From the NCBI RefSeq assembly GCF_020911925.1, contig NZ_CP087134.1, forward strand, positions 5,208,001 through 5,272,000: a DNA stretch of 64,000 nt, given 5' to 3'. The position numbers and the translations under genes were made by a program. Origin of the DNA: Flavobacterium cupriresistens. GTDB taxonomy: Bacteria > Bacteroidota > Bacteroidia > Flavobacteriales > Flavobacteriaceae. How positions within the stretch are numbered: the first letter of the stretch is position 1; each line of letters starts with the position of its first letter. This document shows, one piece after another, positions 1-64,000 of the stretch. Below the pieces are notes generated by a model, which was not told the DNA's origin, did no database searches, and was given only the letters and a program-made list of their open reading frames with translations.

Positions 1-213
1 ATTGCAATGGCAAAATTATACTTGTACAAAGCAGTAGACATCGTAAACTTAAACGGAAAAGAAGGAATCATTTCTTTTGCTGAAGGTGACGAACAACGTA
101 TGATGTTAATGGGACTTAAACGTTTCACAAAATATACAAACAATCCAAATGTAGTAGCTTTGAGAGAGGTTATTACTTCTAAATTAGTTGCAGAGAACGA
201 TTACTGCTTCTAA
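1..213 (+). CDS. C-terminal end of a probable acyl-CoA dehydrogenase (partial)
   Basis: The frame is open from base 1, so this is the tail of a gene that begins before the window; the ATG at 7 is probably internal. The last 70 residues contain a segment reading FAEGDEQRMMLMGLKRFTK and end in NDYCF. I recognise this as the C-terminus of the roughly 600-residue acyl-CoA dehydrogenase family protein of Flavobacteria, which acts in fatty-acid beta-oxidation. The active-site part is outside the window, so the call rests on the tail alone. A strong terminator follows directly. An alternative reading is a free-standing 68-residue hypothetical protein. Confidence 0.6.
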   Translation: MAMAKLYLYKAVDIVNLNGKEGIISFAEGDEQRMMLMGLKRFTKYTNNPNVVALREVITSKLVAENDYCF

Positions 214-245
214 TATAAAAATAGTTTTTAGCTTTTAATTTGTTT

Positions 246-285
246 AAACCCGCACTTGTCCGAAACAGTGCGGGTTTATTTTTTT
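246..285 (+). terminator. Intrinsic terminator
   Basis: Perfect 11-bp stem (AAACCCGCACT paired with AGTGCGGGTTT) with a 10-nt loop and a T-run. It ends the acyl-CoA dehydrogenase transcript. Confidence 0.9.
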
Positions 286-751
286 GATCTTTTGCCACCA
301 ATTGCACCAATTTACATGAATTATTTCTTTGCTAAAGATTCCTATAAAGGGCGTTTAGTACTTTCCCAAGGAGCCGCTAACTTCGCAGGCTTATAAGCAA
401 AAAAAATGCCACAGATTAAAGGATTACAATGATTAAATAATCTGTGCAAATCTTTTTAATCAGTGGCAAAAAAAATTGGTGCCAATTGGTGAAATTCCCA
501 ACAAAAACATAGCTAAGTACCTGTTTAAATTTTAATACAAAGAATTTTAAATCCGTTTTAATCTGCGTCTTCGTGATAACGAATCTGTTCAATCCGTGTG
601 CAAAGATTATGCAGAATTGGAAACGGATTATACGGATTTGCAATAGCAAAAACGCTGATAAAAACGGGTTTCTCTTTTTCTTATTAAACTCAATACTATT
701 TGTGTTTCATTTTTACTGCTGTACATTTTTTAACTTGAGTTTTATTTTTTT
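286..751. repeat. Non-coding interval with dispersed Flavobacterium-type repeats
   Basis: No convincing gene. An imperfect inverted repeat at 408-467 pairs GCCACAGATTAAA with TTTAATCAGTGGC (12 of 13). The surrounding phrases (atctgtgcaaatcttttta, aatccgttttaatctgcg, cgaatctgttcaatccgtg) are diverged copies of a sequence that is common between genes in Flavobacterium genomes. Short ORFs here on both strands have repeat-derived translations and are not credible. Confidence 0.5.
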
Positions 752-2764
752 CTAATTGGTTGGTTTCATAATCAGATCATTATCCCGATCAGAACTTAGA
801 TTTAAAAACCGCTCGTATTCCCTTAAAACATCTGAAATGATTCCATCTTTACTTAAATATTGAACATCATATCCCATCCTGTGATCTCCAAAATAAGTAA
901 TCGGATGAAATGTAATTTCTGAATCACTGTCGGGGCTATTTTTTTCGTTTATTAAAGTTTCCGAAATAGTGAGTGCCTGAGCCATTACACCGTATTTAAA
1001 ATTTCGCAACTGATCAAATTTGATTTCCAATTCAATCGCGTGTTGAGGCGATGAAAATGAATTGATATTCGCATCGACATTATTGTTGGCTAACTCTGCT
1101 TTTAATTCTATAAATGCTTTTTTCACGGTTGTGTCAATAAATCTGTGCACATCTTTCTTTTCAGAAAACGTCAGGATTTTTTCGAGATGCTCTTTCCAAT
1201 TATTGTTATTCCAATTTAAACTTCCGTGGGAATATTTTTTAATACTGTATTCATTATCCGCTACAAGTGCTTTCCATAAGTTATAACACAACAAAATCAT
1301 TATAATTCCAAACGGTAAGGCCGATATAAGCGTCATTGTCTGCAATGAGGCTAATCCACCTGTTCTTAACAAACTTAAAGACAAAAGCGACAATAGAACT
1401 CCCCAAAAAACACTTTGCCATTTAGGCGAGTTAATAGCCCCTTTTGAAGCAATACCATTCATTATAAAAATACCCGAATCTGCAGAAGTGATAAAAAACA
1501 CACAGATAATTAGTATCGACAAAACATTCAAAAGCGTCGTAAAAGGGAAATAACTAAAGAAGTTAAACAATAAAGTATCTGGGTTATTGGCTAATTGACT
1601 TAAAGCGCCATGAGCTACATGTTCGTCTATCCATACGGCACTGCTTCCAAAAACGGTCATCCACAAAAAATTAAAAAAGGCAGGAATAAACAAAACAGCC
1701 AAAATAAACTCTCTGATTGTTCTTCCTTTAGAAATTTTCGCAATAAACAATCCTACGTAAGGCGCCCAAGAAATCCACCAAGCCCAGTATAAAATCGTCC
1801 ATTTAGAAAACCACTCCTGGCTGCCTTTTTCATAAGCATAGGTGTTAAAAGTAAGCGATATAAAATGACTGATATAATACCCCAACCCTTCTGTAAAAGT
1901 GCTTAAAATATAAATTGTTGGTCCAAATACCAATATAAACAACATCAATAGTACAGCCAGCAGTATATTCATTTCACTTAATTTCTTCACTCCTTTTCCT
2001 AAGCCAGAGATTGCCGAAAAAACTGCGATTACCATTACAACTAAAACAATAGCAACTTGATATTTAAAATCCGTATCCGGAATAATTTTAAGGCTTACCA
2101 ATCCGGCACATAACTGTACAACTCCAAAACCAAGCGTTGTAGTAATTCCGAAAAAAGTACTGCACAAACCAAAAACATCAATTATGTCACCAAATCTTCC
2201 ATGTATTTTGTCCTTTAACATCGGATAAAAACCACTTCTAATTGCAAGTGGTAAATTATGTCTGTACGTAAAATAAGCCAACGACAATCCTACCACACCA
2301 TAAATAGACCAAGCATGAAACCCCCAGTGAAAGAAAGTGTACAATTGTGCTTCTTTGGCCCGAAGATCAACGGCTAAATTAGCATTAGCGGGAGTTGCGT
2401 AATGCGACATCGTTTCACTGACACCAAAATACATTAACCCAATTCCCATTCCGGCCGCAAAGAGCATTGCTACCCAGGAGAAAAAAGAATAATCCGGTAC
2501 CGAATCGTCATGACCCAGTTTAATTTTCCCCAATTTACTGGTAGCCAACCCTATTAGAAACAACACAAAAACGGTCACTAATAACACATACAACCAACTC
2601 AGATTTTTAAAAACCAACTCTTTTATAAAATTGAAGACCTCTTCCGTTTCAGTGGAGAAAAAACCACAGCATAGAGAAATTGCGATAATTATTGCTAAAC
2701 TTGGAAATGCAACAGATTTGCTGAAATTTGTTTTAAACACAACTGAAGTATTTAATTTATTCAT
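752..2764 (-). CDS. BCCT family betaine/choline/carnitine transporter
   Basis: An inner-membrane transporter of the betaine/carnitine/choline (BCCT) family, likely driven by Na+ or H+ and importing quaternary-ammonium osmolytes. At 670 residues it has about twelve hydrophobic segments. It carries the glycine-rich AAGMGIGLMYFGVSE stretch of TM3 (near residue 105) and the Trp-rich TM8 signature ILYWAWWISWAPYVG (near 330), the aromatic box that binds trimethylammonium groups. A hydrophilic C-terminal domain of about 150 residues follows the last helix. This makes the protein BetT-like in length (E. coli BetT is close to 677 residues) and suggests osmotic regulation through the tail. The substrate cannot be told from sequence. 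It is transcribed alone. Confidence 0.9.
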   Translation of the reverse strand: MNKLNTSVVFKTNFSKSVAFPSLAIIIAISLCCGFFSTETEEVFNFIKELVFKNLSWLYVLLVTVFVLFLIGLATSKLGKIKLGHDDSVPDYSFFSWVAMLFAAGMGIGLMYFGVSETMSHYATPANANLAVDLRAKEAQLYTFFHWGFHAWSIYGVVGLSLAYFTYRHNLPLAIRSGFYPMLKDKIHGRFGDIIDVFGLCSTFFGITTTLGFGVVQLCAGLVSLKIIPDTDFKYQVAIVLVVMVIAVFSAISGLGKGVKKLSEMNILLAVLLMLFILVFGPTIYILSTFTEGLGYYISHFISLTFNTYAYEKGSQEWFSKWTILYWAWWISWAPYVGLFIAKISKGRTIREFILAVLFIPAFFNFLWMTVFGSSAVWIDEHVAHGALSQLANNPDTLLFNFFSYFPFTTLLNVLSILIICVFFITSADSGIFIMNGIASKGAINSPKWQSVFWGVLLSLLSLSLLRTGGLASLQTMTLISALPFGIIMILLCYNLWKALVADNEYSIKKYSHGSLNWNNNNWKEHLEKILTFSEKKDVHRFIDTTVKKAFIELKAELANNNVDANINSFSSPQHAIELEIKFDQLRNFKYGVMAQALTISETLINEKNSPDSDSEITFHPITYFGDHRMGYDVQYLSKDGIISDVLREYERFLNLSSDRDNDLIMKPTN

Positions 2765-3017
2765 AATTGAAAATATTTAAAAACCGATTAATTACTAGGT
2801 AAAAGCCTAAACAAAAAACAACACTAACCATTGATTTACAAATGATTGCAAGAAGAAAATCTAACTATAGTAAATTTACTTAAAAAGAAACTGTAATCCA
2901 CAAAAAAACAAACAGTGGAAAATCAATGTTTTAAACGAAGCTAAAAAATAAGGAGGAAAATAAAATTTAACCTAAATGTTCTATATTTAACATTCTAAAA
3001 ACTTCAAAAAACAAAAA

Positions 3018-4112
3018 ATGAAACAACTCAATCTAATTGCTTTCTTTTTATTGTGTAGCTGTACGATATCTACTTTTGCGCAAAAAAATAAAAAGATGGA
3101 CATCATCGCGTATTATACAGGCGATGACAAATTAATCAACGAATATGAAATAAGCAAGCTAAATCAAATTATTTTTAGTTTTTGCCATTTAAAAGAAGGA
3201 AAATTAAGCGTTGACACTCCAAAAGATTCTGTCACAATCAAACATTTGGTTTCCTTAAAAGCTTCCAATCCGCAACTAAAAGTGCTTTTATCTCTTGGTG
3301 GCTGGTCTGGTTGCGAACCTTGTTCAGCAGCATTTTCAACTGCTGAAGGAAGACTCCTTTTTGCTAAATCTGTAAAAGAACTCAGTGATTATTTCAAAGT
3401 AGACGGTTTAGATTTAGATTGGGAATATCCAGCCATTGAAGGACTTCCGGGGCATTTATACCAACCTGCTGATAAAACTAATTTTACGGAACTAATCAAA
3501 ATTTTGCGCAGTACTTTAGGAAAAAAATACGACCTGAGTTTTGCTGCAGGGGGCTTCCAAAAATATCTGGACGAATCTGTAGAATGGAAAAAAGTGATGC
3601 CATTGGTAAATCGTGTAAACATCATGAGTTACGATTTAGTAAATGGATATGCTACTGTTACGGGGCATCATACGCCTTTATATAGCACTAACCCGAAAGA
3701 GGAATCTACAGACCGAGCGGTTGAGTATCTACTAAAACTAGGCATTCCGGCAGAAAAACTAGTGATTGGTGGTGCTTTTTATACGAGAACATGGAAAGAG
3801 GTTGCAAATGTAAACAATGGTCTATATCAACCGGGAGTACATATTCAAGGAGTTTCTTTCAAAAATTATGCTACAACTTATACAGAAGCTAACGGATGGA
3901 AATACTTTTGGGATGACAAAGCAAAAGCGGCTTATTGGTACAACGAAAAAGAAAAAACATTTGCAACCGGAGACAATGTTACTTCTATAAAAGCTAAAGC
4001 GGAATATGCAAAAGCTAAAAAATTAGGTGGAGTTATGTTCTGGGAACTTCCTTTAGACACTCCTCGTGATGGATTGGTTAATACCATTTATGAAGTTAAA
4101 ACTGCTAAATAA
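3018..4112 (+). CDS. Secreted GH18 chitinase-like glycoside hydrolase
   Basis: Glycoside hydrolase family 18, which cleaves beta-1,4 bonds of chitin or related N-acetylglucosamine polymers. The catalytic signature DGLDLDWEYP is intact, with the DxxDxDxE aspartates and the proton donor Glu at residues 129-136. The LLSLGGWSG strand is near 96 and the C-terminal VMFWELPLDTP strand near 343. The protein begins with a signal peptide (MKQLNLIAFFLLCSC, then TFAQ), so it is exported. A Cys in this stretch could be a lipobox, but the fit is weak. There is no carbohydrate-binding or T9SS C-terminal domain. At 364 residues it is a bare catalytic barrel. It stands alone with its own terminator. Confidence 0.9.
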   Translation: MKQLNLIAFFLLCSCTISTFAQKNKKMDIIAYYTGDDKLINEYEISKLNQIIFSFCHLKEGKLSVDTPKDSVTIKHLVSLKASNPQLKVLLSLGGWSGCEPCSAAFSTAEGRLLFAKSVKELSDYFKVDGLDLDWEYPAIEGLPGHLYQPADKTNFTELIKILRSTLGKKYDLSFAAGGFQKYLDESVEWKKVMPLVNRVNIMSYDLVNGYATVTGHHTPLYSTNPKEESTDRAVEYLLKLGIPAEKLVIGGAFYTRTWKEVANVNNGLYQPGVHIQGVSFKNYATTYTEANGWKYFWDDKAKAAYWYNEKEKTFATGDNVTSIKAKAEYAKAKKLGGVMFWELPLDTPRDGLVNTIYEVKTAK

Positions 4113-4130
4113 ACTAGCTGTAAAGCAAAA

Positions 4131-4165
4131 AAAAGGGGCGTTATTTTCAAAATAACACCCCTTTC
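4131..4165 (+). terminator. Intrinsic terminator after the chitinase
   Basis: AAAGGGGCGTTATTTT pairs with AATAACACCCCTTT around a very short loop, preceded by A-runs and followed by T-rich sequence. Confidence 0.85.
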
Positions 4166-4364
4166 TATTTGTAGCCAAGCGTTAACCTGCATAAATACTA
4201 CTTAACACATAGAGACATAGATTTGGAATTAAATCTTTAAAACGTTTCCAGAAAATCATAATTTCCCCACATAGTTCTTATGTTGCTTCTTTTTAAGTAA
4301 AACGTTTCTACGATCCATGCGGACTATACTTTTAAGCGTTAAACAAAATACACTCGATATATTA

Positions 4365-4850
4365 TTACTTAATTTTGCTCTTATCTAATTCCCCAATAAA
4401 AGGAATTGCCTCCAAAATCTCGGCTTTAATGATCGTTTGCAGATAAACTTCTAACTGAATAAATTTTGCTGCATTAATTGCTCCAACGGCTTTTTTAGCT
4501 TGCCCGTACGTTTTACAATACAACTTCTCATAGTTCATATGGTTTTTCAAAGTTCCTTTGGCTAATTCATCCGCTTTTTCATCTGTAAGCGTTTCGTAAT
4601 TTGCAGCATAATCATTTATTAGCTTAAATTTCGCCTGACCAAGCGCATTACGCTGCTCCTCGTATTTATCATAAATTTTAGTAAAAGCAACATTTTGAGC
4701 ATCAGATAAATTCATGTATTGCTTTACCAAATCAGCTTTAGATTTACCGTAAATACTTTGCAAAACCTCAACATCTTCTTTAAACGAAGATTGAGAATAA
4801 CCCCAAGAGGCCGAAACACACATAACGAAAACAAGAATTAATTTTTTCAT
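4365..4850 (-). CDS. Secreted helical protein of unknown function
   Basis: 161 residues with a clear signal peptide (MKKLILVFVMCVSASWGYSQ). The mature part is almost entirely charged helix, with 'LVKQYMNLSDAQNVAFTKIYDKYEEQRNALG' near 40-70. That layout, in which a helix introduced by 'xLSxxQ' is followed by charged residues, recalls the Spy/CpxP-like periplasmic helical proteins, but no defining motif is kept. It is similar in style to the sensor-like protein at 18975-19433. It is the last of four minus-strand envelope genes (6877 down to 4365) with modest gaps and may share a transcript with them. Function unknown. Confidence 0.75.
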   Translation of the reverse strand: MKKLILVFVMCVSASWGYSQSSFKEDVEVLQSIYGKSKADLVKQYMNLSDAQNVAFTKIYDKYEEQRNALGQAKFKLINDYAANYETLTDEKADELAKGTLKNHMNYEKLYCKTYGQAKKAVGAINAAKFIQLEVYLQTIIKAEILEAIPFIGELDKSKIK

Positions 4851-4920
4851 AATTTAAATGTTTAATAGTGAAATGTCAATTGTGAATTGTAAAATTTGAT
4901 ATTGTAAAGTTTAATAGTTC

Positions 4921-5841
4921 TTAAAAAAAGGAATATTGATACGAAAGCGTTAAGGCGTAATAATTTAATCCATTATTGGTATAGGCGCCGACATGATATT
5001 GTAATTTTACGGACTGGCCTTTTGCAACGGGCGCGGCAAAAGTCCCTCCTACTCTCCAGTTATCAATTTCGCTATCATCTGAAACTCCGTCTGTGATTGT
5101 TTTTCCGCCAAAAAACCAGTTAGTATTAAAGCCAATCCACATATTATTTTTAAAGTAATAACTTGCATGCCCCTGCAGACTGTACGTATGCTTTTGCTCT
5201 AATTTTTTACCCAAAAAATCATTGTTATTGGTATAAAACCAAATTCCACCATAAGCTTCTGCATAGAAATGAGAAAACCGTCTGGAAACTCCAATTTCAG
5301 GTTTAAAAGCCCAACGATTTGTTCCTATATTAATCTTTTTATCATCGTAGTATTTTCCGGTTGGAATCGAAGTTACTAAACTGACTCCCAAAATAGTTTT
5401 TTGCTCAAAATCCTTAAAATCTTTTTTATCGAGTGCCGGAGACCCCAATAAATTGATTCCCAATCGCACTTTCATGTCTGCTAAACCCGATCTGGTTCCG
5501 GTCAAAACTGCACCATTGGTAGCCGTCAGAGATCCGTCCATAAAAGTGTATGGAAGGGAGACCTGTACACGCGCCAGTTTGTTCGCAAGTCCAAAAGTTC
5601 TGATATAACTTCCGACCAGACTGTGACTCTTAATGGTAAAATCCTTAACAGGCAACGATGGATCTGTTAATACATTTCCATCCATAAAACCATAACCAAC
5701 CGCAACCACATTAAGGTCTTTGGCCACGTTGGCGTAAACTCTGGGTTCTAAATCCTGACTGTAAATTGAAAATGAAATTAAAGATAGTACTACTACAAAA
5801 CGATGTCTTTTAGACAAAATAGGAAAAACTTTTTTTGGCAT
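4921..5841 (-). CDS. Outer-membrane beta-barrel protein of the MetA (phenol degradation) type
   Basis: 306 residues with a signal peptide ending near SIYSQ, then alternating amphipathic strands ending in an aromatic residue (ALTLSYQYSFF at the C-terminus), the hallmark of an outer-membrane barrel. The N-terminal 'EPRVYANVAKDLNVVAVGYGFMDG' and 'VQVSLPYTFMDGS' segments match the family named for a putative outer-membrane protein of the meta-pathway of phenol degradation. Members occur widely in bacteria with no phenol pathway, so the name should not be read as function; passive transport is only a guess. It lies 40 bp from the stop-side of the next gene upstream and probably shares its transcript. 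Confidence 0.75.
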   Translation of the reverse strand: MPKKVFPILSKRHRFVVVLSLISFSIYSQDLEPRVYANVAKDLNVVAVGYGFMDGNVLTDPSLPVKDFTIKSHSLVGSYIRTFGLANKLARVQVSLPYTFMDGSLTATNGAVLTGTRSGLADMKVRLGINLLGSPALDKKDFKDFEQKTILGVSLVTSIPTGKYYDDKKINIGTNRWAFKPEIGVSRRFSHFYAEAYGGIWFYTNNNDFLGKKLEQKHTYSLQGHASYYFKNNMWIGFNTNWFFGGKTITDGVSDDSEIDNWRVGGTFAAPVAKGQSVKLQYHVGAYTNNGLNYYALTLSYQYSFF

Positions 5842-5880
5842 AAACGAATAGATTCAAGGCATAATAATCAAACTAAAACT

Positions 5881-6405
5881 CTATTTTTTATTCTCTTCTG
5901 TTTTGGGAGCCCTGATCTTTCCGTCATACGAAATCACGCCTCTGTTATTGCTGTTAATAGACACATTTGCTCCTCCATCATAAAATACAGAAAACAAAAG
6001 AACATAAACATCACGTTCCCCTTTTACCGTCATTTTGATGTTGTATCCTTTTTTCTTATTCTCAATTGTAATATTTTCAGGTTTTCCTTCAAATTTCATT
6101 CCCCCGTCTGATGAGCCATAGGCCACATTATAGCCACGTCCGAAATAAGGCAAATCACAGTTTACTTTTTCTTCACTAACCTTCATCGTATAAGTATTGA
6201 AATCTAAAATGATCGTTCTATACCCCATCGGATTCGCTCTCTCTGCGTCAAAAACAAAATTTTTAGAATTAATCAGGGCTTCGGTTTCTTTTTGCTTTTG
6301 AAGTTCCCTTTCTGCTTTTAACTGTTTTTTCGTTTTTTCCTGAGCGAAACCATTGCTGGTTATAAAGATTAATAACACCAATAAAAATGATAATTTCTTT
6401 TTCAT
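5881..6405 (-). CDS. DUF4251 family exported protein
   Basis: 174 residues. A signal peptide (MKKKLSFLLVLLIFITSNGFAQ) precedes a charged linker (KTKKQLKAERELQKQKETEAL) and a compact beta-rich domain. The domain carries 'FVFDAERANPMGYRTIILDFNTYTMKV' and 'CDLPYFGRGYNVAYGSSDGGMKFEG', which fit the Bacteroidetes DUF4251 family (periplasmic, function unknown). It is sandwiched between the barrel protein and the META-domain lipoprotein on the same strand, so these may act together in the envelope. Family call from motif memory only. Confidence 0.75.
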   Translation of the reverse strand: MKKKLSFLLVLLIFITSNGFAQEKTKKQLKAERELQKQKETEALINSKNFVFDAERANPMGYRTIILDFNTYTMKVSEEKVNCDLPYFGRGYNVAYGSSDGGMKFEGKPENITIENKKKGYNIKMTVKGERDVYVLLFSVFYDGGANVSINSNNRGVISYDGKIRAPKTEENKK

Positions 6406-6442
6406 AAAATGAATTTAATAGTGTTTAAACAAGAAGACTTTT

Positions 6443-6877
6443 TTATTTTTTGGTAAATCGCATCATAGCGATATCGCCCGAAATGAAGTGCAGTGTTTTC
6501 CCTTCATCCGTAATATCATACGAAGTTATTTTAGGAAGGGTGCTCATAAAAGTCTGTTCCCCCTGATTGTTCGTACACATTTTTTTTGTAACGGCCATGG
6601 GTTGCGTAAAATCAATTTTGTTTCCGTCAATACTCAATTTACCGTTAAAATTATTGCAGCTGTTGCTTCCTGAAACCCGTTTTTCCTTTAAATCAAAATT
6701 GATTGTTGGTTTTCCATTGGGGTACAAACCCTCAAAAGTTATTTTGGGCCCGGATATATAATTGAGTTCCCAGGTTCCTTCCAATTTAGAAGCAGTATCT
6801 TCTTTTTTACATTTAAAAACATTGCATGAACTTAGCATAAGTCCAAAAAGAACTAAAACAGAAATATATTTTTTCAT
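6443..6877 (-). CDS. META-domain lipoprotein (HslJ-like)
   Basis: 144 residues. The signal sequence ends in a lipobox (LFGLMLSSC, Cys at 19), so it should be a lipid-anchored envelope protein. The META domain signature is clear: 'LEGTWELNYI', 'GKPTINFDLKEKRVSGSNSCNNFNGKLSIDGNKIDF' and 'KKMC'. The family includes E. coli HslJ, a heat-inducible outer-membrane protein linked to novobiocin tolerance, but its biochemical role is not established. It starts the minus-strand run of four envelope genes. Confidence 0.85.
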   Translation of the reverse strand: MKKYISVLVLFGLMLSSCNVFKCKKEDTASKLEGTWELNYISGPKITFEGLYPNGKPTINFDLKEKRVSGSNSCNNFNGKLSIDGNKIDFTQPMAVTKKMCTNNQGEQTFMSTLPKITSYDITDEGKTLHFISGDIAMMRFTKK

Positions 6878-7088
6878 AACGTTAAGTATTAAAAGTTAAC
6901 CAATTATAAAAACAGTATTCGCGAATTTTTCTTTAAAGTGTACACGAATTTAAACAATATTTTCGGTATATCTTTAAAACTTGTCTTTAATTGCAACCCT
7001 TAATTTTAGATTTTTTTAACTTTTATAGTCCCCTAATTCAGTCCTTTTGTGTTAATTTTACTTACTATTAAACTTAAAAGCCTCTTTC

Positions 7089-7616
7089 ATGAAAAAAATA
7101 ATTGTCTCTTTCGCTATAATTACAGCCTTAATCATTGGTTGTAAAACAAGTACAAAATCAAATGATGCCAAAACGCTGACCATCGCATTGGAACCAAAAA
7201 GTAACAGTACGGTAACCGGAACTGCCACTTTCACAGAAAAAAAGGGTAAAGTAACTTTTGTTGCAAAAATGTCGGGTTTAAAACCGGGAGTACATGCGAT
7301 ACACATTCATGAAAAATCAGATTGTACGGCTGCCGACGGAAGTTCTGCAGGAGGTCACTGGAACCCCACTTTTAAGAAACATGGTAAATGGGGTGTTGGC
7401 GAATATCACAAAGGCGATATCGGCAACTTCACCGCAGATGAAAAAGGAAACGGAACGATTACAATGACTACTGATGAATGGTGTATTGGTTGTGAAGATG
7501 AAACCAAAAACATCCTGGGAAAAGGCTTAATCGTGCATCAGGGAGTTGATGATTTCACCTCTCAGCCAGCAGGAAATGCAGGAGCCAGAGTCGCCTGTTC
7601 CGGAATCATAAAGTAA
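7089..7616 (+). CDS. sodC: Cu/Zn superoxide dismutase, lipoprotein form
   Basis: Converts superoxide to hydrogen peroxide and oxygen in the periplasm or envelope. All metal ligands of the family are present: copper His72, His74 and His150, bridging His90 (in GGHWNP), and zinc ligands His98, His107 and Asp110 (in YHKGDIGN). The structural disulfide pair is Cys79 and Cys170 (GARVACSGII). A lipobox (ALIIGC, Cys18) makes it a lipoprotein. An unusual extra CIGC pair (132-135) lies in the electrostatic-loop region just before His150. At 175 residues the length is normal for bacterial SodC. It stands alone with a weak terminator. Confidence 0.95.
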   Translation: MKKIIVSFAIITALIIGCKTSTKSNDAKTLTIALEPKSNSTVTGTATFTEKKGKVTFVAKMSGLKPGVHAIHIHEKSDCTAADGSSAGGHWNPTFKKHGKWGVGEYHKGDIGNFTADEKGNGTITMTTDEWCIGCEDETKNILGKGLIVHQGVDDFTSQPAGNAGARVACSGIIK

Positions 7617-7624
7617 AAAACACG

Positions 7625-7662
7625 ATAACCACTACATTTAACAAAATCTAGTGGTTATTTCA
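7625..7662 (+). terminator. Hairpin downstream of sodC
   Basis: ATAACCACTA pairs perfectly with TAGTGGTTAT across a 14-nt loop; only a short T-run follows, so termination may be weak. Confidence 0.6.
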
Positions 7663-7694
7663 TTTAAAATTAATCTTAACGTCAGAAAAAAATA

Positions 7695-7702
7695 TAGCTT
7701 TG
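7695..7702 (+). promoter_or_regulatory. Bacteroidetes -7 box TAGCTTTG
   Basis: Matches TAnnTTTG and lies 20 bp before the ATG at 7722. No clear -33 TTG was seen. Confidence 0.5.
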
Positions 7703-7721
7703 TAGCCTCAAACTAAAGTTA

Positions 7722-8924
7722 ATGATTAACCCATCGGCATCAGGCTGGATAGATAAATTTTTTAGCGAACAGAAGTTCTCAGAAGCAATCCCTTTTGAGA
7801 CGGTGGATTCGTTCTATAATAAAGTCAGAGAAACGGGCTTTATTTATGGCCATATCATTTCTATTAATTCTCAAATTCCTGTTGCGATACAAGGCTGGTT
7901 TAAAACCGAAATTTCTAAAGTTGCGCTTTTAAACACCTTATACAATATGTATTGTTTAGAAAAGAGAAGTTCTGAACCTAACAATTTTATAGCGGAAGTT
8001 TTAAAATTCTACAAAGAAATGAATCCCGAAGGATTTAGTTTGTTTAAAATTTTACTTCCAAAAGACACCCCTTCTTTAGCCTTAGAAAACATAATCGATC
8101 AGCGCGTTCAGACGAATGACAGCATTATTAGTAAAAACTTTTCGCATCTGGTAACCAATGCCCTATTGTTTATTGATGTACTGGCTTTCAGACAATATTT
8201 AGCACATGGCGAAATTCCTGAAAAATATTTAAAACGAATTGAAGAGACCGTTCTGGGTATTGTGGCTTTAGCCTTAAAAACCAAAACCGTTAAATCACAG
8301 CATGACGATTTATTGATTAAATTGTTTGAAGCTTCTATCCGTTATTCCAAATTTTCAAAAGTTACAGTAGACACGTTAGAGACACTGCAATTGGATTATT
8401 TTAATAACAAACTGGAGCAGTACTATTTAATTGACATGGCCGGAATGGCACTTTGGAGCGATGGTGTCGTAGAAAACGAAGAAGCTTATTTTCTACATTC
8501 CTTAGGATCAATGATGGGAGTTTCTGATGCTTTTGTAACGACAAGCATCACAACAACCAACACCTTTATTACGACTCATAAAAAGAAAATCCCATACTTT
8601 AATTACTCTAATCCGGTAAAGCATTTTTACGATCAGATGACACACACTGTTGTAAAACTAATTGTAAGGAACAAAAACAGATTGGTTAAGGAAATCGTTC
8701 AAAGCAAAGAATTGATGATTCTGTTGGCGTATTCTACAACAAGAGATCTGGATGCCAAAGAAAAGAAAAAGGTAAAAAAACAACTGCTGGATATTTGTAA
8801 AACAATTCCGTCCTTAACTATCTTTTTACTTCCGGGCGGAAGTTTGTTATTACCGATTTTAATCAAGTTTATTCCAACTTTATTGCCTTCGGCTTTTAAT
8901 GAAAATTTAGACGAAAATGAATAA
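7722..8924 (+). CDS. LETM1-related (biofilm-associated type) protein
   Basis: 400 residues, mostly helical. A middle segment (YLIDMAGMALWSDGVVENEEAYFLHSLGSMMG, near 235-265) resembles a TerB-like acidic helical motif. The C-terminus carries 'LLPGGSLLLPILIKFIPTLLPSAF' (near 368-391), the proline-rich hydrophobic signature shared with the mitochondrial cation-exchange protein LETM1. Flavobacterial proteins with this tail are commonly named LETM1-related biofilm-associated proteins; the biochemical activity is not known. There is no signal peptide, and the hydrophobic tail could be a membrane anchor. A single gene, sharing a two-way terminator with the convergent carbonic anhydrase gene. Confidence 0.75.
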   Translation: MINPSASGWIDKFFSEQKFSEAIPFETVDSFYNKVRETGFIYGHIISINSQIPVAIQGWFKTEISKVALLNTLYNMYCLEKRSSEPNNFIAEVLKFYKEMNPEGFSLFKILLPKDTPSLALENIIDQRVQTNDSIISKNFSHLVTNALLFIDVLAFRQYLAHGEIPEKYLKRIEETVLGIVALALKTKTVKSQHDDLLIKLFEASIRYSKFSKVTVDTLETLQLDYFNNKLEQYYLIDMAGMALWSDGVVENEEAYFLHSLGSMMGVSDAFVTTSITTTNTFITTHKKKIPYFNYSNPVKHFYDQMTHTVVKLIVRNKNRLVKEIVQSKELMILLAYSTTRDLDAKEKKKVKKQLLDICKTIPSLTIFLLPGGSLLLPILIKFIPTLLPSAFNENLDENE

Positions 8925-8955
8925 AAAAAATCGCCCTTTTGAGGCGATTTTCTAT
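8925..8955. terminator. Bidirectional terminator
   Basis: AAAATCGCC pairs with GGCGATTTT, with A-run before and T-rich sequence after, so it can serve both converging genes. Confidence 0.85.
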
Positions 8956-8958
8956 TTC

Positions 8959-9597
8959 TTAAAGATTGTTTAACTGATAAACATCATCTAATTCTTCATT
9001 CGAACTAATATTTACATTCAAATCCGTTACGAAACCGGAATTTAAACCGTAAACCCATCCGTGAAGTGTTAGGTCCTGACCATTTTTCCAGGCTCCTTGA
9101 ACGATTGACGTTTTAGCTAAGTTGTAAACCTGCTCTTTAGCATTGATTTCTACAAAAGCATTAAAACGCTCTGTTTCATCTACAATCGAATTTAAATATT
9201 TGTCATGTAAACGGTATTCGTCTTTAATATGACGAATCCAGTTGTCGATAATTCCAACAGATTGATTCCCCATAGCCGCTTTTACACCACCACAACCGTA
9301 ATGTCCGCAAACAATAACGTGTTTCACTTTTAGCACGTTTACTGCATAATCCAGAACGCTCAACATATTCATATCAGAGTGAACGACCATATTGGCAATG
9401 TTTCTGTGTACAAAAACTTCTCCCGGTTTAGCACCGATAATTTCATTAGCAGGAACACGGCTATCAGAACATCCGATCCATAATAATGGCGGAGTTTGTC
9501 CTTTGGCTAAATCTGCAAAAAAATTAGGGTCTAATGCTAATGATTTCTCAACCCACTCTTTATTGTTTTCTAATATTTGCTTATAAAAATCTTTCAT
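8959..9597 (-). CDS. can: Beta-class carbonic anhydrase
   Basis: Zinc enzyme interconverting CO2 and bicarbonate in the cytoplasm. The beta-class ligands are intact: Cys43 with the Asp45-Arg47 dyad in GCSDSRVPA, and His99/Cys102 in VCGHYGCGGV. The length of 212 residues is normal, with the conserved 'GEVFVHRNIANMV' following the first motif. It lies 121 bp downstream of, and on the same strand as, a SulP-type transporter. That pairing suggests the transporter brings in bicarbonate which the anhydrase then equilibrates with CO2 for carboxylation reactions. Confidence 0.95.
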   Translation of the reverse strand: MKDFYKQILENNKEWVEKSLALDPNFFADLAKGQTPPLLWIGCSDSRVPANEIIGAKPGEVFVHRNIANMVVHSDMNMLSVLDYAVNVLKVKHVIVCGHYGCGGVKAAMGNQSVGIIDNWIRHIKDEYRLHDKYLNSIVDETERFNAFVEINAKEQVYNLAKTSIVQGAWKNGQDLTLHGWVYGLNSGFVTDLNVNISSNEELDDVYQLNNL

Positions 9598-9718
9598 TTT
9601 TTGTTTCGTTTTTAGTTAGTATTTCTAACTTGATTAAAGGTATCAAAAATAATTTTACCGAACGGCAGCTTAATTTCGATACTTCTTTCATTTCAGAAAT
9701 ACCTCAATTAATTTATTT

Positions 9719-11374
9719 TTATTTTTTAGAATCTTCGTTTGCAACCTCTTTTTTCACCATCGTTCTCTTAGCAACATCATAATAATGTTCGATAGATACA
9801 TGATTATTGATATCCGGTGAATTTTCTAACTCGTAAGCTTCTTTAAAGCCTTTAAGTTTTACTTTGATATTTTGATCAACAGCACGTGTCCCTTTAAATT
9901 CGCGAATTAAATCTAAAACGTCATGTGCAATATACTCTGTATCGTGTGCATTAATAATTACTTTAGAATTTTCAGGAATTTCATTCAATGTTGATTTGAT
10001 TGCTGCCTTATTTAAGAAGGAAACCTCCTGAGCCAAATCTATATGAATAACATCTCCGTCTTCGTATTCTTCTTTTTTGAAACTGTAAGCTCTTTTTAAA
10101 TTTCCTCTCAATACAAAAATAATACTGATTACAATTCCCAGAGCAACTCCTTTAAGTAAATCTGTTGCTACGACAAACACTAATGTCGCAATAAAAGGAA
10201 CAAACTGGTATTTACCTTTTTCCCAGAAATGTTTAAATGTTGCCGGTTTCGCTAATTTATATCCAACCAAAATCAAAACGGTTGCTAAAGTCGCTAACGG
10301 AATTTTATTTAAAATTGTTGGAATAGACAAAACACTAAGTAACAAAAGCACACCATGAATGATGGCTGACATTTTAGATTTTGCTCCTGCGTTATTATTT
10401 GCAGAAGATCTCACCACAACTGATGTCATTGGCAAACCACCTAAAAGTGAACTTAATATATTACCAATTCCCTGTGCTCTAAGCTCTACATTGGTATTAG
10501 TATAACGCTTCTGAACATCCATTCGGTCAGCGGCTTCAATACATAACAATGTTTCAATAGACGCTACAATAGCAATTGTTAACGCCACAACCCAAACCTG
10601 AGGATTCGATACCGCAGCAAAGTTTGGCAAAATTAAAATAGATTTGAATTCATCAAAAGACTTTGGAACCGGTAAAGAAACCAAGTGTTCTTTTGTAATG
10701 GCTAATGAACTTCCTGAAGAAACAAAAATTTCGTTTAAGACAACACCCGCAACAACAGCAACAAGCGCCCCCGGAATCAATTTAAGATTCTTTAAAAACG
10801 AAATCTTATCCCATGAAATTAAGATCACCAGAGAAACCAAAGAAACCACTACCGCTCCTAACTGAATATGATTTAATATATCGAATAAAAACGAGAAGGT
10901 ATTGCTCCCGTCGTTTTGAATAAAAGCCTGGTCTCCTTCAAAATCAGCATCGTAACCAAAAGCGTGTGGCACTTGTTTTAAGATGATAATGATTCCGATA
11001 CCGGCTAACATTCCTTCGATAACATTTGTTGGAAAATAATTTGAAATACTTCCGGCTTTTAAAAATCCTAATGCCAATTGAATTAATCCGGCAATAAAAA
11101 CAGACAGTAAAAACACATCGAAAGCGCCAAAATCGGTAATAGCTGTTAAAATAATAGCTGTTAAACCAGCTGCCGGCCCCGAAACACTAATATGAGATTG
11201 GCTTAAATAACCAACCACGATACCACCGATAACACCCGAGATAATTCCGGAAAACAAAGGAGCTCCAGACGCCATTGCGATACCTAAACACAATGGAAGA
11301 GCCACTAAAAAGACCACTAAACCTGACGCAAAATCAGATTTAAGATTGGCAAAAAGATTGATTTTTTTTGTCAT
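9719..11374 (-). CDS. SulP family inorganic anion transporter with STAS domain
   Basis: 551 residues. The first 400 or so form the SulP transport domain of many helices. It begins with a DFASGLVVFLVALPLCLGIAMASGAP segment and has the 'SVSGPAAGLTAII' TM3 signature (near 64) and 'VEIRAQGIGNILSSLLGGLPMT'-like loop (near 300). A C-terminal STAS domain (about 430-515; VIHIDLAQEVSFLNKAAIKSTLNEIPENSKVIIN) closes the protein. Members carry sulfate, bicarbonate or other anions. The neighbouring carbonic anhydrase favours bicarbonate, as in BicA-like proteins, but sulfate cannot be excluded from sequence. Confidence 0.85.
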   Translation of the reverse strand: MTKKINLFANLKSDFASGLVVFLVALPLCLGIAMASGAPLFSGIISGVIGGIVVGYLSQSHISVSGPAAGLTAIILTAITDFGAFDVFLLSVFIAGLIQLALGFLKAGSISNYFPTNVIEGMLAGIGIIIILKQVPHAFGYDADFEGDQAFIQNDGSNTFSFLFDILNHIQLGAVVVSLVSLVILISWDKISFLKNLKLIPGALVAVVAGVVLNEIFVSSGSSLAITKEHLVSLPVPKSFDEFKSILILPNFAAVSNPQVWVVALTIAIVASIETLLCIEAADRMDVQKRYTNTNVELRAQGIGNILSSLLGGLPMTSVVVRSSANNNAGAKSKMSAIIHGVLLLLSVLSIPTILNKIPLATLATVLILVGYKLAKPATFKHFWEKGKYQFVPFIATLVFVVATDLLKGVALGIVISIIFVLRGNLKRAYSFKKEEYEDGDVIHIDLAQEVSFLNKAAIKSTLNEIPENSKVIINAHDTEYIAHDVLDLIREFKGTRAVDQNIKVKLKGFKEAYELENSPDINNHVSIEHYYDVAKRTMVKKEVANEDSKK

Positions 11375-11454
11375 AATACAATACTAAGAATTGATACATT
11401 AAAGAGCAACTGCATTTATCTATAAATACAGTTCGTTTAAAATAATCGGAAGTA

Positions 11455-11739
11455 TTATGCCAAGTTGGGTGGTGGAGCAAATATACTCGGAGAAATATTA
11501 TCTAATTCGACAATATTACCGGATACTATATTTTTTGATTCATTAAAAACCGGCATAACCAATTCATGCTGAAATATAGCCGCGTAAACAGCTGCTTTAA
11601 GTTCTTTGTGTGATTGCTCTTCTTCAGAGCAACTGAAAGTTACGCACGTATCACTACCTTTCTTTAGCACACAAACAATTGTTGGTGTTGCCAAAAAAGC
11701 AATAAATAGAAATAGTAATATGCGAGCGATTAATTTCAT
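11455..11739 (-). CDS. Small secreted or membrane-anchored hypothetical protein
   Basis: 94 residues starting with a hydrophobic segment (LIARILLFLFIAFLATPTIVCVL) that could be a signal peptide or single anchor. The rest has two Cys in VTFSCSEEE and upstream TC, and ends in a proline-rich IFAPPPNLA. No known family recognised. The name 'conserved Flavobacterium hypothetical' is a guess. It stands 81 bp upstream of the SulP gene on the same strand and may be in that transcript. Confidence 0.55.
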   Translation of the reverse strand: MKLIARILLFLFIAFLATPTIVCVLKKGSDTCVTFSCSEEEQSHKELKAAVYAAIFQHELVMPVFNESKNIVSGNIVELDNISPSIFAPPPNLA

Positions 11740-11810
11740 TGTGGCAAAAATAGCGTTAAACGAATAAAATCAAAGCGAGAAGGCAAAAATTTTATAGAAA
11801 TTTAACATTA

Positions 11811-11850
11811 TTAAAAAATCAGAATGACAGCAATCCGTCATTCTGATTTT
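11811..11850 (-). terminator. Intrinsic terminator downstream of dps
   Basis: Perfect 14-bp stem (AAAATCAGAATGAC with GTCATTCTGATTTT) and an 8-nt loop; on the minus strand it runs into a T-tract. Confidence 0.85.
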
Positions 11851-11871
11851 AATCCATTTATAATTAACTAT

Positions 11872-12351
11872 TTATAATGATTCTTCCAACCAGGCATTCA
11901 TCATCCAGATTGTTTTTTCTTGCTCTGCAATGAAATCACTCATCATAGAATTGGTCCCTTCGTCATTGATTTCACCGGACTGACTAAGGATTTCTCTTTC
12001 AATTTTTAATAAATCTGATAACGAATGTACAATCAAATGAACTGCCTTTTCATCATTCGAGATGTTTTTTCCAACTGTTAATTTGTTGTTTTTGATATAA
12101 TCTTCAAAAGTATGCAAAGGAGTCCCTCCTATTGTCAAAACTCTTTCTGCAATCATATCTATTTTTAATTGAGCATCTGTATACAATTCTTCAAATTTCA
12201 CATGCAAATCAAAAAAACGTTTCCCACGAATATTCCAATGAATCCCTCGTAAATTTTGATAATACACCTGAAAATTGGCTAACAACACATTTAATTCTTT
12301 TACTAATAATTCCGACTCTTTTACAGGTAATCCTAAAATATTTGTTTTCAT
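11872..12351 (-). CDS. dps: Dps family DNA-protecting ferritin-like protein
   Basis: A miniferritin that forms dodecamers, oxidises Fe2+ with hydrogen peroxide and stores the iron, shielding DNA from Fenton damage. The inter-subunit ferroxidase ligands are visible: His38 in GIHWNIRG, His50 and Glu54 in FFDLHVKFEELY, and Asp65/Glu69 in KIDMIAERV. The length of 159 residues is typical. It is divergent from oxyR, 107 bp away. OxyR directly activates dps in several bacteria, so peroxide induction is a reasonable inference here, though no operator was identified. Confidence 0.93.
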   Translation of the reverse strand: MKTNILGLPVKESELLVKELNVLLANFQVYYQNLRGIHWNIRGKRFFDLHVKFEELYTDAQLKIDMIAERVLTIGGTPLHTFEDYIKNNKLTVGKNISNDEKAVHLIVHSLSDLLKIEREILSQSGEINDEGTNSMMSDFIAEQEKTIWMMNAWLEESL

Positions 12352-12430
12352 AATCCTTATTTTTACACTAATTTACTACAAATTTATTGTAAGTTCTTTA
12401 AATTTTATATCAATAAAAATTATATTTTAT

Positions 12431-12438
12431 TATTTTTG
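12431..12438 (+). promoter_or_regulatory. Bacteroidetes -7 box TATTTTTG of oxyR
   Basis: Fits TAnnTTTG, 20 bp before the oxyR ATG, in the intergenic region shared with dps. Confidence 0.5.
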
Positions 12439-12458
12439 TATCAAAAAATACTATCAAA

Positions 12459-13400
12459 ATGACGATCACTCAATTACAATATGTGTTAGCTGTTGCCGAG
12501 CATAAAAATTTCACTCTTGCAGCCGAGAAGTGTTTTGTAACGCAGCCTACATTAAGTATGCAGATTCAAAAAATCGAAGAAGAACTTAACATTTTAATTT
12601 TCGACAGAAGTAAAAAACCAATCCAACTTACTGATATTGGTCATAAAATTGTAAATCAGGCCAAGAATATTGTAAATGAAGCCGACAGAATAAAGGATAT
12701 TGTAGAACAACAAAAGGGTTTTATTGGCGGTGAATTTCGTTTAGGGATCATTCCAACCATTATGCCAACGCTGTTGCCCATGTTTTTAAACAATTTCATT
12801 AAGAAATATCCAAAAGTAAAACTTCTTATTGAAGAGCTAAACACAGATGAAATTATTCTAAAACTAAAAAATGGTCATCTGGATGCTGCTATTGCCGCGA
12901 CACCACTTGAGGATGAAAAAATTAAAGAAATCGTTTTGTATTTCGAACCCTTCGTAGCGTACATACCAGAACATCACGCCAGCTTTGAGAAAACCGAAAT
13001 TGAGGTAGCCGACTTAAATCTGAATGAAATTTTACTTTTACAAGACGGGCATTGCTTTAGAGACGGGATTTTGAATTTATGCAAAAATGGATCTGACATC
13101 GATCAGACCAATTTTCAGATTCAAAGTGGGAGTTTTGAAACCCTGATAAAATTGGCAGACGAAGGCCTTGGTACAACGTTACTTCCGTACTTGCACACCT
13201 TAGACTTAAAAGATTCCGATAAACTGAAACTTCGTAACTTTAAGGAACCAAAACCAGCTCGTGAGGTAAGTTTAATTTACCCGAAAAGCGAATTAAAAAT
13301 GCAAATCATTGACGCCCTCAGATCTACAATCGCAGGTGTTGTAAAGGGAGCAATTGTTTTTCAGAATGTTCAAATCATCAGCCCGCTACAAAAAAAATAA
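12459..13400 (+). CDS. oxyR: LysR-type peroxide sensor OxyR
   Basis: Transcription factor that senses hydrogen peroxide. The N-terminal winged helix-turn-helix (MTITQLQYVLAVAEHKNFTLAAEKC; SMQIQKIEEELNILIFDR) is the LysR domain, and residues 91-300 form the periplasmic-binding-like sensor. The two redox cysteines that form the activating disulfide in E. coli are at exactly the same numbers here, Cys199 and Cys208, in GHCFRDGILNLC. Length 313 (usual 305-315). It is transcribed away from dps, its likely target, and ends in a palindromic terminator. Confidence 0.93.
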   Translation: MTITQLQYVLAVAEHKNFTLAAEKCFVTQPTLSMQIQKIEEELNILIFDRSKKPIQLTDIGHKIVNQAKNIVNEADRIKDIVEQQKGFIGGEFRLGIIPTIMPTLLPMFLNNFIKKYPKVKLLIEELNTDEIILKLKNGHLDAAIAATPLEDEKIKEIVLYFEPFVAYIPEHHASFEKTEIEVADLNLNEILLLQDGHCFRDGILNLCKNGSDIDQTNFQIQSGSFETLIKLADEGLGTTLLPYLHTLDLKDSDKLKLRNFKEPKPAREVSLIYPKSELKMQIIDALRSTIAGVVKGAIVFQNVQIISPLQKK

Positions 13401-13407
13401 GCGCATA

Positions 13408-13433
13408 AAAAAGGAGCCAATTGGCTCCTTTTC
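13408..13433. terminator. Bidirectional palindromic terminator
   Basis: AAAAGGAGCC AATT GGCTCCTTTT, a near-perfect palindrome between the converging oxyR and the small gene at 13436-13633. Confidence 0.8.
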
Positions 13434-13435
13434 TT

Positions 13436-13633
13436 TTATACTTTAATTAGTAGTAGACTTTGTTTTAATTCTGGTTTCTCAATAATGAAATTTAATAACC
13501 ATTCTTGTAATTGTTCCATTTCGTACGGTAACAGTGTTTTGATAGCTTTCTCTAATTCCTTACAGAAAAGTATCGGATCGAAACTTACTCTCTCAAGTAT
13601 TGATTTCGTGTAATCAAACATCATTTTAGACAT
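13436..13633 (-). CDS. Conserved small protein of unknown function
   Basis: 65 residues, no signal peptide. It begins MFDYTKSILERVSFDPILFCKELEKAIKTLLPYEMEQLQEWL after an initial MSKM. I recall this short helical protein as widespread in Bacteroidetes, with a fixed 'FDxxLFxKEL.KAxxxLLPxExExL' pattern, but no function has been assigned to it that I know of. The start could be any of the Met residues at 1, 4 or 5. It is flanked by the shared terminator and a 166-bp AT-rich space. Confidence 0.7.
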   Translation of the reverse strand: MSKMMFDYTKSILERVSFDPILFCKELEKAIKTLLPYEMEQLQEWLLNFIIEKPELKQSLLLIKV

Positions 13634-13799
13634 AATAAAATAAGATTTTTGGGGGTTATCTCTATTTTTAAACTCGCAACAAATTTAAACAAATATCAGG
13701 TCGAATGGTATATTTTAACTTATTTTTTTAAAAACTTTATCAACTAATACGTTTTCTTATTACATATAAATCAATATAGAATCATTCTAAACAACTCAT

Positions 13800-14465
13800 T
13801 TAAACCTTTTTAAAAGCCCTGAACATTTCTCTTTTTCCCGGTGGCCCCGCTAACTTCTCCACCGTAAATCCAACAGAAATCATACTTCTTTTAACAACTC
13901 CGCGAGCAGCGTATGTTACTAAAACGCCATTTGGCTTTAAACTATTGTACATTTTCTGAAAAATTTCGGTACTCCAAAGCTCCGGTTGCACCCGATATCC
14001 GAAGGCATCAAAGTAAATCAAATCAAAAATTTCAAAATCGTTTATTTCATCAAAAAATTGTTTCCTTTTGGTTAACGTAAAATCAGCGCTGATTTCAACT
14101 TCTGCATTCCATTCGCATTCATGCATTTTTTCAAAAACGGCAACATACTGATCTGCTTCCAATTCGGAAACATAATTCATTTCTAAAACTTCTTTTGCTT
14201 CAACCGGGTAAGCCTCTACTCCAACATAGTTTATTTTCTGTTGCTTTTGGGCCGATTCCAAAAAAGTAATAAAGGCATTCAATCCTGTACCAAAACCAAT
14301 TTCAAGAATACTGACCGCTTTATCTTCAAACAAGGAAAGTCCGTTTTTTATAAACACATGTTTCGCTTCCTGAATTGCACCATGCTTCGAGTGATAACAT
14401 TCATCCCATTCCTGCAAATGAATTGTGGTTGAGCCATCTAGCGTTTTAATTATTTCTCTTTTCAC
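13800..14465 (-). CDS. mnmD: tRNA (5-methylaminomethyl-2-thiouridine)(34)-methyltransferase
   Basis: A SAM-dependent methyltransferase that completes the mnm5s2U34 modification of tRNAs for Lys, Glu and Gln, the job done by the C-terminal half of the fused MnmC protein in E. coli. In Bacteroidetes it is a stand-alone gene, as here (221 residues). The DUF752 signature is clear: 'GFGTGLNAFITF' (SAM binding, near 58), 'IYFDAFGYRVQPELWSTEIFQKM' (near 152) and 'GPPGKREMFRAFK' at the C-terminus. 'YHSKHGAIQEAKHVFI' near 24 is also typical. Confidence 0.9.
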   Translation of the reverse strand: MKREIIKTLDGSTTIHLQEWDECYHSKHGAIQEAKHVFIKNGLSLFEDKAVSILEIGFGTGLNAFITFLESAQKQQKINYVGVEAYPVEAKEVLEMNYVSELEADQYVAVFEKMHECEWNAEVEISADFTLTKRKQFFDEINDFEIFDLIYFDAFGYRVQPELWSTEIFQKMYNSLKPNGVLVTYAARGVVKRSMISVGFTVEKLAGPPGKREMFRAFKKV

Positions 14466-14691
14466 CTTTTAAACCGTTTATCATACAATATCGCTGATTT
14501 TCAAGCGATTTTCGGAGTCAAATTTAGTCAAAACAACTGCGTAAAGTCATAAAAAATGAGAGTTTTTTCATAAATTCTTTACAAAACTATGCCAATTATT
14601 TCAGTTTATTAAAAGATAGATAAATCTCAGTTAAACGCGGCAATTAATGCAGTTATACTAAGCAAATTATATATTTTTCCTTAATTTTGCA
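14466..14691. other. AT-rich intergenic region between mnmD and ilvE
   Basis: The divergent mnmD/ilvE space. Apart from the probable ilvE -7 box just downstream I see no gene, hairpin or recognisable regulatory motif. Confidence 0.5.
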
Positions 14692-14699
14692 TTTAATAA
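14692..14699 (+). promoter_or_regulatory. Bacteroidetes -7 box TAATTTTG of ilvE
   Basis: Fits TAnnTTTG; implies a leader of about 65 nt before the chosen ATG at 14773. Confidence 0.45.
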
Positions 14700-14772
14700 A
14701 ATCTATTTATACCAAAACATTACCGTAGTTCATTCTATAGTGATGCAATTACATAAAAAACTTTACATTATT

Positions 14773-15843
14773 ATGAGTACAACTCAAACAAGCAAAATTG
14801 AAATCAGAAAAGCTACTTCATCGAAAATAAGCGGAGTTGATTTTGAAAACCTAAGCTTTGGTGCTGTTTTTACAGACCATTTATTTGAATGTGATTTTAA
14901 AGACGGTCAGTGGCAAAATCCTGTCATTAAGCCATACGCTCCTATTCTGATGGACCCTTCTTCAAAAGTCTTCCACTATGGTCAGGCTATTTTTGAAGGC
15001 ATGAAAGCTTACAAAGATGACAATAATGATATTTGGTTGTTCAGACCTGATGAAAACTTCAAACGTTTTAACAATTCTGCAGTACGTATGGCAATGCCGG
15101 AAGTTCCTGAAGCTGTTTTTATGGATGGTTTAAATGAACTATTAAAATTAGATCAGGAATGGATTCAAAAAGGAAACGGAAGTAGTATGTACATCCGTCC
15201 TTTTATGATTGCAACCGGAGCAGGTGTTATTGCAAATCCATCTGACGAATATAAATTCATGATTTTATTATCTCCTGCAAAATCGTATTACTCAGGTGAA
15301 GTAAAAGTAATTATCGCGGAGCACTACAGTAGAGCTGCAAATGGTGGAATCGGTGCTGCAAAAGCGGCCGGAAATTATGCTGCTCAGTTCTACCCAACTA
15401 ATCTGGCAAACAAAGACGGTTTCCAACAAGTAATCTGGACAGATGATGCCACACATACTAAATTGGAAGAAGCCGGAACAATGAACGTGTTCTTTAGAAT
15501 AAACGACACTTTATTGACTGCTCCAACCAGCGAAAGAATTTTGGATGGTATTACCAGAAAAAGTTTAATTGCTATGGCAGAAAAAGAAGGTCTTAATGTA
15601 GATGTTCGCCCGGTTATCGTTTCTGAATTGGTAGAAGCGGCTAAAAACGGATCTCTAAAAGAAATTTTCGGAGCCGGTACAGCTGCCGTTATTAGCGTAA
15701 TCAAAGGATTCTCTTATCAGGATACTTACTATGAAATGACTCCAGTTGAAAATTCGTATGCTTCTATTTTAAAAGAAAAACTAACAAGTCTTCAAAACAA
15801 ACTTTCTGAAGATACTTTTGGCTGGACTGTTAAAGTTCAATAA
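14773..15843 (+). CDS. ilvE: Branched-chain amino acid aminotransferase
   Basis: PLP enzyme catalysing the last step of valine, leucine and isoleucine synthesis and the first of their breakdown, using 2-oxoglutarate/glutamate. The fold-type IV signature is present: 'VFHYGQAIFEGMKAY', the PLP lysine at 197 in GAAKAAGNYAAQ, and 'LEEAGTMNVFF'. An upstream ATG pair at 14740/14743 would add 11 residues. I chose 14773 because MSTTQTSKIEIRK is where relatives begin and it gives 356 residues, the family's normal length. It is a single gene closed by a very strong terminator. Confidence 0.93.
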   Translation: MSTTQTSKIEIRKATSSKISGVDFENLSFGAVFTDHLFECDFKDGQWQNPVIKPYAPILMDPSSKVFHYGQAIFEGMKAYKDDNNDIWLFRPDENFKRFNNSAVRMAMPEVPEAVFMDGLNELLKLDQEWIQKGNGSSMYIRPFMIATGAGVIANPSDEYKFMILLSPAKSYYSGEVKVIIAEHYSRAANGGIGAAKAAGNYAAQFYPTNLANKDGFQQVIWTDDATHTKLEEAGTMNVFFRINDTLLTAPTSERILDGITRKSLIAMAEKEGLNVDVRPVIVSELVEAAKNGSLKEIFGAGTAAVISVIKGFSYQDTYYEMTPVENSYASILKEKLTSLQNKLSEDTFGWTVKVQ

Positions 15844-15862
15844 ATAAAATATTTTTAATTTT

Positions 15863-15905
15863 AAACCCGACAGGTTTTTGAACCTGTCGGGTTTATTTTT
15901 TTTTT
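15863..15905 (+). terminator. Strong intrinsic terminator after ilvE
   Basis: Perfect 14-bp stem (AAACCCGACAGGTT with AACCTGTCGGGTTT), 4-nt loop, long T-run. Confidence 0.92.
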
Positions 15906-15928
15906 AAATTTTTAATTTTTAATTTTTT

Positions 15929-16309
15929 TTATAAAAGTTTCGAAAAATCCGGTTTAAAATAATTAGGCCCTTTCATCACTTTTCCGTCTTCGCGATAAAT
16001 AGGCTGACCGTCTTCTCCTAATTTACTCATATTACTGCGTTGGATTTCGTCAAAAACAGCTTCTATTTTATCTTGCAGTCCGTGTTCGATAATCGTTCCG
16101 CATAAAATGTACATCATATCTCCAAGCGCATCGGCAATTTCTACGAGATCATTATTTTCAACTGCTTCCAGATATTCTTCGTTTTCTTCTTTCATCAAAT
16201 TATAACGAAGGTGTTTTTTGTTTCCTCCCAAATCTGCAATTGGCGTTTCACTGTGTCCGATTTTAAAAGCAGTATGAAATTCCTTAACTGCATCTATTTG
16301 CTTCTTCAT
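15929..16309 (-). CDS. MazG-like nucleoside triphosphate pyrophosphohydrolase
   Basis: 126 residues of all-alpha NTP-pyrophosphatase type. The metal-binding helices show 'NLMKEENEEYLEAVENNDLVEIADALGDMMYIL' (residues 37-69), i.e. the EExxE...ExxD pattern of the MazG/HisE superfamily. The likely reaction is hydrolysis of a nucleoside triphosphate to monophosphate and pyrophosphate, a house-cleaning role, though the substrate is unknown. The C-terminal 'GEDGQPIYREDGKVMKGPNYFKP' is typical of the Bacteroidetes subgroup. It ends near the ilvE terminator. Confidence 0.82.
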   Translation of the reverse strand: MKKQIDAVKEFHTAFKIGHSETPIADLGGNKKHLRYNLMKEENEEYLEAVENNDLVEIADALGDMMYILCGTIIEHGLQDKIEAVFDEIQRSNMSKLGEDGQPIYREDGKVMKGPNYFKPDFSKLL

Positions 16310-16364
16310 GATTTTATTTAATTAAATGAACTACCAAATTAGTAACTATTCGTGTACAATTATC

Positions 16365-16372
16365 TAAATTTG
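16365..16372 (+). promoter_or_regulatory. Bacteroidetes -7 box TAAATTTG
   Basis: Fits TAnnTTTG, 18 bp before ATG 16391. It lies inside the longer possible reading frame from 16352, which argues for the downstream start. Confidence 0.55.
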
Positions 16373-16390
16373 CCAAAAATAATTTCAACT

Positions 16391-16579
16391 ATGTTTAGTC
16401 AAGGACAATTAATATTCGCAGTCTGTTTTTTTATTGCATTCGTAATCGTAATGATTTTTGCTTATCGAAAAGATTTGGCATTACACAAAATTTTCTACAA
16501 AGGAAACTACAAAGTATTGCTCACCTTCCTGCTTTTTATTGTGATCCTGTTTGTGATCAAATTCTTTTTTAAAAGATAA
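16391..16579 (+). CDS. Small two-helix membrane protein
   Basis: 62 residues with two transmembrane helices (QLIFAVCFFIAFVIVMIFAY and VLLTFLLFIVILFVIKFFF) joined by a basic loop 'RKDLALHKIFYKGNYK'. I chose the ATG at 16391 because MFSQGQLIF is the start seen in similar Flavobacterium proteins and because a promoter box overlaps the upstream extension (16352). No function is known to me. Confidence 0.7.
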   Translation: MFSQGQLIFAVCFFIAFVIVMIFAYRKDLALHKIFYKGNYKVLLTFLLFIVILFVIKFFFKR

Positions 16580-16769
16580 GTATCGATTTTTTTCTTATAT
16601 TTAAAAATCAAAAATAAATTACTGTTAGATTTACATTTAGCATTTTCAAAAAAGAGTTCATTTTATTTTTTTTGAATGAAGTATAATCCGAAAGTATCGT
16701 TTTAATTCCTGTACTATTCCCCGCAATAGCAGAAAATTTATAACTTTACGACACCAAATAACCTACCCA

Positions 16770-17900
16770 ATGAAGATTTTAAAATATCTGTTTCTTTTAG
16801 CGTTACTAAGCCTAGTTGCCCTTAGTGTTTTTGTAGCTACTCAAAAAGGAGATTTTACTATAGAACGAAGCAAAGTCATCAATTCACCAAGAAATACCGT
16901 TTATAATTACATAAATGATTTTAGAAATTTTGAAGATTTTGAATCATGGGCGGTTGAAGATCCAACGATGCGAATGTCTTTTCCAAGTAAAACAATTGGT
17001 AACGGAGCCACTTTTTCCTGGGAAGGTAACGAAGGAAAAGGAAATGCAATTACCCTGAAAACAAAAGACGGAGAAAGCATTCAACAAAAAATGAACTTTG
17101 ACGGAACGCAAGCTGACGTAAATTGGACATTCAAAGATACATTGGCGGGTAAAACAAAAGTGACCTGGAAAGCAAAAGGAACAATGAGTTTCCTATTTAA
17201 AATTTACACCTCTATAAATGGTGGTTCTGATAATGTCATTGGAACTATGTACGAAAAAAGTCTTGTAAATATTGACAAAAACTTAGATTACGAAACAAAA
17301 ACGTATACCATTAAAGTTAATGGCGTTGTTAAAAAAACGGAGACTTCCTACATCAAACAAACTTTTACAAGCGAAATTCAAAAAGTAAATAAAAATGCCC
17401 GTGTTGTAATTCCAAAGCTTATACAATTCAGCAAAACAAACGGTTTACTTACTAACGGAAAACCTTTTATCATTTACCATACTTATGATACAGCAACCGG
17501 TTTAGCCAAAATATCGATTTGTTTACCTATAAACAGAGATATTTCCATCAGCGCTGGCAGTGATATACTATCGGGAAAACTTAATGGTTTTGAAGCTGTA
17601 AAAACAACTCTTACAGGAGACTACTCACACACCAGCGAAGCAATTGCCAAAGCAAAAGCTTTTATAAACAACGAGAAAATCGTTCCCGAATTAAGCTGGT
17701 CACATCTTGAAATCCTGACGATTAATAAACTAGATGTAAAAAGCCCGTCAAAACTAATGACGGAGATTTATTTCCCAACAAAACCTAAAGTTGTTCCTGT
17801 TGCAACTCCTGTTTACAGACCAAGGACTGAAGCAACTACAGAACCACAAAAACCGGCAACACCGGCAACATCTACAGAAGAAGAACAATCAGAATTCTAA
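16770..17900 (+). CDS. SRPBCC-fold protein with C-terminal GyrI-like domain
   Basis: 376 residues. A hydrophobic N-terminal segment (KYLFLLALLSLVALSVFVATQ) anchors or exports it. Residues about 28-180 have the SRPBCC/polyketide-cyclase pattern seen in many Flavobacteria ('FTIERSKVINSPRNTVYNYINDFRNFEDFESW'). Residues about 190-340 look like a GyrI-like small-molecule-binding domain ('YHTYDTATGLAKISICLPI'). The last 40 residues are Pro/Thr/Glu-rich and probably disordered. Both folds bind small hydrophobic ligands, but none can be named. It lies 66 bp upstream of an ECF sigma gene on the same strand. Confidence 0.75.
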   Translation: MKILKYLFLLALLSLVALSVFVATQKGDFTIERSKVINSPRNTVYNYINDFRNFEDFESWAVEDPTMRMSFPSKTIGNGATFSWEGNEGKGNAITLKTKDGESIQQKMNFDGTQADVNWTFKDTLAGKTKVTWKAKGTMSFLFKIYTSINGGSDNVIGTMYEKSLVNIDKNLDYETKTYTIKVNGVVKKTETSYIKQTFTSEIQKVNKNARVVIPKLIQFSKTNGLLTNGKPFIIYHTYDTATGLAKISICLPINRDISISAGSDILSGKLNGFEAVKTTLTGDYSHTSEAIAKAKAFINNEKIVPELSWSHLEILTINKLDVKSPSKLMTEIYFPTKPKVVPVATPVYRPRTEATTEPQKPATPATSTEEEQSEF

Positions 17901-17966
17901 AAAAATAACAGAGGCAGATTAAACCTTTTCTTTTAAATTCATTCTAACAAGATATAAACCAAAAGC

Positions 17967-18509
17967 TTGACAGACGAGAAGGAATTTATAGCACAATTAT
18001 TAAATCCTAAAACGCAAAATACAGCGTTTCAAAAACTCGTGTCTGATTATCAGAAACCCTTGTATTCTCATATTCGAAACATTGTTTTGAATCATGATGA
18101 TACCGATGATGTGCTACAAAATACTTTTGTTAAAGTTTTTCAATATCTAAAAAACTTTAAAGGAGAAAGCAAACTTTTTTCGTGGATGTACCGCATTGCA
18201 ACCAATGAAGCTTTGACTTTCCTGAATCAAAAAGCAAAACTGAACGGTATAACCTCTGAGGCTCTTCAAAATAAAACAATCGACAATTTAAAAGCCGACG
18301 TTTATTATGACGGAGATGATATTCAGATAAAACTTCAGAAAGCGATCGTAACGCTACCTGAAAAACAGCAATTGGTATTTAAAATGAAATATTTTGAAGA
18401 ATTGAAGTACGAAGAAATTGCAGAAATTCTGGGCACTTCGGTAGGCGCCCTAAAAGCATCTTACCATCATGCGGTAAAAAAAATTGAATTATATGTCACA
18501 ACAAATTAA
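17967..18509 (+). CDS. ECF-type RNA polymerase sigma factor
   Basis: 180 residues. Sigma region 2 reads 'LYSHIRNIVLNHDDTDDVLQNTFVKVFQYLKNFKGESKLFSWMYRIATNEALTFL' in several overlapping pieces (residues about 31-85). Region 4 is 'LPEKQQLVFKMKYFEELKYEEIAEILG' followed by 'SVGALKASYHHAVKKIE' (about 131-175). The only start available is TTG at 17967: an in-frame stop lies just upstream and the next ATG would cut off region 2. A putative anti-sigma factor and a periplasmic sensor follow in the same operon. Confidence 0.9.
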   Translation: MTDEKEFIAQLLNPKTQNTAFQKLVSDYQKPLYSHIRNIVLNHDDTDDVLQNTFVKVFQYLKNFKGESKLFSWMYRIATNEALTFLNQKAKLNGITSEALQNKTIDNLKADVYYDGDDIQIKLQKAIVTLPEKQQLVFKMKYFEELKYEEIAEILGTSVGALKASYHHAVKKIELYVTTN

Positions 18510-18542
18510 ACCTTTTGTGACAAAACCTATCTTACAGACATT

Positions 18543-18956
18543 ATGAAAGCATTTAAACTAGAAAACGAACCGAAAATAACAACAGGATTTAAAACTCCGG
18601 AAAACTATTTTAATGATTTTTCGGCAAAAGTTTTACAGCAAATTAATGAGCCTGAAGTAAAAGTCATTCCGTTTTATAAACGTAAAAAAGTACTCACCCT
18701 ACTCGCAGCTGCCGTTGTTGTTATTGCACTTATGATTCCGATCGTAAACAATTACAAAAACACATCAAAAGAACTGGATGAAAAAACCTTAGAAACCTAT
18801 TTGGCCTATCAGTCTAATCTGAACCAATACGATTTAATTAATCAGCTTGACACAAAAGATATCGAATCTCTGAACAAAAATGTTGCTCTTGAAGACGAAA
18901 CCCTTGAAGATGTCCTGGCTACCAATCCTAATATTGAAAATTTAATTTCAGAATAA
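18543..18956 (+). CDS. Putative anti-sigma factor, single membrane span
   Basis: 137 residues: a cytoplasmic N-terminal 50 or so residues (with 'ITTGFKTPENYFNDFSAKVLQQI'), one transmembrane helix (VLTLLAAAVVVIALMIPIV, near 57-75) and an acidic extracytoplasmic tail. The layout and its position 33 bp after the ECF sigma gene point to a membrane anti-sigma factor. There is no zinc-binding HxxxCxxC motif, so this is inferred from context and topology. Confidence 0.65.
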   Translation: MKAFKLENEPKITTGFKTPENYFNDFSAKVLQQINEPEVKVIPFYKRKKVLTLLAAAVVVIALMIPIVNNYKNTSKELDEKTLETYLAYQSNLNQYDLINQLDTKDIESLNKNVALEDETLEDVLATNPNIENLISE

Positions 18957-18974
18957 AACAAAAAACTCAAAAAT

Positions 18975-19433
18975 ATGAAAATCAAAAATATACTTCCAAT
19001 ACTTCTATTTTTCGTTAGTTTTTCATTTTATGCACAAAGCGATAAATCAGACGAAAAACGAGAAAAAATCAAGGCTTACAAAGTTTCATTTTTGACTACT
19101 GAACTTGAACTTACTTCAACAGAAGCAGAAAAATTCTGGCCTGTTTATAATGCTTATGACGACAAACAATTTGAATTACGTCATGATAAAATGAAAATGT
19201 ATCTTCGTAAATTAGACGATGACAACATCAATTCACTTTCAGAAAAAGAAGCTGCCGCGCTACTTTCTCAAATAGAAAGCACCGATAAGGAATTGTATCT
19301 TTTACGCGAAAAGTATTCCGCAAATCTTAAAAAGATTCTTTCGGCAAAAAAAATATTAAAGCTTAAAAAATCAGAAGATGATTTTAATCGAAAGTTATTA
19401 AAACAATATCGAGATAAAGCAGGGAAAAACTAA
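18975..19433 (+). CDS. Periplasmic sensor-like partner of the ECF sigma factor
   Basis: 152 residues with a signal peptide (MKIKNILPILLFFVSFSFYAQ). The mature protein is a charged helical bundle: 'AYKVSFLTTELELTSTEAEKFWPVYNAYDDKQFELR' near 33-68. This 'sensor of ECF-type sigma factor' arrangement is found downstream of sigma and anti-sigma genes in many Flavobacteria. The name comes from gene context rather than biochemistry; I infer that it detects an envelope signal. It ends the three-gene operon at a terminator. Confidence 0.72.
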   Translation: MKIKNILPILLFFVSFSFYAQSDKSDEKREKIKAYKVSFLTTELELTSTEAEKFWPVYNAYDDKQFELRHDKMKMYLRKLDDDNINSLSEKEAAALLSQIESTDKELYLLREKYSANLKKILSAKKILKLKKSEDDFNRKLLKQYRDKAGKN

Positions 19434-19456
19434 TCCCACAAGAAACAACAGCGATA

Positions 19457-19505
19457 GGAACCCTATATAATAATACTTACTTTATTATTTAGGGTTCTTA
19501 TTATT
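19457..19505. terminator. Bidirectional terminator
   Basis: GAACCCTATATAATAA pairs with TTTATTATTTAGGGTTC (imperfect), T-rich on both sides, between the converging sensor gene and the BNR-repeat gene. Confidence 0.75.
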
Positions 19506-20567
19506 TTATAGAAAGTGAATTCGGACCATTTTATTATAACCAGCCGCGATTGCTGTGTTTTTATTAATGAAACGAATCGTAAAGAGTTTAGTATCATTGG
19601 ACAATTCTTTCCAATTTGTACCACCATCCTGAGAGTACTGAATTCCCGAAGCTCCTACACAAACCAATTCTTTAGCATTACTTCCCGGCACGTATTGCAC
19701 ACATGAAGCATACCCAAATCCCTGATCCTGTCCCGTTAATTCCCAGGTTTTCCCTCCGTCTTTTGTAAAGGCCTTATTATCCGTTTTCTGCTCCGGAAGT
19801 TCGTAATCTCCCCCAGCAACAAATCCATGTTTAGAATCATAAAAATCGGCAGTAAAAATACCCGTCATTGTTTTTCCCTGAACAATTGGCGTATCCACAA
19901 CTTTCCAGGTTCTTCCTTTATCCGATGAATGAAAAACGCGCGCTTTTTTACCTCCGGACACCAACCAGGTATCATTTCCTTTAATTACGATATTAGAATT
20001 ACTCGCTGCAAAAGCGGCTTCTCCCTTGGCATTTGTTGGTAATTTATCCGAAAGGATTTTGGTCCAGGTTTCGCCTCCGTCACGGGTAACAATAATCGAA
20101 AAAGTATCTTCAATAGGGTCGCCAATAGCAATTCCTTCTTTATCATTCCAGAACTGCATGCTGTCGTAAAACACTTTTGGGTTGATCTCCTTGTAAACTA
20201 ATTTGACCTTAAGTGTTTTTTTAGAAACCTGATACAACAATGCCGGATTAGCGACACTTAATAAAAAAACATTTTTTGAAGTCTGAGCAATACTTCGGAA
20301 CTCTAACTTTAAAGTATCCCGATAAATACGATCTTCAAATTTTTCTTTTTTATCTAAATCAAAATAACCAAAACGGGAATTATCTGCTCCATACCACACC
20401 TTGTTTTTATCAATTGAAATGGCACGAATACTAATTTTATCCTGAACTAAAGTTTCTATTTGCACTGAAGTAAAACCACTATTTACGACTTCTTCATCGT
20501 TGTCATTCAACGTTTTAAAAGACACAAGCAAGACAAAAGCACTAAAAAACAGGATCCCTTTTTTCAT
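19506..20567 (-). CDS. Exported BNR/YCF48-like beta-propeller protein
   Basis: 353 residues with a signal sequence (GILFFSAFVLLVSFKTL). At least four Asp-box repeats of the S/T-x-D-x-G-x-x-W type are spaced through the chain: VTRDGGETWTKI, HSSDKGRTWKVV, AFTKDGGKTWEL and QYSQDGGTNWKEL. This gives a beta-propeller like those of BNR-repeat and YCF48/HCF136-type proteins. Flavobacterial relatives are often labelled 'oxidoreductase', a name nothing in this sequence supports. Probably a binding scaffold in the periplasm. Confidence 0.78.
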   Translation of the reverse strand: MKKGILFFSAFVLLVSFKTLNDNDEEVVNSGFTSVQIETLVQDKISIRAISIDKNKVWYGADNSRFGYFDLDKKEKFEDRIYRDTLKLEFRSIAQTSKNVFLLSVANPALLYQVSKKTLKVKLVYKEINPKVFYDSMQFWNDKEGIAIGDPIEDTFSIIVTRDGGETWTKILSDKLPTNAKGEAAFAASNSNIVIKGNDTWLVSGGKKARVFHSSDKGRTWKVVDTPIVQGKTMTGIFTADFYDSKHGFVAGGDYELPEQKTDNKAFTKDGGKTWELTGQDQGFGYASCVQYVPGSNAKELVCVGASGIQYSQDGGTNWKELSNDTKLFTIRFINKNTAIAAGYNKMVRIHFL

Positions 20568-20686
20568 ATCGATTATTTATTTTTCTTGCTAAAATACAAT
20601 TATTTATAACATATAAAATAGCTTTTGTTTTTTTTTCTGGCACAGTAATTGGATACCTCCAAATATTAATCTTAATATGATTTGTC

Positions 20687-22015
20687 ATGAAAACCAAATT
20701 ACTTTTTATAGCATTACTAACATTAGGTTTTAGTAGCATTCAGGCACAAAATCAAACTACTGTTTATGCAAAAAATTCAGATATAAGCGATAATTTAGAT
20801 CTTAGAGCTGTCGCTTCCATATTTGGAGAATCGGCAAATCTTCAGGATTTTGAGAGACGTTTAAACGATCCAAAATATCAGATTTCGAATCTTGACTTAA
20901 ACGATGATGATCAGGTTGATTATTTACGTGTTATCGAATCTGTAGAAGGCAGAACTCACGTTGTAATTATTCAGGCTGTACTTGACCGTGATGTTTATCA
21001 GGATATTGCAACAATTGATGTAGAGCGAAACAACTCCAGTAAAGTTGTGGTTCAGATTGTAGGGAACTCGTATTTATATGGAGCCAATTATATTTACGAG
21101 CCGGTTTACAATGTGACTCCGATAATCTACACTTCTTTTTGGGTCACAAATTACAGACCGTATTGCTCAACTTGGTATTGGAATTATTACCCAACCTACT
21201 ATTCGGCTTGGAGACCATTCCCGATTTACAGATACAGAAACAATGTCAACATTTATATCAACGTAAACAACCGTTACAACTATGTAAACCAAAGAAGAAG
21301 TTACAGAGCAACGGCATTATACGAAACAAGACGTTCTTACGGTTACGAAACCAGACATCCGAATTACAGTTTTTCTCAAAGACATTCGAACGTTAACAAC
21401 AGATATGAACTAGATCAAAGACGTGTTGCCAGCAGAGACTATAACAGAAGTCAAAATAGTTACGACTCTAACAGATCCAATACAGGCAGAGGTACCGGTT
21501 CAGACAGAAACTATACTGAAAATAGAAGTTCTAATACCAACAGAACCTATACAGACAGGTCTAACACAAATAGAACTAGTACAGACAGAACCAGTACGGA
21601 CAGAACTTATAGCGACAGAACTAATACAAATAGAGCTGCCACAGATAGAACCGGCACGGATAGAAATTATAACTCGAATCGCGGCACTTACGACAGAACC
21701 AATTCAGCAACTGTAACTAATCCGGTAAGAACAGAAAATACACCACGACCTCAAGTTGACAGAAGTTCAAACGAAAACAATTCGAGAACTTATTCCGAAA
21801 ACAGAGCAAATTCAAACCGAACTGCTCCGGCACAGCGAACCGAAAGTCCAAGAAGTTACTCGAACAACAGTGGTGGTTCAGAAAGCAGAGGAAACAGTTC
21901 AAGAGCACAGGCTCCGCAACGATCTGAATCTCCAAGAGCAAATCAGGAATCAAGAGGAAGTCAGCCGCAAAGAGAAAGCGGATCGAGCTCAAGAGGCGAA
22001 GGAAGAAGAATATAA
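20687..22015 (+). CDS. Exported protein with a long Arg/Asn/Ser/Thr-rich repetitive tail
   Basis: 442 residues with a signal peptide (MKTKLLFIALLTLGFSSIQAQ). Residues about 30-140 form a folded domain ('LNDDDQVDYLRVIESVEGRTHVVIIQAVLDRDVYQDIATIDV'). Next comes a Tyr/Trp-rich stretch (YRPYCSTWYWNYYPTYYSAW). About 200 residues of low complexity follow, including five-residue repeats of the xTDRT/NTNRT type (15-nt unit, about 21530-21700). The tail is very basic and probably disordered. Relatives of the first part are common in Flavobacterium, with no function I can name. It ends at a terminator. Confidence 0.75.
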   Translation: MKTKLLFIALLTLGFSSIQAQNQTTVYAKNSDISDNLDLRAVASIFGESANLQDFERRLNDPKYQISNLDLNDDDQVDYLRVIESVEGRTHVVIIQAVLDRDVYQDIATIDVERNNSSKVVVQIVGNSYLYGANYIYEPVYNVTPIIYTSFWVTNYRPYCSTWYWNYYPTYYSAWRPFPIYRYRNNVNIYINVNNRYNYVNQRRSYRATALYETRRSYGYETRHPNYSFSQRHSNVNNRYELDQRRVASRDYNRSQNSYDSNRSNTGRGTGSDRNYTENRSSNTNRTYTDRSNTNRTSTDRTSTDRTYSDRTNTNRAATDRTGTDRNYNSNRGTYDRTNSATVTNPVRTENTPRPQVDRSSNENNSRTYSENRANSNRTAPAQRTESPRSYSNNSGGSESRGNSSRAQAPQRSESPRANQESRGSQPQRESGSSSRGEGRRI

Positions 22016-22046
22016 TTTTCACCTTTTTCATCACCGATAAAAATCA

Positions 22047-22077
22047 AAGCACAATTTTACGATTGTGCTTTTTTTTA
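22047..22077 (+). terminator. Intrinsic terminator
   Basis: AAGCACAAT pairs with ATTGTGCTT around TTTACG, followed by a T-run. Confidence 0.85.
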
Positions 22078-22093
22078 TCTTTATCCATTATAA

Positions 22094-22126
22094 TTGACGC
22101 TAATATATTTTAAAACAGTAAATTTG
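22094..22126 (+). promoter_or_regulatory. Bacteroidetes promoter of kup
   Basis: TTG at 22094-22096 (-33 element) and TAAATTTG at 22119-22126 (-7 box) with a 22-bp spacer. Its position shows that translation starts at 22151, not further upstream. Confidence 0.65.
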
Positions 22127-22150
22127 CAACCGTCTTTTATAAAAATATAC

Positions 22151-24115
22151 ATGAACGCATCGCATAAAAACTTACACAGTAAGTTGTCTATTGGGGGTCT
22201 ACTAATCACATTAGGAATTATTTACGGAGATATTGGTACTTCTCCACTGTATGTAATGAAAGCCATCCTTGGTGACCACACCATTAATGCAGACATCGTT
22301 CTAGGCGGTATTTCTTGTGTCTTCTGGACATTAACGCTACAAACCACGATAAAGTATGTCCTTATCACTTTAAGTGCCGATAATCATGGTGAAGGTGGTA
22401 TTTTTGCTTTATATGCTTTAGTCAAAAAAACAAAAATACAATGGCTCATAGTACCGGCAATTATAGGAGGTAGTGCGTTATTGGCCGATGGTATTATCAC
22501 GCCACCCATCTCCGTTTCATCCGCTGTAGAAGGAATTAAAACCTATTATCCTGAAATCAACACCATTCCAATTGTTATCGGAATTTTGTTTATCCTGTTT
22601 ACCATTCAACAATTTGGAACCAAACTAGTCGGTAAATTCTTTGCACCGATGATGTTGATTTGGTTTGCTATGTTAGGAACGCTGGGAACCATTCAGATTG
22701 CCAGTCATCCTGAAGTTATAAAAGCAATTAACCCTTATTATGCTTACCATTTATTACAGATACATCCGGAAGGATTCTTTGTTCTTGGATTGGTATTTTT
22801 ATGTACAACAGGGGCCGAAGCTTTGTACTCAGACATGGGACACTGTGGTAGAAAAAACATCAGAATCAGCTGGATTTTCGTTAAGATGACTTTAGTATTA
22901 AACTATTTTGGTCAGGCAGCGTATTTAATTCACCACGAAGGTCAAACCTTGCAAGCTTTAGGAGGAGAAAACGGAAATCCGTTTTACCTGATCATGCCGG
23001 ATTGGTTTCAACCGGTAGGAATTGTTATTGCTACTTTAGCTGCAGTAATTGCGTCACAAGCTTTAATCAGTGGATCGTTTACTTTAATCAACGAAGCCAT
23101 GCGTTTGAATTTCTGGCCAAAAGTAAAAATCAAATATCCGACCGAAGTAAAAGGTCAATTGTATATTCCTTCTATTAACTGGTTGTTATTTTTTGGTTGT
23201 GTTGGTATTGTACTACACTTCGAAAAATCAAGTAATATGGAGCATGCCTACGGTCTTGCCATCGTATTATGTATGATCATGACCACGATCTTATTAAACT
23301 ATTACCTCATCATGAAACGTATTAAATTGTTTTTCATGGTGCCGTTAATTACGATTTATTTGTTAATTGAATTTAGCTTTTTGATTGCCAATGTGACCAA
23401 ATTTGCCGAAGGTGGTTACGTAACTTTAATCATTGCAGCCGTTTTAATTTCGGTTATGACTATTTGGTATCTGGCTAAGAAAATTAATAAAAACTATACT
23501 AAAATTGTCAAAATTGACGATTACAAAAAAGTATTAATGGAGTTAAGTGAAGACTTGACAATCCCGAAATATGCCACGCATTTAGTTTATATGACCAATG
23601 CCAATCGTGTAGACGAACTGGAGCAAAAGGTAATGTATTCAATCTTGCAAAAACGTCCGAAAAGAGCTGACATCTATTGGTTTGTTCACGTTAACATTTT
23701 GACTGAGCCATACAAAACACAATACAAAGTGACCGAAATCGCCAAAGATGATATCTATAGAATCGATTTTAATTTAGGTTTTAGAGAGCCTACGAAAATC
23801 AATTTAATGTTCCGTGAAGTAATCAGAGATATGGTAAAAAGAGGCGAAGTTGATATCACCAGCCGTTATGAATCATTGAACAAAAACAATATTATCGGAG
23901 ACTTTAAATTTGTATTGTCTGAGAAGTTCCTTTCTAACGATAATGATTTAAGATGGCACGAAAATATTATCATGAACTCTTATTTCTTCATCAAAAAACT
24001 AAGTTTATCTGAAGAAAGAGCTTTTGGTCTGGACAGTAGTTCTGTAAAAATAGAAAAATTCCCAATGGTGCTTCATGCTCCTGAAAATATTGGATTAACC
24101 CGAATTACAAAATAA
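22151..24115 (+). CDS. kup: KUP family potassium transporter
   Basis: Potassium uptake permease of the KUP/HAK/KT family in the inner membrane, usually a K+/H+ symporter. 654 residues from the chosen ATG. The N-terminal signature 'GIIYGDIGTSPLYVMKAI' (near 20-37) and 'NHGEGGIFALYALV' (near 80) are intact. Twelve helices fill the first 420 residues, and a hydrophilic C-terminal domain of about 220 residues completes it. An in-frame TTG at 22094 would add 19 residues, but it lies in the promoter. A terminator follows. Confidence 0.93.
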   Translation: MNASHKNLHSKLSIGGLLITLGIIYGDIGTSPLYVMKAILGDHTINADIVLGGISCVFWTLTLQTTIKYVLITLSADNHGEGGIFALYALVKKTKIQWLIVPAIIGGSALLADGIITPPISVSSAVEGIKTYYPEINTIPIVIGILFILFTIQQFGTKLVGKFFAPMMLIWFAMLGTLGTIQIASHPEVIKAINPYYAYHLLQIHPEGFFVLGLVFLCTTGAEALYSDMGHCGRKNIRISWIFVKMTLVLNYFGQAAYLIHHEGQTLQALGGENGNPFYLIMPDWFQPVGIVIATLAAVIASQALISGSFTLINEAMRLNFWPKVKIKYPTEVKGQLYIPSINWLLFFGCVGIVLHFEKSSNMEHAYGLAIVLCMIMTTILLNYYLIMKRIKLFFMVPLITIYLLIEFSFLIANVTKFAEGGYVTLIIAAVLISVMTIWYLAKKINKNYTKIVKIDDYKKVLMELSEDLTIPKYATHLVYMTNANRVDELEQKVMYSILQKRPKRADIYWFVHVNILTEPYKTQYKVTEIAKDDIYRIDFNLGFREPTKINLMFREVIRDMVKRGEVDITSRYESLNKNNIIGDFKFVLSEKFLSNDNDLRWHENIIMNSYFFIKKLSLSEERAFGLDSSSVKIEKFPMVLHAPENIGLTRITK

Positions 24116-24137
24116 AGGTATTCTAAAATAAATACAG

Positions 24138-24180
24138 AAAAACACTCTTTTATACTTTATTAGAGTGTTTTTTTTTCTTT
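24138..24180 (+). terminator. Intrinsic terminator after kup
   Basis: AAAACACTCT pairs with AGAGTGTTTT across a 14-nt loop, followed by a long T-run. Confidence 0.85.
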
Positions 24181-24238
24181 TTAATGAAAGTCAAAATAAC
24201 AATCAAAATTAAAAATTTAACTTTCAATCAATTAATAG

Positions 24239-24246
24239 TACCTTTG
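24239..24246 (+). promoter_or_regulatory. Bacteroidetes -7 box TACCTTTG
   Basis: Fits TAnnTTTG, 17 bp before the ATG at 24264, implying a very short leader. Confidence 0.55.
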
Positions 24247-24263
24247 CAACTCAAATAATTAAA

Positions 24264-25487
24264 ATGAGATTACACAGAAATTTAGTTTATACTACCATTG
24301 ATTCTTTGAATGCTATCTTCAACGAAGGAGAATATGCAGACAAAGTGGTAGCAAGAGCCTTAAAAAAAGACAAACGTTGGGGAAGTTCTGACAGGAAATT
24401 TGTTGCTGAAACCATATACGAAATAGTTCGTTGGAAACGATTATACGCTGAAATTGCCGAAGTTAAAGAACCTTTCGACAGAGACAATCTTTGGAGAATG
24501 TTTGCCGTTTGGGCTGTTTTAAGAGGATACCCGATTCCGGATTGGAGACAATTGGAAGGAACTCCTGAAAGAAAAATAAAAGGTCGTTTTGACGAACTTT
24601 CAAAAATCAGAGCTTTAAAAGAATCTATTCCGGACTGGATGGATGAATTAGGAGTTAAAGAGCTAGGCGAAAAAGTTTGGGCAACAGAAATTGCTGCACA
24701 AAACCAACCTGCCAAAGTTATTTTAAGAACCAATACTCTTAAAGGAACAAAAGAAAACCTGAGAAACACCTTGATGGATTTGAATATTGAAACAGAATAT
24801 TTGAAAGATCAACCTGAAGCTTTAGTTTTAAAAGAAAGAGCCAATGTGTTTTTGACAGATGCTTTTAAACAAGGACTTTTTGAAGTACAGGACGCCAACT
24901 CACAATTGGTTGCCGGTTTCCTTGATGTAAAACCAGGAATGCGTGTTGTAGATACTTGTGCCGGTGCCGGTGGAAAAACATTGCATATCGCTTCTTTAAT
25001 GGAAAACAAAGGGCAATTGATTGCAATGGATTTGTATGAAAGCAAATTGAAACAATTAAAATTAAGAGCCAAAAGAAATGGTGCTTTTAATATCGAATAT
25101 CGTATTATCGACACCACAAAAGTAATCAAGAAATTACACGAAAAAGCGGATCGTGTGTTGATCGATGCACCTTGTAGTGGTTTAGGAGTTCTAAAAAGAA
25201 ATCCTGATGCAAAATGGAAATTACAGCCGGAATTTATCGATAACATTCGTAAAGTTCAGGCAGAAGTTTTAGAAAGTTATTCTAAAATTGTAAAACCGGG
25301 CGGAAAATTAGTTTACGCAACTTGTTCTGTTTTACCATCAGAAAATCAAGAGCAAGTAGAACGTTTCCTTAAAACCGAAATCGGAAAACAATTTACCTTC
25401 ATAAAAGATCGTAAAATATTAGCTTCAGAATCTGGTTTTGACGGATTCTATATGGCCCTGTTAGAGCGAAAAGAAACTTTGGGGTAA
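24264..25487 (+). CDS. RsmB/NOP family RNA (cytosine-5) methyltransferase
   Basis: SAM-dependent methyltransferase making 5-methylcytosine in RNA, probably in 16S rRNA by analogy with RsmB. 407 residues. The SAM loop is 'DTCAGAGGKTLHIASLM' (near 230). Both catalytic cysteines of the family are present, in DAPCSGLGVLKRNPDAKW (near 300) and YATCSVLPSENQEQVE (near 352). The N-terminal 150 residues are a helical domain of the NusB/RsmB kind. The exact target base cannot be assigned from sequence, so no symbol is given. Confidence 0.88.
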   Translation: MRLHRNLVYTTIDSLNAIFNEGEYADKVVARALKKDKRWGSSDRKFVAETIYEIVRWKRLYAEIAEVKEPFDRDNLWRMFAVWAVLRGYPIPDWRQLEGTPERKIKGRFDELSKIRALKESIPDWMDELGVKELGEKVWATEIAAQNQPAKVILRTNTLKGTKENLRNTLMDLNIETEYLKDQPEALVLKERANVFLTDAFKQGLFEVQDANSQLVAGFLDVKPGMRVVDTCAGAGGKTLHIASLMENKGQLIAMDLYESKLKQLKLRAKRNGAFNIEYRIIDTTKVIKKLHEKADRVLIDAPCSGLGVLKRNPDAKWKLQPEFIDNIRKVQAEVLESYSKIVKPGGKLVYATCSVLPSENQEQVERFLKTEIGKQFTFIKDRKILASESGFDGFYMALLERKETLG

Positions 25488-25499
25488 ATTCCAATAAAA

Positions 25500-25547
25500 A
25501 AAATCCAAATTCCAATACTGTTGTGTTGGGATTTGGATTTTTTTATT
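25500..25547 (+). terminator. Intrinsic terminator after the RNA methyltransferase
   Basis: AAATCCAAATTCCAA pairs with TTGGGATTTGGATTT around a 10-nt loop, followed by a T-run. The stem sequence is closely related to the hairpin at 25631-25694. Confidence 0.85.
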
Positions 25548-25630
25548 TTTTTTTGAAATTTGGGATTGCGAAATACTAATCTTCAAATTCAAACTCTTAT
25601 AACTTCAATAGAACCCAAACTAAAGGTTAA

Positions 25631-25694
25631 ATTCCAATAAAAAAATCCCAAATTCCAACCTGTAAATTGGAATTTGGGATTTTTTTTATTGGAA
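25631..25694. terminator. Long bidirectional hairpin before menE end
   Basis: A near-perfect stem of about 28 bp: ATTCCAATAAAAAAATCCC... folds on its downstream complement with an 8-nt loop; inner arms 25645-25658 and 25667-25680 match perfectly. It is symmetrical, so it can terminate menE from the minus strand as well. Confidence 0.8.
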
Positions 25695-25704
25695 TTTTCA
25701 AAAC

Positions 25705-26745
25705 TTAGTTTTGCAAGCTTTTTTTGCGTAATAATTTTCCGTTTTCGTTTTCTTTGAATTTTGGGACGAAAACAATTTCTTTTGGCTTTTCAAACTTGCC
25801 TAAAACATCAAAAAAGTCAGTCGCAAATTCTTGTTTTTCACCTTCAATAACCAAGATTAGCTTTTCTCCTAAAACAGAATCAGGCAAGCTTGTTACAAAA
25901 AAGCGATTCGCTATTTTTCCAGTAAGTTTGGTTTCTATCTGTTCCGGAATAAGTTTCACCCCTCCACTGTTAATCACATTATCAATTCGTCCTAGAAACA
26001 CAAACTGATTTTCGTTTACCAGCTCAACCAAATCATTTGTAACAATTGGCTGATCTGAAACAGCAGGCACAGAAATTACCAAACAATCACGATCATCTTT
26101 TGCTATTTTTACATTCGGCAAAATCGAAAAAGCAGCTTCTCCTACCCTTTTAGCAGCAATATGTGTTATCGTCTCGGTCATACCGTACGTTTCATATATT
26201 TCGGTCTTTAAAGGCAGTAATTTCTCTTCTAAAACAGTATCAATTTTTGCACCACCAATAATTAACTTTTTCACATTCTTTAGTTCCTCTATTGAATTTT
26301 GAACTTGTAAAGGAACCATTGCCACAAAATCATATCGCTCCTTCCTTAGCCCTAATGGTGCCACACTTGGCGATACCACATCGAGATTCAAACCTAAAAT
26401 AAAACTGCGAACCAACATCATTTTACCGGCTATAAACTGAACCGGCAGGCAAAGCAATGCTTTATCTCCGGGACTTAAATCAAAAAAATCTCCCGTTGCT
26501 AAAGCTGATTGAATCATAGCCCGCTTTTCTAAACGCAATAATTTTGGAAGACCAGTTGTGCCCGAAGTCTTCGTTTCAATGTAGTCTTTATCATCGAACC
26601 AATCCAATAAAAACTCTCCTATCGCCTGTTCGTAAACATCCCCTTCTTTGATATAACTATAACCAATTCGACTCAAGTCTTTTCCGTTTAGGTGATACCC
26701 ATTAAGTCTAAAGTAATTATGAACTTTTTTATGTGTTAATTCCAT
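25705..26745 (-). CDS. menE: o-Succinylbenzoate-CoA ligase (AMP-binding enzyme)
   Basis: Adenylate-forming enzyme of menaquinone synthesis that activates o-succinylbenzoate with ATP and CoA. The P-loop-like 'TSGTTGLPK' (60-68), 'YGMTETITHIAAKRV' (near 189) and 'GRIDNVINSGGVKLIPEQIE' (near 253) with 'ENENGKLLRK' at the C-terminus (catalytic lysine) are all present. At 346 residues it is much shorter than general acyl-CoA ligases, as is usual for MenE of Bacteroidetes. The CPBP protease gene begins 16 bp upstream of its start on the same strand. No other men genes are in the window. Confidence 0.82.
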   Translation of the reverse strand: MELTHKKVHNYFRLNGYHLNGKDLSRIGYSYIKEGDVYEQAIGEFLLDWFDDKDYIETKTSGTTGLPKLLRLEKRAMIQSALATGDFFDLSPGDKALLCLPVQFIAGKMMLVRSFILGLNLDVVSPSVAPLGLRKERYDFVAMVPLQVQNSIEELKNVKKLIIGGAKIDTVLEEKLLPLKTEIYETYGMTETITHIAAKRVGEAAFSILPNVKIAKDDRDCLVISVPAVSDQPIVTNDLVELVNENQFVFLGRIDNVINSGGVKLIPEQIETKLTGKIANRFFVTSLPDSVLGEKLILVIEGEKQEFATDFFDVLGKFEKPKEIVFVPKFKENENGKLLRKKSLQN

Positions 26746-26760
26746 CGTGATCGTTTTAAT

Positions 26761-27687
26761 TTAATGATTTGCAGTATCAATTTTGCCTGTTAATTTTTCT
26801 TTCCAGTTGTTCCATCCATATTTTTTGGCAAAAATAAAGAGTAAAACCGGATACACCACAACAACCGGTAAGATAACATCGAAGCCTGCTGAAGGCTCAG
26901 ACATGTCTTTGAAAATAGAATGTGTCTGAAAAACAGACCAATCCGAAGTAACCAATAAAGCGCCTATCAGATTGTTAGCAGCATGAAAGCCTAGAGACAA
27001 TTCAATTCCTTCATCCATAAGGGCTAGAATACCCAGAAATAAGCCTGTACCGATATAATAAACCATAATTATATACCCCATTTTTTCTACTTCGGGGTTA
27101 AAAACATGCATCGAACCAAAAATCACCGACGTCATCAATAGCGGAAACCATCTGTTTCTGGCCAAATTAGCAAATCCCTGCATTAAATAACCTCTAAAAA
27201 CGTATTCTTCTGTACTGGTTTGTATTGGAATTAATACAGCGCCTAAAACCATCAAAATCAAAAAAGGAATCAAATTAAAATTCCACACAAATTTTTCGGG
27301 AGATCCAAAGTAAACCGCTGCGAAACTCAGAATAGAAAAAAGAGACCACAAAATAAACGAAAACGAAACCCGCTTCCAGTCTATTTTTTTTCGCGATGTT
27401 GTGATCGATAAAATGGTCTGATGATGTAAATATTTCACCACAAAATAAATCCCCGCAAATGCAAAAGCAAAAGAGATCATTACCAAAAACAAAGTCACAT
27501 TTGGCTCAAACATTCTCATAACAGAAGCATTATCTGTTGGGAATACCGCATTAGAACTAAAGCTTTTATAAAGTACAGCAATCGAAAAAGGAATCTGACC
27601 AATAAATGATGCTCCTATAATAAAAACCGACCCCAGAAGGTATTTCCAAAATTGATTTTCGGGTTTAATTCCTTGTTCTAAAAACAT
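26761..27687 (-). CDS. CPBP family intramembrane metalloprotease
   Basis: 308 residues with about eight membrane helices. The three conserved motifs of the CPBP (CaaX protease and bacteriocin-processing) family are intact: EExxxR at 160-165 (TEEYVFRGYL), His194 in FGSMHVFNP, and HxxxN at 234-238 (GFHAANNL). These place the glutamates and histidines in the membrane as metal ligands. Substrates of bacterial members are mostly unknown. Its stop lies 15 bp before the menE start and the two are probably co-transcribed. Confidence 0.88.
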   Translation of the reverse strand: MFLEQGIKPENQFWKYLLGSVFIIGASFIGQIPFSIAVLYKSFSSNAVFPTDNASVMRMFEPNVTLFLVMISFAFAFAGIYFVVKYLHHQTILSITTSRKKIDWKRVSFSFILWSLFSILSFAAVYFGSPEKFVWNFNLIPFLILMVLGAVLIPIQTSTEEYVFRGYLMQGFANLARNRWFPLLMTSVIFGSMHVFNPEVEKMGYIIMVYYIGTGLFLGILALMDEGIELSLGFHAANNLIGALLVTSDWSVFQTHSIFKDMSEPSAGFDVILPVVVVYPVLLFIFAKKYGWNNWKEKLTGKIDTANH

Positions 27688-27803
27688 ATTAGGATAAAGT
27701 TTAAAAATGAGAATTCAGTTTAATAAGTAAATCTTATTTTTGGTGTTGCTAAAATACCGAATTTTTTACTTTAACAATCTCATAACAAATTAAAAATACT
27801 AAA

Positions 27804-28148
27804 ATGATCGAAATCTATCACAATCCACGTTGCGGAAAATCAAGAAACTGCCTTGCCTTTTTAGATCAATCTAACGAGGATTACAAAATCATTCCCTACC
27901 TGACCGAAACGCCTTCTTTTGAAGATTTAAAAGCATTGCTTCAAAAACTAAGTCTGCAACCCATTCAATTAGTAAGAATCAAAGAAAAAGTGTGGATTGA
28001 AAATTATAAAGAAAAAACGCTGAGCGATGATGAAATTATTCAGGCAATGGTCGATAATCCAATTCTGATCGAATGCCCAATCGTTATAAAAGACGGAAAA
28101 GCCATTATCGGGAGAGACTTAGATCTGGTTGCTTCTTTCTTAGATTGA
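27804..28148 (+). CDS. arsC: ArsC-type reductase (arsenate reductase, glutaredoxin class)
   Basis: 114 residues of the ArsC/Spx thioredoxin-like fold. The catalytic cysteine is Cys10 in YHNPRCGKSRNC, and the C-terminal 'IVIKDGKAIIGRDLDLVASFL' is typical of ArsC. The E. coli-type enzyme reduces arsenate using glutathione and glutaredoxin. No ars operon genes surround it, so it may instead be a general Spx/YffB-like reductase. Family call is firm, arsenate as substrate is not. Confidence 0.8.
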   Translation: MIEIYHNPRCGKSRNCLAFLDQSNEDYKIIPYLTETPSFEDLKALLQKLSLQPIQLVRIKEKVWIENYKEKTLSDDEIIQAMVDNPILIECPIVIKDGKAIIGRDLDLVASFLD

Positions 28149-28180
28149 TTATAAAAAACGGCATTAACATTTTATTGTGA

Positions 28181-28210
28181 TTTGTCTCTTTAAACCAAAA
28201 GCTACATTTG
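28181..28210 (+). promoter_or_regulatory. Bacteroidetes promoter with both boxes
   Basis: TTTG at 28181-28184 (-33) and TACATTTG at 28203-28210 (-7) separated by 18 bp, ahead of the receptor gene at 28244. Confidence 0.65.
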
Positions 28211-28243
28211 GTGTCTAATGAAAAAAAGTAACCAAAAATAACA

Positions 28244-30709
28244 ATGAAACAAATCAGATTTGCTGTAGTACTTGTATTCCTTTTTACAAGTTTTTACAAC
28301 TATGCACAACAACCACCCAGCGGTAAAAACAAAGTAAAAGTTACCGGGAAAGTTTTCGAAAAAGTTAGCAAACAAGCTCTTGAGTATGCTACTATTTCTA
28401 TAATGCTTCCTAATGACACCAAAGTTATTGCCGGAGGAATTACCAATCCTAAAGGAGAATTCGAAGTAGCAGTTGCACCGGGCACTTACGATATAAAAAT
28501 TGAGTTTATTTCGTTTAAACCAACAGAAATCAAACAAAAAAGTATTCAGGACGACACTAATTTAGGAGCCGTTAATTTATCTGAAGATGCAGCACAATTA
28601 AGCGAGGTTGTGGTTCGTGCAGAAAAGTCAACAGTAGAAATAAAACTGGACAAAAAAGTATATAATGTCGGACAAGATATGATGGTAAAAGGCGGAACGG
28701 TAAGTGATGTTCTGGATAATGTACCGTCTGTTTCTGTTGACACGGAAGGAAATGTAAGCTTAAGAGGCAGTGACAATATCCGAATTTTAATTGACGGAAG
28801 ACCATCAAATGCCATTAACGTTGCCGAAGCTTTACGCCAACTTCCGGCAGATGCTATTGATAAAGTTGAAGTTATTACCAATCCATCCGCCCGTTACGAT
28901 GCCGAAGGAGGATCAGGTTTGATTAATATTATTCTTAAAAAAGGTAAAAATCAAGGTTTTAACGGAACTTTTATTGCGTCGACCGGAATTCCTGAAACGT
29001 ACGGATTAAGTGCCAATCTAAATTATAAAACCGAGAAATTTAATTACTTTACAACGGCCGGTTACAATCACAGAACAAATGAAGGTGGTGGACTAACAAA
29101 TACAGAGTATTTCAAAGCAGACGGTTCTACCAAAGAATTTTTAGATGAAAATCGTGACACTAAAAGAACAAGAGACGGTTTTAACGGAAGAGCGGGTGTC
29201 GAATGGACGGTTGCTCCGAATACATTTTGGACGAATGCCATCAATTATCAAAAAAATACGGGAGAAGACCGCGATTTAATCGGTTTCGATAATTTTGATG
29301 CTAACCACGTATTTACAGGTTCCACATACCGATTGAATAATGGTGATACTGAAAGTGAAAACTTTGAATATACGTCAAACTTAATCAAAAACTTTAACGA
29401 CAAAGGTCATAAACTTACTGTTGATGCTTCTATTTCAAGAAACAGAGATGATAATAACAGTTTAATTACGGGCTCGCAAAATTACAACAGCACACTAAAC
29501 GATCAGGTACAAAAGCAAGTACTTTTACAGGCAGACTATGTTTTGCCAATTAGCAAAGGAAGTCAGTTTGAAGCGGGATACAAAGGAAGTTTCGGTGATT
29601 TAAACAATGAATATTTTGTTTTGGATCCGGCAGGAATTATTGATCCTAAATTATCAAATACTTTAGAATACAAAGAAAATATAAATGCGTTTTACACGCA
29701 ATATGGACTTAAAATCAATAAATTTTCTTACTTGTTTGGCTTGCGTTGGGAAGACACCAATATTCAGGTTAATCTTTTAGACACTAAAGAGTTTAATACC
29801 AAAAAGTACAATAATTTGTTTCCAAGTGCTTTTATCAGTTACGAAATTTCAGATCAGAGTAACTTCACAGCAAGTTACAGCAAACGTGTTTCAAGACCAA
29901 GAGGACGTTTTATGAACCCTGCCGTAAATTATTCCAGCAACATTAATATTTTCAAAGGAAATCCGGATCTGGATCCTTCCTTAACAGACAAATATGATAT
30001 TGGCTACATTAAACGTTGGGAGAAATTAACTTTTAACACCTCAGCCTATTTCGAAAATACAAAAGACGTATTCAGCTTCGTAAAAGCGCCAAATGGCGAC
30101 CAAGTAAACGGAATACCGGTAATTGTCAATACACCAATCAATTTAGGAAACGAGCAAAAATTTGGTTTTGAATTCACCCTTAATTACACTCCTTTCAAAA
30201 AATGGAGACTAAACAGTAACTTCAATTTTTACAACGTAAAAACAACCGGAGAAAACTCATACACAGACAGCCAAGGAGTTCTTATTACCCAAAATCTTGA
30301 CAATCAAGCCAATTCCTGGTTTGCAAGAATCAACTCTAAATTAACTTTACCGTACAAAATAGACTGGCAACTGACTGCTATGTACAATGGTGAACAAAAA
30401 ACAGCACAAGGTAAAAATCTGGGGCAATTTGGTATGAATACCGCTTTTAGCAAAGATGTATTAAAAGACAAAGCTACAATTGCATTCAACATTAGTGATA
30501 TTTTCAATTCACGCATCATGAGGTCTTACACTTATCTTCAAAATGACAAAACATTAGAAAGCCAAACATCTTATAGTGAAATGCAATGGCGTAAACGTCA
30601 GTTTAACTTATCGTTTACCTATCGTTTTAACAAACCAAAAAACGACAGAGAAAAAAATGGCGCTCCTAAAAATGAAGGAGGCGGTGATGGCGGAGATTTT
30701 CCGGGATAA
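28244..30709 (+). CDS. TonB-dependent receptor-like outer-membrane protein with carboxypeptidase-regulatory domain
   Basis: 821 residues. A signal peptide ends near YNYAQ. A carboxypeptidase-regulatory-like beta-sandwich follows (VKVTGKVFEKVSKQALEYATISIM, about 29-110), then a plug domain ('GGTVSDVLDNVPSVSVDTEGNVSLRGSDNIRILIDGRPS', about 148-190). A large outer-membrane barrel ends in FNLSFTYRF near 800, with a Gly/Asn tail after it. This is the Bacteroidetes family whose barrel is often named outer-membrane protein beta-barrel family. No SusD partner lies next to it, and the ligand is unknown. Own promoter and terminator. Confidence 0.85.
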   Translation: MKQIRFAVVLVFLFTSFYNYAQQPPSGKNKVKVTGKVFEKVSKQALEYATISIMLPNDTKVIAGGITNPKGEFEVAVAPGTYDIKIEFISFKPTEIKQKSIQDDTNLGAVNLSEDAAQLSEVVVRAEKSTVEIKLDKKVYNVGQDMMVKGGTVSDVLDNVPSVSVDTEGNVSLRGSDNIRILIDGRPSNAINVAEALRQLPADAIDKVEVITNPSARYDAEGGSGLINIILKKGKNQGFNGTFIASTGIPETYGLSANLNYKTEKFNYFTTAGYNHRTNEGGGLTNTEYFKADGSTKEFLDENRDTKRTRDGFNGRAGVEWTVAPNTFWTNAINYQKNTGEDRDLIGFDNFDANHVFTGSTYRLNNGDTESENFEYTSNLIKNFNDKGHKLTVDASISRNRDDNNSLITGSQNYNSTLNDQVQKQVLLQADYVLPISKGSQFEAGYKGSFGDLNNEYFVLDPAGIIDPKLSNTLEYKENINAFYTQYGLKINKFSYLFGLRWEDTNIQVNLLDTKEFNTKKYNNLFPSAFISYEISDQSNFTASYSKRVSRPRGRFMNPAVNYSSNINIFKGNPDLDPSLTDKYDIGYIKRWEKLTFNTSAYFENTKDVFSFVKAPNGDQVNGIPVIVNTPINLGNEQKFGFEFTLNYTPFKKWRLNSNFNFYNVKTTGENSYTDSQGVLITQNLDNQANSWFARINSKLTLPYKIDWQLTAMYNGEQKTAQGKNLGQFGMNTAFSKDVLKDKATIAFNISDIFNSRIMRSYTYLQNDKTLESQTSYSEMQWRKRQFNLSFTYRFNKPKNDREKNGAPKNEGGGDGGDFPG

Positions 30710-30730
30710 AAACTATCAAATCATATAAAA

Positions 30731-30766
30731 AAAGGGGCTGTCTACATAAAAAGACAGCCCTTTTTT
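30731..30766 (+). terminator. Intrinsic terminator after the receptor gene
   Basis: GGGCTGTCT pairs with AGACAGCCC, with a flanking A-run and T-run. Confidence 0.88.
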
Positions 30767-31280
30767 ATTTAAAAATTGAACAACTACGAGGCTATTAAGA
30801 TTCGGCTAAAGCCTTTCCTCTACTCTTTTCTATATCTCCAGCTAAAGCTGGAGGCTATTGAAAAGAATTTTACCTCTTTTTGAAGGATCAAGTCCGAAAG
30901 TTGCGGGGAAGTAAAAATCTCGCAGAGTCGCAAAATCGCAAAGTATTAATGAAAAAACAGAAGAAAAACTTTGATACTCTATAACATTTTTAGAAATCCA
31001 AAGCGAGAAAGTAGAAAACAGAAAATTAGAGCTTAAAAATAGGAGAAAAACTTAGCGGCTTGGCGTCTTTGCGAGATTCAAAGCGAGAAGTTGGAAAATT
31101 AGGTACTTAAAAAGCTGTGGCGAAAAAGTATAAGATCTGCTACTGCTAGCAAAAGAAATCTAAAAATTATTCCACAACTTTTGAACTTGATTCGAAATTA
31201 CAGAACTACAAGATATTTGTTCCTCCACAACAATATGTCTTGATCCTTTTTGAAGTCCTTAACTTTTTGACTCAAAAAAA
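30767..31280. repeat. Non-coding interval with decayed dispersed repeats
   Basis: No gene is supported. It contains the inverted phrase CCAGCTAAAGCTGG (30839-30852) and 'gattcggctaaagcc'. It also holds two diverged copies of an 'aaagcgagaa...gaaaattag' phrase, near 31001 and 31079, and segments like 'cttagcggcttggcgtctttgcgag'. I associate these with intergenic repeats in Flavobacterium. Stops occur in all frames. Confidence 0.5.
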
Positions 31281-31310
31281 AAAGGACTCGTAAAAACGGG
31301 TCCTTTTTTT
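31281..31310. terminator. Bidirectional terminator
   Basis: AAAGGACTCG pairs with CGGGTCCTTT (one G-T pair), with A-run before and T-run after. Confidence 0.8.
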
Positions 31311-31320
31311 ATGAAATCAA

Positions 31321-31494
31321 TTAATTAACTGATTGTTCTTCTTTCTTTTTTACTCTCATTTCTTTGAACATTTCCCAGCTAGCACCCGTAACCCAATAAG
31401 ATACGAATCCAACTAAGAAAAACATCAACCAAAACCCTATAGTTAGTATGGTTAAGAAAAGTAAAAAGCCTAAGTACTGTGAAAATTCAAACAT
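31321..31494 (-). CDS. Small single-pass membrane protein
   Basis: 57 residues from the ATG at 31494: MFEFSQYLGFLLFLTILTIGFWLMFFLVGFVSYWVTG, one long or two tight membrane segments, then a basic tail KEMRVKKKEEQSVN. An in-frame ATG ten codons upstream (31524) gives an unlikely N-terminus (MCLHSKIPEN). Function unknown. Confidence 0.6.
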   Translation of the reverse strand: MFEFSQYLGFLLFLTILTIGFWLMFFLVGFVSYWVTGASWEMFKEMRVKKKEEQSVN

Positions 31495-31754
31495 GTTTTC
31501 CGGAATTTTTGAATGTAGGCACAAATGTAACTCTAATATTTTTCGTTGCCAATAAAAACCAAATCATTTTTTATAAAATAAGAATAATTAGTGTATTTAA
31601 AATCATTTTAAATAAGGATTTTTTTTTAAGTTTACAGACGCGGGAGTACGGGGTGGTTTTTAGTCTCGGTCTCAGTCTCAGTCTCAGACTACAGTTTACA
31701 AATGGCATTTTACAAATACTGATATTACAATAAATAATTTTTTACATCAAGCAA

Positions 31755-33140
31755 ATGAAATACAGAATAGAAAAAGACACCATGGGGGAAGTTCAAGTCC
31801 CAGCCGATAAATATTGGGGTGCTCAAACAGAACGTTCAAGAAATAATTTCAAAATCGGACCATCAGCCTCTATGCCAAAAGAAATTATAGAAGGTTTTGC
31901 TTACTTGAAAAAAGCTGCGGCTTATGCCAATCATGATTTAGGTGTTTTACCAATAGAAAAAAGAGATGCCATCGCAGCAGTTTGTGACGAAATCTTGGCC
32001 GGTAAATTAGACGATCAGTTTCCGTTAGTAATCTGGCAAACAGGTTCCGGTACACAAAGTAACATGAACGTAAACGAAGTAATCGCCAACCGTGCTCAGG
32101 TGCTTAAAGGTTTTGAAATTGGAGAAGGCGAGCAATTCATAAAAGCCAATGATGATGTCAATAAATCACAATCATCAAACGATACTTTCCCAACCGGAAT
32201 GCACATCGCAGCTTATAAAATGATTGTAGAAACTACAATTCCAGGTGTTGAGAAATTAAGAGATACATTGCACGCAAAAGCTGTAGCATATAAAGATGTC
32301 GTGAAAATTGGTCGTACTCATCTTATGGATGCTACCCCGCTTACTTTAGGACAGGAAATTTCCGGTTACGCTGCTCAATTAACATTCGGATTGAAAGCTT
32401 TAAAAAATACTTTAGCACACTTAGCTGAAATTGCTTTGGGTGGAACTGCAGTAGGAACAGGTCTTAACACTCCAAAAGGATACGATGTAAAAGTGGCTGC
32501 CTACATTGCAGAATTCACCAATCACCCTTTTATAACTGCTGAGAACAAATTTGAAGCTTTGGCTGCACATGATGCTATTGTTGAGACGCACGGAGCGCTA
32601 AAACAACTGGCTGTTTCTTTAAATAAAATTGCGAATGATATCAGAATGTTAGCTTCAGGACCACGTTCGGGAATTGGAGAAATTCACATCCCTGAAAACG
32701 AACCGGGATCTTCTATTATGCCGGGAAAAGTAAATCCTACGCAATGTGAAGCCCTGACGATGGTTTGCGCACAAGTTATAGGAAATGATATGGCAATTGC
32801 CGTTGGTGGCATGCAAGGACATTACGAATTGAATGTTTTCAAACCCGTTATGGCTGCAAACTTCCTTCAATCTGCTCATTTATTAGGTGACGCTTGTATT
32901 TCTTTTGATGAACATTGCGCACAGGGAATCGAACCGAATCACAAACGTATCAAAGAACTGGTTGACAACTCCTTGATGTTGGTTACCGCTCTAAATACTA
33001 AAATCGGATATTACAAAGCTGCCGAAATCGCTCAGACTGCACACAAAAACGGAACTACTCTTAAAGACGAAGCTGTTCGTTTAGGCTATGTAACTCCTGA
33101 AGATTTTGACGCCTGGGTTAAGCCTGAGGAAATGGTATAA
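31755..33140 (+). CDS. fumC: Class II fumarate hydratase
   Basis: Iron-independent fumarase of the citric acid cycle, converting fumarate and water to malate. 461 residues. The superfamily signature [16 protein letters not shown] starts at Gly318 and contains the mobile catalytic loop serine. '[19 protein letters not shown]' (near 97) and '[16 protein letters not shown]' (near 185) are also present. It stands alone, followed by a heptanucleotide repeat and a two-way terminator. Confidence 0.95.
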
Positions 33141-33150
33141 ACTATAGGTT

Positions 33151-33210
33151 GGTTTCAGGTTTCAGGTTTCAGGTTTCAGGTTTCAGGTTTCAGGTTTCAG
33201 GTTTCAGGTT
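33151..33210 (+). repeat. Tandem heptanucleotide repeat (GGTTTCA)n
   Basis: About eight direct copies of GGTTTCA lie between the fumC stop and its terminator. A short complementary run (gaaacctgaaac) follows at about 33283, beyond the terminator, so transcripts could fold on themselves. Confidence 0.9.
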
Positions 33211-33213
33211 ATA

Positions 33214-33250
33214 AAAAAAGGGAAAAGCTTTTAAGCTTTTCCCTTTTTTT
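33214..33250. terminator. Bidirectional terminator between fumC and the dehydrogenase gene
   Basis: AAAGGGAAAAGCTT and AAGCTTTTCCCTTT form a perfect stem with a TT centre and flanking A/T runs. Confidence 0.88.
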
Positions 33251-33315
33251 ATTCTTTTTAATTATAGGCCTTGTTTTAAACTTGAAACCTGAAACTTAAA
33301 ACTTAAAACTCCCCC

Positions 33316-34518
33316 TTACTTTCCATCTACATAATCTTGTAAATAACTGAATCTTGGTGTTAGTTTTCCGTTTTCCGTCATTTTTGCGCGTTCTAGAATT
33401 CCGTCTTTATCTCCGTTGAAAAAAGCTGGAATTACGTATTCCATAAACTGCTCTCCAAAACCTTCACTAGCATCTTTTGGGATTTCGCATGGCAAATTAT
33501 CAACTGCCATCACCACAATGGCACCGGGATGAAATACATCTACTTCTTTGTCTTCACTTGGCCAATATCCGTAAATAGGTTCAGCAATCGTAGAAGAACG
33601 CAAGGTACACGCAATAGGTCCATTCACATCGCAAGAAATATCCGCAACTACTTTTATCTTGCAGTCACTTGCATTTAACATTTCTCTTGTCAAAATAGCC
33701 GGAGCTTCACTGGCATAAAAATGACCTGTAAAATAGATATCGGTCACTTTTGTAAATTTTTCGAAGTCCGAAACATAGGCCTCAGGATGTGCTACGAAAT
33801 CATTAAAATCAAGAAGCTGTCCGTCAATGCGTTTGTTATATTCTAAAACATCCAGTTGTACATAAACCGGTTGTGTGTAATTTTTAGTCAAATAATTCTC
33901 TACTGCGATTTCCTTTACTTTTATGGCATCCAGAATTTCTTTGGCTCCACTCCCAACCTTACCGGTTCCGGTGATTACAAATTTTAAAGGAGGTAAAGTA
34001 ATGCGTTTTAAGTGCATAATTAACGCCTCTTTACCCGCAAGTGTTTCCGCTTTTGGCAATTTGAACAATTCGAATTTAATTCCGAATGCGCGAATTCCGT
34101 TATAGACACCAACCATTCCGGCATATTTTCCAAAACCGATTAGTCTTCGATTGTGACTGTCAACTATGGTCTCATGATCATACAGATCAATCTTCTTTTC
34201 CAAAATAGCTTGTAACAACTTTTTATTATAAGGTTGCTTTTTTATGGTATGTGAGAAAAAGAAGTACGCTTTATTTGGAATTAAGTTCTCTACAGGAACT
34301 TCTTTTACACCAAATAAAACATCACAGTCAGAAACATCCTCTGTAACCGTTATTCCCATACTTTTATATTGAACGTCAGAAAATATTCTAATATCTGAAC
34401 TTTCAACCTCAACAGTAGCTTCATGATAAAGCTGTTTCAGTTTAGCCAATTCATTAGGAGCAAACACAACGCGTCTGTCCGGTGGGTTTTTTCGTTCTTT
34501 TATAATACCAAATTTCAT
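33316..34518 (-). CDS. Alanine dehydrogenase/saccharopine dehydrogenase-like NAD-dependent enzyme
   Basis: 400 residues with the AlaDH/PNT N-terminal domain (MKFGIIKERKNPPDRRVVFAPNEL, residues 1-130) and a Rossmann-type NAD-binding domain with 'FVITGTGKVGSGAKEIL' (near 178). 'DISCDVNGPIACTLRSSTIAEPIYGYWP' (near 296) is closer to the lysine-forming saccharopine dehydrogenase branch than to true alanine dehydrogenase. It is widespread in Flavobacteria. Both activities belong to this fold and I cannot choose between them. Single gene. Confidence 0.75.
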   Translation of the reverse strand: MKFGIIKERKNPPDRRVVFAPNELAKLKQLYHEATVEVESSDIRIFSDVQYKSMGITVTEDVSDCDVLFGVKEVPVENLIPNKAYFFFSHTIKKQPYNKKLLQAILEKKIDLYDHETIVDSHNRRLIGFGKYAGMVGVYNGIRAFGIKFELFKLPKAETLAGKEALIMHLKRITLPPLKFVITGTGKVGSGAKEILDAIKVKEIAVENYLTKNYTQPVYVQLDVLEYNKRIDGQLLDFNDFVAHPEAYVSDFEKFTKVTDIYFTGHFYASEAPAILTREMLNASDCKIKVVADISCDVNGPIACTLRSSTIAEPIYGYWPSEDKEVDVFHPGAIVVMAVDNLPCEIPKDASEGFGEQFMEYVIPAFFNGDKDGILERAKMTENGKLTPRFSYLQDYVDGK

Positions 34519-34755
34519 TTATATCGGATTAAAGTGAATATTAATATAACTTTTTTGATTGAATTTGTTTCAAATATAACAAAATAAGTTAAATTTTTGT
34601 TGTAATTCTTTAATTTTAAACAAAATTATAACGCTAAAAGCTGACGTACAATCAACTAGAAAAAAAAGACGTTAAAAAAAAGTTAAAAACCAGATGTTGT
34701 AGATTTAAAAATGCTCAAACAAAAGTATTGAATTCTATATATTTGTTTTCAAAGA

Positions 34756-35961
34756 ATGATGAAAATGAGCTTCCTTAAAAAAACAAATATAGCACAAATA
34801 CTTCTCCTAATTTTAGTTTTAGGGTCGTGCGGAAAAAATAAAAACAATACAGATAAAGAGGTTACAACGGTCGAGGATACCTTGCCTAAAATGAAACCTT
34901 TAGGTCCTGAAAAAAAAATAAGTCAAGCTTATATAAATTCTGTCGCAGGAAGGATAAATCACTTTTACAACAAAAACTGGCCAAATAATAGCATGAATGG
35001 TAGCTTTTTGGTTGCCCGAAATGGTCAGATTATCTTTGAACGCTACAATGGATTTGCCAATAAAAATGAAGGCACTAAAATAACAGCAGATACTCCGGTA
35101 CAAATTGCTTCTGTTAGTAAAGTTTTGACTGCTACGGCGGTTTTAAAATTGGTCAATGCCGGAAAATTAGATTTGGATCAAAAGGTAAATACGATTTTGA
35201 AAACATTTCCTTACCCCGAATGTACGGTTCGAATGTTATTAAGTCATCGTAGCGGAATGCGCAACTATGCTTATTTCACAGACCGAGACAAATCGGTTTG
35301 GGACCGACACAATCAGCTGACCAATAAAGACATTCTCGAAATTCTTGCCACTAAAAATATTGGATTAGAGGCTACAACGGGTACGCGATTTGCTTATTGC
35401 AATACCAATTATGCCATGTTGGCGCTTATTATCGAAAAAATCACGGGTTTAACTTATAAGGAGGCAATGTCTCAAATGATTTTCAAACCGTTAGGAATGA
35501 CCCATACGTATATTTTTGACGATGATAAAGAAAGAAAAACAATTGTCCCTTCCTATAAAGGTAATGGTGTAGAAATTGGTTTTGACTATTTAGATAATGT
35601 TTACGGGGACAAAAATGTATTTTCGACCGTACGAGATCTATTAAAATTCGACAGAGCCAGAAATTCACCTGATTTTTTAAAGCCCGATTTATTGAAACAG
35701 GTATATACCGGTTACAGCAATGAGCGTAAAGGAACTAAAAACTATGGTTTAGGTATCAGGATGATCAATTGGGAAACGGGACAGAATTTTTATTTCCACA
35801 ATGGCTGGTGGCATGGTAATACCTCTTCTTATATTACTTTAAAGAAAGAAAATGTAACTATTATTGCCTTGTCGAACAAAATGACAAGAAACACTTATGC
35901 GGTTCGTAAACTGGCTCCGATTTTTGGAGATTACCCGTTTAATTTTAAAGACGAAGAATAA
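34756..35961 (+). CDS. Lipoprotein serine hydrolase of the class C beta-lactamase fold
   Basis: 401 residues. The lipobox is VLGSC (Cys25). The SxxK catalytic tetrad is Ser119-Lys122 in VQIASVSKVLTATAVLKL, the YxN motif is in RFAYCNTNYAML (near 216), and the third motif region reads 'YFHNGWWHGNTSS' (near 349). The fold covers AmpC beta-lactamases, D-Ala-D-Ala carboxypeptidases and esterases. A cell-wall peptidase or esterase role is more likely than drug resistance for such chromosomal lipoproteins. The start could be the first or second of the tandem ATGs. Confidence 0.85.
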   Translation: MMKMSFLKKTNIAQILLLILVLGSCGKNKNNTDKEVTTVEDTLPKMKPLGPEKKISQAYINSVAGRINHFYNKNWPNNSMNGSFLVARNGQIIFERYNGFANKNEGTKITADTPVQIASVSKVLTATAVLKLVNAGKLDLDQKVNTILKTFPYPECTVRMLLSHRSGMRNYAYFTDRDKSVWDRHNQLTNKDILEILATKNIGLEATTGTRFAYCNTNYAMLALIIEKITGLTYKEAMSQMIFKPLGMTHTYIFDDDKERKTIVPSYKGNGVEIGFDYLDNVYGDKNVFSTVRDLLKFDRARNSPDFLKPDLLKQVYTGYSNERKGTKNYGLGIRMINWETGQNFYFHNGWWHGNTSSYITLKKENVTIIALSNKMTRNTYAVRKLAPIFGDYPFNFKDEE

Positions 35962-36007
35962 AATAATTTTTCTGCAAAATTTATTACAGAAGTAACTTCA
36001 AATAGTA

Positions 36008-36015
36008 TAAATTTG
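36008..36015 (+). promoter_or_regulatory. Bacteroidetes -7 box TAAATTTG of ssrA
   Basis: Fits TAnnTTTG, 14 bp upstream of the mature 5' end of the tmRNA. Confidence 0.6.
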
Positions 36016-36028
36016 CAAACTCATTTTT

Positions 36029-36421
36029 GGGGTCGACTGGTTTTGACAGCAAGTCGAATTGAACAGTAAGCACGTCGAGCATTGAGACCTTGCTCGTAAA
36101 TATAAGATCTTACAATTTTACACGGCGAAAATAACTACGCTTTAGCTGCATAATCTGAATTATAGTAAGATTAGCCACGTCCCTATCAGATAGGGAAGCT
36201 GGATTCTCCTTGAAAGCCTTGGTTTGTGGCGGTCAGTTTAGGGGAACCGTAAAAATAAACCTAGATATCCATGAGCTTCGGGTGGATTTCGAAATTAAGA
36301 AGATAAGTGTTGAGTGGTTGTTCCTGACCTAGCTTAACAACGAAAATCCAATCAGGAAATAAACGTGTAGAAAGCTCTTTAGTTGCTTGTTTGGACCCGG
36401 GTTCGATTCCCGGCGACTCCA
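36029..36421 (+). ncRNA. ssrA: tmRNA (ssrA)
   Basis: Transfer-messenger RNA that rescues stalled ribosomes and tags the nascent chain for degradation. The acceptor stem pairs GGGGTCG at the 5' end with CGACTCC at the 3' end (G-C, G-U and A-U pairs, 7 bp). The T-arm reads GGACCCGGGTTCGATTCCCGG. The tag frame at 36124-36153 encodes GENNYALAA and then TAA, with ALAA as the protease degron. The CCA end is not encoded (ACT follows), so it must be added. The 3' end is also the insertion site of the mobile element that starts here. Confidence 0.97.
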
Positions 36422-37935
36422 CTGGAAGGGATGATTGAAAAATCATCCCTTTTTTTTTCGTATACCAAACAACCTTTTTCTTTCATTATCAAATGATTAC
36501 AAGATAAAATATTCATCATAGTGGGTGTTCGATATATGCCCTCTTGATAGTATAAATTGCTATCGAACACCAAGTTTACAAACTCTCTCTTTTGCATAAT
36601 ATCAGCATTTGAATACACAAACTTAAGATCAGTTAGCATTTCTATATTTTTTTCTAGGATAGCAAATGCACGATCCTCTTTTTGGTTTAACCGTTCAATT
36701 GCTCCTTTTAGAGGCTGAATTATACTATTAAAGTTCGTATGCCATCTATCGTAAGTTTCTTTAGAAATTTCATTCTTAATCCATTTCTCTTCTAGCGAAA
36801 ACATTTTTTCTTTAGTATCTTCCAAAAGTTGCTTCTTTTCAGCAAGTTTTCGCTCTTTAAATTTCAGATCATCTTCTAATGCATTGTTACAACTGCTTCT
36901 TATTTCCAATAACTTTTGCTTTGGAAGACTCATCAACTCACATATTTCTAAAAACTGATTATGTGCCTTTATTACACTGATATTATTGTGTTTTGAATTT
37001 TGACACTTATAATAGTAAAAGTACTTTCCTGATTTCCCTCTTGAGGGAGCACCTGTTAGAGGATTACTACAATGACATTTAAGAATTCCACGTAATGGCA
37101 ATTCTTCATCGATGACTGTCCTAGTTTTTTCAGGTTTTTTAATTTTATTTTGCACCATTTGCCAAGTACTGGTATCTATAATTGGCTCATGAATACCAGG
37201 GAAATTGCCTCCAGGATATTCCTTATATCCTTGGACTTTTAACATACCTGCGTAAACAGGATTTGTAAGTACTCTTTCAATAGAAGTATTTCCCTTGTTT
37301 TTAAACCCTAATTCAAATGCTTTTTCCTTAATTTTATACAATGGCATGTTTTTAAGAAAAGAATCATATATAAACTTAATGACCTTAGCTTCGCTTTCCT
37401 CAATAACTAGTCTACGTTCTTTTTGTTCCCCTTGTTTAATATAGCCAAATGGGGGTTTGATACCTATATATCGTCCTTCCTTAGCTCTGGCTGTATAAAG
37501 CCCTCCTCTTATTTTTATACTTCTATTAATATTGTCCTCCTCAGCAAGTAATAATTGTAGACCTGCTCTAAAAAAACTTCCTGGAGTATCATAATCGAAT
37601 GTGATACCCTCAGTAACACTAACCACCTGTATACTGTACTTTTTTTGCAGCATTTTAACCATACTCATCGCCTCACCTGCATTCCGACTGAATCTATCCA
37701 TTTGATCCACAAGCAGAAAATCTACAACTCTGTGGTGTTTAATAATAAACTCCTGCAACTTTATAAAATCTGGTCTATCAAAAGTTTTTGCACTTTTTCC
37801 TCGGTCAATAAAAGTATCAACTAATTCAACATTATTAAATTTTACCCATTGGTCAGTATACATCTCCTGTCTCTCAATCGAGCCATTGCTTTGTCCTAGT
37901 TGACTAAATCTTAAATACCTAATCGCCTTCTTCAT
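36379..37935 (-). CDS. Large serine recombinase (element integrase)
   Basis: 518 residues. Resolvase/invertase catalytic domain at 1-150 with the nucleophile Ser11 in RYLRFSQLGQSNGSIERQ and 'LVDQMDRFSRNAGEAM' near 75. The DNA-binding 'recombinase' domain (about 165-270) follows. Then comes a zinc-ribbon-like segment with CHCSNPLTG and YYKCQNSKH (about 287-320), and a coiled coil (about 350-430). Such enzymes catalyse site-specific integration, and excision with a partner. The last 25 or so codons run antisense through the ssrA terminator and 3' end (SGVAGNRTRVQTSN is the tmRNA T-arm read backwards). The native C-terminus in the unintegrated form may therefore differ. Confidence 0.9.
   Translation of the reverse strand: MKKAIRYLRFSQLGQSNGSIERQEMYTDQWVKFNNVELVDTFIDRGKSAKTFDRPDFIKLQEFIIKHHRVVDFLLVDQMDRFSRNAGEAMSMVKMLQKKYSIQVVSVTEGITFDYDTPGSFFRAGLQLLLAEEDNINRSIKIRGGLYTARAKEGRYIGIKPPFGYIKQGEQKERRLVIEESEAKVIKFIYDSFLKNMPLYKIKEKAFELGFKNKGNTSIERVLTNPVYAGMLKVQGYKEYPGGNFPGIHEPIIDTSTWQMVQNKIKKPEKTRTVIDEELPLRGILKCHCSNPLTGAPSRGKSGKYFYYYKCQNSKHNNISVIKAHNQFLEICELMSLPKQKLLEIRSSCNNALEDDLKFKERKLAEKKQLLEDTKEKMFSLEEKWIKNEISKETYDRWHTNFNSIIQPLKGAIERLNQKEDRAFAILEKNIEMLTDLKFVYSNADIMQKREFVNLVFDSNLYYQEGIYRTPTMMNILSCNHLIMKEKGCLVYEKKRDDFSIIPSSGVAGNRTRVQTSN
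36399..36424. other. Probable attachment site at the ssrA 3' end
   Basis: The T-arm and acceptor 3' strand of ssrA mark the chromosome/element junction: core genes end here and the recombinase gene begins. I infer that the crossover lies in this stretch. No second copy of the sequence was seen in the window, so the exact core is not defined. Confidence 0.5.
36426..36458. terminator. Terminator following ssrA
   Basis: AAGGGATGATT pairs perfectly with AATCATCCCTT around GAAA, followed by a T-run. It lies within the 3' part of the antisense recombinase reading frame. Confidence 0.85.
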
Positions 37936-38071
37936 ATAATTCCTTTAATGTTATTGAAACAATAATTTTAACAAGTAAATTTACTATTTTTTGTTCTTTT
38001 TCTTGTTCGAAATTATATAATATTTTAGTTATCTCATCAACAACATCTTTCTCATCATTCTTCTCTTCCAT
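37919..38071 (-). CDS. Small ORF (50 residues) coupled to the recombinase
   Basis: Starts at ATG 38071 and translates as MEEKNDEKDVVDEITKILYN... to ...KELYEEGD, ending at a TAG whose last 17 bases overlap the recombinase start, a translational-coupling layout. It is preceded by GGGAGGTG with an ideal spacing to ATG (38076-38083), a strong Shine-Dalgarno that is rare in this phylum. The product is acidic and helical. No family recognised; being a regulator or partner of the recombinase is only a guess from position. Confidence 0.6.
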   Translation of the reverse strand: MEEKNDEKDVVDEITKILYNFEQEKEQKIVNLLVKIIVSITLKELYEEGD

Positions 38072-38110
38072 TTTTCACCTCCCTGCTAGACAAGGCAAAG
38101 CCCTCACGGT

Positions 38111-38161
38111 TTTGCTAGTTTATAACTCACACCTTGTAAGTTTATATTTAAAACTAGCAAA
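38111..38161. repeat. 11-bp inverted repeat upstream of the recombinase operon
   Basis: TTTGCTAGTTT (38111-38121) and AAACTAGCAAA (38151-38161) are perfect complements separated by 29 bp, about 40 bp upstream of the small ORF. Possibly an operator or a binding site for the recombinase. Confidence 0.5.
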
Positions 38162-38245
38162 CAAATTAAGTAAGAGTTCATAATGGCTTTTAATGGAACT
38201 TTTTGACCCTCTAAGTCTAGTTTATAAAACTTGGAAGCAATTTTT

Positions 38246-40003
38246 CTACATCTGTTTTTTATAATCAACGTAATCATTGTCCCGACACATGGTTTTCAAA
38301 TCAAAATTAGTCTCGTTCTTTTCATCCAAACCAGTTGTTATTTCCTTTTTAAGTTCTTCAATAAAAAAGGAGGTTGGCATGCCAGTTCTTGCAAAAAAGG
38401 CATTAGCAAACCTTTGAGTACTACTAAACCCTACTTCTTCAGCCAAGGCTTTATTGGTATAATTTCGAAGCTTCTTATCTTCTTGGAGCAAAGAAATCAA
38501 ATAATCAACTTTCAAATCGTTTATATAATTGACCAGTTTTTTACCTCTATAATGGTATATTATTTTTGAAAGATACTTTACATTTGAACCAAATGTAGTA
38601 GCCAATTTATTAGAAGTCAAATCCTTTTCAAGGAATTTTTTATCTTTTTCAAATTTCTCCAATTGTTTCAAGAGCTCTATTACAGTTTCCCGATTGATAT
38701 CTGCAACACCACTTTTGACAGTATTAACATCTACTTTAGGAGCTTTCTTTTTTTCCATTAATTCCTCATATTTTTGCCGGTAAATTCGCTTATTCCTTCT
38801 ATATCTGTAGAATAAAAAAATTAAGGATGTAAATAAGCACGCAATGACTAAACCAAGAATTAGATCATTATATTTTCTGTTATTGAGAAGGTTCTCTATA
38901 TGTTTTTTCTCTTGCAATAATTTTTTGGTGTCGTATTCTTTATGAATCCTTTCTGTTAGATATTGATATCGGCTATCTAAAATGTTGTCAAGTATTAATA
39001 ACTTTCTTATATAATAGAGTTGGCTTTTTAAATTGTCTTTCGACTTGTAGTAACTAATCATCAACTCATAATTCTCGCGAAGATCTGGGCGTACGTAATT
39101 TTTGCTATCAATAATTTGAACTACTTTTTCAAAATAGGGTAATGCAATTTCATTTTCATTCAATTGCCAATACGATTTACCAATATAAAAATAACCAATG
39201 GCTTCATTAGCAAAATCTTTATTTCTCTTTATAATTGGTAAGGAAGAGTTTATTTTTTTTATAGCATCTCTGTAGTTCTTTTTGGTATATTGATTAATTC
39301 CTTCTGAGTGAATAAAATAAGATTCCATCTCTTTGTTACCAAGTCTTCTACCTTCAGCCAATCCTTTTCGATTGGTGTCGGATGACAAACCATAATTTTG
39401 AATTTTGTTATAGCATAATCCGAGTGAATGAATTGAGTTAAGATACCCTCGGGCATCTTCATTCTTAAAGTAAATAATACATTCCCGAAATAAGGATACG
39501 GCTTCATTATAAAAACCCAAATAATATTTTATAAGACCAATATTATATTTTATCTTATAATTTAAATACTTATCATTTGTTTTAGAGACATATTCATTTG
39601 CGACAAGATAATTATCTAAAGCTTGTTGAAGTCTTTTCAAGCTGTAATAAACAATTCCCTTTGTTAAATAAGCTGACCCTATAAGACTATTTTCTTTAGA
39701 TAGTTTACCATTGTATATCATACTGTCAGCATAAACAAGTTTTAATTTATCAGACGAGTAATGGACATAATTTTTGTATCCATTAATTATTTCTTCAAAA
39801 TTTTTTTCCTTCTTCGCTTTGAACAAAAATGATTTTAAATACAAGGATTGTTTTATACTATCACTTTCTAACTGTTCAATACGATCAAAAAGATAATCAT
39901 AATCTTTTAGTTGCAGTGTGTCTGGAATTTTAACGACACCATTTTGTGCAGAAATCTGATTTCCCAAACATAGGAATAACACGAAGAAATGTTTTTTAAT
40001 CAT
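38246..40003 (-). CDS. TPR-containing membrane AraC-type regulator
   Basis: 585 residues. A signal-like N-terminus (MIKKHFFVLFLCLGNQISAQ) precedes an extracytoplasmic series of tetratricopeptide repeats (about 60-350, e.g. 'NYLVANEYVSKTNDKYLNYKIKYNIGLIKYYLGFYNEAVSLF' in pieces). One membrane helix sits near 375-395 (DLILGLVIACLFTSLIFLFY), and a C-terminal AraC DNA-binding domain has two helix-turn-helices (about 468-490 and 521-540, GFSSTQRFANAFFARTGMP). This one-component membrane-bound regulator type is common in Flavobacteria. The adjacent divergent lipoprotein gene is a possible target. Signals unknown. Confidence 0.85.
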   Translation of the reverse strand: MIKKHFFVLFLCLGNQISAQNGVVKIPDTLQLKDYDYLFDRIEQLESDSIKQSLYLKSFLFKAKKEKNFEEIINGYKNYVHYSSDKLKLVYADSMIYNGKLSKENSLIGSAYLTKGIVYYSLKRLQQALDNYLVANEYVSKTNDKYLNYKIKYNIGLIKYYLGFYNEAVSLFRECIIYFKNEDARGYLNSIHSLGLCYNKIQNYGLSSDTNRKGLAEGRRLGNKEMESYFIHSEGINQYTKKNYRDAIKKINSSLPIIKRNKDFANEAIGYFYIGKSYWQLNENEIALPYFEKVVQIIDSKNYVRPDLRENYELMISYYKSKDNLKSQLYYIRKLLILDNILDSRYQYLTERIHKEYDTKKLLQEKKHIENLLNNRKYNDLILGLVIACLFTSLIFLFYRYRRNKRIYRQKYEELMEKKKAPKVDVNTVKSGVADINRETVIELLKQLEKFEKDKKFLEKDLTSNKLATTFGSNVKYLSKIIYHYRGKKLVNYINDLKVDYLISLLQEDKKLRNYTNKALAEEVGFSSTQRFANAFFARTGMPTSFFIEELKKEITTGLDEKNETNFDLKTMCRDNDYVDYKKQM

Positions 40004-40343
40004 AGGCTAAGATAAAATGGAACACTATTTATTATTCAAAATATTTTTTACATATAAGTGGGGTAAGCTTTGTAAAAAAGTGCGGAAAATCTAATCAAAT
40101 ATACCATAAACAATTGATATTTAGCTTGTTGTTTAAGAAAAACATGGTATGGATTTTCGGAAAATCCATACCGTTTTTTCGGAAAACCCACAATAGTTGT
40201 GTTGTGAGAGTTGATTTTGACTTCTAGTTTTGTCTCGAATTCAAAAGCAAAAAAGTTTAGCAAAGTGCTAAATAAAAATTCTGCTGACCCGGGTAAAATG
40301 AATTGGCGAAAAAATGGCCAGTCACATTTTAACAAATCTAATC
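40004..40343. promoter_or_regulatory. Divergent intergenic region with a 27-bp palindrome
   Basis: 340 bp between the TPR-AraC regulator and the lipoprotein gene. Residues 40146-40172 form a near-perfect palindrome (12-bp arms GGTATGGATTTT and AAAATCCATACC around CGG) followed by a T-run, so it is either a terminator of an unseen short transcript or a protein-binding site. No ORF here is convincing. Confidence 0.55.
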
Positions 40344-41045
40344 ATGAAAAAATTATCATTATGTAGTATGTTTATTTTTCCTCTTTTATTAATTTCTTGC
40401 GCAAACCCTGAAGAATATAAAGAAATTGATTCATTTTCAAAAATGTCAAAATTTAACTCGCTTGATCTTAGACGCGTAGAAGATAAAGTTTTAACTGTGA
40501 ATGAGGTAGACGACTTACTATCAGTATTTTATGATGAAAGCAATTTTGATGCTACATCCATTGTTACTGTTAATCAGGCAATACAATCCACAGGTATTAC
40601 GCAACTAACATTAGTCAGCGGTGATTTAAATATCACCAACTCTTCTATCGATGAGATCAGAGAAGTGATAAGTGAATCAAAAGGTACATTTGAATTAAGT
40701 ATTGAAAATTTATCCATGTCGTTGCCTGCAAAAACTTCACTTCAGAATTTTATTGAAAATGTAATGCAATTTAGTAATGGTAACTATAATAGCATGATCA
40801 TTTCAATAGAACAATATGAGTCTACAGTTCAAGGAAATACTTCTTATAGTTTAGTCGATAAAGATATGATACTTACAACATCTTTAATTGCAAAGACTTC
40901 GCTTTTTTATGAAAGAAAGCGTAAGGATAAGGATTGGGAAATGTCTGTCGGCAATAAGGAAGATGATTTTATTCCTACTGATGATCTTACTTTTAAAATT
41001 GTTAGAATGTCTTTATTGGCAGGAACTATAGAAAATAACTTTTAG
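40344..41045 (+). CDS. Lipoprotein of unknown function
   Basis: 233 residues from the ATG at 40344 (an upstream in-frame ATG at 40314 would bury the signal peptide). The signal sequence has a lipobox, 'FPLLLISCANPEE' (Cys18). The mature part is acidic, with 'SSIDEIREVISESKGTFELSIENLSMSLPAKTSLQNFIENVMQ' in the middle. No family recognised. It lies 10 bp upstream of a small membrane-protein gene and opposite the TPR-AraC regulator. Confidence 0.65.
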   Translation: MKKLSLCSMFIFPLLLISCANPEEYKEIDSFSKMSKFNSLDLRRVEDKVLTVNEVDDLLSVFYDESNFDATSIVTVNQAIQSTGITQLTLVSGDLNITNSSIDEIREVISESKGTFELSIENLSMSLPAKTSLQNFIENVMQFSNGNYNSMIISIEQYESTVQGNTSYSLVDKDMILTTSLIAKTSLFYERKRKDKDWEMSVGNKEDDFIPTDDLTFKIVRMSLLAGTIENNF

Positions 41046-41055
41046 TAAACTAGCC

Positions 41056-41310
41056 ATGTACTTAACTCCAATAATTGAAAAAAAGATTACAGTTATTTTT
41101 TGCTTGCTTCTGATTGTCATCAATCTTACAGCTCTTTATTTCATTATTGACCTGTTCAGTTATGACGAAATGATTAGTTATCTGTCTATAGATAAAGTTA
41201 AAAATAATACTACACGTCCATTAGCATTTATGCTTTTGGCAAGTATTCTTACAAATTTGTTATTCGTTAGTATTTCATTGCTCAGTATATTGATGCGTGA
41301 TGCTTCATGA
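41056..41310 (+). CDS. Small membrane protein with two helices
   Basis: 84 residues: two long hydrophobic segments (ITVIFCLLLIVINLTALYFII and AFMLLASILTNLLFVSISLLSIL) around a soluble loop. It starts 10 bp after the lipoprotein gene and is almost surely in its operon. No family recognised. Confidence 0.6.
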   Translation: MYLTPIIEKKITVIFCLLLIVINLTALYFIIDLFSYDEMISYLSIDKVKNNTTRPLAFMLLASILTNLLFVSISLLSILMRDAS

Positions 41311-41369
41311 ATCAAAAAAACACAAAATTTCTCTTTAGTTAACATAAATATTATTTAAAAACTGATGTT

Positions 41370-42224
41370 TTGGTTAGAAAAAATTTAATACATCCGCATT
41401 TAGAATTGGAAGTTTTTGTGTTTGAAAAATTTGAATCCAAATCTGCAATGGAGCAGCTTTTTAAAAATAACTGTTTTTCAATAGTTTTTGTCAATTCAGG
41501 ATATTTAAAGATGCGAGTTAATTATATTGAGCATTGCTTAGGTGTAAACGAGCTTATTGTAATTCCGGTAAGAACTTCTCACGAGATCCTACAGCTTAGT
41601 GATGAATTAGAAGTTTCTTTACTTTTTTTTACTTCGGATTTTATTTTTAAGAACACTATAAGAAAGCCTAATATTGGATTTTTTGAAATTTTTATTACGA
41701 AATTCCCATCGAAGGTTGTTCTAAAAAATTATGAGACCCTTTTACTTAATGATTTGTTTGCTATAATAGAAAATAGAAAGTACAAAATAAGAGAACATAG
41801 ATTTTACAATGAAGTTCAACTTTTGAGTTTCAATCTTTTGCTATATGCCGTGGCCGGTATATACAACGAGAACTCGTATGATGTAAAAGCAAAGTATACT
41901 AGAAAAGAAAAATTAGTCTTTCGATTTTTCGAGATTTTGGACGGGCAGTGTACAAAACAACATACCGTAAAATACTATGCAGATGCATTATTTATTTCTA
42001 AAGGCCATCTTAGCAAAGTAGTCAAACAAGTGACCGATAAAACAATTAAAGAGTTTATTAAAGAAGCAATTATTTTGGAAGCTAAAATTTTGCTTCAAAA
42101 TGACGACTTGACAATTTTACAGATTATAGAGGAATTACGTTTTAGTAATTCCTCTTCTTTTAGTAATTTTTTTAAAAAATCTACCTCAATGTCGCCATCT
42201 GAGTACCGTTTAAAATTTGAATGA
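41370..42224 (+). CDS. AraC family transcriptional regulator
   Basis: 284 residues. N-terminal cupin-like ligand domain (about 10-160) and a C-terminal AraC domain (about 185-284) with 'HTVKYYADALFISKGHLSKVVKQVTDKTIKEFI' and 'ILQIIEELRFSNSSSFSNFFKKSTSMSPSEYR' in consecutive helices. The start is a TTG at 41370; an in-frame stop precedes it, and the first ATG (near 41449) would remove the N-terminal strand. It is close to RteC and the excision module, so it could control the element. Confidence 0.85.
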   Translation: MVRKNLIHPHLELEVFVFEKFESKSAMEQLFKNNCFSIVFVNSGYLKMRVNYIEHCLGVNELIVIPVRTSHEILQLSDELEVSLLFFTSDFIFKNTIRKPNIGFFEIFITKFPSKVVLKNYETLLLNDLFAIIENRKYKIREHRFYNEVQLLSFNLLLYAVAGIYNENSYDVKAKYTRKEKLVFRFFEILDGQCTKQHTVKYYADALFISKGHLSKVVKQVTDKTIKEFIKEAIILEAKILLQNDDLTILQIIEELRFSNSSSFSNFFKKSTSMSPSEYRLKFE

Positions 42225-42303
42225 AGATTGTATAAATAATGATCAAAAATATTTTTAAAAATGGAAGAAATAAATGAATTAATTATTCGCTTTATTGATT
42301 AAT

Positions 42304-43155
42304 ATGATAATGCAGTCCACTTACAAAGATGCTCTCTACAGTATACTGAAAAAAGAGCAGGAAATAAGTTTGGAATCCGTGCATGTAATTGATGAGTCCT
42401 ATCGCATGATTGTTTTTCTTCAAGATTTATTGTCAGGCATGAAAAAAAATGTATTGGATAATAATTTTACAGATGAAAATGAGGAAATTGAATTCTTCAG
42501 AATCATCAAACCTCAAATACTTGGAAAGTTGATTTATTACAACAAAATTTATAGAATAGAAACTTCTTGCCCCGTAAACAGTGGAAAGATGTATTATAAA
42601 TATTTTTCAAGTGAACTACAGCAGCTAAAGAATGAATACAAAGAACATATTTGTAATTCTGATTTTTACCGGTATTACCGCTCAGGGAGGACGGACAGAG
42701 ATCACGATTTTTTTAAATTAGGAAAAATAAATCTTAATACTGGCTTGAACAGTTTCATCTTTGAAGTCGATACTCAATTTTCTACTTATTACGATTATAA
42801 AGTTTCCAGAATCATTGCTGATGAATTGCTTTATAATTATTTAATTATTAAAATCAATCCTGTCGACAAACCTGATGTGATTTTGCAAAATTCCGAATCT
42901 ACCAAAGACGTTTTTTGGACAGAATCTAAAAACGCACTAATCGAATTGATTTATGCCCTATATGCATCTGGTGCAATTTCTAATGGAAAGGTTGGAATTC
43001 GTAAAATCAGTTTGGTTTTTCAGATATTGTTTCGCATTCAATTAGGTGATATTCACCATGCCTTTCACCGCATGAAAGACCGACCTGGTAATCGTACCTT
43101 ATTTTTAGACCAGCTCAAATCTTCCCTTAAACATTACATGGATAAAGATTTATAG
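42304..43155 (+). CDS. rteC: RteC family regulator
   Basis: 283 residues. It carries the RteC features 'FYRYYRSGRTDRDHDFFKLGKINL' (near 122-146), 'FSTYYDYKVSRIIADELLYNYL' (near 158) and the C-terminal 'VGIRKISLVFQILFRIQLGDIHHAFHRMKDRPGNRTLFLDQLKSSL' in pieces. In the Bacteroides element CTnDOT, RteC activates excision genes. A TTG at 42295 and ATG at 42304 are both possible starts; I used the ATG. It lies upstream of the HTH, DUF4099/3945 and topB genes, matching the CTnDOT order. Confidence 0.88.
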   Translation: MIMQSTYKDALYSILKKEQEISLESVHVIDESYRMIVFLQDLLSGMKKNVLDNNFTDENEEIEFFRIIKPQILGKLIYYNKIYRIETSCPVNSGKMYYKYFSSELQQLKNEYKEHICNSDFYRYYRSGRTDRDHDFFKLGKINLNTGLNSFIFEVDTQFSTYYDYKVSRIIADELLYNYLIIKINPVDKPDVILQNSESTKDVFWTESKNALIELIYALYASGAISNGKVGIRKISLVFQILFRIQLGDIHHAFHRMKDRPGNRTLFLDQLKSSLKHYMDKDL

Positions 43156-43180
43156 CAATTGAATAGTCATATTGTTTATA

Positions 43181-43209
43181 AGCAGCACTATAAAGGGCTG
43201 CTTTTTTTA
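43181..43209 (+). terminator. Intrinsic terminator after rteC
   Basis: AGCAGC pairs with GCTGCT around a loop of about 10 nt, followed by a T-run. Confidence 0.8.
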
Positions 43210-43419
43210 TACCCATACCTACCCATTGGTATAACATGCAGCAATCTAGTTTCTATCTCAATAAAAAACTAAAAGAGTACTAAACAAGGGATTTGTTGTT
43301 TGTGAAAATTTAAAAAACATGTTTTTCAATTGGTACACCTTGGCAGAAAATACTATTAGGAACATCCAATTTTGCATAGATCATTAATCGAAAGGTAGTA
43401 ATTGATAAAACATATCTAT

Positions 43420-43734
43420 ATGAATATTGACAGAATGGAATTTATAGCATGGATGGAGCGTATAATGAATCGCTTTGATCTATTAGGAGAACGCTTTGAG
43501 AATGCTCAGAAAAAAAAGGGCTCTATAGATGGGGAAGAATTGTTAGACAATCAGGATCTTTTTATGATGTTAAAGGTCAGCGCTCGCTCATTACAACGTT
43601 ACCGCTCTTCTGGTAAACTCCCATATTATACTATCAGTGGTAAGTTGTATTACAAATTATCCGACGTGAACCAGTTTATCCGTGAGAGTTTTTCCACGTC
43701 AGTAAAAAAAGTGAAGACAATCAAAGACAAATAA
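43420..43734 (+). CDS. Small helix-turn-helix protein, Xis-like
   Basis: 104 residues from the ATG at 43420 (an upstream TTG at 43402 is also in frame). A MerR/excisionase-like helix-turn-helix covers 'FMMLKVSARSLQRYRSSGKLPYYTISGKLYYKLSDVNQFI' in pieces (about 48-90). Its position between rteC and the DUF4099/3945 and topB genes is that of the small excision proteins Xis2c/Xis2d in CTnDOT. Directionality function is inferred. Confidence 0.75.
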   Translation: MNIDRMEFIAWMERIMNRFDLLGERFENAQKKKGSIDGEELLDNQDLFMMLKVSARSLQRYRSSGKLPYYTISGKLYYKLSDVNQFIRESFSTSVKKVKTIKDK

Positions 43735-43806
43735 TGCCTCATTAGGACTCAAGACACTTAGATATATAGTCCTGACTTAATTTCGATACTGTTTTAAATA
43801 AATAAA

Positions 43807-45255
43807 ATGATGAGTGAACAAGAAAAAATCAAACAGGAAGCCCCAGAACAATTGACAGATATATTGTTAGTATTAAATAAAGAAAAGATGAAGATTGAGG
43901 CTGTAAAAGGAATTGATAAAAATGGTGAGTTAGAAACTGTTCCTGTTAACAAAAAAAATCAAAATCAATTTATGCGAGTTGACAAACAGGGAGATGTGTT
44001 TACTAACTTTTTTTCCAATTTCATAAGCCAGTTACAAAATCCGACTCGCTTCAGTTTTTTTAAAGTACCACAACTATTGACTATTGACATAGCTAAAGAC
44101 ATGCAAAAACAACTGGATAACCCTAATGTGGAAGGCGAAAAGCTTATGAAAGAGCATGAAGTTAAAGTAGAACTACCAAAAGAAGATAAAAAAGAAAATA
44201 TAGATACTATGGAAACAACACAAACAACAACAGAAACAAGTGAATATCGTTTCAAACCAGAACAAATCGATTGGGATACAATGTCAAATTTAGGTTTGAG
44301 TAAAGAAAAACTCGAAAAAATGAATTTGCTTGAACCATTGCTCAAAGGTTATAAGACCAATGAGCTAGTACCTATCAGTCTAAATTTAGGAACAGCCATT
44401 ACTCGCATGGATGCCCGTTTATCACTTCAAACTTCTGAGGATGGAAAAGTAGTTATGGCAATTCACGGCATACGAAAAGAACCACAATTGAATTTTCCGT
44501 TTTTTGGACATGAATTCAGCAAAGAAGATAAAGAGAGTCTACTTAAAACTGGTAATATGGGACGTGTGGTTGATCTTACAGTTTTCAAAACAGGTGAGCA
44601 AACGCCTTCAATTATTAGTGTAGACAGACTTACTAACGAACTTGTAGCACTACGTGTTGATAAAATAAAAATACCGGATGAAATCAAGGGAGTTAAACTC
44701 AATGAAGACCAGAAACAAACATTGATGGATGGTAAACCCCTTTTCATCGAAGGTATGATTTCCAAAAAAGGAGAATCATTTGATGCTACAGTTCAATTCA
44801 ATGCCGACAAGCGATATATTGAATTTCATTTCGACAGAACCAATACTGTTAGTCAAACACAAAATAATAATCAGCAGCAAAACCATGAAGCTCCGCGCAT
44901 ATTTCGAGGTAAAGAACTTGACGAAAACCAATATCAGCAATTTAAAGAAGGTAAAGTCATTTATGTGGATGGATTGGTAGACAAACAAGGAAAAGAGTAC
45001 AAAGGTTATGTGACATTTAATGTCAATAATGGTAAAGTTGATTTTTCATTCAGTAATCCAAATAGTGCAAAAATCCAACCAGCTGAAGAACATAAAACTC
45101 AGACAGCTGTTAATTCCGAAGGGAAAACTAATGAGGCAACCAAGTATAGTAAAGAGCCATTAAAATCAACACAAAAAGAGCCAGACAGTAAAAAACAACA
45201 GGAAGAACAAGAACAATCAGAAGGGCCAGTTAAAAGTAAGGGTAGAAAAATGTAA
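43807..45255 (+). CDS. DUF4099/DUF3945 conjugative-element protein
   Basis: 482 residues. The middle part holds the DUF4099-like 'FKPEQIDWDTMSNLGLSKEKLEKMNLLEPLLKGYKTNELVPI' segment (about 146-190). It is followed by two DUF3945 repeats: 'KGVKLNEDQKQTLMDGKPLFIEGM' near 295 and 'RGKELDENQYQQFKEGKVIYVDGL' near 366. The C-terminal 70 residues are Lys/Glu/Gln-rich and look disordered. Such proteins accompany topoisomerase III in Bacteroidetes conjugative elements. Corresponds in place to orf3 of the CTnDOT excision operon. Function unknown. Confidence 0.8.
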   Translation: MMSEQEKIKQEAPEQLTDILLVLNKEKMKIEAVKGIDKNGELETVPVNKKNQNQFMRVDKQGDVFTNFFSNFISQLQNPTRFSFFKVPQLLTIDIAKDMQKQLDNPNVEGEKLMKEHEVKVELPKEDKKENIDTMETTQTTTETSEYRFKPEQIDWDTMSNLGLSKEKLEKMNLLEPLLKGYKTNELVPISLNLGTAITRMDARLSLQTSEDGKVVMAIHGIRKEPQLNFPFFGHEFSKEDKESLLKTGNMGRVVDLTVFKTGEQTPSIISVDRLTNELVALRVDKIKIPDEIKGVKLNEDQKQTLMDGKPLFIEGMISKKGESFDATVQFNADKRYIEFHFDRTNTVSQTQNNNQQQNHEAPRIFRGKELDENQYQQFKEGKVIYVDGLVDKQGKEYKGYVTFNVNNGKVDFSFSNPNSAKIQPAEEHKTQTAVNSEGKTNEATKYSKEPLKSTQKEPDSKKQQEEQEQSEGPVKSKGRKM

Positions 45256-45274
45256 CACTAAAAGATGGTGAGAT

Positions 45275-47347
45275 ATGAAAGTAGTAATAGCAGAGAAACC
45301 CAGTGTGGCTCGTGAAATTGCATCGATATTAGGTGCAACACAAAAAGAGGATGGCTTCTTAATTGGAAATGGCTATTATGTTACATGGGCTTTAGGGCAT
45401 TTGGTCGGATTAGCTATGCCAGACGATTATGGAATTTCAGGATTTCAAAAAGAATCCCTACCCATTCTACCTGATCCCTTTTTATTAAAAATACGCAAAG
45501 TAAAAAAAGAAAAAGGTTATGTTATCGATATAGGTGCCTCAAAGCAATTAAAAATCATCGAACAAGTCGTAAAGAAATGTGACAGTATTATTGTAGCCAC
45601 AGACGCCGGTCGTGAAGGAGAATTGATCTTTCGTTATATTTATGAATACTTAAACTGTAAAAAGCCTTTTCTGCGTTTATGGATTAGTTCCTTGACTGAA
45701 AAGGCTATAAAACAAGGATTTGAAAATCTAAAATCAGGTAGCGATTTTGATAGCCTCTATCAAGCTGCACAAGCAAGAAGCCGTGCTGACTGGTTGGTAG
45801 GCATTAATGCATCGCAGGCGCTTACTATTGCAGCGGGAAGCAGTATTTATACTTTGGGAAGAGTACAAACACCAACATTAGCATTAATCTGTCAACGGTA
45901 TCTGGAAAACAAAAATTTTGCAATTCAGAGGTACTGGCAACTACAATTGGCTCATCAAAAAGATTTTATTAATTTTAAAAGTCTTTCTAAAAATAAATGG
46001 AATGATAAGAAACAAGCTGAAGCGGTTTTAAAATCCATTGAGCGAAGTAAAACAACTATTGTTTCTTCCATAGAAAGCAAAACTATAACCGAGCAACCAC
46101 CTCTACTCTTTGATCTGACAGGTTTGCAAAAAGAAGCAAATAAAAAACTAAACCTTTCGGCAGATGAAACCCTTTCTATTGCTCAAAGTCTTTATGAAAA
46201 AAAGTTCATAACGTATCCAAGAACTGGAAGCAAATATATTCCAGAAGATATTTGGACTGAAATTCCGAACTTAATAAGAATATTGAAAACGAATGCTTCT
46301 TATAAAGAAATTATATCTACAATAAAATTAGGACGGTTGAACAAACGTATTGTCAATGACCTAAAAGTAACGGATCATTATGGATTACTTATCACCGATA
46401 AAATACCGTCAGCATTATCCGCAAAAGAAAATGCTATCTACAATATGATTGCATTACGTTTATTAGAATCGGTTTCCGAAGCTAGCGTGAAAGAAATAAC
46501 AGATATAACAATACAGGTTTTACATTATGATTTCTCCGTTAAAGGTTTTAAAGTTTTGCAAACTGGATGGCGAAACATTAAAGGTAGTTTTTTAAATGAG
46601 GACAGTGAATATCTTCAGGATCTGCCCGAACTAAAAATTGGAGATGAACTGAAAATTAAAGATGTAACTGTTTTAGAAAAGAAAACTAATCCGCCAGTTT
46701 TATATACAGAAGCAGGACTTCTATCAGCTATGGAATCAGCTGGAAAGAAAATTGAAAGCGAAGAAGAAAAAAAGGCTATAATAAGTATTGGCATAGGTAC
46801 ACCAGCAACTAGAGCATCAATTATAGAGATCCTTTTTGCCAGAGATTATATTCAAAGAAAGAATAAATCCCTTATACCAACAGAAAAGGGATTACAGGTT
46901 TATGAGCTGGTCAAGGATAAAATGATTGCCAATGTTGCTATGACTGGTCAATGGGAAGTGGCTTTGCAAAAAATAGAAAATAATCAAGAGCAAGCCGGAA
47001 CGTTCCAAAAAAAAATTGAGGATTATGTAGTTTCAATAACTCAAGAACTTCTTAATACTTCCATAGCAATTGAAAATTTACCCGCTCTTATTTGTCCTAA
47101 ATGTAGAAGTCATCAATTGCTCATCAAAGATATCCTTGTCAAATGCCCTGATGAAACTTGCAAATGGGTTCAATTCCGCAATGTTTGTGGAGTTCAGTTG
47201 AGTATAGATGATGTAGCTAATTTAATCAATAAAGGAAAAACCTCTCTTATCAAAGGAATGGAGAGTAAGTCTGGAAAGAAATTCAATGCTTATATCGTGC
47301 TTACTACGGATGGAAAAACTGTTTTTGAGTTTGAAAGAAACAAATAG
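45275..47347 (+). CDS. topB: DNA topoisomerase III of a conjugative element
   Basis: Type IA topoisomerase that passes single strands through a transient break. The Toprim domain (MKVVIAEKPSVAREIASILG, with 'VATDAGREGELIFRYIYEY' near 108) and the active-site Tyr314 in KFITYPRTGSKYI are intact. At 690 residues it ends in a Cys-containing zinc-ribbon-like segment (CPKCRSHQ...CPDETC, near 609-635) and a DUF3945-like end repeat. In CTnDOT the equivalent gene (exc) is in the excision operon. Starts 19 bp after the DUF gene. Confidence 0.93.
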   Translation: MKVVIAEKPSVAREIASILGATQKEDGFLIGNGYYVTWALGHLVGLAMPDDYGISGFQKESLPILPDPFLLKIRKVKKEKGYVIDIGASKQLKIIEQVVKKCDSIIVATDAGREGELIFRYIYEYLNCKKPFLRLWISSLTEKAIKQGFENLKSGSDFDSLYQAAQARSRADWLVGINASQALTIAAGSSIYTLGRVQTPTLALICQRYLENKNFAIQRYWQLQLAHQKDFINFKSLSKNKWNDKKQAEAVLKSIERSKTTIVSSIESKTITEQPPLLFDLTGLQKEANKKLNLSADETLSIAQSLYEKKFITYPRTGSKYIPEDIWTEIPNLIRILKTNASYKEIISTIKLGRLNKRIVNDLKVTDHYGLLITDKIPSALSAKENAIYNMIALRLLESVSEASVKEITDITIQVLHYDFSVKGFKVLQTGWRNIKGSFLNEDSEYLQDLPELKIGDELKIKDVTVLEKKTNPPVLYTEAGLLSAMESAGKKIESEEEKKAIISIGIGTPATRASIIEILFARDYIQRKNKSLIPTEKGLQVYELVKDKMIANVAMTGQWEVALQKIENNQEQAGTFQKKIEDYVVSITQELLNTSIAIENLPALICPKCRSHQLLIKDILVKCPDETCKWVQFRNVCGVQLSIDDVANLINKGKTSLIKGMESKSGKKFNAYIVLTTDGKTVFEFERNK

Positions 47348-47582
47348 TCTCTCGGATCTATTAGAATTTTGTCCATTGATTAGAACTAAATATACTTTAC
47401 ACAAGCTCATAGAAATGTAAATAAATACTTAATTAAAAATTAACAATTTATGAGGAAAAACCATACCGACTATTAAGGAATTATCTAGAATATTGCATTC
47501 TATTTTAGTAAGAAATATACATGTAAAAAAACTAAGAAATTAGAGCCAATAAAGAGGTGTGATATCTAAAAAATCATCGAAT
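47348..47582. other. Intergenic gap after topB
   Basis: 235 bp of AT-rich sequence in which I see no gene, hairpin or clear promoter box. Confidence 0.4.
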
Positions 47583-48170
47583 ATGAAAAACATTTTTACG
47601 ATAATTTATTTTGTTTTTACATTTTTATTGTTCACTTCATGCAAGACTTCACGCCCATATACTGAAGACATGAAAATTGAATTAAAAAGAATGTTCGATA
47701 AGGATCAAGAGCTATTAACTTTTGACGAGAAAAGATATAATGATAAAAAATATATGGATTCTATGAATGTTGAAGGAGAAAAAGTGATCAGAAAAAATTG
47801 TGAGGTTGCTAAGAAATATTTTAAAAAATATTCTTTTCCAGGTTTAAAAGAAAATGGCAAGGAAGCCGCAATGAATTTCTGGCTAATTGTTCAGCATTCA
47901 GACCATGATGTCGTTTTTCAGGAGAAAGTTTTAAAAGCCATGAAAAAGGAATATAAGAATAAGAATATAAGCCCTAGAAATTATGCTTATTTATATGATA
48001 GGGTAGCAAAAAATAAAGGAGATAAACAATTGTATGCCACACAAATTGATTGGAGCAGTGGAAAGCCTTTACCACTCCCATTAAAATATCCTGAAAAGGT
48101 GGAAGAATTAAGAAAAGAAAAAGGGTTAGAGCCATTAAAAGAATATCTAGACTCGTTTTTAAATAAATAA
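47583..48170 (+). CDS. DUF6624-like lipoprotein
   Basis: 195 residues from the ATG at 47583 (an upstream ATG at 47559 would precede the signal). Lipobox 'FTFLLFTSC' (Cys20). The second half has 'MNFWLIVQHSDHDVVFQEKVLKAMK' and 'SPRNYAYLYDRVAKNKGDKQLYATQI', the pattern of the DUF6624 family: helical, with a conserved W...Q.SD...Q. It lies 45 bp before the double-glycine peptide gene, so it may be part of that operon. Role unknown. Confidence 0.72.
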   Translation: MKNIFTIIYFVFTFLLFTSCKTSRPYTEDMKIELKRMFDKDQELLTFDEKRYNDKKYMDSMNVEGEKVIRKNCEVAKKYFKKYSFPGLKENGKEAAMNFWLIVQHSDHDVVFQEKVLKAMKKEYKNKNISPRNYAYLYDRVAKNKGDKQLYATQIDWSSGKPLPLPLKYPEKVEELRKEKGLEPLKEYLDSFLNK

Positions 48171-48215
48171 TTAACAAGGGTTGTTAATTTACTAATCATC
48201 AAAAAAAACAAAAAG

Positions 48216-48398
48216 ATGAAAAAATTAAATGCATTAAACCTAGGAAAAGGTTTAAACAGAGAAGAAATGAGAGCTATTTCGGGAGGAATTGATTTTGAAA
48301 GTGGTGGTTATTGTACCTGCGGTACAAAGCCAGCTGTACTTACACGTTGTGGCTGCGTTGCTTTCTGTAATGATAGCTGTAAAGACAAAGTTGACTAA
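48216..48398 (+). CDS. Double-glycine-leader peptide with six cysteines (bacteriocin-like/RiPP precursor)
   Basis: 60 residues. The leader MKKLNALNLGKGLNREEMRAISGG ends in a double-glycine site, the 'LxREEMxxIxGG' form known from Bacteroidetes natural-product precursors. The predicted core of about 36 residues (IDFESGGYCTCG...) contains six Cys spaced C-x-C-x9-C-x-C-x3-C-x3-C, enough for three disulfides. There is no hydrophobic export signal of the Sec type, so export would need a C39-type transporter. The two genes after it encode a thioredoxin and a VKOR-thioredoxin fusion, fitting disulfide formation. The activity (antimicrobial, signal or other) is not known. Confidence 0.82.
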   Translation: MKKLNALNLGKGLNREEMRAISGGIDFESGGYCTCGTKPAVLTRCGCVAFCNDSCKDKVD

Positions 48399-48408
48399 GA
48401 GTTTATTA

Positions 48409-48439
48409 ATTGGAGCTGAAAGTATCAGCTCCAATTTTT
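48409..48439 (+). terminator. Hairpin between the peptide gene and the maturation genes
   Basis: Perfect 11-bp stem (ATTGGAGCTGA with TCAGCTCCAAT), 5-nt loop and T-run. It should end most transcripts just after the peptide gene and let a minority read on, giving more peptide than enzyme. Confidence 0.8.
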
Positions 48440-48516
48440 AATCCGTTTAAAAAAACAATAAAGGTTCTCAAATAGAATTTGATAGTTATTAATTATATTT
48501 AAGTAAAAAATAAAGC

Positions 48517-50085
48517 ATGAAAAATATTTTATTATTAGTTCTATTTTTATCAGCTCATTTATGTTGTTCGCAATCTAAACAGGTTACTATTATTGGCAAT
48601 ATGCCACAACAATATGGAGGCGAATATCTAAGTTTTTCTAAGCCTATAGGAAAATATACCACAGAATCATCTTATATTAATAGTAAAGATAATGCAGTAA
48701 TTATAAACGATAAATTCATAAAAACTTTAGATATTGCAGTACCAGGGATTATTTATGTTTATGAAAAACCTTTCAATGGAATTATTAGTACTCGTTTTTT
48801 TGCAGAACCAGGAGACACTATAATCTTAGAAAGACAAAATGGAGAAATTATTTTTAAAGGAAAGAATGCAATCGTAAATAAAATGTATAGTGATGTCAAA
48901 TTAGGGCACGTAGCATTTAATGATGAAGTCTATGATATTTTTAAAAATACTAATGATGCAGATAAAATACTATCGAAAATAAATAATAAAGAAAAAATAT
49001 ATTTACAGCATTACAATGAACTTTTCTTAAAAAAACAAATTTCAAAATCTTGTTTAGAATATACTAAAGTATTAATGGAACAGTCTATAGATGGTCTAGC
49101 ACTGGGTATTGCAAGGGATGAAGAATTTAGAAAAGAGCAAAAGATGCTAATTACAAAAGAAGGAGCCAATAAAATTGTTGATTATATTGTTTTAAAATAT
49201 ATCCCCTATAAAGAAGAAAACTTGAGATCACTTTTCTTTTTGGGTCTAATGAAAAAAAGCGCTTCCTATTTAGAAAAACAATCTTTAAAAGAAAATAAAA
49301 AAATTACCAGATTTTGGAACCAATTTGACACTATATTTAAATCTGAAACAAAAAACTTAGGAGTTATTGATTATTTAGAATCAGATGATTATAAAGAAAC
49401 TGCAATAGGACAATATTTTCTTAGCTTAATAAAAAACTATGACAACGAGAAATCAATAAAATATAAAGATTTAATTATGGTTTATAAAGCTTTTGTTGAA
49501 AAATTTCCGAATAGTCCTTACATTATACCACTTTCTGAAAGCATCATGAACGCCGCTTTAGATAATTTAAGTACTAGTGCAACCAATGTTGCAAAATCAG
49601 AACCAAACACAGCATTAGGAAATCTTGCCATCTATGGCACAACATTAGAAACAGTGGGTACAGCACCTTTTGCGCAACCCAATCAATCATTAGCTGATGT
49701 CCTTGCTGAAAAATTCCCTACCCAAGATTTGTTTGTTGATTTATGGGCTACTTGGTGTGGGCCTTGTCTTATGCAATTCCCATACAATAAAGATTTGCAT
49801 TCTTTTTTGGAAACCAAGAATATAAAAACACTATACGTTTCACAAGATAAAGAAGAAGATATAACAAAATGGCAAAAATACATACAGGACTATAATCTTA
49901 CTGGTTACCATTTTTTAGCAGATAAAGCCTATGTGGAAAAGTTCATCAATCCGTTAACCGCGTATATTCCAAGGTATTTTATATATGATTCCAAAACTAA
50001 AAAACTTAAGCCATTAGAAGGCTACCCAAAAGAAAAAGAAAAATTTTATACTCAAATAGCCAAAGCTTTACCAACAAAACAATAA
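48517..50085 (+). CDS. TlpA-like thioredoxin-domain protein
   Basis: 522 residues with a signal peptide (MKNILLLVLFLSAHLCCSQ; the CC could also serve as a lipobox). A beta-rich N-terminal part of about 100 residues and a helical middle (about 130-330) precede a C-terminal thioredoxin fold. The redox motif is WCGPC with Cys414 and Cys417 in DLWATWCGPCLMQFPY. A cis-Pro-like 'TAYIPRYFI' is near 485. This architecture (N-terminal DUF4369-like, then TlpA/AhpC) is typical of Bacteroidetes periplasmic redox proteins. It ends 7 bp before the VKOR-fusion gene, so both act on the same substrate, probably the Cys-rich peptide. Confidence 0.85.
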   Translation: MKNILLLVLFLSAHLCCSQSKQVTIIGNMPQQYGGEYLSFSKPIGKYTTESSYINSKDNAVIINDKFIKTLDIAVPGIIYVYEKPFNGIISTRFFAEPGDTIILERQNGEIIFKGKNAIVNKMYSDVKLGHVAFNDEVYDIFKNTNDADKILSKINNKEKIYLQHYNELFLKKQISKSCLEYTKVLMEQSIDGLALGIARDEEFRKEQKMLITKEGANKIVDYIVLKYIPYKEENLRSLFFLGLMKKSASYLEKQSLKENKKITRFWNQFDTIFKSETKNLGVIDYLESDDYKETAIGQYFLSLIKNYDNEKSIKYKDLIMVYKAFVEKFPNSPYIIPLSESIMNAALDNLSTSATNVAKSEPNTALGNLAIYGTTLETVGTAPFAQPNQSLADVLAEKFPTQDLFVDLWATWCGPCLMQFPYNKDLHSFLETKNIKTLYVSQDKEEDITKWQKYIQDYNLTGYHFLADKAYVEKFINPLTAYIPRYFIYDSKTKKLKPLEGYPKEKEKFYTQIAKALPTKQ

Positions 50086-50092
50086 CAAATAA

Positions 50093-51670
50093 ATGTCCGA
50101 AAATTTCTCCTTTCTTTTTCATTATTTGAAAAAGGAAAACATAACTATAGATGAAAGAGAATTTACTTTTCAAGTTCAATCACATTCTGATTATCCTTCT
50201 TTACTAGCAGTAAGCGACACTTTAAGTTTTTTTAATATCAACAATCTGGCAACTAGAATAGAAAATGAAGATTTAGAACATTTGCCTGATAATTTTACAG
50301 CTTTGATTAGTGATGAAAATAAAAATCCCTTTTTAGCATTTGTAGAACGTAACCAAAGTGATTTTCGATATACTCAAGATGCAAAGTCTGTGCAAATTAG
50401 TAAAGGAGCATTTTCAGAACGGTTTCAAAACATTGTTTTATTAGCTGAAAAAGAAGAAAACGAATTAAAAATAAACAATAGTAAAAAAGTATTGATTTTT
50501 GGTTCAATTCTTTTAGGGATTGTTTATTTTTCATCAATTTTTATAACAGGTTTTTCATTACTCCAACTTTTGATTGTTCTTTTTGCGTCCATGGGAGTTT
50601 ATTTGTCTATTGAGGCAATTTCTCATGAATTTGGTATAAAAACTAAATTTTCGGAAGCGGTTTGCACCATTACTACTAGTGCTGATTGCGGTGAAGTCAT
50701 TAATTCTAAAAAATCCAAATACTTTGAATGGATTAGCTTTAGCGACTTTAGTATTGCTTTTTTTGGTTCTCAATTATTAGCGTTGCTTTTCTTTACGATT
50801 TCCAACCAATTAGAAAGTTTTTATGCTATAACCACCCTGCTGTTGTTATCAGCAGTTCCAATTACTATTCTGTCTATTTATCAGCAGTGGTTTGTAGTCA
50901 AAAAATGGTGTCCAATCTGTATGACAATAATAGTCTTGATTTATGCAGAATTAATAAGCCTTTTGGTGTTTAATTCATTTCATTTAATTGTGAATTTACT
51001 AGTCGTAAATTATTTTGCCTTGTCGTTAATAGCTTCTTATTTATTGACTGTTTATATCAAACAGATTATAAAAAAGAACTTTGAATTGGAAGATAATGTA
51101 ACTGAAGGTAATCGATTTAAAAGAAAATATTCATTGTTCAAAATGGCATTATTAGATTCAAGAACTATAGAAAGTAAAGACAATACTTCAAATAGCATAG
51201 TACTTGGAAATCCCGAAGCCAGACTAAAAATAACAGTAGTTTCGAGTCCCTTTTGTGGTCATTGCAAAAATGCTCATGAAATTATTGATGAAATTTTAAA
51301 GAGATATAATGATAAAGTTTCAATTACTATTCAATTCAATTATAATCCTAAGTTTTCAGATGAAAAAAGTTTAATTGTACATCAAAAATTAATTCGTCTT
51401 TTTTTAGAAAAAGGTCAAGATGCTTTTGTAAAAGCGTTACATATTTGGTTTGAAGAAAAAAACATAGATAAATTAGATTCTCCAGATACGTCAGTTTGTA
51501 GCGATTTAAAAATAGATGAATTACTTCATGAACAATTTCAATGGAACCAAGAGAATAAATTAACGTTTACACCTGCAATAATAATAAATGGCTACCTTTT
51601 TCCAAAGCAATATGATAGGAATGATTTAATCTACTTTATTAATGATTTGGAAGATGATGATGAATTTTAA
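50093..51670 (+). CDS. C39-like/VKOR/thioredoxin fusion protein
   Basis: 525 residues in three parts. Residues 1-115 resemble a C39 peptidase-like domain ('QVQSHSDYPSLLAVSDTLSFFNINNLATRI'), but no Cys is present at the catalytic site. About 128-335 are a membrane VKOR domain with loop cysteines Cys191 and Cys199 (AVCTITTSADCGEVINSK) and the WCPIC pair Cys273/Cys276. About 370-525 are a thioredoxin/DsbA-like domain with CGHC (Cys388, Cys391). VKOR with a fused thioredoxin makes disulfides in exported proteins using quinone. A dead C39-like domain could hold the GG leader. It follows the thioredoxin gene in one operon. Confidence 0.85.
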   Translation: MSENFSFLFHYLKKENITIDEREFTFQVQSHSDYPSLLAVSDTLSFFNINNLATRIENEDLEHLPDNFTALISDENKNPFLAFVERNQSDFRYTQDAKSVQISKGAFSERFQNIVLLAEKEENELKINNSKKVLIFGSILLGIVYFSSIFITGFSLLQLLIVLFASMGVYLSIEAISHEFGIKTKFSEAVCTITTSADCGEVINSKKSKYFEWISFSDFSIAFFGSQLLALLFFTISNQLESFYAITTLLLLSAVPITILSIYQQWFVVKKWCPICMTIIVLIYAELISLLVFNSFHLIVNLLVVNYFALSLIASYLLTVYIKQIIKKNFELEDNVTEGNRFKRKYSLFKMALLDSRTIESKDNTSNSIVLGNPEARLKITVVSSPFCGHCKNAHEIIDEILKRYNDKVSITIQFNYNPKFSDEKSLIVHQKLIRLFLEKGQDAFVKALHIWFEEKNIDKLDSPDTSVCSDLKIDELLHEQFQWNQENKLTFTPAIIINGYLFPKQYDRNDLIYFINDLEDDDEF

Positions 51671-51691
51671 AATTCGATATTTTAAAGATCT

Positions 51692-52243
51692 TTATTTTTG
51701 GATCATTAGGAATCCTATAAATGCAATTAAAAACATTGAAATTATTAGATATAACTTTGATAAATAGAAAGCATTCATTCTTTCATCATTTACTTTTCGA
51801 TTATTTGTAGAACAGTCTATGTAATGTTTAATTAAATGCTTATCAAATTCAATTTTAATATTTCTGAATGTTTTCTTCTTTACTTTATTGCATTTGTTTT
51901 TACAATCTATTGCTATCTGTGTTTCTATTTTTTGTAAATCACTAGAAATGGGTAAATATTTATATTTGGAAAAACCATTTAGATACATCTTTATTAAGAA
52001 GATGATAGATGCAGTTACAATTCCTGCCAAGACTGCAAAAAGCACCCCAATTGCAGCTTGGATATATACGTTAGTAGATTGATGATGATTGTAATTCTTC
52101 TGAAATAAAAATAGTGCTACACCAATTAAAACAATAATTAAATTTGTAGTGAGATTTGCATGCGAATCAATTTCATTTTTTGCTTTAAGCTCATCTGTGT
52201 GAATTTGTTTGTATAATTCAATGTTAATTAAGGTTTCTTCCAT
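51692..52243 (-). CDS. Membrane protein of unknown function, three to four helices
   Basis: 183 residues with hydrophobic segments near 32-45 (TTNLIIVLIGVALFLF), 62-92 and 160-180 (KLYLIISMFLIAFIGFLMI). The layout, with a cytoplasmic charged loop of about 70 residues between the membrane parts, resembles the SLATT/Pycsar-type small membrane effectors found near signalling and defence genes, but I see no firm family motif. It converges with the VKOR operon (stops 21 bp apart). Confidence 0.5.
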   Translation of the reverse strand: MEETLINIELYKQIHTDELKAKNEIDSHANLTTNLIIVLIGVALFLFQKNYNHHQSTNVYIQAAIGVLFAVLAGIVTASIIFLIKMYLNGFSKYKYLPISSDLQKIETQIAIDCKNKCNKVKKKTFRNIKIEFDKHLIKHYIDCSTNNRKVNDERMNAFYLSKLYLIISMFLIAFIGFLMIQK

Positions 52244-52327
52244 TTTTTGTATTTAATTTTAATAAAATCAAATATAGTATTTGAAAAGCTAAATACTCAG
52301 ATCTTTTGCGACGCTTCTTAATTGATG

Positions 52328-52954
52328 TTACTTTGCATTATTTATTAACATTAAATTTATTTGTTCAGGTGTAAAAATGTCAAGAAGTGCTTTATGGAGT
52401 CTATCTCCGGATTTTTGAATTTTTGGTATTAAACATTCTATTATGAACAAGACTAATTCTTTTATTTCTAGTAAAGTTTGTACTGGAAATGTAGCTTGTT
52501 TGTAGCGTTTAAATCTGATTTGATTTTGTTCACCTTCTGGATTTTTATCCATAAGCATAAACGAAATGGCTATTTCATTTTCTGTATCACCTCTGTGTGC
52601 AATAAAATGATGTCTCATCTTCATTAACTCATTATGAGTTTTTAAATGCTTGGGTTGCTCCTTGAACAAATCTTTCGCTTCTAATTTTGCAGACTTATAA
52701 TGGCTCGCATCTGTATAGCATTTGCCGTATAAAGTTATAATACCATATGTTAAGGAGGACTTTAGGATAGTAGAATGTCCCTTAAATGTCAATTCTTCAA
52801 TATATTGAAGCAAAATATCTAAATCTTGTTTCATTGCACAATATGCTATAAAATTTCTTGAAAGAAATCCTGGAATAGCGTACATAAAATATTTCTCTGA
52901 ATATTCTTCTTGTACATTTAGAATAAGTTCTTTTAAACGTTTATCTCTCGTCAT
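52328..52954 (-). CDS. Helical protein with HEPN-like Rx5H motif
   Basis: 208 residues, all helical, no signal peptide. Residues 111-123 read MKMRHHFIAHRGD, giving Arg114 and His120 in the R-x4-6-H pattern of HEPN RNase-like proteins. The 'RNxFIAH' form is common in proteins of toxin/defence and nucleotide-related systems. The resemblance is motif-level only and a non-catalytic role is possible. It is one gene in a run of minus-strand orphans. Confidence 0.45.
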   Translation of the reverse strand: MTRDKRLKELILNVQEEYSEKYFMYAIPGFLSRNFIAYCAMKQDLDILLQYIEELTFKGHSTILKSSLTYGIITLYGKCYTDASHYKSAKLEAKDLFKEQPKHLKTHNELMKMRHHFIAHRGDTENEIAISFMLMDKNPEGEQNQIRFKRYKQATFPVQTLLEIKELVLFIIECLIPKIQKSGDRLHKALLDIFTPEQINLMLINNAK

Positions 52955-52975
52955 AATATCTGTTCTAATCCCAAC

Positions 52976-53107
52976 TAAAGTTCTGAGACTTTGCTAACTG
53001 GTGCCTAAGTGAACTAATGGTTTCTGCTAAAATAAGATTTTCTGCAGGAAAATAGACAATCGCCTTAAGCAAACCAGCTATTGCACGAATCAGTTGTGCA
53101 ATAGGTA
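52976..53107 (-). repeat. attC-like imperfect palindrome, site 3
   Basis: Between two minus-strand genes. It contains a 9-bp stem CTATTGCAC / GTGCAATAG (53079-53105). The direct-repeat word TGCTAAAATAAGATTTTCTGC at 53025-53045 matches 17 of 21 bases of a word at 54111-54131. GTTGTGC at 53093-53099 is shared with the site at 55930-56064. On the minus strand the far end reads AGTTGGGATT, close to the GTTRRRY core of integron cassettes. Confidence 0.4.
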
Positions 53108-53126
53108 TTGTGGTTAAACCCATTTT

Positions 53127-54011
53127 TTAGTCTATTCCAAGTCTTTTATGTATATCATGCCATTCTTTTCCAAATTGAATACTTTCTAATGCGGCTTTTC
53201 GTTGTTCTTCAGGTAAACATTCAATGCAGGTCAGATATTGAAGCCCTTTATAATGTTGTTTACATTTTGGACATAATTCCATTTTTTTAATATCAAAATG
53301 ATATGCACATTTTTTACAAGCAGTTATTGAATCTTCAAATGAAAGATATTTAATACAATCATTTAGATGAAGTAAAAATGCCTCTTTCTCAATCGTTTCA
53401 GAATCTTTATTTTTTACACGTTCTCTTTGCTGCCAATACTTAACACTTGATAGATTATGCTCATTTCTCCATTTATCTTTTGAAACAAAACACTTATCTC
53501 GAACCTCGTATGCCTCGTCATTTTCAAAAAAAATAGAAATGAGTTCATCTACCGATTTATAAATTGCTTTGTCAAATTCGTGCTTACAATCTGCACAGCG
53601 ATATTTTGGGATTTTCCTCACTCTTTCGCTTGGATTTTTGCCTTTACAGTTTGGACATAATGGAACGGGCAGATAATCATATTTTCTTAATAAATAATTA
53701 ATAAATTCAGATTTATTAATTTCTGCATTAGTGTCTATGTAATCTTTAGTATACTCTCTTGTTATTTCTCTAAGATAGTCGGAGTATTTTCTTGGATGAG
53801 AAAAATGCTGTATCGTTAATATCTCTCTACTACTGCATATTTCACATTTTTCCTTAATAAATTTAGACCTTCTTTCTTTCCAATCTTTTGTATTCCAAGA
53901 TCGTTGTCCTTCTTTCGAATCATTCCAATATTGTACTTTTGCGAGTTCTAATCCAATTTCGCCCCTCGTTAGCTTGTTTCTTAGTTCTATGAGTTCGTTA
54001 TATGTCAACAT
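53127..54011 (-). CDS. Multi-zinc-ribbon, HNH-like protein
   Basis: 294 residues with several CxxC knuckles: CEICSSREILTIQHFSHP (Cys56, Cys59, His69, His72), LCPNCKGKN and YRCADCKHEF (119-142), then ACKKCAYHF, CPKCKQHY and CIEC near 236-280. The first cluster, C-x2-C...H-x2-H followed by charged residues, recalls HNH endonuclease zinc folds, but the catalytic His/Asn pair cannot be pinned down. Function unknown. Neighbouring genes on both sides are also orphans, separated by palindromic spacers. Confidence 0.5.
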   Translation of the reverse strand: MLTYNELIELRNKLTRGEIGLELAKVQYWNDSKEGQRSWNTKDWKERRSKFIKEKCEICSSREILTIQHFSHPRKYSDYLREITREYTKDYIDTNAEINKSEFINYLLRKYDYLPVPLCPNCKGKNPSERVRKIPKYRCADCKHEFDKAIYKSVDELISIFFENDEAYEVRDKCFVSKDKWRNEHNLSSVKYWQQRERVKNKDSETIEKEAFLLHLNDCIKYLSFEDSITACKKCAYHFDIKKMELCPKCKQHYKGLQYLTCIECLPEEQRKAALESIQFGKEWHDIHKRLGID

Positions 54012-54044
54012 ATTAATTCTTGACTATTCGTTTATACGATTGTG

Positions 54045-54189
54045 AGTGGAACTTGATGTTAACGTTTCGCTACTTTGCGTCTGTTGCGAGTTTCGTAACT
54101 GTTTATTCTTCGCTAAGATAAGATTTCTTGCGAAAGAAAAACGTCCGGCTTGCAAAAGATTCGCTATAGAACAACGGCTGTTGTATGCT
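54045..54189 (-). repeat. attC-like spacer, site 2
   Basis: About 145 bp between two minus-strand genes. It holds the word at 54111-54131 shared with site 3, and AACGGCTGTTGT at 54173-54184, identical to 56051-56062 of site 1. The palindrome is weaker here. The core near the downstream-gene end is GTTAAC(54058-54063). Confidence 0.4.
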
Positions 54190-54193
54190 GGCC

Positions 54194-55912
54194 TTAATTG
54201 AATACTGCAGATTCAAGTTTTGGAAAACATTTAAATGTCGGTAAGTTATGTGGAATTATTTTATTGTCATCGAAGAAAATATTAGGGAATTTAATTTCAT
54301 ATTTATCGATCTTTAATGTTTCATATTCAATCCTCCAATTTGATGTGGCAATTAATTCCTTTTGCTTGGTCGAAATTTCATCTTCAAAGTTTGAAAATTC
54401 AAAATCTTTGTTTTTTAATTTATCACACAAAACTTTTGAAATTAATGAATAGTTGAGGATTTTATATTTGTCATTAATTTCCCAAGCTTGATCAGAACCT
54501 GCACAAGATCTTACTACGATTAAATTTATAAATTTTATATCATCAATATCTATATCGTATTCTTTGTTTACTATATCTTTTTTCTCCTGGTGACTTAAAG
54601 ATTCAAAAATATTAATTTGTTTAAAGGCTTCAAGTGTTCGATCTTGAACTCTAGCAACACTTCGTGTGCTATCTGGTGCAATTGTTGTTTTTACTTGAAT
54701 TGTGATGCATATGTTTTCTTTTTTAGAAAGTAATAACATATCTATTTCACTTTTGGTATACGTAACATTTTTTCTTATTTCTAAATCATTAAATTCTGAA
54801 AATAAGTATTCTAATTGATTGATTAAAGTAGGTTCAAGATGTTGTGAAATTTCATCATTAAATAATTTTTTGTTTTTCTGATTTATCGAATAAAGAATGT
54901 TATTAAAGTTTACTAAATACCTTAAGGCATGTGGAGAGAATATTATAGATTTTTCTATTAATGTTATTGGTGGCAAGTAACCTTCACCACAAGAAGAATT
55001 TTCTATTAATTGAATACCAGTTTCATTTGAATAAATGTCAATAAAATATGATAAAATAACATCAAATTTATCCTTATTTAACCCAGAAGTACCTAAAAAC
55101 CAACCTAAAGCTTGATATTTCAAACAGCATACCGACCATTCCATGTATTCTGACATTAGTTTGTCATTTTCTTCTGGTGAATATTGTTCCTCGTTTATTT
55201 GCTCTTTATAACTTCTTGCTAAAATTATGAAATAGTCAGAATAAGCTTTTAAAGCGGAAGAAAATAAAATGAAATCACTATGATTAAAACCTAATTTGGA
55301 TTCTATTATTTCATCAGGTAAAACCTGTATATTCATAAAGAACTTTTTATGGTGTTCAAATAGTTTATTTATTAGTTGAAAATCAGAACCGTTGAAATTG
55401 TATTCTCTTTCTTTTGCTTTTTTATCAGTATGTAATTTGATATTATCTAGTTCTTTTGAGGAAAATGATATTTGAAGAGATATTGTACTGTATAGTTTAT
55501 CAATAAGTTCTGAATTTTTGATATTTTCATTTGCAAAATCTAATTCAAAACAAAATTCTGAAACTTGGTTTACACTCAATACGTTTCTGTGAATTTGAGG
55601 CATTAATAACGAAAAGTGAGCGTATGCAATTAAAAAATTTATGTCGTCAAGAAATTTTTTGTTTCCAGTTTTTAAAATTGAGGTTGTTGTGGATTCAATT
55701 TCAATATCTTGAGCTAACTTTTTAATTGTTGGATATATGAGAGAAATTCTACTAAGATAATCCATAGCAGTATCTTTGTCTCCATTATAATCAATTTTTT
55801 CAGTCATCAATAGTAGAGTTGAATATATATCCTGAAATGATAATTTCCAGATTGATAATTCTTCTAAAAGTGTGTCAATTTGCTTTTCAATTTCGACTAA
55901 GTTTTCTTTCAT
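54194..55912 (-). CDS. Large hypothetical protein with a PD-(D/E)XK-like motif
   Basis: 572 residues, mostly helical, no signal peptide. Near the C-terminus it reads EIDMLLLSKKENICITIQVKTT (about 389-408), i.e. E-I-D-x-(12-14)-Q-V-K, a common variant of the PD-(D/E)XK nuclease core with Gln in place of Glu. 'RVQDRTLEAFKQINIFESL' follows. A nuclease role is only a suggestion: no clear partner genes are present. Its stop is 6 bp from a GTTGTATGC-type core sequence (54180-54188), as in gene cassettes. Confidence 0.45.
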   Translation of the reverse strand: MKENLVEIEKQIDTLLEELSIWKLSFQDIYSTLLLMTEKIDYNGDKDTAMDYLSRISLIYPTIKKLAQDIEIESTTTSILKTGNKKFLDDINFLIAYAHFSLLMPQIHRNVLSVNQVSEFCFELDFANENIKNSELIDKLYSTISLQISFSSKELDNIKLHTDKKAKEREYNFNGSDFQLINKLFEHHKKFFMNIQVLPDEIIESKLGFNHSDFILFSSALKAYSDYFIILARSYKEQINEEQYSPEENDKLMSEYMEWSVCCLKYQALGWFLGTSGLNKDKFDVILSYFIDIYSNETGIQLIENSSCGEGYLPPITLIEKSIIFSPHALRYLVNFNNILYSINQKNKKLFNDEISQHLEPTLINQLEYLFSEFNDLEIRKNVTYTKSEIDMLLLSKKENICITIQVKTTIAPDSTRSVARVQDRTLEAFKQINIFESLSHQEKKDIVNKEYDIDIDDIKFINLIVVRSCAGSDQAWEINDKYKILNYSLISKVLCDKLKNKDFEFSNFEDEISTKQKELIATSNWRIEYETLKIDKYEIKFPNIFFDDNKIIPHNLPTFKCFPKLESAVFN

Positions 55913-55929
55913 AATGTTGAGTTAGGCTT

Positions 55930-56064
55930 GCATACAACGTCCTGGCGCTACAAGAGGTTTGGGATTAAAGATGCGAGTTTTTTCCATTATGAACAAATTT
56001 TCCAAGTACAAAACCATCTTTAAATTCAGCCAAATGCCCAAATCTCTTGTAACGGCTGTTGTGC
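55930..56064 (-). repeat. attC-like imperfect palindrome, site 1
   Basis: The best of the three sites. Inner arms CGCTACAAGAGGTTTGGG (55946-55963) and CCCAAATCTCTTGTAACG (56037-56054) pair at 16 of 18 positions plus a G-T, with one mismatch. Outer boxes GCATACAAC (55930-55938) and GTTGTGC (56058-56064) also pair. On the minus strand it begins 32 bp after the stop of the 56096-57640 gene and ends near the next ATG. A GTTAGGC word at 55921 lies at the end. Arm layout and length (about 135 nt) resemble integron attC sites. Confidence 0.5.
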
Positions 56065-56095
56065 GTTCGTGCTTTGTATATTCTCTTATTTTCAC

Positions 56096-57640
56096 CTATT
56101 TGGTTATTAACTCAAACCAAAAAACATTACTATTCCCTCTTACAGCTTCTTTATCAACTTCGTCCAAGCTAATTAAAAAGCTTTTATATGCTGCCATATA
56201 TGAAGCCGAAGATTTATCAGGACAATATGTGTTGAAAACATTATAACTATAAGGTTTTGCCATAGTTGTTAGTTTGTTGACGCAAGGAAATACTTGATTC
56301 CAATAAGTTATAACTTTGAATCTTACTTCATTCCATATTGGACAGCTAATTTTTTGTCCAGCAATTACCATTCTGTTGCTTTCTGAGATTACTTGGTCAG
56401 CATAAAGTTGGTTTTGCCTTTTATAGAACTCAGCCTTTTCTGAATATAATTTTCTTGCATTCACCAGTTCATTTGTTGATTTTGTCACTGACTGATTGGC
56501 TTCTAATTTCTTTTGGTCATAAATTGGTTTAATCTTTGCGATTTCTACTTCTTGTTGTTTGGGTAAATTAATACTTAATTGAAATACTTCATCCTTTAAC
56601 TTTTTACACTCATTTTCTAATGATGTAATTTTGCTTTTAACGTTTGTGTTGTAATCAAGTATGTTCTTTTCAAGAGTGGAAATCTGTAGAACAATTTGAT
56701 TTAAGCTGGCTGTAAGTTCTGCTTTAGCATTATCGGGAATATTCAGCCGCATTAACTCTTTTTCAGTTTCATTTTTTTGTGTTCTTAACTTATTTAAATT
56801 AGATTCTAATGGAGATAAATAATTGGTTTGCTCAATCTGAATTTCTTTAATTTGCTGTTGATTAATTGCTATTTTAGCATTTTTCTCATTTTGTGTTTCT
56901 AAATTTTCTTTTTTTACTCGCTCTTTTATTATCTCACGTTCTTTTTTAAACTCCTGTTCGTATCGAATTACTCTTGCTTTATAAATAGTTATTTTGTCGT
57001 CAGCTATAAGAATAGTAGTAGTATAACTCATCAAATCACTTACCCAATTATCGTGTTTGGTTTTAGCTTCTGCAAGCACTGCTGTTTCATAATTTTTGCT
57101 ATGTCCCGTTATTTCTATACATAATCTATCATTTTGATTTTCTAGATTACTAATTTCATTTCGTTTTTTAATAACAGCATTATCACCTTTTTCCAAATTT
57201 TGAATTTGTACTTTTTTCAGAGCAATCTTTTCAGTGAACATTTTTCTTGTTGCTTCCAGTTCTGCTGTTGTAGCAGGTATTGCATAACCTTTTACTTCCC
57301 CTAAATGTTGTTCAAAGCTTTTACCTTCTTTTTCAAATTCCGATTTGTATTTGCCACATTGACTACATTTAGCACCCACCTTCATATCGGCTATCAAATC
57401 ATCTCTTTCTTTGTAAAGAGCAGATAATTCGTCTTTTAGCCTCTGGACCTTGTCCTTGCGTAGGGCATCAAGACCTAACAGCTCTTCTTTATATTGAGCT
57501 ATTTTTATTTTATTGTTTTCGTATGATAATACTTTTGATTCAATACTTGTTACATCTCTAATACCTACAGTTTGAGCATATGTATTTACAGAAGACATTA
57601 CCGCTATCAACAGACAATATATATAAGACTGTTTTATCAT
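56096..57640 (-). CDS. Exported coiled-coil protein of unknown function
   Basis: 514 residues. Signal peptide (MIKQSYIYCLLIAVMSSVNTYAQ). The rest is long coiled coil: 'EELLGLDALRKDKVQRLKDELSALYKERDDLIADMK' near 51-88, then heptads to about 420. A KCSQCGKYK pair (Cys92, Cys95) is the only cysteine motif. It shares the minus strand with the next gene (20 bp) and probably forms a two-gene unit with it. Nothing in it points to a function beyond a periplasmic or surface fibre. Confidence 0.6.
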   Translation of the reverse strand: MIKQSYIYCLLIAVMSSVNTYAQTVGIRDVTSIESKVLSYENNKIKIAQYKEELLGLDALRKDKVQRLKDELSALYKERDDLIADMKVGAKCSQCGKYKSEFEKEGKSFEQHLGEVKGYAIPATTAELEATRKMFTEKIALKKVQIQNLEKGDNAVIKKRNEISNLENQNDRLCIEITGHSKNYETAVLAEAKTKHDNWVSDLMSYTTTILIADDKITIYKARVIRYEQEFKKEREIIKERVKKENLETQNEKNAKIAINQQQIKEIQIEQTNYLSPLESNLNKLRTQKNETEKELMRLNIPDNAKAELTASLNQIVLQISTLEKNILDYNTNVKSKITSLENECKKLKDEVFQLSINLPKQQEVEIAKIKPIYDQKKLEANQSVTKSTNELVNARKLYSEKAEFYKRQNQLYADQVISESNRMVIAGQKISCPIWNEVRFKVITYWNQVFPCVNKLTTMAKPYSYNVFNTYCPDKSSASYMAAYKSFLISLDEVDKEAVRGNSNVFWFELITK

Positions 57641-57659
57641 TTTATGTGTAATGTTTTAA

Positions 57660-58295
57660 TTATTCTCCAAATGGATCATCTTCGGCTGAACATAAATCGC
57701 GCAGGTGTTCAAAAGCTTTTTTCAGTTTATTGAAATTGGTGGTATCGCTTCCTAAAAATAATAACTCTATAGAATCTGTGGACTCTACTTTATCATCTTT
57801 ATTATCATCTATTTCATAATAAGTAGAATATGTATAATTCCCACCACCATCGCCGTAACCGAAACCCGCCCATGTCTTTTTTTGCCTAGAAGCATAATAT
57901 TCATTCCAGTAGCTATATGTTCCGGATTTGCTTTTGAGTTTTATGGTTAACCATTTTAATGAACCAGATGCAGGAGATGTTTCTGTAACACTACTTATAA
58001 GCCTTGGGTCAAAAGTATATACACCTAGGTTACTCTTATAACTGGAATAAGTGGTAGTATAATTTCCTAAATCTTCACTACTATTTTTAGTTTTTCTAGT
58101 AATGGTAATTTTGCATTCGGATATACTAATCTTTATATTCTTCAATTCACGATCTCCCATTTTATGACCAATCCCTTCATTTAATTTTTTCTGGATATAG
58201 TTAACCGTTTCCTCTTTTGTCAATGTTGCCTTGTCTTGTGCATATGAAGATAAGGAGTACAAACCTAAAAGGCATATAAGTAATAATTTTCTCAT
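57660..58295 (-). CDS. Exported protein of unknown function
   Basis: 211 residues with a signal peptide (MRKLLLICLLGLYSLSSYAQ). The mature part has a 'KISISECKITITRKT' strand, a Ser/Tyr-rich loop (DYTTYSSYKS) and a C-terminal acidic helix with a Cys near the end (LRDLCSAEDDPFGE). It starts 20 bp upstream of the coiled-coil gene and both are exported, so they may work together. No family recognised. Confidence 0.55.
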   Translation of the reverse strand: MRKLLLICLLGLYSLSSYAQDKATLTKEETVNYIQKKLNEGIGHKMGDRELKNIKISISECKITITRKTKNSSEDLGNYTTTYSSYKSNLGVYTFDPRLISSVTETSPASGSLKWLTIKLKSKSGTYSYWNEYYASRQKKTWAGFGYGDGGGNYTYSTYYEIDDNKDDKVESTDSIELLFLGSDTTNFNKLKKAFEHLRDLCSAEDDPFGE

Positions 58296-58452
58296 TTTTT
58301 TTAAGTTTTATTTTGCTTACTCTATTCAGTTTTCAGCTTCCCTGATTTATCAAAATTTTTTTTACTGTCAGTTTCAAATCTGTTCTGTCTTCGACTCTGC
58401 GATTGCATGACGCACAACTCTCAAATATACGCAACTCGCACAACAAGACTAT

Positions 58453-58480
58453 AAAAAAAGATGCCTATAGCATCTTTTTT
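58453..58480 (-). terminator. Terminator downstream of the HTH gene
   Basis: AAAAAAGATGC pairs with GCATCTTTTTT around CTATA; on the minus strand it ends the XRE gene. Confidence 0.8.
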
Positions 58481-58498
58481 GATTTTAAACTTCTTATT

Positions 58499-58741
58499 CT
58501 ATTCAAACAAATCTTTAATGTTTACATTTAGAGCTTTTGCAATTATACTAAGAGTTTTTACAGTTGGATTGGTTTCTCCTCTTTCAATTCTACTTACTTG
58601 ATTTTCTGACATACCAATTTCAATGGCTAATTTCGATTGAGAAAATTGAGTATTTCCCTCTCTAATTTTCCTTATAGTAGCTCCAACTGCAACTTGTACC
58701 TTTTTTAAATCTTTTTCTTCCACATGATAAAATTGCATCAT
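58499..58741 (-). CDS. XRE family helix-turn-helix regulator
   Basis: 80 residues. The XRE domain spans about 22-75: 'IRKIREGNTQFSQSKLAIEIGMSENQVSRIERGETNPTVKTLSIIAKALNVNIKDLF' in order. Small regulators of this type often control element genes or toxin-antitoxin units. No partner gene sits directly beside it: downstream is its own terminator, then the exported-protein pair. Starts at the first or second of the tandem ATGs. Confidence 0.85.
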   Translation of the reverse strand: MMQFYHVEEKDLKKVQVAVGATIRKIREGNTQFSQSKLAIEIGMSENQVSRIERGETNPTVKTLSIIAKALNVNIKDLFE

Positions 58742-58882
58742 ATAAAAATATTTTTCCTACACATATATGTGGATATATAGAATTTTTAGCTATATTCGCT
58801 TTTGAATTAATATATTTGCGATTCTTCAAAACAATATTTGAAGCATTCGCTTTGAATCCCAACCTAAAAACTGGTAATTTTT

Positions 58883-58995
58883 GTACATGGGATGATAAGT
58901 ATGATGCTCACGCTTTATGGCGTGGGCTCACTTATTCGTGTACAGGTATACCAGTACCTTAGGTCGTTTAAGCTGAGTTCCACGCCTTTTTTTTT
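58883..58995 (+). ncRNA. Structured RNA or attenuator candidate ending in a terminator
   Basis: GTACATGGGATGATAAGT (58883-58900) can pair with ACTTATTCGTGTAC (58930-58943), enclosing CACGC/GCGTG (58909-58913 with 58920-58924). The same GGCGTGG (58919-58925) can instead pair with CCACGCC (58980-58986), extended by CTCA/TGAG, directly before nine Ts. Two mutually exclusive folds, one a terminator, are what an attenuator or riboswitch looks like, 320 bp upstream of susC. No known riboswitch recognised. Confidence 0.45.
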
Positions 58996-59228
58996 GTATT
59001 TGTTTAAATTTTATCAGCTTCATTCTTAGCGTTTCTTCCAGTTCATAAGTTTTGTATTTACCATTTTATTAACCTCTAATAATGGCTTGCCTATGAAGTA
59101 AACTTCTGTCATATTTAATACCCATATTGTTTCAATTTTATTTGAGTTAGTCAAACAGTACGGGATGTTAAACTTGACATCGATCATTAATAGTTCAATA
59201 AGATTCTTGTTGCAACTACGCGAAAAAA

Positions 59229-59264
59229 GGCCCTCTACCCACTGTTGACGCAAGTGTAGAGAGC
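59229..59264 (+). promoter_or_regulatory. Leader hairpin upstream of susC
   Basis: GGC-CTCTAC-ACT pairs with AGT-GTAGAG-GCC (small bulges, loop about 9 nt). There is no T-run, so it is a leader fold rather than a terminator. Confidence 0.45.
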
Positions 59265-59308
59265 CGGAGATTAAATAAAAACATGTTTCATTTAACTAAT
59301 CCAAAATT

Positions 59309-62300
59309 ATGAAAATTATTTCATTAAAGAAGGGTCGGTTGATTCTTTGGTATACACTTATTTCAGTTATTTTTCTGTACTGTCCTACCATAAAAGCCAA
59401 TCCGACCTTATCAAAACTGCCTAACCAGCAGTTACAAATTACTGGAACTATAACCGATGGCACACTTCCACTGGCGGGTGTGACCATAAAAGTAAAAGGA
59501 GCTACAACGAGTGTAGTTTCTGATTTCGATGGTAAATATTCCATAACTGCTCATTCCACTGACACTCTTATCTTTTCCTATTTAGGCTATAAAACCATAG
59601 AACTTATTGTAGGAAATAGAAAGGTCATTGATGTCAAAATGTTCGATGATACTACCTCATTACGCGAAGTCACTGTAAATGCCGGTTATTATAAAGTAAA
59701 AGATAAGGAACGTACCGGAAGCATTTCAAAAATCGGTTCGAAGGATATCGAAAAACAACCTGTCACAAATGTACTTGCCGCTATGCAGGGAAGAATGGCA
59801 GGTGTTAATATTACTCAAAACACAGGAGTAGCCGGAGGCGGTTTCGATATACAAATCAGGGGACAAAACAGCCTACGTTCCGATGGAAACAGACCCTTAT
59901 ACATTATTGATGGTGTTCCATATTCCTCAGATGCTGTAGGTTCTGATCTGACAGGGATCGTTCTGCCTGGTCCAACAAGTCCTTTAAATAGTATTAATCC
60001 AACAGATATAGAAAGCATTGAAGTTTTGAAAGATGCTGATGCAACAGCTATCTATGGTTCAAGGGGAGCCAATGGAGTCGTGCTTATCACCACTAAAAAA
60101 GGCAAAGAAGGCAAGACGAGATTCACAGCAAATGTATCGGGTGGATTTGGCTCTGTGACACGCCTTATGAAACTTATGGATACACAGCAGTACCTACAAA
60201 TGCGCAAAGAAGCTTTTGTCAATGATGGTATCCTTTATGGTCCAGCCGATTATGACGTTAATGGTACATGGGATCAAAATCGATATACTGATTGGCAAGA
60301 AGTACTTATTGGAGGAACTTCAGAGATTAGTGACGTACAAGCATCGATATCAGGAGGTTCCTCTGGGACCCAATTCCTTATTAACGGTAATTTTCATAAG
60401 GAAACCACTGTTTTCCCCGGCAACTACAATTACCGTAAAGGAAATCTCCATGCAAATCTGAACCATGAATCTGAAAATAAAAAATTCCATATCAATTTTT
60501 CTATGGGCTACACAGCGCAGCAAAACAACCAACCCGGAATTGATATTACTCAAGAAGCGATTCTTCTTCCTCCCAATGCTCCAGCTTTGTATGATTCACA
60601 GGGCAACTTGAACTGGGAAAACAGCACTTGGAATAATCCTTTAAGCAATCTGGAAGGGAAATACACTTCAAGATCCAATGACCTTTTTGCCAATAGTTTG
60701 TTATCTTATAATATTCTTCCCAACTTGATTTCAAAAATAAGTTTTGGTTTTACCGATACGCGTTTTGATGATAGCCGGACACAACCATCCACCATGTATG
60801 ATCCTGCCTATGGTTTAGGCAGCGAATACTCATCCATTTATGTCAATAACACAGTTAGAAAATCATGGATTATTGAACCTCAAATATCATGGTCAAAAAA
60901 ATTTGGCAAAGCAAAAACCGAAGTTCTCATTGGAAGTACCTTTCAGCAGCAAACAACCAACCAATTGGTACAAGAAGCCAACGGATTTAGCAGCAACAGC
61001 CTAATTTATAATCTTTCTTCAGCTTTTCATGTATTTGACTTAGTAGATAGTGAATCAGTCTATAAATATCAGGCATTTTTCGGGCGGTTTAATTTTTCAT
61101 TGAATGAGCGGTACATCTTAAATTTCACTGGACGCAGGGATGGTTCGAGTAGATTTGGTCCAGGAAGGCAGTTTGCTACTTTCGGGGCGATTGGAAGTGC
61201 ATGGCTGTTTTCAAATGAAACATTCGTAAAAGAAAAACTTGGTTTTCTAAGCTTTGGAAAATTAAGAGTCAGTTATGGAACCACCGGAAATGATCAGATT
61301 GGGGACTACCAGTTTTTAGATACCTATGGTTCCTCTGGAAACAATTATGGTGGTGTTAATGGTCTGGAACCAACACGTTTGTTTAATCCTAATTTTGGAT
61401 GGGAAACCAATAAAAAGCTCGAATTGGCATTGGAAACTGGTTTTTTGAAAGATCGCATATTTATTACAGCGGGCTGGTATAGCAATCGTTCTTCCAACCA
61501 ATTAGTCGGAATTCCTCTGCCTGCTACAACAGGATTTAATTCTATACAGGCAAATTTAGATGCCACAGTTCAAAATAGAGGTATCGAACTTACTCTTAGA
61601 ACAGTCAATTTCCAGAAAGAATCCTTTAACTGGACAAGTAGCTTTAATTTGACAATCGCACGCAATAAACTGCTGTCTTTTCCTGATCTGCAAGGGTCAA
61701 CTTACGAGAATCAGTTTGTCATAGGTCAACCCTTAAATATTAAAAAAGTATACCACTATACAGGAATAGATCCCACCACAGGGATTTATCAATTTGAGGA
61801 TTTCAATAAAGACGGTTTAATTACAGCAGCTGAGGATAAACAGTCTATCCGTGATTTGAATCCAAAATATTTCGGTGGATTTCAAAATACCATTACCTAT
61901 AAAAACTGGCAATTGGATTTTCTTTTTCAGTTTGTCAATCAGCTCAACTATAGTGGATCATATAGTACTGGACTACCCGGCGCCATGGCCAATCAGCCAG
62001 TGACGGTACTAAACCATTGGCAAAACCCGGGAGATACTGCCACCTATCAGCAGTACACCACAGGGGTAAATAGTGAAGCTATGAATGCATTTTATAAGTT
62101 TTATGCCAGTGATGCCATGATATCGGATGCCTCTTATATACGGCTTAAGAATTTGTCATTGTCTTATACAATTCCTGAGCAGTGGCTCAAAGGAGTAAAA
62201 TGCCGATTGGTATTTCAGGGGCAGAATCTTTTCACAATCACTTCCTATAAGGGTGCTGACCCTGAATCCAGATTTACTACAAGCCTTCCTCCTCTGAGGG

Positions 62301-62332
62301 TATTTACAACTGGACTTCAGCTTACTTTCTAA
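59309..62332 (+). CDS. SusC/RagA family TonB-linked outer-membrane receptor
   Basis: 1007 residues. Signal peptide, then a carboxypeptidase-regulatory-like domain (about 45-118: ITGTITDGTLPLAGVTIKVKG). The SusC plug follows (QPVTNVLAAMQGRMAGVNITQNTGVAGGGFDIQIRGQNS, then 'LYIIDGVPY', about 150-205), with 'IESIEVLKDADATAIYGSRGANGVVLITTKKGK' before the barrel. The C-terminus is an aromatic-ended strand (FTTGLQLTF). Such receptors import oligosaccharides or peptides with a SusD lid; here the partner is the next gene. The neighbouring S9 peptidase hints at peptides. Confidence 0.93.
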   Translation: MKIISLKKGRLILWYTLISVIFLYCPTIKANPTLSKLPNQQLQITGTITDGTLPLAGVTIKVKGATTSVVSDFDGKYSITAHSTDTLIFSYLGYKTIELIVGNRKVIDVKMFDDTTSLREVTVNAGYYKVKDKERTGSISKIGSKDIEKQPVTNVLAAMQGRMAGVNITQNTGVAGGGFDIQIRGQNSLRSDGNRPLYIIDGVPYSSDAVGSDLTGIVLPGPTSPLNSINPTDIESIEVLKDADATAIYGSRGANGVVLITTKKGKEGKTRFTANVSGGFGSVTRLMKLMDTQQYLQMRKEAFVNDGILYGPADYDVNGTWDQNRYTDWQEVLIGGTSEISDVQASISGGSSGTQFLINGNFHKETTVFPGNYNYRKGNLHANLNHESENKKFHINFSMGYTAQQNNQPGIDITQEAILLPPNAPALYDSQGNLNWENSTWNNPLSNLEGKYTSRSNDLFANSLLSYNILPNLISKISFGFTDTRFDDSRTQPSTMYDPAYGLGSEYSSIYVNNTVRKSWIIEPQISWSKKFGKAKTEVLIGSTFQQQTTNQLVQEANGFSSNSLIYNLSSAFHVFDLVDSESVYKYQAFFGRFNFSLNERYILNFTGRRDGSSRFGPGRQFATFGAIGSAWLFSNETFVKEKLGFLSFGKLRVSYGTTGNDQIGDYQFLDTYGSSGNNYGGVNGLEPTRLFNPNFGWETNKKLELALETGFLKDRIFITAGWYSNRSSNQLVGIPLPATTGFNSIQANLDATVQNRGIELTLRTVNFQKESFNWTSSFNLTIARNKLLSFPDLQGSTYENQFVIGQPLNIKKVYHYTGIDPTTGIYQFEDFNKDGLITAAEDKQSIRDLNPKYFGGFQNTITYKNWQLDFLFQFVNQLNYSGSYSTGLPGAMANQPVTVLNHWQNPGDTATYQQYTTGVNSEAMNAFYKFYASDAMISDASYIRLKNLSLSYTIPEQWLKGVKCRLVFQGQNLFTITSYKGADPESRFTTSLPPLRVFTTGLQLTF

Positions 62333-62350
62333 CACTTTAATTTAAACATT

Positions 62351-63781
62351 ATGGAAAAGAAATCATTTTTACGATTTATCCAAAACTATAAAATCGAAAT
62401 AACAAACAACAAGCTTCTTACAGGATTAATTACATCGGTTATGGTGCTTTTTGGTGGCTGTGATAATTTTGTCGAGGTTGATCTTCCGTCCTCACAATTA
62501 ACGGCAAGTGCCGTTTTTCAAGACAGGGCTACTGCCAATGCAGCTATGGTAAGCATTTATGCTAAAATGCGTGACGATGGTATTTTAAGCGGCAATGTTG
62601 CAGGAATCTCAAATGAAATGGGAAACTATGCAGATGAACTTGTGTATTATGGTGATATTTCCGGCACACCTCGAAATTTTTACAATAATACGCTACTTGC
62701 TACCAATTCGGAGATCTTTAACTGGTGGAGCAGCAGCTACAACCATATCTATGCTGCCAATGCTATTATTGAAGGAGTGAATGCTTCCACGGCGCTCACC
62801 GTAGTGGATAAAAACGAGCTTACCGGAGAAGCATTGTTTGTAAGGTCGCTGTTGCATTTTTACCTTCTGAATCTCTATGGGAATGTACCTTATATTACTA
62901 CAACAGACTACCAACAAAATAAAGTGGCGCACAGAATGCCTTCAGCTGAATTGTATTCTCACATTATAAACGATTTGGAACTGGCAGTTTCGTTATTACC
63001 GGAAGATTATATTTCCAGCAATCGCGTACGTCCTAATAAATCCGTGGCGATGGCATTATTGGCAAGGGTGTATCTTTACAATGGTATGTGGGCAGAAGCA
63101 GCCAATGCCGCTTCATACCTTATAAACAACACAGCTGTGTATGCTTGGGAGACCAATCTGGACGCTATATTTCTCAAAGAAAGCACCACAACGATTTGGC
63201 AATTTATGCCCCGCACTGACGGGCAGAATACCCAAGAAGGAGAAACATTCATCTTTACCGCTGGACCACCATCTCTTGTTGCTTTAAGCAATCAACTCAT
63301 AAGCGAATTTGAACCGGAAGATCAGCGTAAGAACCATTGGACTCAGATGGTTACAAACGGCACAGACACTTGGCATCACACCAATAAGTACAAACAAAAA
63401 TCAAATACACCCAGTTCAGTGGAGTATTCCATAATATTTCGTTTAGCGGAGCAATACCTAATTCGTAGTGAAGCCCGAGCTAAGCAAGGAGATTTTATAG
63501 GGGCGAAAGATGATTTGAATAGAATCAGATTTACGGCTGGGCTTACAGCGACCAATGCTGTAAGTCAGCAGGATATACTCAGCGCCGTATTACATGAGAG
63601 AAGAGTGGAATTTTTTACAGAGCTGGGACATCGATTTTTCGATTTGAAAAGAGCGAATCGTTTGGATGAAATACTCTCGCCAATAAAGGTAGGCTGGAAT
63701 ACTACGGATAGATTGTTACCACTGCCTGAATCAGAACTTACACTCAATCCAAATCTAAATCCTCAAAACCCGGGTTACTAA
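62351..63781 (+). CDS. SusD/RagB family nutrient-binding lipoprotein
   Basis: 476 residues. An unusually long N-terminal region precedes the lipobox (VMVLFGGC, near 37), so the real start may be downstream. The family pattern is clear: 'NFVEVDLPSSQLTASAVFQDRATANAAMVSIYAKM', 'EALFVRSLLHFYLLNLYGNVPY' (near 158), 'AMALLARVYLYNGMWAEAANAAS', and the C-terminal 'VLHERRVEFFTELGHRFFDLKRAN' with 'LLPLPESELTLNPNL'. It forms the surface lid of the SusC transporter encoded 18 bp upstream. Confidence 0.93.
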   Translation: MEKKSFLRFIQNYKIEITNNKLLTGLITSVMVLFGGCDNFVEVDLPSSQLTASAVFQDRATANAAMVSIYAKMRDDGILSGNVAGISNEMGNYADELVYYGDISGTPRNFYNNTLLATNSEIFNWWSSSYNHIYAANAIIEGVNASTALTVVDKNELTGEALFVRSLLHFYLLNLYGNVPYITTTDYQQNKVAHRMPSAELYSHIINDLELAVSLLPEDYISSNRVRPNKSVAMALLARVYLYNGMWAEAANAASYLINNTAVYAWETNLDAIFLKESTTTIWQFMPRTDGQNTQEGETFIFTAGPPSLVALSNQLISEFEPEDQRKNHWTQMVTNGTDTWHHTNKYKQKSNTPSSVEYSIIFRLAEQYLIRSEARAKQGDFIGAKDDLNRIRFTAGLTATNAVSQQDILSAVLHERRVEFFTELGHRFFDLKRANRLDEILSPIKVGWNTTDRLLPLPESELTLNPNLNPQNPGY

Positions 63782-63782
63782 A

Positions 63783-64000
63783 ATGATACCTCATAACCTA
63801 AAATATAATGTAAGTAAAGATCTGCTGAACAAATCAGTGGTTTGCTGCATAATGCTTCTCATGCTCTTGACTTCATTTGCCGGATTTAGCCAGAGCAATG
63901 GTAAAAAGCAGCTTACTGCGGAAGATTATCATTTATGGAGTTCCCTTAAAGTAGAAAAACTCTCTGAAAAAGCAAAATGGGTAAGCTACTCTGTTTATTA
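63783..64000 (+). CDS. Start of an S9 family (prolyl oligopeptidase-like) peptidase, partial
   Basis: Starts 1 bp after the SusD stop. The first 72 codons show a signal sequence (CCIMLLMLLTSFAGFSQ) and then KKQLTAEDYHLWSSLKVEKLSEKAKWVSYSVY, the opening of the S9 prolyl oligopeptidase-like proteins of Bacteroidetes ('LT.DDY..W..L....S.DGKWVSY'). The catalytic serine domain is beyond the window, so the call rests on this opening. It would degrade the peptides imported by the Sus pair. Confidence 0.65.
   Translation, partial: MIPHNLKYNVSKDLLNKSVVCCIMLLMLLTSFAGFSQSNGKKQLTAEDYHLWSSLKVEKLSEKAKWVSYSVY

Follow-up and report, generated by a model that had tools for sequence, protein, structure and literature searches.

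A mobile cassette in Flavobacterium cupriresistens that may oxidise a Cys-rich, bacteriocin-like peptide before its probable export by a host C39 transporter

How is a Cys-rich peptide matured and exported if it is encoded on a mobile element together with redox enzymes but apart from any exporter gene? This question is raised by a locus within the window, by which we mean the whole stretch of 64,000 nt analysed here (Flavobacterium cupriresistens, NZ_CP087134.1, positions 5,208,001-5,272,000, forward strand). A preliminary description had recognised a 60-residue peptide with a double-glycine (GG) leader and six Cys, a TlpA-like protein with a WCGPC motif, and a C39-like/VKOR/thioredoxin fusion, and had placed them inside a mobile element. 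Both statements were confirmed: the three genes are consecutive, all on the + strand, and form a cassette located 3' of the RteC-DUF4099-TopB genes of a conjugative core.

The tmRNA gene (36029..36422, +; ARAGORN) is likely the integration site of the element. Its 3' end is abutted by the gene of a large serine recombinase (36379..37935, -), for which PF00239 and PF07508 were above the cut-off and PF13408 slightly below. No exact second copy of the tmRNA 3' end was found in the genome, and no repeat of it that could serve as an attachment site was found within the window; a copy with two mismatches, 144 kb away, is the sole one. Further downstream follow RteC, a regulator of Bacteroidota conjugative elements (42295..43155, +; PF09357, 8e-73), an HTH_17 protein (43402..43734, +), a DUF4099/DUF3945 protein (43807..45255, +), and DNA topoisomerase III, TopB (45275..47347, +), downstream of which the cargo starts. 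Relatives carry homologues of the HTH_17 protein in identical order and also the DUF4099/DUF3945 protein. The RteC, TopB, and DUF4099 core of a CTnDOT-like conjugative element is present. The scan of 24 window proteins recognised neither transfer nor relaxase genes, and the element's right end was not located. The lipoprotein-like DUF6624 gene (47583..48170, +; PF20329, 8.5e-15, scanned from 47559) ends 45 bp upstream of the peptide gene; such a neighbour was labelled at none of the 18 related loci read, which does not indicate a recurrent part of the system. A search for defence genes with PADLOC gave no match for four neighbouring proteins, and no relative of the fusion was found in viral contigs.

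The peptide consists of a 24-aa leader (48216..48287, +) and a 36-aa core (48288..48395, +), in which the six Cys are spaced 1-9-1-3-3. With I, M, and L at positions -4, -7, and -12, the leader sequence carries the C39-recognition pattern; the same pattern is present in the LahT-leader structure, as given in the excerpted text of PMC6363468. Protein searches yielded one close relative of the peptide, P0002, which is 68% identical and retains all six Cys, as well as P0073, a relative in the leader with a different core (E 0.02). In line with the preliminary description, which could not match the Cys pattern to a named family, no NCBIfam or Pfam family was above its curated cut-off, the best being PF14406 with a match to the leader only (E 0.034). 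The peptide is probably secreted and bacteriocin-like. Between the peptide and tlpA genes lies a 12-bp hairpin (48408..48436, +; -18.2 kcal/mol, z -6.7 by folding), and a stable hairpin is located 3' of 10 of the 12 peptide genes examined, the window counted. A scan for terminators gave no hit, which is probably due to the T run being located in part within the hairpin stem. Promoters of Bacteroidota differ from the sigma-70 type; the sigma-70 promoter scan performed no better than chance.

The TlpA-like thioredoxin-fold protein (48517..50085, +) has the Redoxin domain PF08534 above the cut-off and a Sec-type N-terminus, by which it should be periplasmic; its export was judged by eye from the N-terminus alone. 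No NCBIfam TlpA/ResA model reached the cut-off for it, and many relatives were found among the 7999 candidates sharing most words with it. The fusion begins with a Cys-free domain (residues 1-123; 50093..50461, +) that has the fold of C39 proteases and lacks the catalytic Cys, and is therefore named C39-like. This call was made among the families in the VIA lists, where many papain-like folds ranked below the C39 rows. In an alignment of 51 fusions, the domain has no Cys in 42 and one in 9, and at positions 1-19 and 60-99 a Cys occurs in at most 3 of the 51 sequences per column. Next comes an additional transmembrane helix, termed A (residues 130-152; 50480..50548, +), supported by the model and by hydropathy in the 51 sequences, and then by the VKOR core (residues 155-297; 50555..50983, +), which shows both the VKOR fold and the four catalytic Cys (C191, C199, C273, and C276). 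The C-terminal DsbA/ScsC-like thioredoxin domain (residues 355-525; 51155..51667, +) carries a CGHC motif with C388 and C391. All six redox Cys are invariant (51/51), and K270, W272, and R344 are nearly so. In the host genome no DsbB was matched, and the only VKORs are two such fusions.

The preliminary description had further supposed that the two redox proteins fold the peptide, an idea to be given up if the peptide lacked homologues beside redox genes in other genomes. Related loci combining GG peptides with redox genes proved to be abundant in Bacteroidota. Within 8 kb of VKOR fusions, 210 of 216 non-redundant GG peptides have at least four Cys, compared to 7 of 55 near C39 exporters that lack the fusion. 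Even Cys parity was considered as a marker and dropped: among cores with at least two Cys, 196 of 215 VKOR-linked ones are even, and so are 21 of 23 controls; it is the Cys number that discriminates. The remaining 19 of 215 cores are odd, which counts against the disulfide reading, and odd counts (5, 7, and 9 Cys) recur at loci of the window type. The leaders are also not uniform, since a hydrophobic residue at -7 occurs in 52 of 216 VKOR-linked leaders vs. 36 of 55 controls; this counts against shared leader recognition, which may differ across much of the family. Of the 84 fusion loci with 7 kb on both sides, 67 have a C39 ABC gene no more than 7 kb away. Within the range compared, 27 of 28 genomes with a fusion match are also C39-positive, whereby the exception, G163, matches the fusion through a 62-residue thioredoxin stretch only and the fusion matches of G017 itself are fragments; conversely, 16 of 43 C39 genomes have no fusion match. 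Two Parabacteroides "plasmid" records (L191 and L192) were not counted as plasmid carriage; L191 has housekeeping genes, among them lysS and gmk, and the two records may be pieces of chromosome.

On which side of the membrane the fusion works can be approached through its charges. A model with six helices places all soluble parts on one side. On this domain-bearing side, the mean number of K/R before the CxxC is 2.41 in the 51 fusions vs. 0.07 in 14 VKOR-Trx proteins without the N domain, and 6.67 vs. 1.0 after the last helix (0.267 vs. 0.064 per residue, the aligned stretches being unequal in length). On the opposite side the relation is reversed, with 0.14 vs. 2.07 and 0.63 vs. 3.71. The same tendency is seen in six fusions from plasmid records of other orders. 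A phylum-wide search returned 30 VKOR loci, two of them (L208 and L216) without a picked ORF; among the 28 proteins read, both with a C39-like domain (L211 and L230) are inverted, and L217, which has no C39-like match, shows the ordinary pattern. The rank test left out L207, L211, L217, L223, and L230, which have more than 110 residues ahead of the VKOR core; L207, in which the loop Cys are replaced by Ser-Thr, and L223 gave poor alignments and were counted neither way. However, L222 and L219, which belong to the 14 VKOR-Trx and the 9 stand-alone controls, respectively, are inverted without a C39-like domain, which counts against a domain-linked inversion, and the controls are few and partly close kin (L212-L214, L218, and L225 have a genus code in common). 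The positive charge around the catalytic Cys might also have a function, K270, W272, and R344 being nearly invariant, and in human VKORC1 the outer side bears positive residues (PMC11208910, in part). Overall, the pattern suggests that the C39-like, VKOR, and thioredoxin parts face the cytoplasm, opposite to ordinary VKORs, so that oxidation would occur before export. Of the earlier proposal that both redox proteins act after export, the part on the TlpA-like protein fits its expected periplasmic location, and the part on the fusion is questionable.

As no C39 ABC exporter is present in the window, the preliminary description had assumed one elsewhere. The host genome indeed encodes four C39 exporters. 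Compared with the exporters located beside window-type cassettes in G112, G089, G053, and G014, that at 1.379 Mb shows 79-81% identity and the other three 29-50%. Two further relatives, L199 and L198, have a TlpA-VKOR cassette inside this very exporter locus. The cassette of L199, where equivalence of the locus was judged by comparing neighbours by eye, has a 54%-identical VKOR fusion and lies beside an exporter 87% identical to that at 1.379 Mb; L198 has a TlpA 35% identical to that of the window. The HlyD data count against this pairing, as for three of the four relatives the closest host HlyD is that of the 5.47 Mb exporter. The comparison indicates that the cassette probably borrows an exporter from the host chromosome, for which the 1.379 Mb C39 ABC transporter is the most likely candidate.

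Taking these data together, we lean slightly towards reading the locus as a mobile cassette that matures a bacteriocin-like peptide rich in disulfides, which would be oxidised on the cytoplasmic side, exported by a host C39 transporter, and attended to in the periplasm by TlpA. In this scheme, the C39-like domain would bind the freshly synthesised precursor by its leader. The DsbA-like domain would then form three disulfides from the Cys of the core, and VKOR would hand the electrons to quinone, every step taking place at the inner membrane on its cytoplasmic face. Afterwards the precursor would pass to the host C39 ABC exporter and its HlyD partner, most likely at 1.379 Mb, which would cleave after GG and release the core, and the TlpA-like protein could proofread or isomerise the exported peptide. 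The cytosol is a reducing compartment, which speaks against oxidation before export, as does the expected periplasmic location of the TlpA partner. A precedent for the first step is HlyB, whose inactive C39-like domain recruits cargo (PMC8277102, in part).

It might instead be that the fusion adopts the ordinary VKOR topology, and that its thioredoxin domain and TlpA oxidise the peptide in the periplasm once it has been exported and its leader removed. Re-oxidation of a periplasmic DsbA is what the known bacterial DsbB/VKOR enzymes carry out (PMC11208910, in part), and the Sec-type N-terminus of TlpA would fit. However, the fusion charges are opposite to those of ordinary VKORs, and the extra helix would put the C39-like domain in the periplasm, where the leader should be gone. 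We therefore regard this classical route as doubtful, albeit with a considerable chance of being right; the presence of all domains and of the charge on one side favours disulfide formation before export. Maturation could also proceed as proposed and deliver a signal rather than a toxin. No immunity gene was recognised, similar leaders precede dissimilar cores across fusion loci, and loci of Tenacibaculum and Flavobacterium bear 12 to 18 GG peptides. Yet variable cores suit antagonism at least equally, and the nearest kind to have been characterised, the bacteroidetocins, consists of toxins that also lack obvious immunity genes (PMC6671954, in part), which leaves a signal unlikely.

Quite improbable, in our view, is that another modification (lanthionine, an rSAM-made link, or a sugar) is the main feature and that the redox genes merely keep thiols in order. 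DUF6625/DUF6734 genes occur near 20 of the 84 fusion loci; Pfam lists both families as of unknown function, and glycosyltransferase-like is our own reading. In a Parabacteroides cluster, two glycosyltransferases accompany a LanC-like gene, and P0002 scores slightly below the cut-off of TIGR04149, "rSAM-modified RiPP" (20.7 vs. 25 bits). Against this, a Pfam scan of 24 proteins of the window, each encoded to the right of 28.2 kb, recognised no such enzyme: a radical SAM gene is missing among them, as is a LanB/LanM-type enzyme in the cassette and the scanned neighbours. Odd Cys counts are as frequent with as without DUF6625/DUF6734 genes (3/34 vs. 16/180, p = 1), and S-glycosylation of an odd Cys, the logic of glycocins, was rejected as a general rule. 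A LanB-like enzyme is encoded in a separate host cluster at 1.31 Mb (L041). Even less probable is a decayed or stranded cassette whose peptide is never secreted for want of an exporter. Such a state would agree with the lack of an exporter in the window and of recognised transfer genes among the window proteins scanned, but all three frames are open, the catalytic Cys are intact, the Cys pattern is retained in P0002, an exporter is likewise absent within 7 kb at 17 of the 84 other fusion loci, and the host has kept a compatible one.

Extended to the phylum, oxidation before export would make the Bacteroidota fusions a class of cytoplasm-facing, leader-guided disulfide synthases, in which an inactive protease domain reads the leader that the exporter also recognises and an added transmembrane helix has flipped VKOR. 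They would serve variable Cys-rich peptides as a phylum-wide route, movable on conjugative elements or plasmids and here without the exporter; this wider proposal is tentative and falls somewhat short of probable. Bacteroides is said to lack the general machinery for disulfides (Dutton 2008, cited in PMC6671954, in part). Despite that, the loci read here have such fusions next to some two hundred distinct Cys-rich peptides. If the fusion is a peptide-specific oxidase, it offers a way to search a large repertoire of peptides that is still unexplored. If oxidation precedes export, this would be a new leader-directed disulfide route in a reducing compartment, with practical use in producing such peptides in laboratory hosts. 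The split of a mobile cassette from a resident exporter also makes exporter sharing directly testable.

Among bacterial VKOR and VKOR-Trx proteins, the Synechococcus VKOR (4nv2) shares the VKOR fold, the four catalytic Cys, and a thioredoxin-like domain in one chain; the fusion differs from them in its added N-terminal helix and C39-like domain, and from Bacteroidota VKOR-Trx proteins in its opposite charge pattern. Cys-rich peptides with disulfide bonds are also known from glycocins such as sublancin. Their clusters likewise have a C39 exporter (PMC12457901, in part). Some cassette relatives add glycosyltransferase(-like) genes, unlike the window cassette, in which no glycosyltransferase was recognised. 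The HlyB C39-like domain (CLD; 3zua) has the same fold and no catalytic Cys, but is part of an ABC transporter for large RTX cargo instead of a disulfide oxidase for small GG-leader cargo (PMC8277102, in part). The closest known system is that of the bacteroidetocins of Bacteroidales. According to the portions of PMC6671954 (Nat Commun 2019) consulted, these also have a GG leader, an even Cys number, a C39-type ABC exporter, and an adjoining thiol oxidoreductase gene, upon whose loss toxin activity is weaker; VKOR is not mentioned in these portions. They differ in having four Cys, a 15-16 aa leader, and a 42 aa core instead of six Cys, 24 aa, and 36 aa, a five-helix membrane protein instead of the C39-like/VKOR/DsbA-like fusion, and the exporter in the same region, from which it lies apart here. 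With regard to curated leader families, the window peptide matched neither NF047798 (leader_Chryseo) nor TIGR04149 at E up to 0.1, whereas the peptide of another fusion locus, L047, passes NF047798, "bacteriocin-like protein", with 37.2 vs. 23.5 bits.

The host genome consists of a single contig of 5.74 Mb, and within the window (G000:C1:5208001-5272000) three genes follow one another on the plus strand with no gene between them: a peptide gene (48216-48398), a tlpA-like gene (48517-50085), and a gene for a VKOR fusion protein (50093-51670). The peptide comprises a 24-residue leader, ending in SGG, and a 36-residue core with a Cys spacing of 1-9-1-3-3. The preliminary description of three consecutive genes on one strand with a GG leader and six Cys was correct, and it is very likely that they constitute a dedicated disulfide-peptide maturation cassette. 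The spacing is absent from all others among the 259 GG peptides that we collected. The sole close peptide homologue, P0002, is 68% identical and retains 6/6 Cys as well as their spacing. P0002 and the TlpA homologue P0037 (54% identical) are each encoded on a 3652-base contig from the same source, and this equal size suggests that their genes are probably linked there, too. Directly 3' of the peptide stop lies a 12-bp hairpin (z -6.7). Of the 12 peptide genes folded, the window counted, 10 have hairpins of unrelated sequence in this position (z at most -3.3, with simple shuffles as background); none follows the peptide gene of L043 or the second one of L045. Such a hairpin would fit a higher level of peptide than of enzyme transcript. 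A DUF6624 lipoprotein-like gene (47583-48170), a possible passenger or self-protection gene, is located directly upstream of the peptide gene.

The fusion, in which a C39-like domain lacking Cys precedes an extra transmembrane helix, a VKOR core, and a DsbA-like thioredoxin domain, was matched in 50 of the 199 genomes searched, host genome counted, including a 62-residue thioredoxin-only match in G163 and fragments in G017. A scan of named genomes confirmed it at 427 places, the best 80 of which belong to Flavobacterium, Tenacibaculum, Chryseobacterium, Aquimarina, Dokdonia, Roseivirga, and others. It also occurs on eight plasmid records (six regions read) from Emticicia, Spirosoma, Hymenobacter, Aureibacter, and Parabacteroides, whereby those of Parabacteroides may be pieces of chromosome. 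The fusion is usually accompanied by GG peptides, a C39 ABC exporter, and HlyD, to which cassettes of the window type add TlpA and frequently DUF6625 or DUF6734 genes. Neighbours were counted at 98 fusion loci, window excluded, a set that at least three genomes enter twice; 84 of these loci extend 7 kb to either side. A C39 ABC exporter lies within 7 kb of the fusion in 67/84 loci and is absent from this range in 17/84, and HlyD (64/84), same-strand TlpA (28/84), and DUF6625/6734 (20/84) are found nearby. In the gut bacterium Parabacteroides distasonis (L192, NZ_OY725766.1), a VKOR fusion, a six-Cys GG-type peptide, and a C39 exporter are clustered with a DUF4369 protein, a LanC-like protein, and two glycosyltransferases. 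L060 contains, 3' of a fusion gene and a DUF6734 gene, a coding sequence for a 337-residue protein (12966-13979). By eye this protein starts like the C39-like domain, and hexapeptide repeats (PF00132) form its end; the docking domain may serve on further modifying enzymes as well.

The fusion is annotated in public records as "vitamin K epoxide reductase family protein" and, in one case where the gene is split, as "C39 domain-containing"; one related leader goes under the NCBI name "bacteriocin-like protein". Among the matches listed, the open-licence literature describes neither a C39-like/VKOR fusion nor this class of peptide; since only open-licence papers were covered, this is weak evidence of novelty. 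In a VKOR phylogeny (PMC4555120), the words C39, peptidase, fusion, and Bacteroidetes are all absent.

GG peptides were picked by one rule at fusion and control loci alike. The 99 fusion loci, window included, yielded 259 peptides at 78 loci, or 216 without near-copies, of which 215 contain at least two and 210 at least four Cys. As a control, 43 loci were selected for C39 exporters remote from any fusion (L171 without an exporter ORF). Of these loci, 26 supplied 55 non-redundant candidates, some plainly not leader peptides; 23 of the 55 contain at least two and seven at least four Cys. An even Cys number was considered as a further argument and discarded, since even counts prevail in both sets (196/215 versus 21/23). 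The argument for the link between fusion and peptide is Cys number, not parity. Around one fusion, 12 to 18 GG peptides are encoded in the same-genus relative L057 and in six Tenacibaculum loci (L095, L097, L098, L104, L112, and L118).

The fusion model contains six long helices, which would place both ends and all redox sites on one membrane side. In 51 fusions, mean K/R numbers on this redox side are 4.0 (loop), 2.41 (before CxxC), and 6.67 (after the last helix), versus 0.14 and 0.63 on the far side. The pattern is reversed in 14 VKOR-Trx proteins without the N domain (redox side 2.0, 0.07, and 1.0; far side 2.07 and 3.71), as it is in nine stand-alone VKORs (0.89 and 0.33; 1.22 and 1.67). 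After the last helix, fusions carry 25 residues with 0.267 K/R per residue, VKOR-Trx controls 15.6 with 0.064. The charge difference (far side minus redox side, core loops) is -9 to -2 in 51/51 fusions, 2 to 7 in the VKOR-Trx proteins except L222 (-6), and 1 to 5 in the stand-alone VKORs except L219 (-6) and L215 (-1); a rank test that ignores relatedness gave p about 4e-10. L222 and L219, inverted without a C39-like domain, have an extra hydrophobic N-terminal sequence. A phylum-wide VKOR search returned 30 loci, and among the 28 proteins read there, just L211 and L230 carry the C39-like domain, both with the extra helix and inverted charges. Six plasmid-record fusions of other orders lean toward the inverted pattern, some weakly; K/R numbers are 5, 3, 3 versus 1, 2 in L192 and 3, 2, 4 versus 1, 2 in L232.

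By the positive-inside rule, this charge pattern suggests that the redox sites of these fusions rather likely face the cytoplasm. VKORs of inverted orientation have precedents in archaea and in engineered cytosolic systems. The preliminary description had the redox proteins fold the peptide after export; while its main idea largely holds, the charges indicate that oxidation probably takes place on the opposite side of the membrane. Of the two families searched for a general quinone-linked oxidase, the host genome yielded no match to DsbB and no VKOR besides its two fusions.

A cytoplasmic orientation would locate the C39-like domain where the leader still exists. The leader of P0073 is near-identical to that of the window peptide, and its four-Cys core is unrelated; L199 has a close leader, too, and L045 and L200 have less similar ones, all with different cores. 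In the LahT C39 protease, leader positions -4, -7, and -12 fill the groove (PMC6363468); they are I, M, and L in the window leader, and position -7 is hydrophobic in just 52 of 216 leaders of the wider set. Leader binding by the C39-like domain is plausible, with less confidence than the cytoplasmic orientation.

In relatives, the element core encodes DUF4099, HTH, and TopB proteins of 65-74% identity and RteC of 29-93%, whereby the HTH gene was matched in some, not all, loci. Twelve of 13 such loci read extend past TopB with content that varies by eye, and the cassette thus occupies the position of their other cargo. Bacteroidetocin B likewise lies in a variable part of its element (PMC6671954). 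A serine recombinase gene overlaps the 3' end of the tmRNA (36029-37935), which is a likely insertion point of an island; no right end of the element was found.

An exporter had been predicted outside the window, and four C39 exporters are indeed present in the genome; the question is narrowed to a candidate at 1.379 Mb. It stands behind the only other VKOR fusion of the genome and two GG peptides (50 residues with four Cys, 78 residues with six Cys). With the exporters beside window-type cassettes in G112, G089, G053, and G014, it shares 79-81% identity, compared to 29-50% for the remaining three host exporters. HlyD is less clear, as the 5.47 Mb HlyD is closer to that of the relatives in three of four cases. 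The genes of G251 (L199) run VKOR, peptide, TlpA, fusion, exporter, and HlyD; the fusion is 54% identical to that of the window, and the exporter 87% to that at 1.379 Mb. Judged by eye from its neighbours, this is the same chromosomal locus. G077 (L198) has a TlpA 35% identical to that of the window in the same locus, again judged by eye. Since this exporter or its ortholog occurs in cis with such cassettes elsewhere, it is the best candidate for serving the window cassette in trans. Beside the 2.92 Mb C39 exporter, L039 encodes a 444-residue protein (7178-8512) with a GG-type leader at its start and no Pfam match. L041 (G000:C1:1304000-1323000) combines a LanB-like lantibiotic dehydratase (PF04738/PF14028), HlyD, and a C39 exporter with ten non-redundant GG peptides, which share leaders and have short, mostly Cys-poor cores.
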